IMG/VR virus record: IMGVR_UViG_3300021138_000106
Span: 1 to 33,180 of that record
Length of the DNA: 33,180 bases
Reading direction: 5' to 3' (one strand)
Source of the DNA: a virus
Below the pieces are notes generated by a model, which saw only the letters and a program-made list of their open reading frames with translations, was not told the DNA's origin and ran no database searches. Of this stretch, positions 1 to 33,180 are shown piece after piece (the stretch's first letter is position 1; each line of letters starts with the position of its first letter). The position numbers were made by a program, and so were the translations under genes.

Positions 1-215
1 GATACCTGCTTATCAGGATCGTACTGAGGCATTGTATTAAACATAATAGGACCATTACTAAGTCTCATCATCTCACCATCTGGTTTCTTTACACCAAGAA
101 GTGTTAGGTTTACTGAGTTATTCAATGGTGCACCAGTCACCTCTTCTTTAGCAAAAGCAGCTACAGCCATCAATGGCGAAAGTGCAATTGCTCCAAACAA
201 ACTACGTCTATTCAT
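1..215 (-). CDS. Exported protein with N-terminal signal peptide (partial, runs off the window start)
   Basis: The reading frame starts with ATG at 215 and is still open at base 1, so only about 71 N-terminal residues are visible. The N-terminus is MNRRSLFGAIALSPLMAVAA followed by FA, a textbook export signal. The paired arginines before a hydrophobic stretch resemble a Tat signal (RRxLF), but a Sec signal is also possible. The mature part begins near KEEVTG and has no motif I recognise. A GGAG ribosome site sits just upstream and the start directly follows the stop of the upstream gene, so translation is probably coupled. It is the last visible gene of the leftward early block. Function unknown; export to the periplasm or envelope is inferred from the signal. 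Confidence 0.75.
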   Translation of the reverse strand, partial: MNRRSLFGAIALSPLMAVAAFAKEEVTGAPLNNSVNLTLLGVKKPDGEMMRLSNGPIMFNTMPQYDPDKQV

Positions 216-533
216 TTACCACTCCGTTCCAACCATATTACCATTATACTCGTAAATGTAAGAAAAGTCAACACCATATGCAGGTACTACCAAAAGTTTT
301 TCTGGCATATTGTTCTCATTTAGTTTACCTAATGTACTATGAATAAAAATAGTATCAGGAAACTTATCAGGCGTAAGGCGACGAAGGATGTTAGCTTGTA
401 AATTGCATTTGTCTTTTAAACGATCAATTTCTTTTTCAAGTTCAACTTTATCACTGCAATGATTACAATAATATCCTTCTGAACAGGATTCACCATGACC
501 CATCATGTCACCACAACCTAATTTATACGTCAT
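216..533 (-). CDS. Small cysteine-cluster protein (zinc-finger-like N-terminus)
   Basis: 105 aa. The first 30 residues carry four cysteines (C7, C17, C23, C26, the last pair as CNHC), a spacing suggestive of a small metal-binding knuckle. A short charged helix (about residues 30-45, VELEKEIDRLKDKC) follows and could be a coiled coil. The C-terminal half is beta-like. It abuts the next gene (TAA then ATG), so the two are in one transcript. I do not recognise the family; metal binding is inferred only from the cysteines. Confidence 0.7.
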   Translation of the reverse strand: MTYKLGCGDMMGHGESCSEGYYCNHCSDKVELEKEIDRLKDKCNLQANILRRLTPDKFPDTIFIHSTLGKLNENNMPEKLLVVPAYGVDFSYIYEYNGNMVGTEW

Positions 534-536
534 AAA

Positions 537-611
537 TTATTTCCAAATCATGTATAGAAAAAAGATAATAATAAGTGTGTTACAAATTTGGTTAGCCGCC
601 ATATCACTCAT
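537..611 (-). CDS. 24-aa single-pass membrane microprotein
   Basis: The short frame MSDMAANQICNTLIIIFFLY then MIWK ends with TAA. It starts at an ATG that overlaps the stop of the upstream gene (ATGA arrangement, base 611 shared); an alternative ATG lies 3 bases upstream. The core from NTLI to MIW is hydrophobic enough for one membrane helix with a short basic tail. It fills what would otherwise be a gap between two coupled genes, which supports it as real. No homologue is recognised. Similar membrane microproteins occur at 2721, 3560 and 12637. Confidence 0.5.
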   Translation of the reverse strand: MSDMAANQICNTLIIIFFLYMIWK

Positions 612-1246
612 CATTCAGACTCCCGCCAAGCGACCACGTTCTTGGGATCGTCGGGATAGTTCTTCACGGGGACCCGAGTGCGCTCCATCTTAGTCACCAC
701 CTCGCCGTCAGCGAGCATGACGTCGATGAGCCTGCCGTTGACTCGGAAGTCTGCGGGGCTGTTATGGTCTGTCGAGTGGGTCATCGGGCGCCACAAGCGT
801 TCCTTCTTTGGTGTCAAAGGTTTCTGGGTGCCTAGAACCTGATTGTCCTTCATATGCATCTCTGCAACAACACTCTCAAGCCACTTGTATTTGATCTCGA
901 GATCACTCAACCGTTTCTCTGTATCATTCTTTGGCTTATCTGGCATCTGATCGACCTTGCCATATAGATCTTGCAATTGACTTTCAATAAAAGCTAGTTT
1001 ACGTTCTGCGCTATAATCCATCTTCTTGACCTTCCTTAATATAGTACGATGCGGTGTACTTGCGATGACTTCTACCTTGCCGGAAAGAACTTGTCGATCT
1101 AGCACGCTATCGATAGCATAAAAACTAACATGAACGTCATTTGTATTCAATTCATTAAAGATGGCCTCGCGAGTGAATGTCTGATCACCTCGCATCATGT
1201 CGATCCAGTGCACTACCCGCCGTGCGTTTTCAATTCCCGTGTCCAT
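611..1246 (-). CDS. Hypothetical protein with possible winged-helix N-terminus
   Basis: About 211 aa from the ATG at 1246. This start is preferred over upstream in-frame TTG and ATG codons because GGAG lies six bases before it; the 5' end otherwise falls next to the -10 box of the promoter at 1275-1302. Residues 1-75 are helix-rich with a DQTFTREAIFNELN stretch and a basic HRTILRKVKK end, like a small winged-helix DNA-binding fold, though this is a weak guess. The middle (about 85-140) is charged and probably coiled coil. The C-terminus is basic with prolines. First gene of its transcript and richer in GC than the late genes. Function unknown. Confidence 0.7.
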   Translation of the reverse strand: MDTGIENARRVVHWIDMMRGDQTFTREAIFNELNTNDVHVSFYAIDSVLDRQVLSGKVEVIASTPHRTILRKVKKMDYSAERKLAFIESQLQDLYGKVDQMPDKPKNDTEKRLSDLEIKYKWLESVVAEMHMKDNQVLGTQKPLTPKKERLWRPMTHSTDHNSPADFRVNGRLIDVMLADGEVVTKMERTRVPVKNYPDDPKNVVAWRESE

Positions 1247-1274
1247 CACCATCTCCATAATCAATCAATAAGTC

Positions 1275-1302
1275 ATTATAGCACATTAGGATTAAATGTC
1301 AA
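1275..1302 (-). promoter_or_regulatory. Sigma70-like promoter, leftward
   Basis: On the minus strand: TTGACA (1302-1297), 16-bp spacer, TATAAT (1280-1275), about 30 bases before the start of the 611-1246 gene. Near-perfect consensus, so it should be read by host RNA polymerase early in infection. Confidence 0.75.
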
Positions 1303-1577
1303 CTGTAGCCAATGTACTCACCGCAGAAATCTTCTTTGTCTTTCTTTATCGATTCAGGATAGCGGTGGCACATGATCTTCTCATTAGAGTCATGAAGCTT
1401 CTCCTCAAGCTGGGAGATGCCGATCGTGTACATGCGCTCCACGTAGAAGTTGCGACTCAAAGCCGGCTCACTCTTGAGCTCAACGAGACGTTCTCTCTTA
1501 CTATTGATAAGAGACTTAATAGAGTCGACGTCGACCTCGATCTCCCTTGAATATATACAGCGCTCACATGCCTTCAC
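1299..1577 (-). CDS. Small four-cysteine zinc-ribbon-like phage protein
   Basis: 92 aa, starting with GTG inside a GTGA overlap with the upstream stop and preceded by an AAGGA-like site. It begins MKACERC (CxxC) and ends with CHRYPES and DFCGEY, giving four spaced cysteines. CxxC, a CxRYP box and a (W/F)CGE(F/Y) box together are typical of a small zinc-binding protein family common in phages and prophages. The middle is a charged helix, likely a spacer. The product probably binds zinc; its target is unknown. Confidence 0.75.
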   Translation of the reverse strand: MKACERCIYSREIEVDVDSIKSLINSKRERLVELKSEPALSRNFYVERMYTIGISQLEEKLHDSNEKIMCHRYPESIKKDKEDFCGEYIGYS

Positions 1578-1885
1578 TTTTCGTCCTTCCTCATCTTGTC
1601 CATAAGAGCCATCAGCATATCGCTGACTTCATGGCGCATATTATAACCATCGTTCATCCAGAGCGTGGCGTTGATGTCGCTCAACTCCTTGATGTACTCG
1701 CCGAACACCTCGTATATCAGCTGCTGGCGACTGTTGGAGACGACGTGGTCGATGAATCCATCTACGGAAGCATCTGAATAGTGTATATCCGTTTTGCAGT
1801 ATAACTTCAGAAAAGCGTCGACCTGTGCCGACCCGCCTGCAAACTTATGTACGCTAGTCTCAATCGCCTTGGACACTTTACTCAT
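1574..1885 (-). CDS. Hypothetical helical protein
   Basis: 103 aa, starting in an ATGA overlap with the upstream gene and ending in a GTGA overlap with the next, so it is internal to a translationally coupled operon. The sequence is mostly helical with an amphipathic C-terminus (RHEVSDMLMALMDKMRKDEK). No cysteine motif, signal peptide or membrane segment. I do not recognise a family. Confidence 0.7.
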   Translation of the reverse strand: MSKVSKAIETSVHKFAGGSAQVDAFLKLYCKTDIHYSDASVDGFIDHVVSNSRQQLIYEVFGEYIKELSDINATLWMNDGYNMRHEVSDMLMALMDKMRKDEK

Positions 1886-2118
1886 TGTTCATTTACCACT
1901 GCATGCCAAACAAAACCAGCTTCGTCGATGACTGATCCTACGTGTTCGCCATTAAAGTCTACACCAGTAGGAAACAAACGTATCAATCCTTCAACAGAAT
2001 TGTCATCAACTAAACACCACACATATACCATGTTATTTTGAATGCCTACTAGTTTTGGAATACCCTTAAACTGGATATCAGTAAAATAAAGTGGACCGTA
2101 CTTATAAATTTTCTTCAT
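1882..2118 (-). CDS. DUF7352-like small phage protein
   Basis: 78 aa: MKKIYKYGPLYFTD at the start, YVWCLVDDN in the middle and HVGSVIDEAGFVWHAV near the end. The order K-Y initial strand, (V/C)WCLVD and HVG..(G)FVWH matches the small all-beta DUF7352-type family seen in many phages and prophages, where the role is unknown. GGAG lies nine bases before ATG. The start overlaps the TGA of a reading frame that continues the upstream gene in a shifted frame (see finding at 2117-2314). Confidence 0.75.
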   Translation of the reverse strand: MKKIYKYGPLYFTDIQFKGIPKLVGIQNNMVYVWCLVDDNSVEGLIRLFPTGVDFNGEHVGSVIDEAGFVWHAVVNEQ

Positions 2119-2137
2119 CGATCTAACTCCGCCAAAT

Positions 2138-2314
2138 CTATAGCCAATCGAGCATGGAACGTATCTTCACTATCATCATAAACGACCGCAATTGCTCGAT
2201 CTCATCACGTGCTTTTGTAATATATTCAACGGGAACCAAATGGCACTTACCGCATTTGCAATCGCCCATATAACGAAGAGCAGTTCTTTCATTTAGTTGA
2301 TCAACAATATCCAT
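2138..2314 (-). CDS. 58-aa cysteine-knuckle protein, C-terminus possibly frame-shifted
   Basis: MDIVDQLNERTALRYMGDCK then CGKCH gives a C-K-C-G-K-C-H cluster near residues 19-25, followed by a helix (TKARDEIEQL). The start overlaps the upstream stop (TGATG). The annotated frame ends with an atypical tail (SFMMIVKIRSMLDWL). The -1 frame in the same stretch reads VVYDDSEDTFHARLAIDLAE then LDR and stops in the ATGA that starts the next gene. That coupling suggests the second frame is the true C-terminus and that one base has been gained or lost. Metal-binding N-terminus, function unknown. Confidence 0.55.
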   Translation of the reverse strand: MDIVDQLNERTALRYMGDCKCGKCHLVPVEYITKARDEIEQLRSFMMIVKIRSMLDWL

Positions 2315-2478
2315 CAGTTACCTACGATCTTTTTCTGTTTGATGTTTCCATTCTGGTCTTGGAGAATGAACATGACATGCATTGGTCTTTCTGGATACGC
2401 TTTGTCGTAAACAGGTATCTCTTTGATGATCGTCCACTTAGAGCGAGTGAACAGCAGGTCCCATAACCAACGCAGCAT
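2314..2478 (-). CDS. 54-aa small phage protein
   Basis: MLRWLWDLLFTRSKWTIIKE, then a proline-rich turn, MHVMFILQDQNG and a basic end. It begins in a GTGATG overlap with the upstream gene and ends in TGATG with the next, so it is coupled on both sides. The amphipathic Trp-rich N-terminus could touch membranes. The second half looks like a small beta sheet. Function not recognised. Confidence 0.6.
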   Translation of the reverse strand: MLRWLWDLLFTRSKWTIIKEIPVYDKAYPERPMHVMFILQDQNGNIKQKKIVGN

Positions 2479-2654
2479 CACTTGACCTCGATGCAGTATT
2501 TGTAATTCATTTTCTCGAAGAAATTGAGAATACGATCATCTAGTTCTTCCCAATCTTCATTGGTAAGAAATTCATGGACCAAGTTGAACGCACCAGCAAC
2601 ATCCTGTGATACGTCCAACTCAATCTTACTACCTACAAACTTACTCTTTTTCAT
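2478..2654 (-). CDS. Hypothetical 58-aa acidic protein
   Basis: The preferred start is MKKSKFVGSKIELDVSQ at 2654, because AGAGA lies just upstream; an ATGATG eight codons earlier is almost at the transcription start of the promoter at 2685-2712 and has no ribosome site. The protein is acidic in the middle (NEDWEELDDRILNFFEK) and helical. First gene of its transcript; coupled to the next gene. No family recognised. Confidence 0.6.
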   Translation of the reverse strand: MKKSKFVGSKIELDVSQDVAGAFNLVHEFLTNEDWEELDDRILNFFEKMNYKYCIEVK

Positions 2655-2684
2655 GACCAATCTCTGTACCAACATCATATTAAC

Positions 2685-2712
2685 ATTATACCATATTCTA
2701 AGAATAAGTCAA
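2685..2712 (-). promoter_or_regulatory. Sigma70-like promoter with palindromic spacer, leftward
   Basis: Minus strand TTGACT (2712-2707), 16-bp spacer, TATAAT (2690-2685). The spacer contains the 9-bp palindrome TTCTNAGAA (2696-2704), also seen in the spacers of promoters at 4187, 4501 and 5144. It drives the 2478-2654 gene and those to its left. Confidence 0.75.
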
Positions 2713-2720
2713 GCCATTTC

Positions 2721-2804
2721 TTAGATGCGACTACCTTCGTAAGCCACATATCCTAAACATGCAGTAATAATGAAAAGACCAATTAATACAAATTGAATGA
2801 CCAT
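2721..2804 (-). CDS. 27-aa membrane microprotein
   Basis: MVIQFVLIGLFIITACLGYV then AYEGSRI. AGGAG lies six bases before the ATG. Nearly the whole chain is one hydrophobic helix containing one cysteine. The gene starts just after the stop of the PGDYG-like gene. Likely an inner-membrane peptide; role unknown. Confidence 0.55.
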   Translation of the reverse strand: MVIQFVLIGLFIITACLGYVAYEGSRI

Positions 2805-2805
2805 T

Positions 2806-3084
2806 TTAATCTCCTGTGTAAATTTCGTACATCTTCTCAAAGATGTCCTTTTTGTTGAACCAATATTCTCCTTCTGGTCCTTTGATGAGGTAATCTCCCT
2901 CCACCGCGACCATTTTGCCTTCCAATGTATATATGGATAATTTGTCCGCAGCGTATGAATTAATTGTAATTTTATTTTGAACACGTGCTGTTTCTACCCA
3001 GTCAGGATAGTTTCCTTGATTGACCAACTCCAACAGATCAATCTGCCAAGCATCGACGGGAATAGGCTTTTTAATATACTTCAT
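2806..3084 (-). CDS. PGDYG-like small phage protein
   Basis: 92 aa: MKYIKKPIPVDAWQI, then LEGKMVAVEGDYLIKGPEGE and KKDIFEKMYEI. The KKPIPV(D/E)AWQI opening, the G(D)YLIKG.(E/K)GE core and the KKDIFEKTY-type close are the hallmarks of the PGDYG-type family carried by many phages of Gram-negative bacteria; its molecular role is unknown. GGAG lies seven bases before ATG. Cotranscribed with the flanking leftward genes. Confidence 0.8.
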   Translation of the reverse strand: MKYIKKPIPVDAWQIDLLELVNQGNYPDWVETARVQNKITINSYAADKLSIYTLEGKMVAVEGDYLIKGPEGEYWFNKKDIFEKMYEIYTGD

Positions 3085-3086
3085 GA

Positions 3087-3341
3087 TTAAACTCCAAAGT
3101 GTTTTTTAATGTCGTCAACGATACTCTGTGTGATAATAGAAACGTGCTTCTTACCATCTTCATCGATGTGCACTTGTTCCCATTTAGAAATTTTACCTAC
3201 TATCTGACCAATAAGTGATTCCGTATACATACGTAGTTCATTGATGTCAGCAGTAAAATACTGATCATCATCCTCAGTCATTACAGGACTCAAAAGAATG
3301 CCAAACTCATAGCCAAGTTCGCGAACAAAAGAGTTATCCAT
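3087..3341 (-). CDS. Hypothetical acidic protein
   Basis: 84 aa, preceded by AAGGATTTAATA, a good ribosome site. No cysteine cluster or membrane segment. It contains the hexapeptide GQIVGK (about residues 44-49), also found at the C-terminus of the next upstream protein. The second half alternates charged and hydrophobic residues. Function unknown. Confidence 0.65.
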   Translation of the reverse strand: MDNSFVRELGYEFGILLSPVMTEDDDQYFTADINELRMYTESLIGQIVGKISKWEQVHIDEDGKKHVSIITQSIVDDIKKHFGV

Positions 3342-3343
3342 TA

Positions 3344-3517
3344 TTAAATCCTTTCAACGACAGGTTTACCAACTATCTGACCAACATGTGTGTTCGAGAG
3401 TGTACGTACATAACGAACAGCATCAATAAACGAAGAGAACTTCTTCGTGCGGTCAATGAGTAGCCCACCCTTATCTAATTGCTTGAACGTATACGTTACT
3501 TTAAATCCGTCCGACAT
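3344..3517 (-). CDS. Hypothetical 57-aa phage protein
   Basis: The start MSDGFKVTYTFKQLDKGG is chosen because AAAGGAAC precedes it; an ATGATG seven codons upstream lies too close to the -10 box. It looks like a small alpha/beta protein: a strand (VTYTFKQL), a helix (SFIDAVRYVRTLSN) and a C-terminal GQIVGKPVVERI. First gene behind the promoter at 3545-3573. No known function. Confidence 0.65.
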   Translation of the reverse strand: MSDGFKVTYTFKQLDKGGLLIDRTKKFSSFIDAVRYVRTLSNTHVGQIVGKPVVERI

Positions 3518-3544
3518 GGTAGTTCCTTTCAACATCATTTAACA

Positions 3545-3573
3545 AACATACCTTGATTCTTATAAAAAGTCAA
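3545..3573 (-). promoter_or_regulatory. Sigma70-like promoter, leftward
   Basis: Minus strand TTGACT (3573-3568), 17-bp spacer, TATGTT (3550-3545). It lies inside the 3' end of the 30-aa membrane gene and drives the genes from 3517 leftward. Confidence 0.65.
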
Positions 3574-3652
3574 CACCTTTGATATATATCCAAAGAAAAA
3601 CACAAAAAGCAACGGAGGTCGCTGCTCCGAATAGGAAACCGAGTATGAACAT
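3560..3652 (-). CDS. 30-aa membrane microprotein
   Basis: MFILGFLFGAATSVAFCVFL then WIYIKGVDFL. Its ATG overlaps the stop of the ArfA-like gene (TGATG, base 3652), so the pair is translationally coupled. A GxxxG-like small-residue face (GFLFGAATS) in one hydrophobic helix could support helix packing. Its 3' end encodes the -35 box of the next promoter. Function unknown; coupling to a ribosome-rescue gene is the only functional hint. Confidence 0.5.
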   Translation of the reverse strand: MFILGFLFGAATSVAFCVFLWIYIKGVDFL

Positions 3653-3762
3653 CATTTGCTCTTACTCTTACGGGTATACGACCCTTTCCCCTTCTTCGGC
3701 CGAACAATACGCTGAGCATATTTCCGCGACGACAACTCTTTGGCATAGACACTTCTGGACAT
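3652..3762 (-). CDS. ArfA-like alternative ribosome-rescue microprotein
   Basis: 36 aa: MSRSVYAKELSSRKYAQRIV followed by RPKKGKGSYTRKSKSK. The KKGKGSYxRK block and the preceding L..(R)xY.QR(I/V) match the conserved core of bacterial ArfA (E. coli ...FRQRVEKNKKGKGSYMRKG...). ArfA binds the empty mRNA channel of stalled ribosomes with its basic tail and recruits release factor 2. This version lacks the hydrophobic C-terminal extension of the chromosomal protein, so it already resembles the active processed form. AAAGGA lies eight bases before ATG and a consensus promoter (3793-3820) sits just upstream. Recognition is from the motif alone; short phage relatives of the same type exist. Confidence 0.72.
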   Translation of the reverse strand: MSRSVYAKELSSRKYAQRIVRPKKGKGSYTRKSKSK

Positions 3763-3792
3763 CGTTTAATCCTTTCCAAGACGACATTACTG

Positions 3793-3820
3793 ATTATACC
3801 GTAATGGCCGAGGAAGTCAA
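3793..3820 (-). promoter_or_regulatory. Sigma70-like promoter for the ArfA-like gene, leftward
   Basis: Minus strand TTGACT (3820-3815), 16-bp spacer, TATAAT (3798-3793), about 30 bases before the ArfA-like start. It stands back to back with the rightward promoter at 3854-3881. Confidence 0.75.
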
Positions 3821-3853
3821 CACTTTTCTTGGTCGTTTTTTGGAAGATAGTTG

Positions 3854-3881
3854 TTGATTTCTTTTTATAATGAGGTATACT
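3854..3881 (+). promoter_or_regulatory. Sigma70-like promoter with conserved leader, rightward
   Basis: TTGATT (3854-3859), 16-bp spacer, TATACT (3876-3881), then the leader ATCTTAAGGTTGAAATGGAG that recurs with small changes after many rightward promoters in this window. Confidence 0.7.
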
Positions 3882-3908
3882 TATCTTAAGGTTGAAATGG
3901 AGAGTTTG

Positions 3909-4190
3909 ATGGCTTATGCGCCCCACGATATTAAGACGGTCGGTCGTTTCGAGGAAGCTTCCTACGGTAAGACGTTTGAGTACGCACTCAACGATGAAAT
4001 GATTCTATCCGTTCCCGCTCATGGCGGAAAGAATGTGGTATTCCCCCACCTGATATATGTCGGTCCCGAAGGTCAGGACACCTGCAAGGCATTAGTGAAG
4101 GGGAATGTGGCTCACGTGATTATCGACGAGGACGAGAACGGCTGGGTCGTCGAGAAATGGAATATCAAAAAACATAAGAAATGGGGTTGA
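3909..4190 (+). CDS. Hypothetical 93-aa early protein
   Basis: The start MAYAPHDIKTVGRFEE is chosen because GGAG lies seven bases upstream; an in-frame ATG further 5' falls inside the promoter -10 region and cannot be in the transcript. The product is a small alpha/beta protein with an acidic turn (IIDEDENG) and a basic end (KKHKKWG). Monocistronic-looking, with its own promoter. No family recognised. Confidence 0.65.
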   Translation: MAYAPHDIKTVGRFEEASYGKTFEYALNDEMILSVPAHGGKNVVFPHLIYVGPEGQDTCKALVKGNVAHVIIDEDENGWVVEKWNIKKHKKWG

Positions 4191-4214
4191 CTTCTTCTGA
4201 GAATAGGTTATACT
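4187..4214 (+). promoter_or_regulatory. Sigma70-like promoter with palindromic spacer
   Basis: TTGACT (4187-4192), 16-bp spacer containing TTCTGAGAA (4195-4203), TATACT (4209-4214), then the common leader. The -35 box overlaps the last codons of the previous gene. Confidence 0.75.
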
Positions 4215-4243
4215 AATCTTAAGGTTGAAATGGAGATGAAAAG

Positions 4244-4492
4244 ATGAAAATGTTTGAAATGACTCAACGAGCATATACCAGAAGCCTTTTGTCCGACGTT
4301 TCCGAGGGAATGTTTGACAAAGATAATCTTATCCGTGATCTCCTTAACTGGATGAGCGAAAAAGACGTCAAAGAATTCTGTCAGGCCAACGACATCTATT
4401 CGGAGTCCGAGGATGAAGAAGAAGAAGATGAGGACGAAGGTCGCGATTGGGGTATGGAATGGTACGACACGAGCATGGAATTGCAAGCCTGA
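4244..4492 (+). CDS. Hypothetical protein with acidic tract
   Basis: 82 aa. The N-terminal half is helical (LLSDVSEGMFDKDNLIRDLL). Residues about 54-66 are almost entirely Glu/Asp (SEDEEEEDEDEG). The C-terminus has a WGMEWYD patch. GGAG is eight bases before ATG. The acidic tract could mimic nucleic acid, as in several phage anti-host proteins, but that is speculation. Own promoter, no coupled neighbour. Confidence 0.65.
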   Translation: MKMFEMTQRAYTRSLLSDVSEGMFDKDNLIRDLLNWMSEKDVKEFCQANDIYSESEDEEEEDEDEGRDWGMEWYDTSMELQA

Positions 4493-4500
4493 GATAATTG

Positions 4501-4528
4501 TTGAATTCTTCTGAGAATAAGGTATAAT
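4501..4528 (+). promoter_or_regulatory. Sigma70-like promoter with palindromic spacer
   Basis: TTGAAT (4501-4506), 16-bp spacer with TTCTGAGAA (4509-4517), TATAAT (4523-4528). Confidence 0.7.
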
Positions 4529-4555
4529 GGTAATATGATGGAAAAGGAAAAAGAG

Positions 4556-4771
4556 ATGACTCTGGTCGAAGCATTAGGATTGATCGCTGCATCGGAATTT
4601 AAGCCATTTACAGACGCCGACTGGTATGCATTCAGTGGGTGTGAAACAGCTGATCCAAAAATAGCCTATGATGAAGACCTCGGTCTTACTATTATTATTG
4701 ACGGAAATACTATCGATTTCATCGACGATGAAGGTGAATCTGTTAATATTCTTAAATTGATAACTAACTGA
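4556..4771 (+). CDS. Hypothetical protein, paralogue of the 11386 gene
   Basis: About 71 aa from MTLVEALGLIAASEFKPFTD; AAAGGAAAAAGAG lies just upstream, favouring this ATG over one seven codons earlier. It shares the pattern EAL.LxAxx(E/Q)F(K/R)PF..(A/E)DWYAF..CET with the product at 11386-11652, and both end with a T(I)(I/V)IDG.TI.F beta unit. The two genes are clear paralogues with different promoters and flanks. Function unknown. Confidence 0.7.
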   Translation: MTLVEALGLIAASEFKPFTDADWYAFSGCETADPKIAYDEDLGLTIIIDGNTIDFIDDEGESVNILKLITN

Positions 4772-4783
4772 GGATTATATATT

Positions 4784-5137
4784 ATGTCAACACGTTCAAT
4801 GGTCGCTTTCGATAATACTTCTGAAGTAGTTTCTATGCGAGTTCACTTCGATGGATATTTAACTGGAGTAGGTCATACTTTGCTCAATCACTATACTACC
4901 GTAGACAAAGTAGAAGATCTGATGGAATGTGGATATGTATCTTCATTGGAAACAGCGATAGAGTATATGCCAAACAATCCAAATGAACGTCCAGTGGTTC
5001 ATAGTAACATCAAAGAACTGATTGCTGATTTTGAAACATCTGATGCTGAATATCTTTACGTATTCGACGGTAATGAATGGGCTTACACCATGAGGGATCA
5101 TAATCGGCTTATTCCTTTCAGCGAGGCATTCGCGTAA
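4784..5137 (+). CDS. STR-type phage protein of unknown function
   Basis: 117 aa: MSTRSMVAFDNTSEVVSMRV, then HFDGYLTGVGHTLLNHY. The opening STRS.(I/V)A, a strand, and (H/W)(W/F)DGY..GVG..L..HY correspond to a small family widely seen in tailed phages (role unknown). The remainder is acidic. It follows the paralogue gene by 12 bases with GAGGA before ATG, so it is probably cotranscribed with it. Confidence 0.75.
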   Translation: MSTRSMVAFDNTSEVVSMRVHFDGYLTGVGHTLLNHYTTVDKVEDLMECGYVSSLETAIEYMPNNPNERPVVHSNIKELIADFETSDAEYLYVFDGNEWAYTMRDHNRLIPFSEAFA

Positions 5138-5143
5138 TAGGTG

Positions 5144-5171
5144 TTGACTTCTTCTGAGAATATGGTATAAT
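5144..5171 (+). promoter_or_regulatory. Sigma70-like promoter with palindromic spacer
   Basis: TTGACT (5144-5149), 16-bp spacer with TTCTGAGAA (5152-5160), TATAAT (5166-5171), followed by the leader ATCTTACGGTTGAAA. Confidence 0.75.
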
Positions 5172-5199
5172 AATCTTACGGTTGAAAAAGGAAAAACAA

Positions 5200-5517
5200 A
5201 TGACTGACATGAATCTCGTTCTCTCGTTCGTAACTCTCGATGCCAATAATGATCAGCTGAATAACATTATGGAGGCTGTTAAATTTCGTCGGGATAAGCT
5301 GGCCCGTCTTAATCGGTTTGCCATCGCTGTCGGTTCCGCCGTCAAATTCTCGCATCGTGGCGTAGATTACAACGGAACTGTCAAATCAATTAAGGTGAAG
5401 AAAGCTGTCGTTGAATGCAAACACCCGAATGCTGTCTGTGCCTACGACTCGAAAATGCGTTCGGTTGCTCCTACCATCAATTATACTGTTCCTCTGAATA
5501 TGTTGGAGGCAGCCTAA
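5200..5517 (+). CDS. KOW/SH3-like phage protein
   Basis: 105 aa from MTDMNLVLSFVTLDANNDQL; AAAAAGGAAAAAC precedes this ATG. The N-terminal half is a helical hairpin (NNIMEAVKFRRDKLARLN). The C-terminal half, VGSAVKFSHRGVDYNGTVKS then KKAVVEC and YTVPLNMLEAA, has the GxxVxF..RG..Y.GTV.....AVV pattern of a small KOW or SH3-like barrel. Such proteins are common in phages and often called nucleic-acid-binding, but the role is unproven. Confidence 0.7.
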   Translation: MTDMNLVLSFVTLDANNDQLNNIMEAVKFRRDKLARLNRFAIAVGSAVKFSHRGVDYNGTVKSIKVKKAVVECKHPNAVCAYDSKMRSVAPTINYTVPLNMLEAA

Positions 5518-5525
5518 GATAGGGG

Positions 5526-5554
5526 TTGACTTTTTCTTAAAAGTATGGTAGAAT
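5526..5554 (+). promoter_or_regulatory. Sigma70-like promoter
   Basis: TTGACT (5526-5531), 17-bp spacer, TAGAAT (5549-5554). Confidence 0.7.
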
Positions 5555-5581
5555 ATGTCTATGGTTGAAGAAGGAAAGAAA

Positions 5582-5764
5582 ATGACAGTGAACGAAATCG
5601 CGGCTCAGATCCGCAGTGGTTTTTTTGGTGATCGCGAAACTCTTCAAGAAGCGTTTGAATATGCTGAGCAAATTGCCAGAGCGAGCGATAATCCCGCAGC
5701 AGTTATGTCCGCAATAATGGTCGTTGCTAATACAATTTCGAAAAAGCTGAAGGAAGCACAATAA
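5582..5764 (+). CDS. Hypothetical 60-aa helical protein
   Basis: From MTVNEIAAQIRSGFFGDRET; GAAGGAAAGAAA lies just before this ATG, so the upstream in-frame ATG near the -10 box is rejected. The chain is helical and ends with KKLKEAQ. Its stop overlaps the next start (TAATG), so the two genes are coupled. Function unknown. Confidence 0.6.
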   Translation: MTVNEIAAQIRSGFFGDRETLQEAFEYAEQIARASDNPAAVMSAIMVVANTISKKLKEAQ

Positions 5765-6045
5765 TGCGTTTGGATTATCACTCTTTTGAACAAACTGCAC
5801 AAGCTGTTTATATTATGAATCCCTCGGCGCAAGAGCAATATCACTCTTGGGAAGATCTTCGTTCTTTCATGATTTCTATGGCATATCAATATGCGCATTA
5901 TGTAACATCTTTTTCTACTGGTGGGTTTCAGTTGTCGTTTTCTCCGTCGTCAAATGATACTGACAGGAAATATGTCGTGGCGTCAGTTTCGGCTTATACC
6001 GCATTGCGATATGTTCAATCAAAAGAAAAGAAACTAGCTGCATAA
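5764..6045 (+). CDS. Hypothetical 93-aa protein
   Basis: MRLDYHSFEQTAQAVYIMNP and onward; aromatic-rich (YHSW, YQYAHYVTSF) with a C-terminal VQSKEKKLAA. It starts in TAATG overlap with the previous gene and so depends on its promoter. No membrane segment, cysteine motif or recognised family. Confidence 0.6.
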   Translation: MRLDYHSFEQTAQAVYIMNPSAQEQYHSWEDLRSFMISMAYQYAHYVTSFSTGGFQLSFSPSSNDTDRKYVVASVSAYTALRYVQSKEKKLAA

Positions 6046-6051
6046 TAAGTG

Positions 6052-6080
6052 TTGATTTTATTTCAATTACAAAGTATACT
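6052..6080 (+). promoter_or_regulatory. Sigma70-like promoter with conserved leader
   Basis: TTGATT (6052-6057), 17-bp spacer, TATACT (6075-6080), then AATCTTACGGTTGAAACGGAG. Confidence 0.7.
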
Positions 6081-6107
6081 AATCTTACGGTTGAAACGGA
6101 GATGAAA

Positions 6108-6332
6108 ATGTTGAATCTTACGAAGCTGAACGAAGTTGAAATTGCTGAAATTCTCGAAGCGAACGGGTATAATTCCGACGGTATTTTAGAAGTAGAATAT
6201 CTTCGGACAAATGATCGCGATCAGGTTATATACAAAATGCTCTGGCACGACGATATCGCCGACGAATTCGGTTCCTCTAACATTTTCTTGCATTACATGT
6301 CAAATGGCACGATTTGGGCGGACTATCAGTAA
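6108..6332 (+). CDS. Hypothetical 74-aa protein
   Basis: The start MLNLTKLNEVEIAEILEANG is chosen because GGAG lies six bases upstream; an ATG two codons earlier would touch the ribosome site. Helical N-terminus, then beta strands (ILEVEYLR, QVIYKMLWH) and an acidic centre. Own promoter. Function unknown. Confidence 0.6.
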   Translation: MLNLTKLNEVEIAEILEANGYNSDGILEVEYLRTNDRDQVIYKMLWHDDIADEFGSSNIFLHYMSNGTIWADYQ

Positions 6333-6353
6333 TTGCGGTGTCGCAATTCTTGT

Positions 6354-6382
6354 TGACTTCTTACTCTTATTGTAGTAAGATT
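6354..6382 (+). promoter_or_regulatory. Sigma70-like promoter with weaker -10
   Basis: TTGACT (6354-6359), 17-bp spacer, TAAGAT (6377-6382). The same -10 variant occurs at 6626. Confidence 0.6.
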
Positions 6383-6411
6383 ATCTTATGGTTGGTTGTG
6401 GAGAGAAAAAG

Positions 6412-6606
6412 ATGGCTAAATTCGTTGTGAAGATTGAATATACTGGATACAAGGTATTCGAGTTTGATGCCAATGATATGGATGAAGCATACGAAACAGC
6501 ACAGCGAATTGAAAGCATTACTAATCCTTCCGAGGAACGTATGAACGAAGAGATTGTTCATATTGAAAAGAAATTTGGCGATGTATTTCGTTCAAATAAC
6601 GCTTGA
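6412..6606 (+). CDS. Hypothetical 64-aa protein
   Basis: MAKFVVKIEYTGYKVFEFDA then a helix (DEAYETAQRIESIT) and a basic end. GGAGAG lies eight bases before this ATG. The pattern of strand, aromatic (Y.VFEFDA), helix with (D)EA...A resembles short alpha/beta phage proteins of unknown role. The promoter of the AAA ATPase gene begins at its stop codon. Confidence 0.65.
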   Translation: MAKFVVKIEYTGYKVFEFDANDMDEAYETAQRIESITNPSEERMNEEIVHIEKKFGDVFRSNNA

Positions 6607-6631
6607 CTTTCTCTCTATCTTATAGTAAGAT
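6603..6631 (+). promoter_or_regulatory. Sigma70-like promoter for the AAA ATPase gene
   Basis: TTGACT (6603-6608), 17-bp spacer, TAAGAT (6626-6631), about 35 bases before the AAA ATPase start. Confidence 0.6.
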
Positions 6632-6665
6632 AATCTTATAGTTTGTAACAAAGAGGATTTAAATT

Positions 6666-7520
6666 ATGGCGAGAGGTGTTCCCAAGGCTGGCTTCCGTGC
6701 GAAGCGTACTTCCGTTGCTGAAAAGATGTCAGCTATAAAAGTCAATTATGATGTACAGTCCAATGAGACCGACGCAGAAGTCGAGGCTCGTTTGGCTGAG
6801 CGTTTCGACATTCTCGAGGTATTGACCGAGGCTTGTATCGTCGGTAATGCCCGTGCGCTTATCGTTTCTGGTCCCGCTGGCCTCGGTAAGTCTCACACGG
6901 TCGAGGCTGCGCTCAATCACTGGGATCCTAATGCTATCAATCATACGGTCGTTAAGGGTTATGTCCGCGCTACTGGCTTGGTCAAAATGCTTTATCAGTA
7001 TCGCGAAGATGGTCAGGTCATTGTATTCGATGACGCCGATGCGATTTTCTTCGACGATATTTCTCTTAACCTTCTTAAGGCAGTTTGCGATACAACCGAA
7101 CGTCGTCGCGTTTCTTGGTTGTCCGAGGGCGCTCTTATTGATGAAGAGTCAGCCGAGCGTATTCCACGCACGTTTGACTTCAACGGTACTATCATCTTCA
7201 TCACGAACTATGACTTCGATGCCATGATTGATCGCGGTCATAAGCTGGCTCCGCATCTTCAGGCGTTGGTTTCCCGTAGCCACTATATTGATTTGGCTAT
7301 GCACACTCGGCGCGATTATCTGATCCGTATTCGTCAGGTAATTAAGCAGGGGTTGCTTTCTGATCTTAAGACCGATGAGCGTAATGACGTCATTGCTTTC
7401 ATTGAGAAGAATCATCCACAGCTTCGCGAATTGTCGCTGCGTATGGCTCTTAAGGTTGGTAACATTCGTAAGAGCAATAAGAATTGGGAAAAGATTGCGA
7501 GGATTACATGTTGCAAATAA
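6666..7520 (+). CDS. Phage AAA ATPase
   Basis: 284 aa. Walker A GPAGLGKS at about residues 68-75, Walker B VIVFDDAD at about 118-125, a sensor-1-like IIFITNYDFD near 175, and arginines after it (SRSHYIDLAMHTRR) that could serve as the arginine finger. The basic N-terminus (RGVPKAGFRAKRTS) may be flexible. The length fits a single AAA module plus a small helical lid, so it probably works as an oligomeric ATP-driven remodeller. Similar stand-alone AAA proteins are frequent in large phages, but the substrate is unknown. Its own promoter lies upstream; the 3' end overlaps the next gene by 13 bases. High confidence in the ATPase, low on role. Confidence 0.85.
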   Translation: MARGVPKAGFRAKRTSVAEKMSAIKVNYDVQSNETDAEVEARLAERFDILEVLTEACIVGNARALIVSGPAGLGKSHTVEAALNHWDPNAINHTVVKGYVRATGLVKMLYQYREDGQVIVFDDADAIFFDDISLNLLKAVCDTTERRRVSWLSEGALIDEESAERIPRTFDFNGTIIFITNYDFDAMIDRGHKLAPHLQALVSRSHYIDLAMHTRRDYLIRIRQVIKQGLLSDLKTDERNDVIAFIEKNHPQLRELSLRMALKVGNIRKSNKNWEKIARITCCK

Positions 7521-7726
7521 CTGTAAGAGTTAAGAATAGTCTCTGGGAAAAACGAGCACTCTATGGCTCGTATATCCCAGAGACTAACACATATACAGGG
7601 ACAGTAGTTCCTCGTCCGAAGTGGGTCGGTGATGATTCATTTTGTTTATCGACAGGCGAACGGAAGTTTAAATTCCGTATTATATCGAAGGACGATGTTG
7701 TTGATGGGTTGTTATTGTCTGCTTAA
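7508..7726 (+). CDS. Hypothetical 72-aa beta-rich protein
   Basis: MLQITVRVKNSLWEKRALYG, a proline-rich loop (VVPRPKWVGDDSFCLSTG), then KFKFRIISKDDVVDG. GAGG lies five bases before this ATG, inside the end of the AAA gene, so the two are coupled. Likely a small beta barrel. It ends in a four-base tail-to-tail overlap with the leftward gene. Function unknown. Confidence 0.65.
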   Translation: MLQITVRVKNSLWEKRALYGSYIPETNTYTGTVVPRPKWVGDDSFCLSTGERKFKFRIISKDDVVDGLLLSA

Positions 7727-8223
7727 TTACAGATGGAGGACATAAGGGGGATGAAGCTTCGCATAGAATGACATGCGATATAGTCGGAAACACCCCATAT
7801 GATAAGTCCAATCCAAACAAAAGTAGGTAATACTATAAAGATACAGAATAGAGCCCAGAATAGTTCCCACATCTCTTCTCTTTTTCTTTCTGCTTGTACT
7901 CTTAATCTATGCGCTTCCTTTGCAGCCTCTGCTCTTGCTTTATAGAATTCCTGACGCTGGGCTGGGCTCATACGAGCAATCATTTGGGCTTCTTGTTCAG
8001 CCGCGATCTCGCGCATTGCTTGTTCGCGTAATGTATTATTATTACGGACGATTTGATTATTAATTTCAGTGATTCTATTCTGTGCTAATATCTTTTTGTT
8101 ATTAGCATCTTTTTGTGCAGGAGCATTTCTTACTACATCTACGATGCCGAATACTGCATCTGTTACGCCTTTACCGTAAGACTCGCCGAGTTTTGCAGCT
8201 TTATCTGGATCTAATGGAATCAT
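7723..8223 (-). CDS. Coiled-coil membrane-anchored protein
   Basis: 166 aa. Residues 1-40 are soluble, about 45-118 form a long charged coiled coil rich in Ala, Glu, Gln and Arg (MREIAAEQEAQMIARM, KARAEAAKEAHRLRVQAERK), and about 120-147 are a hydrophobic helix (FWALFCIFIVLPTFVWIGLI). A short C-terminal tail follows. No signal peptide; probably an inner-membrane protein with a cytoplasmic coiled coil. It is the only leftward gene among rightward ones, with its own promoter (8243-8271). Its end overlaps the opposing gene by four bases with no obvious terminator, so antisense read-through is possible. Function unknown. Confidence 0.75.
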   Translation of the reverse strand: MIPLDPDKAAKLGESYGKGVTDAVFGIVDVVRNAPAQKDANNKKILAQNRITEINNQIVRNNNTLREQAMREIAAEQEAQMIARMSPAQRQEFYKARAEAAKEAHRLRVQAERKREEMWELFWALFCIFIVLPTFVWIGLIIWGVSDYIACHSMRSFIPLMSSICN

Positions 8224-8242
8224 ATCATTCTCCTAACTTAAT

Positions 8243-8271
8243 ATTAAACTATGAAAGATAATAAAAGTCAA
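8243..8271 (-). promoter_or_regulatory. Sigma70-like promoter, leftward
   Basis: Minus strand TTGACT (8271-8266), 17-bp spacer, TTTAAT (8248-8243), followed by TAGGAG before the start at 8223. Divergent from the promoter at 8305. Confidence 0.6.
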
Positions 8272-8304
8272 GTAGAATAGTATGTGCCAACAGCGTATTT
8301 ATGG

Positions 8305-8333
8305 TTGATTTTATATCAAAAGAGCGGTATAAT
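8305..8333 (+). promoter_or_regulatory. Sigma70-like promoter with conserved leader
   Basis: TTGATT (8305-8310), 17-bp spacer, TATAAT (8328-8333), then the leader ATCTTTACGGTTGAAA. Confidence 0.7.
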
Positions 8334-8362
8334 ATCTTTACGGTTGAAAAAGAGGGATTGAT

Positions 8363-8635
8363 ATGTGGGGTAGTGAGATTGAAGTGGAAGTCAAAAATCG
8401 AATCGATTTGGCGGCTGCAGCCTATGCCTACGAGTATATGAATACGTCCATTATGTCGGATGCTGACTTTGATGCTTTGTCGTTGAAGATTGACCCTAAG
8501 CTGAAAACAGGTAATAAGAAAATGGATAAATTCTTTATGCAGCAATTTGATTTATCGACGGGGATGTGGATTCACAAACACCCAGAGAAAGAAAAACTGA
8601 TTCGTATCATTAAACTCAAACAGAGGAAACGGTAA
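8363..8635 (+). CDS. Small protein resembling the N-terminal subdomain of NAD-dependent DNA ligase
   Basis: 90 aa: MWGSEIEVEVKNRIDLAAAA, then YAYEYMNTSIMSDADFDALS, a lysine-rich loop and FDLSTGMWIHKHPEKEKL. The Y.YEY....(I)MSDADFDAL segment follows the ligase subdomain Ia signature (YYxxxxPxxSDxEYDxL), which in LigA binds NAD. No adenylation domain is present, so this is not a ligase by itself. Free-standing proteins of this form occur in many phages. GAGGG precedes ATG. It overlaps the next gene by one base (TAATG). Confidence 0.7.
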   Translation: MWGSEIEVEVKNRIDLAAAAYAYEYMNTSIMSDADFDALSLKIDPKLKTGNKKMDKFFMQQFDLSTGMWIHKHPEKEKLIRIIKLKQRKR

Positions 8636-9111
8636 TGGAATTTACGCTTACTTCGGGAACATTTCGTGTAACAGATCCATGCTATGATGGATTGTATTGG
8701 ACATCTGGAATCATCGGCATTATTAATAATGCACGGAAGGGTAAGTGGAAGGGTGTCGTTACTTCTCCATGGGGAATGCAAAGTAGAGTAGCTGAACTGC
8801 AGGTAGTGCAGGAGAATTATACTACGGCAAGTAAGATGTGGGAATCAGCTGGTTTTTCCGTTGTGGTTGACTCAGGTCAGGCTGGTTTCTTCGATGCTGC
8901 TCTGTATCCAGAGTGGTCCGAGGAGAATAATTTCTATGATACTATTTGTAAGGGTGCTCTCAGCGAGGATCAATATGCAGTAGTTCCATTTGGCATTGCT
9001 TCTTCGACAGGCTACGGAGATGGTGAATACAAATGTTACGTTGCAAAGAATATTGAGGGCGAAGTAATCGCCGCGAAGATTGTCTTCATTGGTGACGAGG
9101 ACGAAGAATAA
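8635..9111 (+). CDS. DUF4241-like beta-rich phage protein
   Basis: 158 aa. It opens FTLTSGTFRVTDPCYDG, has FSVVVDSGQAGFFDAALYP in the middle and GYGDGEYKCYVAKN near the end. The order (F)RVTDPCY, VDSGQAG.FD, (Y)GDG.Y..Y is typical of a DUF4241-like family found in phages and bacteria and not characterised. Acidic C-terminus (GDEDEE). Translationally coupled to the ligase-Ia-like gene. Probably cytoplasmic. Confidence 0.7.
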   Translation: MEFTLTSGTFRVTDPCYDGLYWTSGIIGIINNARKGKWKGVVTSPWGMQSRVAELQVVQENYTTASKMWESAGFSVVVDSGQAGFFDAALYPEWSEENNFYDTICKGALSEDQYAVVPFGIASSTGYGDGEYKCYVAKNIEGEVIAAKIVFIGDEDEE

Positions 9112-9118
9112 TCTCCTG

Positions 9119-9147
9119 TTGACTTTTACTTCTTTCTGGGCTATACT
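9119..9147 (+). promoter_or_regulatory. Sigma70-like promoter
   Basis: TTGACT (9119-9124), 17-bp spacer, TATACT (9142-9147), leader ATTATAAATTGAAACGGAG. Confidence 0.75.
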
Positions 9148-9175
9148 ATATTATAAATTGAAACGGAGAACGAAA

Positions 9176-9730
9176 ATGCCAAATTGGGCGTATAATTCAG
9201 TAACAATATCCCACACCGATCCAGAGATGATGGAGAAATTCCGTCAGGGCGTTGAGGAATGTAATCTCCTCGAGACATTTATCCCTATCCCCGCTGCATT
9301 AGTGAACACTACAGCCCCATCGACGGAAACGAACGAGGATTTACTCCGCCTCTACGGATCCGATAACTGGTATGACTGGAATTGTAAGAACTGGGGTACG
9401 AAGTGGGATGTATCGAATGGGTCATTTGACCTTGACGAGGATAAGTTATCAGGTAGTGGATACTTCGAGACAGCATGGAGTCCTCCAATTCAGGCATATG
9501 AAAATTTGAAAAAGCTTGGATTTGTTATTGACGCGACGTATACCGAGGAGAGTATGGCATTTGCTGGCCGATACCAGAGTATTAGCGGAGATGACTATTA
9601 TGAGATTGACTTCGACGAGGAGAACTGGCGTGAAGACATTGACGATCCAGAGGTATTGGAGTTGTTAGAGTCGGAATATGAGTCATGGTTAGAGTTTCGG
9701 GAGAATCAAAATGATGAATCGGGTGAGTAA
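9176..9730 (+). CDS. Api92-like / DUF1281-type phage protein
   Basis: 184 aa from MPNWAYNSVTISHTDPEMME; CGGAG lies seven bases upstream, and upstream in-frame codons fall before the promoter. The MPNWxxN.(V/L)(T/S)(I/V) opening, the central NWGTKWD and the TAWSPPI..(Y/F)..L segment are the signature of the Api92-like family with a ferredoxin-like fold, common in phages and integrative elements. Molecular role unknown. Very acidic C-terminus. It starts an operon continuing through four or more overlapping genes to 10830. Confidence 0.85.
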   Translation: MPNWAYNSVTISHTDPEMMEKFRQGVEECNLLETFIPIPAALVNTTAPSTETNEDLLRLYGSDNWYDWNCKNWGTKWDVSNGSFDLDEDKLSGSGYFETAWSPPIQAYENLKKLGFVIDATYTEESMAFAGRYQSISGDDYYEIDFDEENWREDIDDPEVLELLESEYESWLEFRENQNDESGE

Positions 9731-9929
9731 TTTCTTTAAGGTATTTGCAACTGTATTCTCCATTGTTATGGTAATTGCAGGATTTATTGTTGCATTGAAG
9801 TATACTATGGATTATGTACATCAGTATGGTGGAGAGGTAGGAGAGTTTTTCCTTTTCGCAGTAGTAGTATCGGGAGTATTTGCAGTATTTTCTTCTATGA
9901 TGTTCTTTGTGGAACCGAATAATGAGTAA
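9711..9929 (+). CDS. Two-helix small membrane protein
   Basis: 72 aa with two hydrophobic helices (about 8-30 and 44-67) separated by a short polar loop (DYVHQYGGEVGE). It overlaps the preceding gene by 20 bases and uses GGGAGAATC before its ATG. Likely an inner-membrane protein. Role unknown; possibly a superinfection or envelope factor, without direct evidence. Confidence 0.65.
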   Translation: MMNRVSNFFKVFATVFSIVMVIAGFIVALKYTMDYVHQYGGEVGEFFLFAVVVSGVFAVFSSMMFFVEPNNE

Positions 9930-10095
9930 GATATTTTCTGCAATTGTTATATTTTGTAGTAGTATGGTAATCAATTATCTCTTTGCGGATAATATTGCTG
10001 CAATGGTATCATGTTATGGTACGGTAATTATGTTAATGGTTGCTGATCTGTACATTGTATTGAGTCTGCCGAAGAAGGATCCATGGGACGAATGA
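9922..10095 (+). CDS. Small membrane protein, two helices
   Basis: 57 aa: MSKIFSAIVIFCSSMVINYL, a short loop, then a second hydrophobic helix (CYGTVIMLMVADLYIVLSL) and a charged tail. It overlaps the previous membrane gene by eight bases, indicating coupled production of two membrane partners. The next gene starts at its stop (ATGA). No family recognised. Confidence 0.65.
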   Translation: MSKIFSAIVIFCSSMVINYLFADNIAAMVSCYGTVIMLMVADLYIVLSLPKKDPWDE

Positions 10096-10280
10096 AGGTC
10101 TGGAATGTAATAGAGACGGAGCAGGAACTACGTTCTATCCCCCTCGATGAGTTTATACATCGGGGGGAAGCATCGCACCCGATAACATTTCGCCCATATG
10201 CATTCTTACAGCATAGAGAGAATAAAGAGCAGTATATATTATTGCCAATGCAGGTAGAGGTTATAGAAAATGAAGAGTAA
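10092..10280 (+). CDS. Hypothetical 62-aa protein
   Basis: MKVWNVIETEQELRSIPLDE, then FIHRGEASHPITFRPYAFLQ and an acidic end. The ATGA overlap with the upstream stop favours this start; an ATG three codons earlier is the alternative. The soluble alpha/beta product has no recognised motif. It overlaps the next gene by 11 bases. Confidence 0.55.
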   Translation: MKVWNVIETEQELRSIPLDEFIHRGEASHPITFRPYAFLQHRENKEQYILLPMQVEVIENEE

Positions 10281-10527
10281 ATTAATAGAGAAAATCGATT
10301 CACTGACGGAAACACAGATAGAAATCCTAGTTAAGATCATAGAGAATAATGATTACTCTATAGTAGAGAACTACTACTATCAGAGAGAGAAAGAGAAGAA
10401 GTTCTGGGAAGAACATAGCAAGCCATGGAATAATACTACAGAGTATGCTAAGTATGATACAACTAATGCATATACAAAGGAAGAAACAAATGGAAGAAAC
10501 CATCTCCAATCCCGAGACCAACTCTAA
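10270..10527 (+). CDS. Hypothetical helical protein
   Basis: 85 aa. The first 45 residues are a helix pair (MKSKLIEKIDSLTETQIEIL, NNDYSIVENYYYQREKEKKF). The C-terminal half is polar and low in hydrophobics, likely disordered. The last 38 bases overlap the 39-aa gene in another frame. Function unknown. Confidence 0.6.
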   Translation: MKSKLIEKIDSLTETQIEILVKIIENNDYSIVENYYYQREKEKKFWEEHSKPWNNTTEYAKYDTTNAYTKEETNGRNHLQSRDQL

Positions 10528-10609
10528 TACCAACCCTGAGACCACTACTATCAGCCCTCCGACCACTACTCCGACCAACTCCCATGACCAAGCTAGAGAC
10601 CAAATATAA
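10490..10609 (+). CDS. 39-aa Thr/Pro/Asn-rich low-complexity peptide
   Basis: MEETISNPETNSNTNPETTT then ISPPTTTPTNSHDQARDQI. AAGGAAGAAAC lies just before ATG and the stop overlaps the next ATG (TAATG), so it is embedded in a coupled operon, the main reason to accept it. The composition is nearly all Thr, Pro, Asn and Glu and should be disordered. An imperfect (A)CCAAC/GACCACTAC repetition underlies it at the DNA level. Function unknown. Confidence 0.5.
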   Translation: MEETISNPETNSNTNPETTTISPPTTTPTNSHDQARDQI

Positions 10610-10830
10610 TGGCGAGAGTAACAAAAAAGTCAATGATCTCTGGAGTAGTAAGGACTATGGAAATACCTCAGTATACACAGGAAGAATTCGATAATAGGTA
10701 TATTCTATGGAGAGAAGGTAAAATACTACTACAAGATGCATTCGAAGATACCTCTGCCAATGCAAGAGAGTTTATTAAGACTGGTATGACAGTAGAAGAA
10801 TGGGATCAATACATTACTACTGGAGCATAA
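10609..10830 (+). CDS. Hypothetical 73-aa phage protein
   Basis: MARVTKKSMISGVVRTMEIP, YTQEEFDNRYILWREGKILL, then QDAFEDTSANAREFIKTGMT and VEEWDQYI. The QEEFDxRxxxWxxG..(I/L)QDAF...(AREFI.TG.T.EEW) pattern is shared by a small helical family of phage proteins of unknown role. It starts at the stop of the 39-aa gene (TAATG), ends the operon, and a terminator follows 70 bases later. Confidence 0.7.
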   Translation: MARVTKKSMISGVVRTMEIPQYTQEEFDNRYILWREGKILLQDAFEDTSANAREFIKTGMTVEEWDQYITTGA

Positions 10831-10899
10831 CACAATAGTGTTTTCCCCTAGTAACGGAGTGTTTCGTCGTGGTATTCACTAAAATGTGGGGGATTTATA

Positions 10900-10924
10900 G
10901 GGGGATTTAAATCCCTCTTTTTTT
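10900..10924 (+). terminator. Rho-independent terminator
   Basis: Perfect self-complementary GGGATTTAAATCCC (10902-10915) followed by TCTTTTTTT. It closes the 9.2-10.8 kb operon. Confidence 0.75.
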
Positions 10925-11130
10925 AATGTGAGCGTTGTTTGATCGTCATAAATCGACGAAAACGAGGTAGATGCGGTGTCGATGCTCGTCGATCGGTGTC
11001 GATGCTTGTGCTCTACATCGTGTTACTTTGCGTCATCGCACTATTACTACTGTGCTATACTATTCTATACTGTGCTACACATTAAACTATACATCGATGC
11101 TTCGCGGATAGTTTCAGACAACCAAATATA

Positions 11131-11159
11131 AGTATACCCCCAACGAATCAAAAAGTCAA
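11131..11159 (-). promoter_or_regulatory. Orphan leftward sigma70-like promoter
   Basis: Minus strand TTGACT (11159-11154), 17-bp spacer, TATACT (11136-11131). Transcription would run into the repeat-bearing gene-less DNA to about 10.9 kb. No open frame of note follows. Confidence 0.65.
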
Positions 11160-11258
11160 CCCCTCATTTTGGGTTTCCGCAGCGGATTCCGTTACCCATC
11201 AAAAGTTCGGGTGCACTTAGAATCTCTTCTACCCGCTCTAATCGGGGAATCACTTATT

Positions 11259-11286
11259 AATATACCGTATATCCCCCAAAAGTCAA
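11259..11286 (-). promoter_or_regulatory. Orphan leftward sigma70-like promoter
   Basis: Minus strand TTGACT (11286-11281), 16-bp spacer, TATATT (11264-11259). The only downstream frame is about 30 codons from a GTG, without a ribosome site. Confidence 0.6.
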
Positions 11287-11330
11287 CAAGAATCTTTGCG
11301 AAATTAAATCTTTTTTCGATGAGATATCGC

Positions 11331-11358
11331 TTGACTTTTCCCGAAAATGCGGTATATT
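11331..11358 (+). promoter_or_regulatory. Sigma70-like promoter with conserved leader
   Basis: TTGACT (11331-11336), 16-bp spacer, TATATT (11353-11358), then AATTATAAGTTGAAATGGAG. Confidence 0.7.
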
Positions 11359-11385
11359 TAATTATAAGTTGAAATGGAGAGTTTG

Positions 11386-11652
11386 ATGGAAACCGATTTA
11401 TCCCGCGCTGAAGCCCTCGTTCTGCTCGCGAAAGCCCAATTTCGCCCGTTCCGTAATGAAGACTGGTACGCATTCGGGAACTGCGAAACTAAAAAGCCAT
11501 TGATTGCCGAGGAAGTTTCCTTCGGGGAAAGCGACTCCGACATTTATATCGGCGAGGATTTGTATACGATTGTCATTGACGGCGACACAATTCTTTTCGT
11601 TCGCGAAAGCGACCATTTTGGCGGTCAGCAATTTAAGTTGAAAGAAATTTAG
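11386..11652 (+). CDS. Hypothetical protein, paralogue of the 4556 gene
   Basis: 88 aa from METDLSRAEALVLLAKAQFR; GGAG lies seven bases upstream. It shares EAL.L.A...F(R/K)PF...DWYAF.(N/G)CET and IVIDG(D/N)TI.F with the product at 4556-4771 and carries an extra insertion of about 15 residues (VSFGESDSDIYIGED) in the middle. Its codon use is much richer in GC than the paralogue's, so the two copies have separate histories. Function unknown. Confidence 0.7.
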   Translation: METDLSRAEALVLLAKAQFRPFRNEDWYAFGNCETKKPLIAEEVSFGESDSDIYIGEDLYTIVIDGDTILFVRESDHFGGQQFKLKEI

Positions 11653-11655
11653 TTG

Positions 11656-11684
11656 TTGACTTTTCCCTCGTTTTGCGGTAGAAT
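11656..11684 (+). promoter_or_regulatory. Sigma70-like promoter
   Basis: TTGACT (11656-11661), 17-bp spacer, TAGAAT (11679-11684), leader ATCTTATAAATTGAAACGGAG. Confidence 0.7.
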
Positions 11685-11711
11685 ATCTTATAAATTGAAA
11701 CGGAGACTCCT

Positions 11712-11858
11712 ATGCTTTTATCCTCTGCCACTAAAGCTGCCCAATCCGCCTCGCTCGCCGAGATGATTGCTGCGTTCCAAGCTGCTGGCGGATCGGTCGT
11801 GCAGGTCGAAACTGGCGTTGCACACGGTCTGAAGAAAAAGAAGTTCATCCGCAAATAA
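11712..11858 (+). CDS. 48-aa small phage protein
   Basis: MLLSSATKAAQSASLAEMIA then AFQAAGGSVVQVETGVAHGL and KKKKFIRK. CGGAG lies nine bases before ATG and it has its own promoter. The helix L.EM(I/V)AAF.A.GG followed by a strand (V..VETGVA) and a very basic end is seen in small phage proteins of unknown function. The lysine tail suggests nucleic acid contact. Confidence 0.65.
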   Translation: MLLSSATKAAQSASLAEMIAAFQAAGGSVVQVETGVAHGLKKKKFIRK

Positions 11859-11861
11859 GTG

Positions 11862-11889
11862 TTGACTTCTCCCGAATTTGCGGTATACT
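11862..11889 (+). promoter_or_regulatory. Sigma70-like promoter
   Basis: TTGACT (11862-11867), 16-bp spacer, TATACT (11884-11889), leader AATTATAAATTGGAAAGGA. Confidence 0.75.
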
Positions 11890-11915
11890 TAATTATAAAT
11901 TGGAAAGGAACTGAA

Positions 11916-12404
11916 ATGTCTAAAGCACCTACGAAGACTTCTCTCGCGATTGAAACCATGAACGCGAACGCGAAGAAGCCAATGGCTAATGTTATCCCGT
12001 TGATCGCCGCAGCTTCTGGCGTGGATCTGCGTCTCGCCAAGAACTATTATCTCTGGGCTGTCCGCAAGGGACTCGCTGCTGGCACGGTCGAAAAGACCGT
12101 GAAGCAAAAGACCGTCAAAATCGCAACGGTCGTCAAGAAAGCTGGCAAGGCATTCGCTGCCAAGAAGGCAAAGGAAGCCAAGCCAGTAGCGACAAAGACA
12201 GACGCTGTGAAAGCCATCAAGGAAGCGAATTTGAAGCGCATGCAGGAAGTTGCTGCGAAGAATAAGCGTTCGTTCGATGGTGCTCGTGGCGCAAAGTTAG
12301 ACCCCAAAGTTCAGCGGGAAGAGTTGGCAGCGTATGAAGCCGAGTTGGACTCGTTCGCCGTGCCGAAATTCCTGAGCAAGGCACAGCTGAACGCACTCGT
12401 GTAA
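11916..12404 (+). CDS. Lys/Ala-rich basic protein, probably nucleic-acid binding
   Basis: 162 aa from MSKAPTKTSLAIETMNANAK; AAAGGAAC precedes this ATG. Residues about 20-50 form a small helical domain (VIPLIAAASGVDLRLAKNYY, LWAVRKGLAAG) resembling helix-turn-helix units of phage proteins. The middle (about 55-105) is dominated by Lys, Ala and Val, like a histone H1 tail. The C-terminus is helical and more acidic. It could coat or compact DNA, inferred only from composition. High-GC codon use, unlike the late genes. Confidence 0.7.
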   Translation: MSKAPTKTSLAIETMNANAKKPMANVIPLIAAASGVDLRLAKNYYLWAVRKGLAAGTVEKTVKQKTVKIATVVKKAGKAFAAKKAKEAKPVATKTDAVKAIKEANLKRMQEVAAKNKRSFDGARGAKLDPKVQREELAAYEAELDSFAVPKFLSKAQLNALV

Positions 12405-12411
12405 TCAGTTG

Positions 12412-12439
12412 TTGACTTCTTCTGAAAAGAGCGTATACT
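12412..12439 (+). promoter_or_regulatory. Sigma70-like promoter
   Basis: TTGACT (12412-12417), 16-bp spacer with TTCTGAAAA, a degenerate form of the TTCTGAGAA palindrome, TATACT (12434-12439). Confidence 0.7.
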
Positions 12440-12464
12440 GGTATTATCGATTAAGGAGAATCAC

Positions 12465-12626
12465 ATGAATCGTTACCGCATTGTCTATGATGGCTTCCAG
12501 CCTCACATCCCAGGCTGCAACTTCGCCTCGGTCATCTATCACAACCGAACGCATGGTGCGACACCTAGCTCGTGTCAGTTCTTTATACTCGACATAGACG
12601 ACCGTTGGAACACTGATCTTCTCTGA
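12465..12626 (+). CDS. Hypothetical 53-aa protein
   Basis: MNRYRIVYDGFQPHIPGCNF, then ASVIYHNRTHGATPSSCQFF and ILDIDDRWNTDLL. AAGGAG lies seven bases before ATG, directly behind the promoter at 12412. Small beta-rich protein with two cysteines. The next gene starts ten bases after its stop. No known family. Confidence 0.6.
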   Translation: MNRYRIVYDGFQPHIPGCNFASVIYHNRTHGATPSSCQFFILDIDDRWNTDLL

Positions 12627-12636
12627 GGAGCAACTT

Positions 12637-12759
12637 ATGCTACACGACATCGAGACTGTTACTATGGCCTACCTACCAGTGATCAGTCTACTCTTGGGAG
12701 CAGGAGTAGTAACTGCAATCTACGAGTGTTTCTTCATGACCAAGGACCAAAACCAATGA
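12637..12759 (+). CDS. 40-aa single-pass membrane protein
   Basis: MLHDIETVTMAYLPVISLLL then GAGVVTAIYECFFMTKDQNQ. GAGGAG lies seven bases before ATG, and the ATGA overlap with the next gene indicates coupling. One hydrophobic helix, about residues 10-34. Function unknown. Confidence 0.55.
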   Translation: MLHDIETVTMAYLPVISLLLGAGVVTAIYECFFMTKDQNQ

Positions 12760-13046
12760 ACAACATCAGCATCCTCGTTTCCGACGCACATGGCATCTAC
12801 GTACCGAAAGTATTCACAGAGAACTACGATCTTTCGCTGTGGAATAACATCGATGAAGACGACATCGCTACGATAGCAGATGGTCCAGAGAACGAGTATT
12901 ACTGGGATGCGTGGCAGAATATCCTGTCGAGTGCAGAGTATAAAGCGGACGGTAAGACGTACACTTTGCATCAGGACGGAGATCTATTCGCTGTCGCATA
13001 CGATAATCTCTCGGAGGAGGAGCGACTCTCCTTCTTCGGGGAATAA
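12756..13046 (+). CDS. Hypothetical acidic protein
   Basis: 96 aa from MNNISILVSDAHGIYVPKVF; the ATGA overlap with the preceding stop selects this start. The ILVSDAHGIYVP.VF...(Y) beginning and the acidic WNNIDEDDIATIADGPENEY stretch occur in small phage proteins of unknown role. Strongly acidic, soluble. It ends the operon just before the structured gene-less region. Confidence 0.65.
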   Translation: MNNISILVSDAHGIYVPKVFTENYDLSLWNNIDEDDIATIADGPENEYYWDAWQNILSSAEYKADGKTYTLHQDGDLFAVAYDNLSEEERLSFFGE

Positions 13047-13290
13047 TACTTTGCATTTACTCGGCTGAACTTTGCCATGGTCGGCATTGTTCTGCCGAGG
13101 GGTCCGCCTGTAGAGGTTCCACTGCGGAAGCTAGGGGGACCCGAACGCCTTGCTCCATTCGGCACACATCAGCACGTCTTAAAACTCATTGGTAGCCGAA
13201 GCCCTATCCCCCCTCCCCCCCTTTTTTCTCGGACAACGTGAATTTAATTTTTTTCTCCGGACAAAAATAATTCTCTCTAGGTTCAGATAA
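13047..13290. other. Gene-less region with RNA-like stem-loops and a polypyrimidine run
   Basis: No coding frame is supported. It contains the perfect hairpin TCGGCA-TTGTTC-TGCCGA (13081-13098). It also contains a nested element: outer stem GGGTCC/GGACCC (13100-13105 with 13137-13142) enclosing an inner 6-bp stem (13108-13113 with 13122-13127) with loop AGGTTCCA. A tract of C then T follows (about 13206-13229), and CGGACAA occurs twice (near 13231 and 13256). It could be a small structured RNA or the processed 3' end of the preceding operon. Confidence 0.45.
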
Positions 13291-13293
13291 GTG

Positions 13294-13322
13294 TTGTCTT
13301 ATCTGCTAAACAGTAGTATAAT
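13294..13322 (+). promoter_or_regulatory. Sigma70-like promoter
   Basis: TTGTCT (13294-13299), 17-bp spacer, TATAAT (13317-13322), for the HAD-fusion gene. Confidence 0.65.
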
Positions 13323-13354
13323 CAGTAATGTGATGATTGATAAGGATTATATAA

Positions 13355-13750
13355 ATGGATATTGTAGTGTTTGATATTGATGGAACGATTGCTGATAACA
13401 CACATCGTCAGCACCATCTAATGGGAGATAGGAAGAACTGGGATTCGTACAATGCAGGTAGCTCCAGGAGACTTTTAATGATTAATGATAAGAATATAAT
13501 CGACCAAGAAACTCTAGATGCATATAAGAATCATTTGCGAAAGTTACAGCGTGGTCCAGGTGGTATCATGGAGATGAAGCAGACGATCTCTAACAAGGAA
13601 ACTGAGATTGATCGGTTGCAGAAATATAAGGTCTTTGTTGCCATGATAGCAAATGAGCCATGGGAACTCAGTTATGAGAAGATTGAGAATCAACGCAATT
13701 GGTGGTCAAAACTGGCTCGTAAATTGCTGGATGAAGTGGAAGTTGACTGA
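13355..13750 (+). CDS. Truncated HAD-phosphatase N-terminus fused to a duplicated phage domain
   Basis: 131 aa. Residues 1-35 (MDIVVFDIDGTIADNTHRQH, then LMGDRKNWDSYN) carry the HAD motif I DxDGT and the sequence that usually follows it in phage nucleotidase or polynucleotide-kinase phosphatase domains. Motifs II-IV are absent, so it cannot be a complete HAD enzyme. Residues about 60-131 (RGPGGIMEMKQTISNKE onward) are closely similar to the protein at 17476-17760. The gene looks like a deletion fusion. AAGGA lies nine bases before ATG. Coupled to the next gene (TGATG). Confidence 0.75.
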   Translation: MDIVVFDIDGTIADNTHRQHHLMGDRKNWDSYNAGSSRRLLMINDKNIIDQETLDAYKNHLRKLQRGPGGIMEMKQTISNKETEIDRLQKYKVFVAMIANEPWELSYEKIENQRNWWSKLARKLLDEVEVD

Positions 13751-13995
13751 TGGGTGAGGTAGTTTCTTTTACTCGTACGAGAACCATTGAGTATCATGAG
13801 GATACAGGGACGATCAATGGTGTCGCAGTTCCGAAACCGAAAACACCTTACGACTATCAGCTGATCATGAAACAGTTTCTTGATCGTAACGACTATGAAG
13901 AGGTTATTCTTGGTATCATGGATAGAGAGTATTATGATGATCTAGATCCCGTGCTAAAGAACTTGGTCGATCACTATTTCAATATGGATGCGTAA
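13750..13995 (+). CDS. Hypothetical acidic 81-aa protein
   Basis: MGEVVSFTRTRTIEYHEDTG then TINGVAVPKPKTPYDYQLIM and an acidic helical C-terminus (DREYYDDLDPVLKNLVDHYF). It starts inside the stop of the HAD-fusion gene. Residues 25-35 (GVAVPKP) are a proline hinge between a beta and a helical half. No family recognised. Confidence 0.65.
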   Translation: MGEVVSFTRTRTIEYHEDTGTINGVAVPKPKTPYDYQLIMKQFLDRNDYEEVILGIMDREYYDDLDPVLKNLVDHYFNMDA

Positions 13996-14004
13996 AAATC
14001 ATTA

Positions 14005-14017
14005 GCGGCTTCGCCGC
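14005..14017 (+). repeat. GCGGC-TTC-GCCGC hairpin between genes
   Basis: Perfect 5-bp GC stem with a 3-base loop in the 36-base gap between two genes, followed by GGGAAGG, the ribosome site for the next start. No T run follows, so it is more likely an RNA stability or processing element than a terminator. Confidence 0.5.
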
Positions 14018-14031
14018 AGGGAAGGTATTTA

Positions 14032-14235
14032 ATGAGTGTCGTAGGCTTTGATACATTTCTAGATCTTAAGATTGTATGGGATGGCAGTGAGAAGTTCGAT
14101 GTGCTATACCAAAGACATACCGATGAATGGGTTGTAGTTGATTCTTTCCTTCGGGATATTAATGATAGTGACGAAGCGAAGAATGAAGCATATCACTACC
14201 TTCGTGTCGTTCAACAAGAAATGATTGCTGCATAA
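14032..14235 (+). CDS. Hypothetical 67-aa protein
   Basis: MSVVGFDTFLDLKIVWDGSE, KFDVLYQRHTDEWVVVDSFL, then a helix DEAKNEAYHYLRVVQQEM. A GGAAGG site lies upstream, behind the hairpin at 14005. A small alpha/beta protein of the type that recurs in this phage (two strands then a D-EA-rich helix). Role unknown. Confidence 0.6.
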   Translation: MSVVGFDTFLDLKIVWDGSEKFDVLYQRHTDEWVVVDSFLRDINDSDEAKNEAYHYLRVVQQEMIAA

Positions 14236-14253
14236 ATAACTTAAAGGTGACAC

Positions 14254-14541
14254 ATGAAAAAATTACTCCTCATTACCACAGCTGTTCTTACTTTTACAAC
14301 CTCTGCACATGCCGATGAATGGCGTAGATATAATCACCATGGCGGTGGTAATGGCGGAGCTCTTATCGGTGGCCTAATCGGTGGCATGATTCTTGGAGGT
14401 ATTCTCGCTCAGCCTCGACAACAATACTATCAGCCTGAACCTCAATATTACCAGCCCGAACCACAATGCTGGCGTCAGCGTTTCGTTGACAATTATGGAC
14501 GTGTTTTCGTCCGAGAAGTATGCAATTACGGAGATAACTAA
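14254..14541 (+). CDS. Secreted glycine-zipper envelope protein
   Basis: 95 aa. Signal peptide MKKLLLITTAVLTFTTSAHA with a good AxA cleavage site. Then a histidine and glycine-rich linker, a glycine-zipper helix (GGALIGGLIGGMILGGILA, about 36-54), a duplicated YYQPEPQ unit, and a C-terminal domain with two cysteines (QCWRQRF...REVCNYG) that could form a disulfide in the periplasm. This layout is common among alphaproteobacterial chromosomal envelope proteins, so host origin is plausible. It may insert in the outer membrane during infection. Coupled to the next gene (TAATG). Confidence 0.75.
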   Translation: MKKLLLITTAVLTFTTSAHADEWRRYNHHGGGNGGALIGGLIGGMILGGILAQPRQQYYQPEPQYYQPEPQCWRQRFVDNYGRVFVREVCNYGDN

Positions 14542-14927
14542 TGGATTGTGTAGCAATTGGTGATTATATCGCCATAGGTGTAGCCACCCCTCTTTCTTGT
14601 GAGGTAAGAGCAGTATCAGATTATACTAGCTCTAAGATAACAACAATTGCAGGTGGTAAATTCCACACCTACTGCGTTGTCTCTGCTGGTACTAATGATC
14701 CAAATAGCTCTAAACTAGCCAGTAATTTAGAACACATCCGTAATATGTCTTCATGTAAGGTTTATGTCTGGATCATTCCAGTTGACCCTACGGCAGCTAA
14801 GACTGTTAAGACATTGGCTACTTCTAACAGTGATAAGAGTGTTACGATTACTACAGGTCCAGATGGTATCCATCCTGCAAATTATACCGCTCTTGCAGGT
14901 TCGATTCAAGCGGTGACTGGTAATTAA
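14541..14927 (+). CDS. SGNH-hydrolase-like protein with the nucleophile serine replaced by tyrosine
   Basis: 128 aa. Block I reads CVAIGDYIAIG where active SGNH/GDSL hydrolases have GDS. Block III (VSAGTNDP, about 47-54) supplies the usual Gly and Asn. Block V (DGIHPANYTALA, about 108-119) has the Asp and His of the catalytic triad. The fold is well supported but the nucleophile (Ser9 position) is Tyr, a change of one base (TCT to TAT). It has no signal peptide although it is coupled to a secreted protein gene. It may be a pseudo-enzyme that binds rather than cleaves, or chemistry through another residue. Confidence 0.7.
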   Translation: MDCVAIGDYIAIGVATPLSCEVRAVSDYTSSKITTIAGGKFHTYCVVSAGTNDPNSSKLASNLEHIRNMSSCKVYVWIIPVDPTAAKTVKTLATSNSDKSVTITTGPDGIHPANYTALAGSIQAVTGN

Positions 14928-14943
14928 TTTTTAAAAATAAGTG

Positions 14944-14972
14944 TTGACTTCTTTTTAAAAATAGGGTATTAT
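14944..14972 (+). promoter_or_regulatory. Sigma70-like promoter for the DUF932 gene
   Basis: TTGACT (14944-14949), 17-bp spacer, TATTAT (14967-14972), about 45 bases before the start at 15018. Confidence 0.7.
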
Positions 14973-15017
14973 ATATTTGTAGCGTTGGTGCTGCGGTGAA
15001 AAAAAGGATTTTATATT

Positions 15018-15977
15018 ATGGCTCACGAAATTGAAGAAGTAAATGGCGTTGCTCAAATGGCTTATGCAGGGGCTGTTCCTTGGCATGGTCTTGGCACGAA
15101 GGTTCCTAATGACCTGACTCCAACTCAGATGCTTGAGGCTGCAGGTCTTAATTGGAACGTATCTAAGGTTCCTGCATATGCCACTATCGCTGGCAATCAG
15201 GTCGCTATCGGCCAGTCTGCGCTGGTTCGCTCTATGGACGACAGCATTCTAGATGTTGTTTCTGATGACTGGAATCCAGTTCAGAACGAAGAAGCTTTTG
15301 ACTTCTTCAATGAGTTTGTTGCTGCAGGTGACATGGAAATGCACACTGCTGGTTCGCTCAAGCAAGGCCAGATCGTCTGGGGCTTGGCTAAGGTTAAGGA
15401 ATCCTTCGAACTCTTCAAGGGCGATCAGATCGATTCCTACCTTTTGTTCTCTAACTTCCACAAGTATGGCTTCTCGACGGACGTTCGGTTCACTCCGATC
15501 CGTGTAGTCTGCAATAACACGCTTACTCTTTCGCTTAATTCTAAGGTTGAGCGTATGGCGAAGATCTCTCATCGTAAGGTTTTCGATCCAGGTAACGTCA
15601 AGGAAATGCTTGGCATTGCAACCGATAAGCTCGCCAAGTATAAGGAAATGGCTCAGTTCCTCGGTTCTAAGAAAGCCAAGGACGAAGATATCGTCGAATA
15701 CTTCTGCCGTATTTTCCCTGTAACTGGTTCTTCTGAAATTAAGAAGAAGGAAGTTTCTAAGAATGCACAAATCGCGATGGACATTCTTCATACTCAGCCA
15801 GGATCTGAATACGCTGAAGGTACTTGGTGGCAGCCGTTCAATGCCGTTACTTACTTGACCGATCATCTTATCGGTCGTTCGGCTGACACTCGTCTTACCT
15901 CTGCATGGTACGGCTATAACAAGGGTGTTAAAACTAAGGCTCTCGAAGTTGCTATCGAAATGGCTGAAGCAGTATAA
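15018..15977 (+). CDS. DUF932 / TIGR03299-type phage-plasmid protein
   Basis: 319 aa. It begins MAHEIEEVNGVAQMAYAGAV with PWHGLG, the hallmark of the TIGR03299 phage/plasmid-like family within DUF932. It continues with VVSDDWNPVQNEEAFDFFNE, the conserved RVVCNNTL segment near 170, and a C-terminal WWQPFNAVTYLTDH followed by SAWYG. Length and motif order are complete. Members are found across plasmids and large phages; function is unknown, with suggestions of DNA metabolism or defence evasion. GC-rich codon use with CGT and ATC preferred. Own promoter and AAAGGA site. Confidence 0.9.
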   Translation: MAHEIEEVNGVAQMAYAGAVPWHGLGTKVPNDLTPTQMLEAAGLNWNVSKVPAYATIAGNQVAIGQSALVRSMDDSILDVVSDDWNPVQNEEAFDFFNEFVAAGDMEMHTAGSLKQGQIVWGLAKVKESFELFKGDQIDSYLLFSNFHKYGFSTDVRFTPIRVVCNNTLTLSLNSKVERMAKISHRKVFDPGNVKEMLGIATDKLAKYKEMAQFLGSKKAKDEDIVEYFCRIFPVTGSSEIKKKEVSKNAQIAMDILHTQPGSEYAEGTWWQPFNAVTYLTDHLIGRSADTRLTSAWYGYNKGVKTKALEVAIEMAEAV

Positions 15978-15997
15978 TAGTAAATAGGGATTTAAAA

Positions 15998-17101
15998 ATG
16001 GCACAGCGACCAAAGTTGATTAAGCGCAGCAAGCCGAAGCCTGTTCGCAAAACTCGTAGCGAACAGTATCTTGTGAATGTGAAGTATCTTGGTGATGAAC
16101 CTAGTGCTGTGCAGATCGAGAAAAGTACGATTCGATCAATCAACTGGTACAATGCCATGTGCAGCAAGGATGAGGCTCGCGAGTATCTAGCTTCTTACCT
16201 TGCTGCACACAATCGTCCTTCTGAAGTAAAGAAGGTGGCGAAAATCTCCGATACATGGCTACCTCTTTCTGCTTGCTGGTTGGCGAGAATGTCGATCATT
16301 TCTCCAGAAACTGCCAAGAAAAATAACTGGCAATCTTCTATCGATCATTATCTCAAAGAAGCATTTGGTCATCTAGAGCCTGAGAAGAAAGTAACTACCA
16401 CTCCAAAACCTTCTATTCAAGACCGTATCAAAGATCGTGGCGATGATATTATCGGCGATATTGAGCAGATGATTGATACTGAGGAAGAGTTTTCTCTATA
16501 TGATTGGCTAAAGAAACACGAAATTCCTGCCATGTATTCGTCAAAAATCATTGAATATTATGGTCCATGGCTCAATGAATTGATTGAAGCCTATGAAGGC
16601 AAGATTGAAGGATATACGAATTTCGCGAAAAAACAGCTGAAGGCTCGTATTACTTTCTTTGCTAAACTGCTAGAAGATGCAGCAAAGTACGGTTCTGTTG
16701 CTAAGAAAACTCGAGCCACTCGTAAACCAAAGCCAGTATCAACTGATAAACTAGTTAAAAATGTTAAGTTTCAAAAAGAAAGTAATGAGCATAAGATTGC
16801 ATCAGTTACACCTAACTCTATTATCGGTGCTCAAAGTCTTTGGACTTTTAATACGAAGTATAATACTCTCAGCGTTTTTAATGCTATGGGTCCCAGTGGT
16901 CTTAATATTCGGGGCACTACCATTGTTGATTTTGACGAGTCAACTTCTCGATCTATTAAAATTGGTCGCAAAACTAATGAGCGTTTGGAAACTGTTTTGA
17001 AGGGTGGTAAAATCGTTCTTAAGCGAATGATCGAGGAAATGGAAAATCCTGCCAATGGTCGTCTTAACGAAAATACTATTCTATTGAAGGTGACGAAATG
17101 A
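15998..17101 (+). CDS. Conserved T4-superfamily hypothetical protein
   Basis: 367 aa. Basic N-terminus (MAQRPKLIKRSKPKPVRKTR), helical middle (DRIKDRGDDIIGDIEQM, LYDWLKKHEIP), then a beta-rich C-terminus containing QSLWTFNTKYNTLSVFNA, IRGTTIVDFDE and RLNENTILLKV. A C-terminal block of (L/A)W.(F/Y)NTK.....(V)(F/Y).A, a G-T.I..FDE turn and GR(L/I)NE.T is typical of a conserved uncharacterised protein in cyanophage-like T4 relatives. The charged N-terminus suggests nucleic acid binding. Overlaps the next gene by four bases (ATGA). Confidence 0.75.
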   Translation: MAQRPKLIKRSKPKPVRKTRSEQYLVNVKYLGDEPSAVQIEKSTIRSINWYNAMCSKDEAREYLASYLAAHNRPSEVKKVAKISDTWLPLSACWLARMSIISPETAKKNNWQSSIDHYLKEAFGHLEPEKKVTTTPKPSIQDRIKDRGDDIIGDIEQMIDTEEEFSLYDWLKKHEIPAMYSSKIIEYYGPWLNELIEAYEGKIEGYTNFAKKQLKARITFFAKLLEDAAKYGSVAKKTRATRKPKPVSTDKLVKNVKFQKESNEHKIASVTPNSIIGAQSLWTFNTKYNTLSVFNAMGPSGLNIRGTTIVDFDESTSRSIKIGRKTNERLETVLKGGKIVLKRMIEEMENPANGRLNENTILLKVTK

Positions 17102-17328
17102 CAAGAAAAAGTTCAGATATTATTGAAGATTTTATCGACTCATTGGAAAAGTTGATTGATACTTTAGATGATGAATGGCATCACAATGATGAAGGTGAAT
17201 GGCGTTCAGCAGATAATATTCGTCAAAATATCTTGCCATTTGTTAAAGAAAAATTTAAAGAACATCTTGACGAATACATTGATCGCCGAATCGAAACGTA
17301 TATAAAGGTAAATAATGCGACTGAGTGA
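17098..17328 (+). CDS. Hypothetical acidic helical protein
   Basis: 76 aa: MTRKSSDIIEDFIDSLEKLI, DTLDDEWHHNDEGEWRSADN, then a basic helix (VKEKFKEHLDEYIDRRIETY). Mostly amphipathic helix, likely a small oligomer. ATGA start overlap with the 367-aa gene; the end overlaps the next gene by 14 bases. Function unknown. Confidence 0.65.
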   Translation: MTRKSSDIIEDFIDSLEKLIDTLDDEWHHNDEGEWRSADNIRQNILPFVKEKFKEHLDEYIDRRIETYIKVNNATE

Positions 17329-17476
17329 TAGGTGGTTTGTAAGCTGGATTTGGCCAAGGTATGGCGAAATATTCGCATGGAATCGTACTAGATTTAATGG
17401 TGGTGGTTATATGTTTGGCTCCGCACCTTATACGTATTGGAGAATTGGTCCTATCTTTGTAAAAAGGTATATGTGA
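17315..17476 (+). CDS. 53-aa aromatic-rich basic protein
   Basis: MRLSDRWFVSWIWPRYGEIF then AWNRTRFNGGGYMFGSAPYT and YWRIGPIFVKRYM. Unusually rich in Trp, Tyr, Phe and Arg. AAAGGTAAATA precedes ATG. It overlaps both neighbours (14 bases and TGATG), which supports it as a real coupled gene below the usual size cut-off. It could be membrane-associated or RNA-binding; no evidence decides. Confidence 0.55.
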   Translation: MRLSDRWFVSWIWPRYGEIFAWNRTRFNGGGYMFGSAPYTYWRIGPIFVKRYM

Positions 17477-17760
17477 TGACTGATGCTAGAATCAAACTTC
17501 TTACTGAAGGTCCAGGCGGTATTATGGAAATGAAGCAGACGATTGCCAATAAGGAAGCTGAGATTGCTCGCCTACAAAAGTATCGTAACTTCGTAATGTC
17601 ATTTTACTATGAACCAATGGAGCTAAGTCACCATAAACTACCGAGTCAATATAATCACTGGCAGCAAACTGCTGGTAAGCTGATATATCAAAATGAACCT
17701 GATACTGGATTTACTGATGAAGAGCTAGGGCATAGGAATACTAAAAATGAACAAGCGTAA
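17476..17760 (+). CDS. Hypothetical protein, intact copy of the domain found in the HAD fusion
   Basis: 94 aa. Residues 9-50 (EGPGGIMEMKQTIANKEAE, RLQKYRNFV) are nearly identical in pattern to the C-terminal part of the protein at 13355-13750; both continue with (E)P(M/W)EL(S)...(QYNHW/QRNWW). A coiled-coil-like helix (MEMKQ..NKE.EI.RLQKY) is the core. Coupled to the previous gene (TGATG) and overlaps the next by 14 bases. Function unknown. Confidence 0.7.
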   Translation: MTDARIKLLTEGPGGIMEMKQTIANKEAEIARLQKYRNFVMSFYYEPMELSHHKLPSQYNHWQQTAGKLIYQNEPDTGFTDEELGHRNTKNEQA

Positions 17761-18223
17761 GTTAGTTACTGATAGAAACAGTTTGACTGTCAATACTAAA
17801 TCTTCTTTTCTTACTGAAGAAAATATCAAGAACATTGAAAAGCATTACAAGGCTACCTATCTCCTTGAAACGTGCGCTAAGGATCGTAACGGTGGTTGGG
17901 CTAACTTTCCAGCAGCTATCTTCTATACGGAAACAGCTCACCCAGAAGGTTCAAACTATTTTGCATTGTATGTTACCGAAGATAGGCAGCTGATGATTGC
18001 CAATGGTTTGTCTGCAGTAGAGGATGTTGTGTTTAAAGGTTTAGAAACGGAAGGCACTGTTATCTATTCTCGTTACCGTCATGATTATCGAGATGCTGGT
18101 AATGGAGCTTTCGTTGATGGTGGAAGAGATTATTTCCGATATGGTGGTGATCAATTCGATGATTATAACATTGTAGAGTTTGTGGTTAATAAAGATAAAT
18201 TGGAGTTTAAAAATGCTGATTGA
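17747..18223 (+). CDS. Hypothetical 158-aa protein
   Basis: Basic N-terminus, then an alpha/beta body with GGWANFPAAIFYTETAHPEG, a Y-rich segment (SRYRHDYRDAGNGAFVDGGR) and FRYGGDQFDDYNIVEFVV. No catalytic signature seen. Such a soluble, aromatic-rich fold with NFPAAIFY-like motifs occurs in phages without known function. Overlaps the genes on both sides, so operonic. Confidence 0.65.
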   Translation: MNKRKLVTDRNSLTVNTKSSFLTEENIKNIEKHYKATYLLETCAKDRNGGWANFPAAIFYTETAHPEGSNYFALYVTEDRQLMIANGLSAVEDVVFKGLETEGTVIYSRYRHDYRDAGNGAFVDGGRDYFRYGGDQFDDYNIVEFVVNKDKLEFKNAD

Positions 18224-18440
18224 TATCGATGCTGAGACAATTGATAAGATTTTTCAAAATACTTTGATTCAAGATTATCGTATGCTGTTAAAACAGAAAC
18301 AAGAGCTTACTGAAAAACTGACAACAGTGTCATTGCACCAATACGAGCTTGAAGATCTTAATGATACAGATCGTTGGCTTTCAGGTATAGGGATCATGAT
18401 GGAATATTATATTGGTGCTAATTGGAAAGATAAAGTTTGA
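18213..18440 (+). CDS. Hypothetical 75-aa helical protein
   Basis: The start MLIDIDAETIDKIFQNTLIQ is chosen because GGAG lies eight bases upstream. Helical throughout, with a coiled-coil-like middle (RMLLKQKQELTEKLTTVSLH, QYELEDL) and an aromatic end. Last protein gene before the RNA cluster; the -35 box of the tmRNA promoter sits in its final codons. Function unknown. Confidence 0.65.
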   Translation: MLIDIDAETIDKIFQNTLIQDYRMLLKQKQELTEKLTTVSLHQYELEDLNDTDRWLSGIGIMMEYYIGANWKDKV

Positions 18441-18464
18441 CTTTTCTCTCTAATAAGGTATAAT
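18437..18464 (+). promoter_or_regulatory. Sigma70-like promoter for the tmRNA-tRNA cluster
   Basis: TTGACT (18437-18442), 16-bp spacer, TATAAT (18459-18464), just before the acceptor piece of the tmRNA. Confidence 0.75.
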
Positions 18465-18470
18465 AAATAT

Positions 18471-18768
18471 ATTGCTGATGTTGATGACATCTAGTGGAAT
18501 AGACACTGAGGACGCGGGGGCGGTACCCGCCGCCTCCACCATAGATACATCGGTCTCCATAGTCGGAACAAATATGGTGTAATAGGTTTCTCCGAACACC
18601 CGATGTATCTTTGATGGGGGCGAAATAGGATCGACTGGTGTAATAAAGACAAGATCGAGACAATAGCAAAAAACGTAAATGCAAACGATAACAATGCATA
18701 TGGTCTTCGCCTAGCGGCTTGATCGGAGTTCGGGAGGCACTTGGCAACAGAAGCCTCCCACCTAATTT
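18471..18768 (+). ncRNA. ssrA: Circularly permuted two-piece tmRNA
   Basis: The acceptor piece comes first: T-stem GCGGG/CCCGC (18514-18530), acceptor strand CGCCTCC, A, then CCA (18539-18541). An intervening segment follows whose ends pair as AGATACATCGG (18543-18553) with CCGATGTATCT (18600-18610). The coding piece then starts with GGGGGCG (18616-18622), which pairs with CGCCTCC and leaves the G-U wobble at the third pair that alanyl-tRNA synthetase requires. GGATCGACTGG follows, then the tag frame GCA AAC GAT ... GCG GCT TGA (18681-18722), giving A-ANDNNAYGLRLAA, and a GGGAGGC/GCCTCCC foldback (18732-18759). This is the layout of alphaproteobacterial tmRNA, which rescues stalled ribosomes and tags their products for ClpXP. 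The T-loop GGCGGTA departs from TTCRA. Exact ends are estimated. Confidence 0.9.
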
Positions 18769-18772
18769 TATT

Positions 18773-18849
18773 GGCCTCGTAGCTCAGCTGGACAGAGCAA
18801 TGGATTTCTACTCCACAGGTCGGGCGTTCGAATCGCTCCGAGGTCGCCA
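18773..18849 (+). tRNA. tRNA-Arg (anticodon UCU)
   Basis: Complete cloverleaf of 77 bases with encoded CCA. Acceptor GGCCTCG pairs with CGAGGTC (one G-U), discriminator G, D-arm GCTC/GAGC, anticodon loop TTTCTAC with TCT at 34-36, and T-arm GGGCG-TTCGAAT-CGCTC. The top anticodon-stem pair is A-C, leaving four good pairs. It reads AGA and AGG, codons common in the late structural genes. It follows the tmRNA by a few bases and is probably processed from the same transcript. Confidence 0.9.
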
Positions 18850-18855
18850 ATTTTT

Positions 18856-18947
18856 GGGGGTGGGTGTTGGTACACAGGGAGTCCTTATAAGGCTTTCAGC
18901 GGCAGATTACCGTTCTCGACAGGGTTCAAATCCTTGCACCCCTACCA
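18856..18947 (+). tRNA. Unusual class II tRNA-like gene with UAU anticodon
   Basis: 92 bases. Acceptor GGGGGTG pairs with CACCCCT, followed by A and CCA (a second CCA follows at 18948-18950). T-arm CAGGG-TTCAAAT-CCTTG. Anticodon stem GAGTC/GGCTT (extendable by two pairs) with loop CTTATAA: T33, anticodon TAT, A37. The variable region is long with its own stem (AGCGG/CCGTT, loop CAGATTA), as in Leu, Ser and Tyr tRNAs, yet the anticodon would read AUA (Ile). The D-arm is reduced (GTGT/ACAC, 4-base loop TGGT). The amino acid it carries cannot be decided from sequence; A73 would suit LeuRS. Confidence 0.65.
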
Positions 18948-18962
18948 CCAATGGAGATTCAA

Positions 18963-19136
18963 ATGGAAGAATTATCTCTTAACTATTCTGTAGATATGAT
19001 GAAAAAATACGCATTTATTGACGAACTGAATAATTATTTGAATATTCTTCCACCTGAAGATAAAGATAAAAATAATCCCATAATTGAATATATTGAGAAA
19101 AGAATTGCACACATTGACAAGAAATATAAAAAGTGA
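18963..19136 (+). CDS. Hypothetical 57-aa helical protein
   Basis: MEELSLNYSVDMMKKYAFID, ELNNYLNILPPEDKDKNNPI then IEYIEKRIAHIDKKYKK. GGAG lies eight bases before this ATG, right after the tRNA, so it is probably on the RNA-cluster transcript or its read-through. Two amphipathic helices around a Pro-Pro turn. AT-rich. Function unknown; placed before the gp33-like gene. Confidence 0.6.
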   Translation: MEELSLNYSVDMMKKYAFIDELNNYLNILPPEDKDKNNPIIEYIEKRIAHIDKKYKK

Positions 19137-19140
19137 AAAA

Positions 19141-19368
19141 ATGGTTTTAGAATTGAAGACAAATACCTTTATCGAAGATATCGAAAAGCTTTGTAAAACT
19201 AAAAATTTAGAATATATTGATGCTGTTGTTCTTTGGTGTGAGAAAAATAAGTTGGAAGTAGAAACTGCAGCTTATTGGATTAAGAAAGACCCAGCAATGA
19301 AAGCGAAGATTCAAGCAGAAGCCGAGAATCTTAATGTTCTTAAACGTGGTGCTCGATTACCAATCTAG
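19141..19368 (+). CDS. 33: gp33-like late-transcription co-activator
   Basis: 75 aa: MVLELKTNTFIEDIEKLCKT, YIDAVVLWCEKNKLEVETAA, then IQAEAENLNVLKRGARLP. In T4, gp33 attaches to the beta-flap of host RNA polymerase and links it to the sliding clamp gp45 to fire late promoters. Short gp33 forms of this length with F.(E/D)(D)IEKL....YIDAV..WCE.N..EVETAA and AE.LN are known from cyanophage-like relatives. Position supports it: genes 33, 59 and 32 are neighbours in T4. No upstream promoter; AT-rich. Confidence 0.72.
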   Translation: MVLELKTNTFIEDIEKLCKTKNLEYIDAVVLWCEKNKLEVETAAYWIKKDPAMKAKIQAEAENLNVLKRGARLPI

Positions 19369-19377
19369 GAGTATATT

Positions 19378-19605
19378 ATGCCTTATGTGACTACAGATGT
19401 TTGGGTGGACGATCTCGATATTGAAGATTGTGATGATGAAAAGTTGATCGATGAACTCAAGAGTCGTGGGTTTGAAGTTAGTAATCCTGGCGATAAGCTT
19501 AATATTGGAAACCTTTACACTACATACATGACAATGTCTCCTGAGTTCTTTGAGAAAGAACTGAAGAAGTTCTTTAATGAAAATCTAAATGTATATGTGA
19601 GATGA
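19378..19605 (+). CDS. Hypothetical acidic 75-aa protein
   Basis: MPYVTTDVWVDDLDIEDCDD, EKLIDELKSRGFEVSNPGDK, then a C-terminal helix (SPEFFEKELKKFFNENL). AGGAG lies seven bases before ATG. Acidic strand-helix protein between 33 and 59, coupled to 59 by ATGA. The V.V.(V)(D)(L)(D/E)(D).(D/E)(D)(D)ELI.EL..RG pattern recurs in phage and bacterial small proteins of unknown role. Confidence 0.65.
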   Translation: MPYVTTDVWVDDLDIEDCDDEKLIDELKSRGFEVSNPGDKLNIGNLYTTYMTMSPEFFEKELKKFFNENLNVYVR

Positions 19606-20183
19606 TGTCAGCACTTGAATGTTATCAGGAATACCTCGCTCTGAAGAATCACTTCAGTAAACCTTCTTATGATTATTTTAAATATAATGGTAAGGTAAGA
19701 GTTAATGCAAAAACATTCGATGCTCGTAAAGACAAATTGTTCTTTCAGAAACTAGCCAAACATCCAGACGTTCATAGTTTCTTAATTGCTAATCTTTCTG
19801 AAAATGAAAAAACATGGATTAAAGAATTAGCATATTCTGAAGTTGCTGAAAAAGTATACAAAGATTGGTCGAAACGCCAACAGTCTTTGTCTTATGTTTT
19901 TAAACAGGATCTAACAAAACTTGACCCTGTATTAAAAAATAACTTCAATTGTAAAGAAGGCGAACATCCACTTCTTTTGAGGTTATATCTAGGGAAAGAA
20001 ATTTCTTTAGAAACACTATGTCTCTTATTAGAATTCTCAGGTGTTAAACAAAAATGGGATTCTAGAATGGAGTACGATTTGGTTTGGGAATCTCTTAAAA
20101 CCAAAATTGAAAAATATACCCCTTTCATCAAATATGATAAAGACAAAATAGTTAAAATTGCGCTTGACTTTTTTGATGAATAA
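19602..20183 (+). CDS. 59: gp59-type loader of the replicative helicase
   Basis: 193 aa, near the T4 gp59 length (217). MSALECYQEYLALKNHF...PSYDYFKYNGKVRV aligns with the T4 opening (KYDVIKYNW...); ARKDKLFFQKLAKHP matches the T4 RRDKYFFQKL box; later FLIANL and a C-terminal DLVWESLKTKIEKY block follow the same order. gp59 binds gp32-coated forks and places the gp41 helicase on the lagging strand. It stands directly before gene 32, as its partner does in T4. Starts in an ATGA overlap. Confident on family; an alternative ATG lies one codon downstream. Confidence 0.88.
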   Translation: MMSALECYQEYLALKNHFSKPSYDYFKYNGKVRVNAKTFDARKDKLFFQKLAKHPDVHSFLIANLSENEKTWIKELAYSEVAEKVYKDWSKRQQSLSYVFKQDLTKLDPVLKNNFNCKEGEHPLLLRLYLGKEISLETLCLLLEFSGVKQKWDSRMEYDLVWESLKTKIEKYTPFIKYDKDKIVKIALDFFDE

Positions 20184-20192
20184 CGGTATACT
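20164..20192 (+). promoter_or_regulatory. Sigma70-like promoter of gene 32
   Basis: TTGACT (20164-20169), 17-bp spacer, TATACT (20187-20192), giving a leader of about 65 bases with a GCGA...TCGC foldback (20205-20219), possibly the site of gp32 autoregulation. Confidence 0.7.
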
Positions 20193-20263
20193 AAATAATG
20201 TTGCGAGTGAATATTATCGCTCAATAAACTGTCATACTGATATTAAACATACGGAGAATACAC

Positions 20264-21184
20264 ATGAACTTTTCAAGTCTCAAGGCACAATCTGGCAAGA
20301 AGTCTCTCGAAGCTCTTAGCGCAGAACTAACTAAGCTTAGTGGAAACCAAGAATCAAAGGGTGCAGACGATCGTTTCTGGACACCTACGGTTGATAAAGC
20401 TGGCAATGGCTATGCTGTTATCCGTTTTCTCCCTGCTCCCCCAAATGAAGATGTCCCATTTATTCGCATGTTCGACCATGGTTTTCAAGGTCCAACTGGT
20501 TTGTGGTACATTGAAAATTCTTTGACAACTCTTGGTAAGCAGGATCCTGTTTCTGAGTATAACTCGAAGTTGTGGAATTCAAGCACTGACGATAAGTCTC
20601 CTGAACGTGCTCAGGCTCGTAAGCAGAAACGTCGTCTTCACTTTGTTTCTAACATTTATGTAGTTAGCGATCAGGGTAATCCTGCAAATGAAGGTAAGGT
20701 ATTCTTGTTTAAGTACGGCAAGAAGATCTTCGACAAGCTCAACGAAGCGATGAATCCTCAGTTCGAAGATGAACAGGCGATGAACCCATTCGATCTTTGG
20801 GCTGGTGCAAACTTTAAGTTGAAGATTCGTCAGGTCGAAGGTTATCGTAATTATGATAAGTCAGAGTTCGATAAGTCTAAGCCACTTCTTGAAGATGATG
20901 AAGATTTGGAAAATGTTTGGAAGGGCGAACACTCTTTGAAGTCGTTCCTTGATCCTTCTAACTTCAAGTCTTTTGAAGAACTTCAGGGTCGTCTTTTGAA
21001 GGTTCTTGATGATGCACAGACACCTAAGAATAAGGTTGCTCGCGCAGAGGAAGAAGATCTTCCATGGGCTCGCGAAGATGCTGCTCCTAAGTTTAAAGAA
21101 TCAGCTGCACCAAAGGTCTCTGCATCTACAGATGATGATGAAGATGATGATTTGATGGCCCACTTTAAAAGTCTGGCACGGTAA
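20264..21184 (+). CDS. 32: gp32 single-stranded DNA-binding protein
   Basis: 306 aa, like T4 gp32 (301). N-terminal lysine-rich region for cooperativity, a central OB-fold core (RFWTPTVDKAGNGYAVIRFL, FDHGFQGPTGLWYIEN, GKQDPVSEYNSKLWN, KRRLHFVSNIYVV) and an acidic C-terminal tail (STDDDEDDDLMAHF) that recruits partners. The zinc ligands of T4 (three Cys) are missing: the segment has Ser and Pro, as in cyanophage-like gp32. GGAG lies eight bases before ATG. Own promoter and a strong terminator show high expression as a monocistron. It works with gp59 and, in T4, also with recombination proteins. Confidence 0.95.
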   Translation: MNFSSLKAQSGKKSLEALSAELTKLSGNQESKGADDRFWTPTVDKAGNGYAVIRFLPAPPNEDVPFIRMFDHGFQGPTGLWYIENSLTTLGKQDPVSEYNSKLWNSSTDDKSPERAQARKQKRRLHFVSNIYVVSDQGNPANEGKVFLFKYGKKIFDKLNEAMNPQFEDEQAMNPFDLWAGANFKLKIRQVEGYRNYDKSEFDKSKPLLEDDEDLENVWKGEHSLKSFLDPSNFKSFEELQGRLLKVLDDAQTPKNKVARAEEEDLPWAREDAAPKFKESAAPKVSASTDDDEDDDLMAHFKSLAR

Positions 21185-21211
21185 TATTTGGACTAATTTT
21201 TGGTGATGTAA

Positions 21212-21237
21212 AGGGGGGCTTCGGCTCCCCTTTTTTT
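21212..21237 (+). terminator. Strong Rho-independent terminator after gene 32
   Basis: 8-bp stem AGGGGGGC/GCTCCCCT with a TTCG tetraloop and seven T's (21231-21237). The stop of the opposing leftward gene begins at 21238, so it also separates the convergent operons. Confidence 0.9.
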
Positions 21238-23503
21238 ATGAGAATTTTACGTTCTTAAGATCGTGTGGATATGCACCTTTTAATTCAGCATACCATGATG
21301 GAGCAAATTCATTACCAAAGAATTTTTCAGTATTATGATCCATGCCAACTGCAGATCTTGATGGAGGTTGTCTATAATCATCTGGTGGTCTTGAACCTTC
21401 ATTACCTCCAGTAGATTTCATAGAAGCTTCTCTAGCAAGTTCAGACATTGCTGTTTGCTCTACACCTCTTCTTGATAAATTTTCACCACGATCATGGCGG
21501 GTATCAACACGATATCCGCTTTCTTCATTATTACCACCACCAAGTAGCGATGAAAGTATATTAACACCAGCACCTATAAGACCGCCAGCTCCACCTCTAC
21601 CACCAAGCATACTTTCCATCATACCCATAGGACCAGATTGAGCAAATCCAGCAGTACCTAATACACCGTGACCTATTTCGCCCTGACTAATTTTTCCTAC
21701 ATTACCAAGTTCTGGGAATGGTCCACCGCCACCGCCACCTTGACCTTGGTTAGCGAATCCAAAACTACCTTCATTTTGTCTTGGACCATGACCCTCTGAG
21801 GCAGCGCCACCGCCACCTTGACCTTGGTTAGCGAATCCAAAACTACCTTCATTTTGTCTTGGACCATGACCCTCTGAGGCAGCGCCACCGCCACCTCCTG
21901 CATACTGCCAATGCCATGGTTCTCTTGGAATATTACTGAATCCGAATTTTCCTGCATTTTCTTGTAGCCATTTATTTTGTTTGCTGCCTTCTTGATTTGC
22001 ACCGCCACCTAAATCAACAGCCAGACCCCAACCATGATTTGATGTTCCAGGAGTTGCAGCCAATCCGCCTTGAGAATATAAACCTTTTTGTTTTGCAAGT
22101 CTGAGTTGCTCATCATAAGTTCTATATGAATCTGTAACACTCCAAGATATACCTTCAGATTTGGCAGCATCTAACATTTTCTTATATGCATCAGCGGCTT
22201 CTGGTTTTAATCTATGATTACCTTCACCGATAGATACTAATTCCGCATCAGGTAAATTACCATTTCCACCTTGATCGCCACCTTGTGATAATTCACCACC
22301 ACCTCTGCCCATCATAGGATTTGGTGCACTTACTTGTTCTCCACCACTTTCTCTATTGTTACCGCCAGAAATAGGAGTTGTATCAGAACCATTAACTGAT
22401 GGTGTATTGCCACCTTGTTGTGAAGGCGATGGAGGAACAGCTGTATTAGGTTGAGGTGTTACTGCACTAGCAACTTGAGTTTGCGTGGCGCCACCAGACA
22501 TCTTTGAGTCTATCGAAGCTAATTTAGAACCATAATCGGGATCTGTAGCATAACCACTTTTAGATTGAGCAGCTATTGCTTCATCTATACTTTTAGCAGC
22601 CAGAACATCTTTATATCTTGGATTCTTCATTAAAAAATCAATATAATCTCCAGCTGATTCTGAAGAATCTTTATATGATTTGAAATTTTGTTTTGTGTCA
22701 ACCATTTTACCGTTGACAAATTCTTGTGTTCCTGCACTAACACTATCTGTATCATTTTTTCCAGCTTTGATACCAAAAGCATTATTACCAACCATATGTT
22801 GGCCATAACCAGTTTCAAGCGAAGTTTGTGTAGCCCCTAATTTGGCAATAACTTCTGGATTTGGAACACCTTTTTCTTTTGCTGCTTTCAATAAAGAACT
22901 ATACATTTTATCATAATATTCTTTTTGTTCTGCAGATGCAGGTTTATTAGATTTTGCAGTTTCACCAGCTGGCGCACCACCTTTAGGTATTGTTGCTCCT
23001 GGCATGTTTTCGAAGCCAGTTTGCATTTTATTTTCTTTAGCTACCATATCGCCAGCAACTGTGCTAATACCTAAAGCACCTAGACCAACTTTTGCAGTAT
23101 TAGAAATATTTAATTTACCACCAGTAGCTAAACCACCAATTTTTTGGAATAAACTGCCACTACTATTTCCTACATTAGAATTTTGATTACCTAATGATTT
23201 TATAGCAACAGCAAGATGTTGTAATTGTGTTATTACTTGATATTGCGCTTGTAAAGAAGCATTCAATATACTATTTGTTTGACTTAATTGTGAAGTAACA
23301 CCTTGTTGGCTATCAGAAAGAGCTTGCTGTATTTGTGGGCCAATACTTGATATTTGTTGTTTTTGAGAAGCAAATACATTGTGTACGTCTTTAAGAATTC
23401 GAGACATATTTTCATTGTGTTCATCTGCAGCTTCTCTGAAATTATTTGTTGCGGCATTCATACCGCTTGCTGCTTTTGCTATTTGACTTAGTTCATTTGC
23501 CAT
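21236..23503 (-). CDS. Two-domain peptidoglycan hydrolase (glucosaminidase plus VanY/M15 peptidase), virion-associated or lytic
   Basis: 755 aa. Residues 1-110 are Gln-rich helices, probably coiled coil. About 195-340 form a glucosaminidase-type domain (GATQTSLETGYGQ near 227 with its catalytic Glu, then NNAFGIKAG, and SYKDSSESAGDYIDFLMKN). A Ser/Gly/Pro linker is followed by an M15B D-alanyl-D-alanine peptidase at about 430-535: SYRTYDEQ, SNHGWGLAVDL with zinc ligands His and Asp, and EPWHWQY. Two perfect 26-residue Gly-rich repeats and a Gly-rich tail follow. It cuts glycan and peptide bonds. It lies after the gp26 and gp51-like genes, where T4 relatives have tail-length proteins, and after a holin-like gene, so it may be a tail lysin or the endolysin. 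Confidence 0.85.
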   Translation of the reverse strand: MANELSQIAKAASGMNAATNNFREAADEHNENMSRILKDVHNVFASQKQQISSIGPQIQQALSDSQQGVTSQLSQTNSILNASLQAQYQVITQLQHLAVAIKSLGNQNSNVGNSSGSLFQKIGGLATGGKLNISNTAKVGLGALGISTVAGDMVAKENKMQTGFENMPGATIPKGGAPAGETAKSNKPASAEQKEYYDKMYSSLLKAAKEKGVPNPEVIAKLGATQTSLETGYGQHMVGNNAFGIKAGKNDTDSVSAGTQEFVNGKMVDTKQNFKSYKDSSESAGDYIDFLMKNPRYKDVLAAKSIDEAIAAQSKSGYATDPDYGSKLASIDSKMSGGATQTQVASAVTPQPNTAVPPSPSQQGGNTPSVNGSDTTPISGGNNRESGGEQVSAPNPMMGRGGGELSQGGDQGGNGNLPDAELVSIGEGNHRLKPEAADAYKKMLDAAKSEGISWSVTDSYRTYDEQLRLAKQKGLYSQGGLAATPGTSNHGWGLAVDLGGGANQEGSKQNKWLQENAGKFGFSNIPREPWHWQYAGGGGGAASEGHGPRQNEGSFGFANQGQGGGGAASEGHGPRQNEGSFGFANQGQGGGGGGPFPELGNVGKISQGEIGHGVLGTAGFAQSGPMGMMESMLGGRGGAGGLIGAGVNILSSLLGGGNNEESGYRVDTRHDRGENLSRRGVEQTAMSELAREASMKSTGGNEGSRPPDDYRQPPSRSAVGMDHNTEKFFGNEFAPSWYAELKGAYPHDLKNVKFS
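21738..21893. repeat. Perfect 78-bp tandem duplication within the hydrolase gene
   Basis: Two consecutive copies of a 78-bp unit (26 codons) without a mismatch, encoding GGGGAASEGHGPRQNEGSFG then FANQGQ. The codon-for-codon identity points to a recent in-frame duplication by slippage. It lengthens the Gly-rich linker after the peptidase domain. Confidence 0.9.
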
Positions 23504-24033
23504 TAACTGCTACCGTTCATTTTTGCTAGTTTCTCTTGACCTCTAGTCCAGGCAGCTACACCGAGAATTGCTGCAAACGAAAGATGTATTAATCCACCAT
23601 TTGATAATGTTAAAGGAACCCATGGCGAATAAGTAAATTGAACACCAAGTCCTTTATATATTACTGGTAAAAATATTGTAATTCCAGGAAATCCAATAAA
23701 ATCCATAAAACAAATAGCCATATAAAGCCAGCCCATCGCTGGTCTCCAATATGCTTTTATCCAATGCTCTTCTGATTCTTTTAATTGTTCATCAACAACT
23801 TCTTTATCAATAGAAGTTTGTGCAAGCCCAACAGAAGCTTGAGCTTGTGCAGTGGCCATCTGCATTGTTTGGTTGTTTTGATTATTGTAGTTATTGTTCC
23901 CACCATTATTATTGTTATTATCAATAACTACGACAGAAGGTGGAGGAGCTACAGGTGTGGGTGTTGGAACAGCCACATTGCTGATATCAGGCGATGATGG
24001 AGGAGGAGCGTTAGGGTCTGCTCTAATTACCAT
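23503..24033 (-). CDS. Three-helix holin-like membrane protein with disordered N-terminus
   Basis: 176 aa. Residues 1-45 are Pro-rich and followed by an Asn tract (DNNNNNGGNNNYNNQNN), disordered. About 92-170 is a membrane domain: WIKAYWRPAMGWLYMAICFM, ITIFLPVIYKGLG and HLSFAAILGVAAWTRGQEK. The YWRPxMGW start with two to three helices and a WTRGxEK end is the form of the 3TM holin family used by gene-transfer agents and alphaproteobacterial phages. It overlaps the hydrolase gene by one base, a normal holin-endolysin pairing. The extended N-terminus is unusual. It may alternatively be a tail protein. Confidence 0.65.
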   Translation of the reverse strand: MVIRADPNAPPPSSPDISNVAVPTPTPVAPPPSVVVIDNNNNNGGNNNYNNQNNQTMQMATAQAQASVGLAQTSIDKEVVDEQLKESEEHWIKAYWRPAMGWLYMAICFMDFIGFPGITIFLPVIYKGLGVQFTYSPWVPLTLSNGGLIHLSFAAILGVAAWTRGQEKLAKMNGSS

Positions 24034-24211
24034 TTTGCTGTCTTTGTTTCGCTTCTTCTACTTCTCTTAGATAATTCATTAACATTTCGATATAAATGTC
24101 TCTTTCAAAAGGCATTAAATTTTCAATTTCACTAATGGAATATTTATGATGCTGAGCCATTGAAAAAATTGTTGTAAAATAATTCTGTAAAGAATTATGA
24201 CTCAGCGCCAA
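24023..24211 (-). CDS. gp51-like baseplate hub assembly protein (tail-assembly chaperone type)
   Basis: 62 aa: MALSHNSLQNYFTTIFSMAQ, HHKYSISEIENLMPFERDIY, then IEMLMNYLREVEEAKQRQ. The (Y/F)(S/T)(I/L).E(I/L)E.(M)P(F/Y)ER.IY(I/V).(L)(L) motif is typical of short helical proteins coded between gp26-type hub genes and the tape-measure gene in phage tails; in T4 this slot is gp51. It overlaps gp26 by ten bases and the holin-like gene by 11. The call rests on the motif and position. Confidence 0.6.
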   Translation of the reverse strand: MALSHNSLQNYFTTIFSMAQHHKYSISEIENLMPFERDIYIEMLMNYLREVEEAKQRQQNGN

Positions 24212-24909
24212 GTAAAAAAATCATTTAACGAATTTAATACGATTTTTCTTTCATTACCTTTTTTATTTGTGTAATTGATAGTGTGTTCTAGTTTAGGAAC
24301 AGATAGTAGAAAATTCTGAATAGATTCAAAAGTTTTCATATCTAGATTTTCTAAGAAATCTTCTAATTCTTGCTTCTTATAGTTTTTAGATTCATAAACA
24401 CTATCACCATAATACATTTTATCAATACATCTGATGATCAATTCAAACATATAGTTTTTATCTAATTTAAGAAATTCTTCATCATCATATAAAGATGCTG
24501 GAGGATACTTCATAACAATACCAGATTTATCTGTTATTTTAATATTATTTTCTAAATTTTTAGGGTATATAATTTCTATATCATTTAAATCTACAGTAAA
24601 TGTATAAGTTTCTTCGTCTTCAAAATCTTTATATGTTAGCTTTGCTATGTTATCTACAGAAACAGCTCTGAGCTTTAGAAAGATATATTCTAAATCAAAA
24701 ACGGCTAATTTGTTAATGTCTAACTTATCATCTGTGCAGCAATTATTAACAATCTGTTTGATTGCTGATAAAATCTCAGCTTGACTTTCGCTTTCTCTAG
24801 CCATGAGAAGTAGTTTTTCTTCTTTGACTAAAAATGGTCTAAATTTATAAACCTTTTTCAGAGAAGGTATTTTGATATTATATAAAGGGTATTCAATTTT
24901 AGGTAACAT
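24202..24909 (-). CDS. 26: gp26-type baseplate hub subunit
   Basis: 235 aa (T4 gp26: 208). MLPKIEYPLYNIKIPSLKKV, YKFRPFLVKEEKLLLMARES, then IKQIVNNC, a central LAVFDLEYIFLKLRAVSV and a C-terminal LEDFLENLDMKTFESIQNFL. The P....(F)RPFLVKEEK.LL(M)A.E opening and FDLE(Y)(I/L)FL.LRA(K/V)S are the signature of the T4_baseplate gp26 family. It helps assemble the central hub. Downstream of the gp54-like gene and cotranscribed with the lysis genes; strongly AT-rich. Confidence 0.88.
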   Translation of the reverse strand: MLPKIEYPLYNIKIPSLKKVYKFRPFLVKEEKLLLMARESESQAEILSAIKQIVNNCCTDDKLDINKLAVFDLEYIFLKLRAVSVDNIAKLTYKDFEDEETYTFTVDLNDIEIIYPKNLENNIKITDKSGIVMKYPPASLYDDEEFLKLDKNYMFELIIRCIDKMYYGDSVYESKNYKKQELEDFLENLDMKTFESIQNFLLSVPKLEHTINYTNKKGNERKIVLNSLNDFFTWR

Positions 24910-24928
24910 ATTGTAACTCCATTATGAA

Positions 24929-25633
24929 TTAATAGTTTATTAAACCTGTCGAAAGTGATAAATTATCTATTGCTTCTTGTGATATTGATGATTGTTGACT
25001 AGCAGAAGGTGTTGTAACCTCCGAACTTTCAATTGTATATTCTGTGTATGCAATGCCAAGATTTAATCTTAAAAGATTTCCTTGATCTGCCCAATTTAAA
25101 TTTACTTCTCTCATTGAAGTCGGGAATGCTTCAAATAGATTAATTTCTTGAATTTTTTTACCAAAAATATCATACATTATAATTTGAATGGTTGTAGAAT
25201 ATTGATCTTTATATTCTGCAGTATATGATGGTATTTTGTTGGCTCTACCGCCAGAACGGGCAGAAGAAGTTCCAGTAAATTCATATATTCCTCTTAACCA
25301 ATTGTGCCAAAACTGCCACATATTACCGTAGCCGTCAGAGATCAAAGAAATACTTGTTTCTGAAAATTGAGCATTCATAGGTTGTTTCTGGGTTGGGCCA
25401 ACGCCATAGTGGTTAACGTCTGCATTGATTAATGTTATGCCAGGAGTTCTTATAGATTCTGCTCTGAATGATATATCTGCTGCTATATTATTGATCGAAG
25501 TACTAGATCCAGTATTATTAATAAAGGAATTGAATAGAATCGGCGGTGGGTTGAGAACAACTTTAAAACGGTTATTTGTTAAATAACCGCTCGCTGAAAT
25601 ATTAGTTTTAAAATTAACTATATTAAATGGCAT
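24929..25633 (-). CDS. Tail-tube-fold baseplate protein, gp54-like (tube initiator)
   Basis: 234 aa. N-terminal SASGYLTNNRFKVVLNPPPI, then SFRAESIRTPGITL, NAQFSETSISLISDGYGNMW and VNLNWADQGNLLRLNLGIAY. This order (capping strand, AESI.TPG, a (F)SDG WQFW.NW region, a late YxxY strand) is that of tail-tube-fold proteins. With gp48 in the divergent operon, the slot left is gp54, the tube initiator; a second tube protein is the alternative. Shorter than T4 gp54 (320). AGGAATAG precedes ATG. Confidence 0.6.
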   Translation of the reverse strand: MPFNIVNFKTNISASGYLTNNRFKVVLNPPPILFNSFINNTGSSTSINNIAADISFRAESIRTPGITLINADVNHYGVGPTQKQPMNAQFSETSISLISDGYGNMWQFWHNWLRGIYEFTGTSSARSGGRANKIPSYTAEYKDQYSTTIQIIMYDIFGKKIQEINLFEAFPTSMREVNLNWADQGNLLRLNLGIAYTEYTIESSEVTTPSASQQSSISQEAIDNLSLSTGLINY

Positions 25634-25641
25634 TTCTATTC

Positions 25642-26241
25642 CTAGTAAGGTGGCGATGCTTTAGAAGAATATCTTCTATCTGGATTTATTTTCCACATTT
25701 GCATTGGTAATAGCAATGCTTTATCCCAGTCCTTTGGGTTAACATATTGAAATGCACTTTTTACATGACCATATAGGTATCTTTTAACACAATTTTCAAA
25801 CCCAGAGAATTTCGTAGAAGATTGTTTTAGAACATTATACGAAATATTAAGTTTGGTCGAATTATTGTATTTATCATTATTTGCGATAGTATGTAAAGCG
25901 TTCATCAAACCAGCTCGCGCTTGTGGTGGTAAATAATGAAGGTTAATTGCTAGAAATCCACTGGTGGAGAAATCTAATGGAAACACAAGAGGAAACATAT
26001 CATAAAAAGGTAATGTTGCTTTAAACTTAGGGTCATAAACAAACATAAACATTTTACCGATTTGAGGGACACCAACATTCTTAAAGATTTTAAATGGGTC
26101 GGCGGTTTCCATTATTTGTTCTTGATTAACTTGATCTTTATTGATATTCATGGCCTGATCGCGATACCAAGCTTGAGCTTCTTGTGTATCGCTGAAAGAA
26201 ACGCTTTTAGCAGCCTGATTTATTTGTTGGAAAAGATACAT
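25642..26241 (-). CDS. Conserved T4-superfamily structural protein, assignment open
   Basis: 199 aa. N-terminal helix (SDTQEAQAWYRDQAMN), then GKMFMFVYDPKFKATLPFYD, MFPLVFPLDFSTSGFLAINL, HYLPPQARAGLMNALHTIAN, and a C-terminal DWDKALLLPMQMW. The (M)FVYDP..K..LPFYD.FPLV.P......GFL.(I)N.HYLPP..R..(L)(M)(D/N)(A)L core is widespread in T4-like marine and rhizobial phages beside gp4, gp48 and gp53. The placement next to gp4 suits a neck or tail-completion factor (T4 gp3 is near 4 and 53), but I cannot prove this. Overlaps gp4 by one base. Confidence 0.65.
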   Translation of the reverse strand: MYLFQQINQAAKSVSFSDTQEAQAWYRDQAMNINKDQVNQEQIMETADPFKIFKNVGVPQIGKMFMFVYDPKFKATLPFYDMFPLVFPLDFSTSGFLAINLHYLPPQARAGLMNALHTIANNDKYNNSTKLNISYNVLKQSSTKFSGFENCVKRYLYGHVKSAFQYVNPKDWDKALLLPMQMWKINPDRRYSSKASPPY

Positions 26242-26693
26242 TAATACGTAATTCCTAATTCTTTTTCAGTAAAAATAACAAACTTCCATCCTCTATCTTT
26301 ACAATATTCGGATGCAGCTTTCCACTTAGCTTCATTAATTCCCCATGTTTTAACTTCTGTAAGATATCTTTTTGTCATCTTTTGTTGCCTAACAGGGGGG
26401 TTTACTTGTTTAGCTGGTTTGACTTCAATTATAACAGTTTCTTTTACACTATCCTTATTTATTTTAGTTACAATAAAATCAGGATAATATCTATGTATTT
26501 TTCCATCTATAGGTGATCTATAATGTATAATAATCTCTTCAGATCCCCATGAAAGGATCTGTTTATCCTCGTCCAATCTCAACATTAATTTAAGTTCCCA
26601 TCCAGAACGATAAATAATGTTGGTAGGATCACCTTTGTATTTTTGTGGATTTTTGGGTTTAAAGCACCCTTGATATAATTTCATCTTCACCAT
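26241..26693 (-). CDS. 4: gp4 head-completion nuclease
   Basis: 150 aa, as in T4 (150). LYQGCFKPKNPQKYKGDPTN, IIYRSGWELKLMLRLDEDK, then IHRYYPDFIV, TVIIEVKPAKQ and NEAKWKAASEYCKDRGWKF. The YRS.WEL, (Y)PDF and (I)EVKP boxes are the E-D-ExK catalytic residues of a TnsA/restriction-like nuclease fold, the gp4 (T4 50/65) head-completion family. It acts on the filled head or the portal before tail joining. Start could be ATG 26693 or 26684; the second has GGTGAAG in front. First gene of the leftward late operon, divergent from gp48. Confidence 0.9.
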   Translation of the reverse strand: MVKMKLYQGCFKPKNPQKYKGDPTNIIYRSGWELKLMLRLDEDKQILSWGSEEIIIHYRSPIDGKIHRYYPDFIVTKINKDSVKETVIIEVKPAKQVNPPVRQQKMTKRYLTEVKTWGINEAKWKAASEYCKDRGWKFVIFTEKELGITY

Positions 26694-26740
26694 TTATAAT
26701 AAATATTCTTCTAATATTTAGCCGATTCTAAGGAACATAA

Positions 26741-27514
26741 ATGCCAATACCATCGAAGCCCTCTGGAGGATTTAAAAGTTATAGTTTTCCAGGAGATCTT
26801 GTAACAGCAGATCGAGGTAATGTATTCTACACACAAATTTATTTTACATCATACAGTAATCAATTTAATAGTACTCTTTCTTTAGCGGGTGATATTTTAC
26901 CTAATTTTTTACAAACTGGTCCTACTATAACTGCTTCTGGTGGATTTAGTTTGCCATTGCCTAATAAAATTAATGAAGTTCAAACTGTTACATGGGAAGC
27001 TGCTGATGCAGTTTCTCAAGCAATGTCTTTGGCTCAAGGTGCGGCTGGTGCAGTTTCTGCCAGAGCTGGTAATATTCTTAATAATATTGCAAGTGTATCT
27101 GGTAGTGTTGGAGAGTTTGGTGGCGCCGAAACAGGCAAAGCTCTTAATCCCCAATTGTATATGCTCTTCAAATCTCCTAATTTCAAAGAACATCAATTTT
27201 CTTGGACATTTACTCCAAATAATGAAAAAGAATCGAATGAATTAAATGATATTATCAATTATCTAAAAAAATATTCTTTACCAAGTAAATCAGGAAATTT
27301 TCTTTATAATTACCCTTCAATTGCTATGATACAATTCAAACCAAATGATGCATTTGCATTTAAAATTAAACCGTGTGCATTGGTTTCTGTTAACGTTGAC
27401 TACAGTGGTGGGGGTAGACCTTCGTTTTTTAAAAATGGTGCACCAACTGTTGTTAATCTTGGTTTAGCATTTAAAGAGATAGAACTTTGGACTCAAGATA
27501 ATTATAATAAATAA
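26741..27514 (+). CDS. 48: gp48 baseplate tail-tube cap
   Basis: 257 aa (T4: 364, so this is a short form). The N-terminus is Pro/Gly-rich (KPSGGFKSYSFPGDL). The centre contains ALNPQLYMLFKSPNFKEHQF followed by SWTFTPNNEKES, the core conserved motif of gp48 and the tail-tube fold: NPQ.Y.LF(K)...F..H.F.W...P.(N)..ES. Then a long helix (LNDIINYLKKYSLPS) and a beta end (GLAFKEIELWTQD). It caps the baseplate and starts tube growth with gp54. AAGGAACATAA precedes ATG. First gene of the rightward late operon. Confidence 0.9.
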   Translation: MPIPSKPSGGFKSYSFPGDLVTADRGNVFYTQIYFTSYSNQFNSTLSLAGDILPNFLQTGPTITASGGFSLPLPNKINEVQTVTWEAADAVSQAMSLAQGAAGAVSARAGNILNNIASVSGSVGEFGGAETGKALNPQLYMLFKSPNFKEHQFSWTFTPNNEKESNELNDIINYLKKYSLPSKSGNFLYNYPSIAMIQFKPNDAFAFKIKPCALVSVNVDYSGGGRPSFFKNGAPTVVNLGLAFKEIELWTQDNYNK

Positions 27515-27522
27515 GGTATTAA

Positions 27523-28416
27523 ATGGCTCAGGATAAATATTTCGATAAATTTCCAATAGTTCAATATGGCAATTCAGCATCAAATAATACGGTTGTTGAT
27601 ATTACTAAACGTGTGACTTTTTTAGATGTCGTATATAATAATCCATATGTATTTTATCCATACGATCTTACAGATTTTGAAAGACCAGATCAGTTCAGTT
27701 ATCGTTATTATAATGACCAGTATAAAAGTTGGATACTATATCTTTCAAATAAAATTACTGACCCTTATTATGGGTGGTATTTGCCACAAGACGAATTTGA
27801 TAATTTTGTAATCACAAAATATGGTTCAGTCGATTTAGCATCTTCTAAAATAAAATATTATGTTAATAATTGGGCTGACCAAGAAAATATAAGCACATCT
27901 AGATATAATTCTCTAACTCCTGGACAACAAGGTTATTGGCAACCTGTTTATGGTTTCAATAACAATATAATGTCATACTCTGCAAAACAAATCGATTGGA
28001 CAGTTACTACCAATCAAATGGTTTCTTATTCTGTAGGAAATACAAATTTTAATATCGATGAAATAGTTAATGTTGTATTTGATAATAATGATACTGGTCA
28101 AGGACAAGTTGTAGCGGCTGCTAATGGTGTATTGTATATTCAGCATACATCAGGTACTACCCTTGCGAACGGTGGTGTGACTATAGCTAACACTAGTTAT
28201 ATTTACGGAACAGAATCAAATGTGAATACTATTTTTACCTCTGCTTCGTTGATAACAACTACAATTGATCCCGCTGAACAAACTTATTGGGTTCCTGTTA
28301 CATATTATGATTACGAAAATCAAAAAAATGAATATAATAAAACGATTCAGGTTTTAGATAGCACTTATTCCACTGTTATAGTAAATAACATAAAAACATT
28401 ATTGAGTAATACCTAA
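27523..28416 (+). CDS. 53: gp53 baseplate wedge subunit
   Basis: 297 aa (T4 gp53: 196). FPIVQYGNSASNNTVVDITK then RVTFLDVVYNNPYVFYPYDL, TDFERPDQFSYRYYNDQYKS, WILYLSNKITDPYYGWYLPQ. The order D.TKRV......(N)(P).....YP(Y).(V)(.)(E)RPD.(.)(Y).YY.D..(Y/S)W.(I/L)...N....PYY.W.L is the gp53/LysM-like region that locks wedges together in the dome. The C-terminal 130 residues are a beta-rich extension absent from T4. Nine bases after gp48; overlaps the next gene by one base (TAATG). Confidence 0.9.
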   Translation: MAQDKYFDKFPIVQYGNSASNNTVVDITKRVTFLDVVYNNPYVFYPYDLTDFERPDQFSYRYYNDQYKSWILYLSNKITDPYYGWYLPQDEFDNFVITKYGSVDLASSKIKYYVNNWADQENISTSRYNSLTPGQQGYWQPVYGFNNNIMSYSAKQIDWTVTTNQMVSYSVGNTNFNIDEIVNVVFDNNDTGQGQVVAAANGVLYIQHTSGTTLANGGVTIANTSYIYGTESNVNTIFTSASLITTTIDPAEQTYWVPVTYYDYENQKNEYNKTIQVLDSTYSTVIVNNIKTLLSNT

Positions 28417-29651
28417 TGCCAATTGGTGATATTAATTTTCAAACCTTTACTATAGGCAGTTTAGATGTCAACGATTCAACAGCTATTGGGCTTGTTGGTC
28501 TTAACATATATGAAGACATATTAAATCCTTTAGGTCCAGTTGGTGAAGCTAGATTAAATGACTTCAATGACGCTGTTGGTAAATCTAATATTAATGGTAA
28601 AGAAGATGTTACCATTAGTTTTTCATGCGATCAGGGCGGTGGATCTGCTAGTTTTAAATTTAAACTAATGAAAAATACAAATGGCAATGATGGTTCTATG
28701 GAATCAAAAGGTTCTGGCCATAGTAAAAGATCTGACTTTAGATTTGTAAGCCCAGAACTATTAGCTTCCCAAGGTAATTTTATATCAAAGAGTTATAATA
28801 CACAAACCAGTGAAATGGTTAAAAATATGTTAACTGATTTTTTAAAAACAGATAAATCAGTTGATATTCAAGAGCAAACAAAAGGTAATCGTAGATTAGT
28901 ATTTCATAATGAACATTTTGCAGATGCTTATAAAAAATTAAACCACGAGCATGTTTCTTCTTCTCATGAATCTTCATGTTATGTTCTTTTTGTTCAGGGT
29001 GGTAGCTCTCCAAAATATGTGTTCTCTACATATGAACAATTATTTGAACAAGGACCAGTTACAAAATTAACACAATCTACAACTTTAGCAACTGGTAATA
29101 TATCAGATAAAACTAAACAAAATTCAATGATTTGGTTTAAGCCATCAGATACTTTTTTTACACCAGCTCGTTCGTTAACAAAACCAAATGAAAAAACATA
29201 TAATTTAACAACTGGTAAAGCCCATTCGGTACCACCGCAACAACCGCCATCTTTTAAATTTGCAGATGGTCAGGGTGTATTTACTACACCACCTTCAAGC
29301 GCAAATGGTGTACCTTCACATACTGTTAATGATCCTTCTAATAATAAAGATGATCCTTCTGTTTCTACTGCAAGAAAAAATAGAGCTGCTTTTCTAGCTT
29401 TCCTTTCTCAAAATTCAGCTGAATTAGAAATACCTGGAAATCCAGAAATTACTCTTGGTAGTATGATTGAATTAGATGTTCCTAAAAAAGCTAATCAAGA
29501 TATAGAACAAGGCGAAACGCAAATTAATGGTAAAGCTTTAGTTGTTTCTATTAGACACAAAATTAAACCTCTAGGCCAAACACCTAGATATACAATGGTA
29601 CTAAGAGTAGTTAAAGGTTCTTATAAACAAGGTGGTGGTGGTAATGGGTGA
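28416..29651 (+). CDS. 27: gp27-like baseplate hub protein
   Basis: 411 aa (T4 gp27: 391). LNIYEDILNPLGPVGEARLN, DFNDAVGKSNINGKEDVTIS, FKFKLMKNTNG, a KNMLTDFLKTDKSVDI helix, HEHVSSSHESSCYVLFVQGG and an (E)IPGNPEITLGSMIELDVPKK domain near the C-terminus. Motif order follows the hub with its tube-like barrels: (Q/Y)(E)DI(L)NP.GP...(V)(V/L)(D/N)..D..G...(I)NG.E..(T)(I)(S/R)F. It forms the trimeric base on which the gp5-type spike stands. Directly upstream of the OB-fold gene, overlapping by eight bases. Confidence 0.85.
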   Translation: MPIGDINFQTFTIGSLDVNDSTAIGLVGLNIYEDILNPLGPVGEARLNDFNDAVGKSNINGKEDVTISFSCDQGGGSASFKFKLMKNTNGNDGSMESKGSGHSKRSDFRFVSPELLASQGNFISKSYNTQTSEMVKNMLTDFLKTDKSVDIQEQTKGNRRLVFHNEHFADAYKKLNHEHVSSSHESSCYVLFVQGGSSPKYVFSTYEQLFEQGPVTKLTQSTTLATGNISDKTKQNSMIWFKPSDTFFTPARSLTKPNEKTYNLTTGKAHSVPPQQPPSFKFADGQGVFTTPPSSANGVPSHTVNDPSNNKDDPSVSTARKNRAAFLAFLSQNSAELEIPGNPEITLGSMIELDVPKKANQDIEQGETQINGKALVVSIRHKIKPLGQTPRYTMVLRVVKGSYKQGGGGNG

Positions 29652-29943
29652 TTTATACGCTGCAGAAGTGAGAAATATCATGGACCCTTTGAAATCGGGT
29701 AGAGTTCAAGTAAGAGTATATGGCCATCATGACGATGAAAATTCTGTTAAAGATGCTGATTTGCCATGGGCATTACCTTTACAGCCAGTAACTTCTGCCG
29801 CCACAGGTAAAGTTGGAACTGTACCTGTTGGATTATTAGTAGGTTCGAGAGTTGTGATTACATATTTACACAGTGATACTGCAGAGCAATATCCAATTAT
29901 ACTTGGATCTTTTGCTCGTGGTGCATTGCCAGCTGGAGGATAA
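29644..29943 (+). CDS. gp5-type OB-fold domain as a separate small protein
   Basis: 99 aa from MGDLYAAEVRNIMDPLKSGR; the ATG at 29644 is preferred over GTGs upstream in the same frame. RVQVRVYGHHDDENS, DLPWALPLQPVTSA, then GLLVGSRVVITYLHSDTAE and PIILGSFARG follow the OB-fold of T4 gp5 (residues 1-128): (R)V(Q/K)VR..G.......LP(W)A.P..........G......G..V...(F/Y)..G......(I)(I/V).G. No lysozyme domain follows, unlike T4 gp5. It plugs onto the hub and carries the needle. Confidence 0.85.
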   Translation: MGDLYAAEVRNIMDPLKSGRVQVRVYGHHDDENSVKDADLPWALPLQPVTSAATGKVGTVPVGLLVGSRVVITYLHSDTAEQYPIILGSFARGALPAGG

Positions 29944-29944
29944 A

Positions 29945-31444
29945 ATGTCTATAGATACAGGACCAGATAAAGGTGCAGGTAAAGCATTATTAGATATTAT
30001 TAGTTTTGGTATTGATACTTTTGGATCTAAAGAAACGCATAAATTAGCACCTAATAATCCTAAAGTAGGTGGTAAACCTGTTGATACTAATCCAAAATAT
30101 AATAATGCACCTGCAGTAAAAAATGATGCAGGTCAACCTGCAGTTTCGACATCGCGTTCGCAAAATGCACCAAACGCAGATAATCCAACTGTTGCTTCTG
30201 CTCCTGCAAATATGAAATTGCCAGACGCTTTAGCAAAAGTTGATCCAAAATCTGTAGCTGCTTCATTAAAAAATATGATGAGTTTACTTAACCTCGTTAA
30301 GAGTATTATCAATAGTGCAAGTAGTCATTCTCAAACTAAATCTGTAACAAAAGGTTTTTCTGGCGCTCTTTCTATTCTTGCGAACAAATATGGTTACAGT
30401 AAAGTTATAACAGCTTTTGATATAGCGTTAGAAAATAATGGTATTAATCAAATTGAACCTGATTACCAAACTATTGTTAAAGAAGGTATATCTAACTTAA
30501 TTCAGCAAGTTATGGTTTTCGGCGAAGATAAAATACCAGCTCCAGTTATACCTCCAATTGTGTATGGTACAGTATTACCGCCAGCAAATTTGATAGTTTA
30601 TTTTGCCAAAGTTCCTAACCTATATGTACAGCAATATTATTCATCAACCAGCGATCCATATCCTGGGTATATTCAGTGGCTAGGACCAAATGGTGATTAT
30701 CTATATTCTTTAAGACTATCGTATCAATATCCATATGCTTCTGCAGATGAAGAAATATTATCAACTTCCCAGTTAGAAATAGCGGCTGCTTTTGATCCAT
30801 ATATTTTAAATAATAAACCTATTCCTATTTTTATTACACCTACCATAATAAATACTGTTTTGGATATAGCAAGCGCGAATGTTCAAAAAAACGGTATGGA
30901 AAAAAATATGGGTAATGGCTCATCTGTTAATATAATGAGCTTATTACCAGAATTGATGGGTATTGCTGGTACTACTTTAAATGTTTCGCAAACTTTACAT
31001 TTACCAAACTCTGTTTTAAATCAAAGCACAGTTTCTGATTCGTTACAGAAATTTGCGACTAATATTTCTATGGCTAAATTAATGCAATCTAAATCTGCAG
31101 GAGCTTTTAATATTCCATCAGCGCTGAGTAGCCTTACAAATATTGCATCACTGGCAGGAGCTTTAGGTTCATTGGGAATTTCTATACCAAGTTTAGCTGC
31201 TGTAGCTGGCCTTACAGATATTAGTAGTTTGGGCGCTGTTGCAGATATTACTAAGTTATTAGCTTCTTCTTCGAATGCGCTGAATCAATTGAATTCACTT
31301 GGTATATCTCCTTCTGGATTGGCATATGATGCGTATACAGCTGCTGGAGCTACTTCGGCTTCTATAGCTCTTGGTTTACAACATTCTAATGTTTCTTCAG
31401 ATGCTATTTTAGTAACTGAAAGCATATTAAATAAGGTATTGTGA
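29945..31444 (+). CDS. Structural protein of unknown function in the baseplate operon
   Basis: 499 aa from the ATG at 29945; a longer in-frame start would overlap the OB-fold gene without a ribosome site. The N-terminus is Asn/Pro/Ala-rich and disordered (about 1-95). A middle domain at about 195-300 has a striking Tyr/Pro-rich run (VPNLYVQQYYSSTSDPYPGY, YSLRLSYQYPYASADEEIL). The C-terminus is Ala/Ser/Leu-rich helix (LSSLTNIASLAGALGSLGIS). No recognised family. Its place between OB-fold and needle genes suggests a role on the hub or needle, or as an ejected protein. Confidence 0.7.
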   Translation: MSIDTGPDKGAGKALLDIISFGIDTFGSKETHKLAPNNPKVGGKPVDTNPKYNNAPAVKNDAGQPAVSTSRSQNAPNADNPTVASAPANMKLPDALAKVDPKSVAASLKNMMSLLNLVKSIINSASSHSQTKSVTKGFSGALSILANKYGYSKVITAFDIALENNGINQIEPDYQTIVKEGISNLIQQVMVFGEDKIPAPVIPPIVYGTVLPPANLIVYFAKVPNLYVQQYYSSTSDPYPGYIQWLGPNGDYLYSLRLSYQYPYASADEEILSTSQLEIAAAFDPYILNNKPIPIFITPTIINTVLDIASANVQKNGMEKNMGNGSSVNIMSLLPELMGIAGTTLNVSQTLHLPNSVLNQSTVSDSLQKFATNISMAKLMQSKSAGAFNIPSALSSLTNIASLAGALGSLGISIPSLAAVAGLTDISSLGAVADITKLLASSSNALNQLNSLGISPSGLAYDAYTAAGATSASIALGLQHSNVSSDAILVTESILNKVL

Positions 31445-31445
31445 A

Positions 31446-32294
31446 ATGGGTTTGTTAGATAATTTTAATAAATTTTTAGAAAAAGCTCCATATGATGATG
31501 GAAGATCTTCGCCAGATTATCCATGGATTCATGGTATTGGCGGCTTGCTTGGTGATAGAAAAATAGTTCATGCTAACCCAGATAAACCTGATGAAGCATA
31601 TCATGAAAAAATACATCATGATGGCACTTTTGAACATAAAGAAGCTAATGGTTTATTGAGCAGAATTTCTAAAGAAGTAAGAGAATATGTTTCTGGTGGT
31701 CACAGCCATAATTCTGATAGCCATAAAGCAGATCATACACAGGGTAGTAAAAATACTGACGCTAAAGGTGATATGGGAACCGCTTCTGGTGGAGATCATT
31801 TTAAAGGGCATGGCGGTAAAGAAATAGGTGGTTCTTCAGAAGGTGGCCACAACCATACAGATGGTGATGATTTTCGTACTTCAAAAGGAAATGTAGTTAG
31901 TTCACACGAAGGGGATATGCATACAAATCATGATGGAGATCATGTTTCAACTGTAAATGGTACAAATTATCATACAACAGTTGGTGACCATGCACTTAAT
32001 GTGCAAGGTGGTCAATTAGATGTGCAGGTGAATAGTGGTAATACTCGTATATATTCGGCTAAAAGTATTTTAATACAAAGTGGAACAGAAATAACTTTAA
32101 GAGTAGGTAATTCTACATTATACATTAATTCTTCTGCAATGAGTATTGATATTCCTGGAGTTATTGGTATCGGAGCAAATTCTAATATTGGTGTATTTTC
32201 TAATACTAATATTGGTCTTTTTGCGAATACTTCAGGCTCTGGATATGTTAAAATTGTTGGCCCAACTGTTACTATTAACCCACCTGGAGGTTGA
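31446..32294 (+). CDS. Needle/spike beta-helix protein (gp5 C-terminal-like), histidine-rich
   Basis: 282 aa. Residues about 85-160 are unusually rich in His, Gly and Asp (GGHSHNSDSHKADHTQ, SEGGHNHTDGDDF). About 165-282 form short repeating strands (GDMHTNHDGDHVSTVNGTNY, HTTVGDHALNVQGGQLDVQV, ILIQSGTEITLRVGNSTLYI, NIGVFSNTNIGLFANTSGSG) that match the beta-helix of the T4 gp5 C-terminus and of phage spikes. It completes the membrane-piercing needle as a separate gene downstream of the OB-fold. His-rich turns may hold metal. One base after the 499-aa gene; followed by a His-rich protein and PAAR tip. Confidence 0.8.
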   Translation: MGLLDNFNKFLEKAPYDDGRSSPDYPWIHGIGGLLGDRKIVHANPDKPDEAYHEKIHHDGTFEHKEANGLLSRISKEVREYVSGGHSHNSDSHKADHTQGSKNTDAKGDMGTASGGDHFKGHGGKEIGGSSEGGHNHTDGDDFRTSKGNVVSSHEGDMHTNHDGDHVSTVNGTNYHTTVGDHALNVQGGQLDVQVNSGNTRIYSAKSILIQSGTEITLRVGNSTLYINSSAMSIDIPGVIGIGANSNIGVFSNTNIGLFANTSGSGYVKIVGPTVTINPPGG

Positions 32295-32296
32295 TT

Positions 32297-32503
32297 ATGA
32301 ATCATAAATTTGTAATTTTAAATAATGGAATATTAGAAACTTATACTAACTATGATGATATACCTTTGTCATTTGATCATGTGATTGAATTTAAACCATG
32401 GATTGATGAAGATCATGATCATGTTCATACAGATCATGATCATGAAGAATTAGCTCAATGGAATATTAAATTACAAGAACTTATGAAAAGGGAAACAAAA
32501 TAA
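32297..32503 (+). CDS. Small His/Asp-rich protein between needle and PAAR genes
   Basis: 68 aa from MNHKFVILNNGILETYTNYD; GGAGG lies six bases before this ATG. The middle DEDHDHVHTDHDHEE (about 36-50) has six histidines alternating with Asp and Glu, a strong candidate for a metal (zinc, iron or nickel) site. A C-terminal helix follows (LAQWNIKLQELMKRE). The stop overlaps the PAAR start (TAATG). It could load or shield the metal of the needle tip; this is inference from position and composition. Confidence 0.7.
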   Translation: MNHKFVILNNGILETYTNYDDIPLSFDHVIEFKPWIDEDHDHVHTDHDHEELAQWNIKLQELMKRETK

Positions 32504-32796
32504 TGCCAGCAGCAACTCGAGTAGATGATGCAGACGTAGCACATTGTTCTGGTATGAAAAGAGCAGTAGGTTCTCCTAATGTTTTTGTCAATGGTAAAGC
32601 GTGGTCTAGGCAGGGCGATGTTAATACATCACATTTAACTCCAACAGATGATCCATGCCCTTCTCATACTGCTCCGATAACCACAGGTTCTAATACAGTA
32701 TTCATTAATGGAAAGGGTGCTGGAAGAGTTGGTGATGCTTTAACAGATTGTACATCAGTGGCGGTTGGTTCGCCAAACGTATTTGCAGGCGGATAA
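32503..32796 (+). CDS. PAAR-domain spike tip (gp5.4-like)
   Basis: 97 aa. MPAATRVDDADVAHCSGMKR, AVGSPNVFVNGKAWSRQGD, THTA.-like DDPCPSHTAPIT, TGSNTVFINGKGAGRVGD, DCTSVAVGSPNVFAGG. The double GS.(N/T)VF(V/I)NGK...R.GD unit and the repeated (A)VGSPNVF, together with Cys and His at the turns, are the PAAR/gp5.4 sharpened tip that sits on the needle and binds metal. Complete. In T4 gp5.4 is the tip. ATG overlaps the previous stop; gp25 starts two bases after its stop. Confidence 0.93.
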   Translation: MPAATRVDDADVAHCSGMKRAVGSPNVFVNGKAWSRQGDVNTSHLTPTDDPCPSHTAPITTGSNTVFINGKGAGRVGDALTDCTSVAVGSPNVFAGG

Positions 32797-32797
32797 A

Positions 32798-33180
32798 ATG
32801 GCAGTAACAAGAGCAGACGTAATATTAAACACCAGAGGCAAACAAGAGTTTTTCTCTGATTTCTTAGATAGTTTTGCAATGACTCCAGTTGGTAATCAAC
32901 TTGGTAGAGTAGTAGATGCAGAATCTGTTAATCAATCTATAAAAAATTTAATATTGACAAGCACGGGCGAGAGGTTATTTCAACCATTAATTGGTAGTAA
33001 TATATATAATTCTTTATTTGAATTGAACAGCACGATAGAAGCTTCTACTATTGAATTTTTAATTGAAACAACTATTAAGAATAATGAACCAAGAGCTTCG
33101 GTTAATAGTGTTACTGTAATATCAAATCCAGATAATTATACTTTATCTATCAATATCGTTTATAATCTCATAAATAGTAC
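32798..33180 (+). CDS. 25: gp25 baseplate wedge subunit (partial, runs off the window end)
   Basis: About 127 codons are visible. MAVTRADVILNTRGKQEFFS, DFLDSFAMTPVGNQLGRVVD, SVNQSIKNLILTSTGERLFQ, PLIGSNI and, at the window edge, SVTVISNPDNYTLSINIVYN. The N.(S)(I/V)(K)(N/R)L(I)LT..GER(L/P)F.P..GS.(I/L) core is the gp25-like lysozyme-fold wedge protein common to T4, P2 (gpW) and type VI secretion (TssE). It starts sheath polymerisation at the baseplate. T4 gp25 is 132 aa, so it is nearly complete here. Confidence 0.92.
   Translation, partial: MAVTRADVILNTRGKQEFFSDFLDSFAMTPVGNQLGRVVDAESVNQSIKNLILTSTGERLFQPLIGSNIYNSLFELNSTIEASTIEFLIETTIKNNEPRASVNSVTVISNPDNYTLSINIVYNLINS

Follow-up and report, generated by a model that had tools for sequence, protein, structure and literature searches.

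A T4-type spike apparently divided over three genes, with no recognisable lysozyme, in an uncultured virus

How is the puncturing device of a T4-like phage put together, and with what is the cell wall opened, when the OB fold and the needle are encoded by separate genes, with a third protein (here called X) between them and no recognisable lysozyme in any of the three? The question is raised by the window, that is, the whole stretch of 33,180 nucleotides (positions 1 to 33,180) of IMGVR_UViG_3300021138_000106, a genome fragment (33 kb) of an uncultured virus. A preliminary description of this DNA had reported the OB protein (99 aa), X (499 aa) and the needle (282 aa) as separate genes, which the ORF starts and coordinates confirm (Table 1). 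The three are neighbouring genes, each with its own start, flanked by the hub gene on one side and the PAAR and gp25 genes on the other, and selection measured against a related locus (L003) gave dN/dS values of 0.14 (OB), 0.22 (X) and 0.24 (needle). We consider it reasonably likely that these three proteins jointly form the spike that T4 makes from its single, cleaved gp5, that X is non-enzymatic, and that wall cutting resides in a large hydrolase (HYD) encoded elsewhere in the window.

Table 1. Features of the window discussed in the text, with positions, strands and supporting matches.
Feature	Position	Strand	Match or remark
HYD, 755-aa hydrolase	21236..23503	-	Glucosaminidase 218-331, VanY 430-536
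Holin-like membrane protein, 176 aa, just upstream of HYD	23503..24033	-	phrog_3427 holin, E 9.5e-7
gp51-like baseplate hub assembly catalyst, 62 aa	24023..24211	-	phrog_634, E 3.4e-25
gp26-like baseplate hub protein	24202..24909	-	phrog_150, E 4.4e-59
Baseplate hub protein, 411 aa	28416..29651	+	phrog_350 'tail protein', E 6.8e-30
Stand-alone gp5-type OB-fold protein, 99 aa, ATG start	29644..29943	+	PF06714, PF04717, phrog_430
Protein X, 499 aa	29945..31444	+	middle module of the spike; one polypeptide with OB in four related loci
Needle (C-terminal spike) protein, 282 aa	31446..32294	+	DUF2345; probable trimeric beta-helix
His/Asp-rich protein, 70 aa, between needle and PAAR	32291..32503	+	phrog_24555, E 5.3e-10
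PAAR-repeat spike-tip protein, 97 aa	32503..32796	+	PF05488, E 9.8e-13; phrog_281, E 3.1e-25
gp25-like baseplate wedge/sheath initiator, truncated by the window end	32798..33180	+	PF04965, E 6.9e-14

The window encodes the N-terminal OB domain of gp5: the OB protein matches Gp5_OB (PF06714) at E 1.2e-8 with 35.7 bits, above the cut-off of 25, as well as PF04717 (E 7.7e-6 in Pfam) and phrog_430, 'baseplate hub subunit and tail lysozyme' (E 9.6e-27), the latter over profile positions 21-106 of 868 only. Our searches returned 31 related loci of uncultured viruses (numbered with the prefix L), and both OB and X are present in 21 of these, several being near-copies of one another. The two are separate in 17 of the 21 and make up one polypeptide in four (L005, L006/L024 on one contig, L029 and L030; three distinct sequences), and, on a tree of hub plus OB for the 21 rows, the fused and split states require three changes by parsimony, at least two of them forced by well-supported branches. 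Therefore, as far as can be read from the sequences, X represents the middle portion of a spike of the gp5 type, at the position that the lysozyme holds in T4. The reading of the preliminary description, in which gp5 was split into separate genes around an unknown protein, thus stands insofar as gp5 does look divided and without lysozyme, but X is not an unrelated insert. Fusion of the products, which it had named as counterevidence, does occur between OB and X at the gene level in relatives, the needle being a separate gene after X in all 15 loci that extend that far. Since OB and X are likewise split in other contigs, among them near-copies of the window as well as distant ones, the split is not an assembly slip. 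Related loci also share the hub gene upstream of OB, and from this position the 411-aa protein, which had 0 matches in Pfam, would be the gp27-like hub; its only relative in the phage records is in Pseudoalteromonas phage XG4 (21.8%), where the OB fold lies in a 307-aa ORF.

The needle is probably a trimeric beta-helix. DUF2345 is matched by 10 of the 13 rows of its family at E <= 0.01 (best 3e-8), the window protein scoring E 0.0082 (16.4 bits, below the cut-off of 30.7), and with the family profile a VgrG chain was detected (E 0.0038) as well as, weakly, chains of T4 gp5 (0.09). No beta-helix appears in the structure model, which is of low confidence (pLDDT 52), and neither the window needle nor its L029 version matched any phage record at E <= 0.01. 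Comparisons with gp5 of X1 and of ACG-2014d were weak (probability 64% and 10%, respectively) and were set aside.

That the spike carries no lysozyme, as had been proposed, is borne out by the profile searches: none of the 17 rows of the X family matched a Pfam hydrolase at E <= 0.05, and Phage_lysozyme (PF00959) and SLT (PF01464) were found in 0 of 10 virus records, the window included, compared to 3 and 8, respectively, of 14 control genomes. Because all ten records are fragments, a lysozyme may be encoded elsewhere in the full genome.

Within the window, wall digestion probably sits in HYD, which consists of an N-terminal region, the glucosaminidase (E 1.2e-18) and VanY (E 1.1e-18) domains, and a Gly-rich C-terminus. 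HYD is encoded after gp26, with gp51 and the holin-like gene standing between in the window, and the protein that directly follows gp26 in cyanophage ACG-2014d likewise has a VanY domain (E 7.4e-10), which aligns with HYD at 34% over 124 columns (E 4e-15). A sister phage (L045), on whose contig L014 shows OB split from the beginning of X, has Phage_lysozyme2 (E 1.5e-24) in place of the glucosaminidase, with the N-terminus, VanY and C-terminus kept. HYD is probably a tape-measure or hub-lumen protein, and we infer that it is present in the virion. With regard to the gene order expected of a tape measure, HYD follows gp26 and gp51, but the holin-like gene intervenes, and a chaperone role of gp26/gp51 is itself a proposal (PMC9024508); as to whether its length would set that of the tail, near-identical phages differ by a repeat of 26 residues. 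The earlier assignment of wall digestion to HYD is hence plausible, given the domain swap and the cyanophage VanY protein in the same slot, although the adjacent holin-like gene leaves some room for an endolysin.

Specifically, instead of being part of the virion, HYD might be a lysis endolysin that works with this holin, the spike crossing the wall mechanically or by means of an enzyme encoded outside the window; we rate this as unlikely, yet as the most serious competitor of the virion assignment. The holin-like ORF directly upstream overlaps the start of HYD, and such an ORF adjoins HYD in L046 as well; several HYD relatives are named 'endolysin' in PHROGs, as is the ACG-2014d VanY protein in its annotation; and for phiCD508, a contractile phage of a Gram-positive host, the authors reported no sign of hydrolase domains in the virion (PMC11948020). 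However, in L047/L048 (identical in this stretch) a glucosaminidase protein follows gp26 with no holin match between them, the sister phage retains the long additional N- and C-terminal regions of HYD, the gene for the cyanophage VanY protein stands among the tail genes, and the domain swapped into L045 is PF18013, 'Phage tail lysozyme' in Pfam, which is also found inside gp5 of Ochrobactrum phage OC. Counted against the preferred reading are two further loci (L050 and L053), which encode a glucosaminidase-bearing relative with none of the window's tail proteins nearby at E <= 1e-3, and the OC-phage protein in the slot matching that of HYD, which was considered as a counterpart and rejected, showing no convincing BLAST similarity (best E 0.013, in a Gly-rich part) and no Pfam hydrolase.

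If wall cutting is assigned to HYD as a virion protein, the question becomes what X itself does. X had 0 matches in PHROGs and a single chance-level match in Pfam (E 0.23), and tblastn found no homologue at E <= 0.01 among 50,697 annotated phage records, a search that may leave out records very near the window; the L016 version of X gave none in the phage records at E <= 1. The fused L029 protein matched 2097 phage records, 0 of them over 80% of the query, and the best 20 of these 2097 covered the OB end or query positions 20-211 (P-HM1). Leaving aside the OB part of the fused rows, X showed no Pfam, PHROG or PDB-sequence support for a hydrolase. The X model is of low confidence (pLDDT 55) and looks helical; Foldseek matched it, at E 2.1e-9 and 21% identity, to a BFVD entry with the name 'Protein Gp5, N-terminal OB-fold domain containing protein', and a second structure comparison returned helical arrangements with Z up to 8.5, which, because the model is poor, show neither a known nor a new fold. 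As candidate relatives, gp5 of OC, BUCT-ZZ01 and Sf-CH1b were rejected, since the X profile aligned with their OB part plus at most a short stretch beyond; the 549-aa OB protein of L038 does align past the OB fold, but over an Ala/Gly-rich part, and was not relied on.

It is quite improbable, in our assessment, that X is a strongly diverged wall hydrolase through which the spike retains an enzyme of its own. X does occupy the lysozyme position in the fused relatives, the poor model leaves its fold unsettled, and a few polar residues are kept in 13-15 of the 16 homologues; the conservation of D100, D237, S326 and T82, together with the low-confidence model, means that an enzyme activity of an unrecognised kind is conceivable. 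Nevertheless, no D, E, H or C is identical in all 16 homologues (the best acidic columns reach 14/16 and 13/16), none of the family rows resembled a Pfam hydrolase, and the poor model had 0 fold matches in the PDB at E <= 0.001. Least probable is that a programmed frameshift joins OB and X in the window and that the split is not real. In both the window and L003, the X frame is indeed open for 87 nt upstream of its own start and overlaps OB by 86 nt, and L022 and L016 have overlaps of 67 nt and 58 nt, respectively. However, 9 of the 13 junctions show no overlap or one of at most 16 nt, the frame offset varies among relatives, being +1 in four junctions (window, L003, L015 and L031) and +2 in nine, and a ribosome site resembling GGAGG stands ahead of X in the window and most of the 13.

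The preferred reading, i.e., a divided spike with a non-enzymatic X, can be put into a working scheme in which OB, X and needle would assemble into one trimeric complex. The OB protein would seat on the hub trimer, X, as a module without enzyme activity, would stand where T4 has its lysozyme domain, and the PAAR-tipped needle would pierce the outer membrane; HYD, with its exchangeable lytic domains, would then reach the periplasm once the tube passes the membrane. The order of hub, OB fold, middle part, needle and PAAR-type tip is like that of T4 (gp5 with gp27 and gp5.4). Unlike T4, the window has three genes for OB, middle part and needle, so that no cleavage would be needed, and its middle part is X, with no recognisable lysozyme, where that of T4 is a lysozyme. 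Having the needle as its own chain departs from T4 less than it might seem, because T4 gp5 is itself cut into gp5* and gp5C, leaving the needle as a separate chain in the mature virion (PMC3004832).

A gp5 spike without lysozyme is not unusual in itself. In cyanophages ACG-2014d and P-SSM4, Pfam sees only the OB fold in gp5, although there, in contrast to the window, a single long gene encodes gp5 (831 and 769 aa, respectively), and tblastn with X gave no match in the phage records; ACG-2014d also offers the slot after gp26 that is comparable to that of HYD. The gp5 of P1 was inferred by its authors to lack lysozyme, the wall enzyme (an SLT domain) being thought to reside on the tape measure Sit (PMC9024508); this gp5 is one protein aligning to the OB and beta-helix parts of T4 gp5, unlike the three genes here, and the text of that paper, in the part considered, does not describe an X-like middle part. 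Ochrobactrum phage vB_OspM_OC has a similar tail gene order and the Phage_lysozyme2 that L045 carries in HYD, but places it, with an M15 peptidase, inside gp5 (808 aa). The T4-like phages RHph_I1_9, phiM9 and Atu_ph04 (of Rhizobium, Sinorhizobium and Agrobacterium) also have a short gp5 with the OB fold and no needle family in Pfam, but with OB fused to CHAP in one protein of 288-291 aa. Hence, the window spike is an unusual arrangement of known parts and not a new type of machine; the new elements are the X family and the shifting gene boundary between OB and X. Among the publications listed in literature searches of partial coverage, no title or opening of an abstract dealt with the OB/needle gene split or with X.

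If the preferred reading is true, nature has dismantled the puncturing device of T4 into separate genes, with fused and split versions among relatives, and what the OB adapter, the middle part and the needle each contribute becomes separately testable. More broadly, and with less confidence than even odds would warrant, X may represent a family of spike modules, so far undescribed and without enzyme activity, that has replaced the lysozyme across an uncultured T4-like branch, takes in extra domains, and splits from or rejoins the OB gene, the spike being composed of exchangeable chains with lytic domains swapping in a different tail protein. X of L022/L023 carries, for instance, an additional DUF4214. 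These observations bear on the location of wall enzymes in contractile-tailed phages, with lytic domains placed, and swapped even between sisters that share the split OB/X genes, in another protein. They also bear on annotation: gp5 proteins in which Pfam finds no lysozyme (ACG-2014d and P-SSM4) are labelled 'tail lysozyme'.

The window, a virus record of 33,180 bases, is part of the genome of a T4-like phage and holds two divergent gene blocks that meet near 26.7 kb. The minus-strand block carries gp4, gp2, the tail tube and, upstream of a 755-aa two-domain hydrolase (HYD), gp26, gp51 and a holin-like gene; the plus-strand block carries the tube cap, gp53, the hub, OB (a gp5-type OB-fold protein), X, the needle, a 70-aa ORF, PAAR and gp25. 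The preliminary description had read OB and the needle as a gp5 tail spike split into separate genes without lysozyme, and this observation is confirmed, as are the coordinates and lengths of OB, X and the needle. A single base separates the stop codon of OB from the start of X, which has GGAGG ahead of it and is in a different frame.

Coordinates of the features discussed (window unless another record is named)
Feature	Record	Positions	Strand	Length
HYD	window	21236-23503	-	755 aa
Hub	window	28416-29651	+	411 aa
OB	window	29644-29943	+	99 aa
X	window	29945-31444	+	499 aa
Needle	window	31446-32294	+	282 aa
His/Asp-rich protein	window	32291-32503	+	70 aa
X homologue	L022	6224-8800		858 aa
X homologue	L023	609-3185		858 aa
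OB-like baseplate protein	L060	3714-4457		247 aa
Permuted tmRNA	window	18441-18947		
Rearranged tmRNA locus	L044	7652-8845		
Leader copies	window	3845-12447		
Similar ORF 1	window	13355-13750		
Similar ORF 2	window	17437-17760		

Querying a collection of uncultured viruses with an OB alignment gave 31 loci, whose ORFs were compared with the window proteins by BLASTP (E <= 1e-3). X adjoins OB or is fused to it in 21 loci; eight (L033, L035-L041) have no X match at this threshold, and two (L032, L034) are truncated within OB. OB and X are separate ORFs in 17 of the 21 and a single ORF of 565-610 aa in four (L005, L024, L029, L030); L005 and L024 are near-copies, as are others among the 21, so that these counts represent loci rather than independent events. 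The needle is its own ORF in all 15 loci that reach it (the remaining six stop short). At 13 split junctions, the X frame is offset from that of OB by +1 (four) or +2 (nine), and a ribosome-site-like stretch lies upstream of X in most. In a tree built from hub+OB for 21 rows, of which 17 have X and four do not, the split/fused label changes three times, two of them forced by well-supported branches; the tree gives no direction for these changes because the outgroups are long-branched and carry an OB joined to other modules. Against L003 (X identity 80%), dN/dS is 0.14 (OB), 0.22 (X) and 0.24 (needle), in line with working genes.

In an alignment of 17 rows, X begins with a low-complexity stretch, which gives way to a part predicted to be helical and a short beta stretch containing the motif DPYPGYIQWLGPNGD; the C-terminal part is rich in Ala, Gly and Leu and has hydropathy peaks at 400-435. 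Pfam and PHROG gave no family match to X at a meaningful score. W245 and R257 never vary among 16 homologues (partial L015 row excluded); no D, E, H or C is shared by all of them, and D100, D237 and H352 are conserved in 14, 13 and 12, respectively. AlphaFold modelled X poorly overall (pLDDT 55; residues 130-330 best), and with this model a viral structure library returned an OB-fold gp5 protein (E 2.1e-9) and an uncharacterised protein (E 7.3e-24, 31% identity). The L022 and L023 homologues have two aligned parts separated by ~300 residues unaligned to X; in the L022 protein Pfam recognises four DUF4214 stretches, the best (437-515) within this gap. We read X as the spike's middle part, probably without enzyme activity.

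A modular gp5 is ordinary, since OB in the sampled T4-like gp5 proteins precedes varied modules: M15 plus Phage_lysozyme2 (Ochrobactrum phage vB_OspM_OC), GH19 (BUCT-ZZ01, L035), CHAP (Atu_ph04, phiM9, RHph_I1_9), Calx-beta (Sf-CH1b), an M15 match below threshold (pf16), a beta-helix match alone, likewise below threshold (Xanthomonas X1), or none recognised (cyanophages ACG-2014d and P-SSM4, where Pfam recognises OB alone). OB followed by X, each in its own gene, adds one more variant. In T4, the gp5 chain is described as cleaved between its lysozyme and needle parts, so that the complex is (gp27-gp5*-gp5C)3 (PMC3004832); a separate needle gene therefore achieves by gene layout what cleavage does there. 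In Sphingomonas phage PAU (L060), a short baseplate protein matches OB below threshold (PF04717, E 3.4e-4), and the separate gene after it has no match in Pfam; this is possibly another split spike.

As for wall digestion, HYD carries Glucosaminidase (218-331) and VanY (430-536) domains. A relative lies between gp26 and gp32 in L043, L044, L046, L047 and L048 (L047 and L048 being identical in this stretch); BLASTP detected no gp51 in L046, L047 or L048, no holin match lies between gp26 and the relative in L047/L048, and L050 and L053 have a relative with no window tail protein beside it. Among 10 virus records searched, VanY occurs in four and Glucosaminidase in four, most fragments ending before the HYD gene. 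The L045 relative, on one contig with L014, where OB and X are split, retains both terminal regions and VanY, with Phage_lysozyme2 (PF18013, E 1.5e-24) in the glucosaminidase's place. This same family lies within gp5 in vB_OspM_OC. ACG-2014d, with its OB-only gp5, encodes after gp26 an annotated endolysin whose VanY aligns with HYD. The proposed lytic domain outside gp5 therefore has parallels; a wall enzyme outside gp5 is likewise inferred for P1 in a published account (PMC9024508). The earlier interpretation as a whole is broadly right, yet incomplete and in part unproven. Wall digestion plausibly falls to HYD; the weak point is that HYD would have to be a virion protein, and a holin-like gene is adjacent. 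Separately, a 26-residue stretch occurs in two tandem copies in HYD (residues 538-589), and the 729-aa L043 version has a single copy.

Between needle and PAAR, the 70-aa His/Asp-rich protein (HDHVHTDHDHEE; phrog_24555, E 5.3e-10) may, as a guess, have some link with metal loading of the PAAR tip. The window also encodes a permuted (two-piece) tmRNA of alphaproteobacterial type (RF01849, 137 bits; ARAGORN tag ANDNNAYGLRLAA), with tRNA-Arg(tct) and tRNA-Ile(tat) after it; two-piece tmRNAs are already reported from aquatic phages (PMC9004378). The near-identical sister phages L043 and L044 have a rearranged version of this locus: the flanks match the window's exactly, and between them lie a candidate GIY-YIG endonuclease ORF (by look of sequence), a permuted-tmRNA-like stretch (RF04321, 82 bits) and an ORF of 70 aa; ARAGORN reported just the two tRNAs there. 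A repeat search found several promoter-like leader copies (TTGACTT ... TATAAT-like, then an AATCTTA.GGTTGAAA.GGAG-like stretch), and two ORFs sharing, by eye, GPGGIMEMKQTI.NKE.EI.RLQKY are apparently paralogues.
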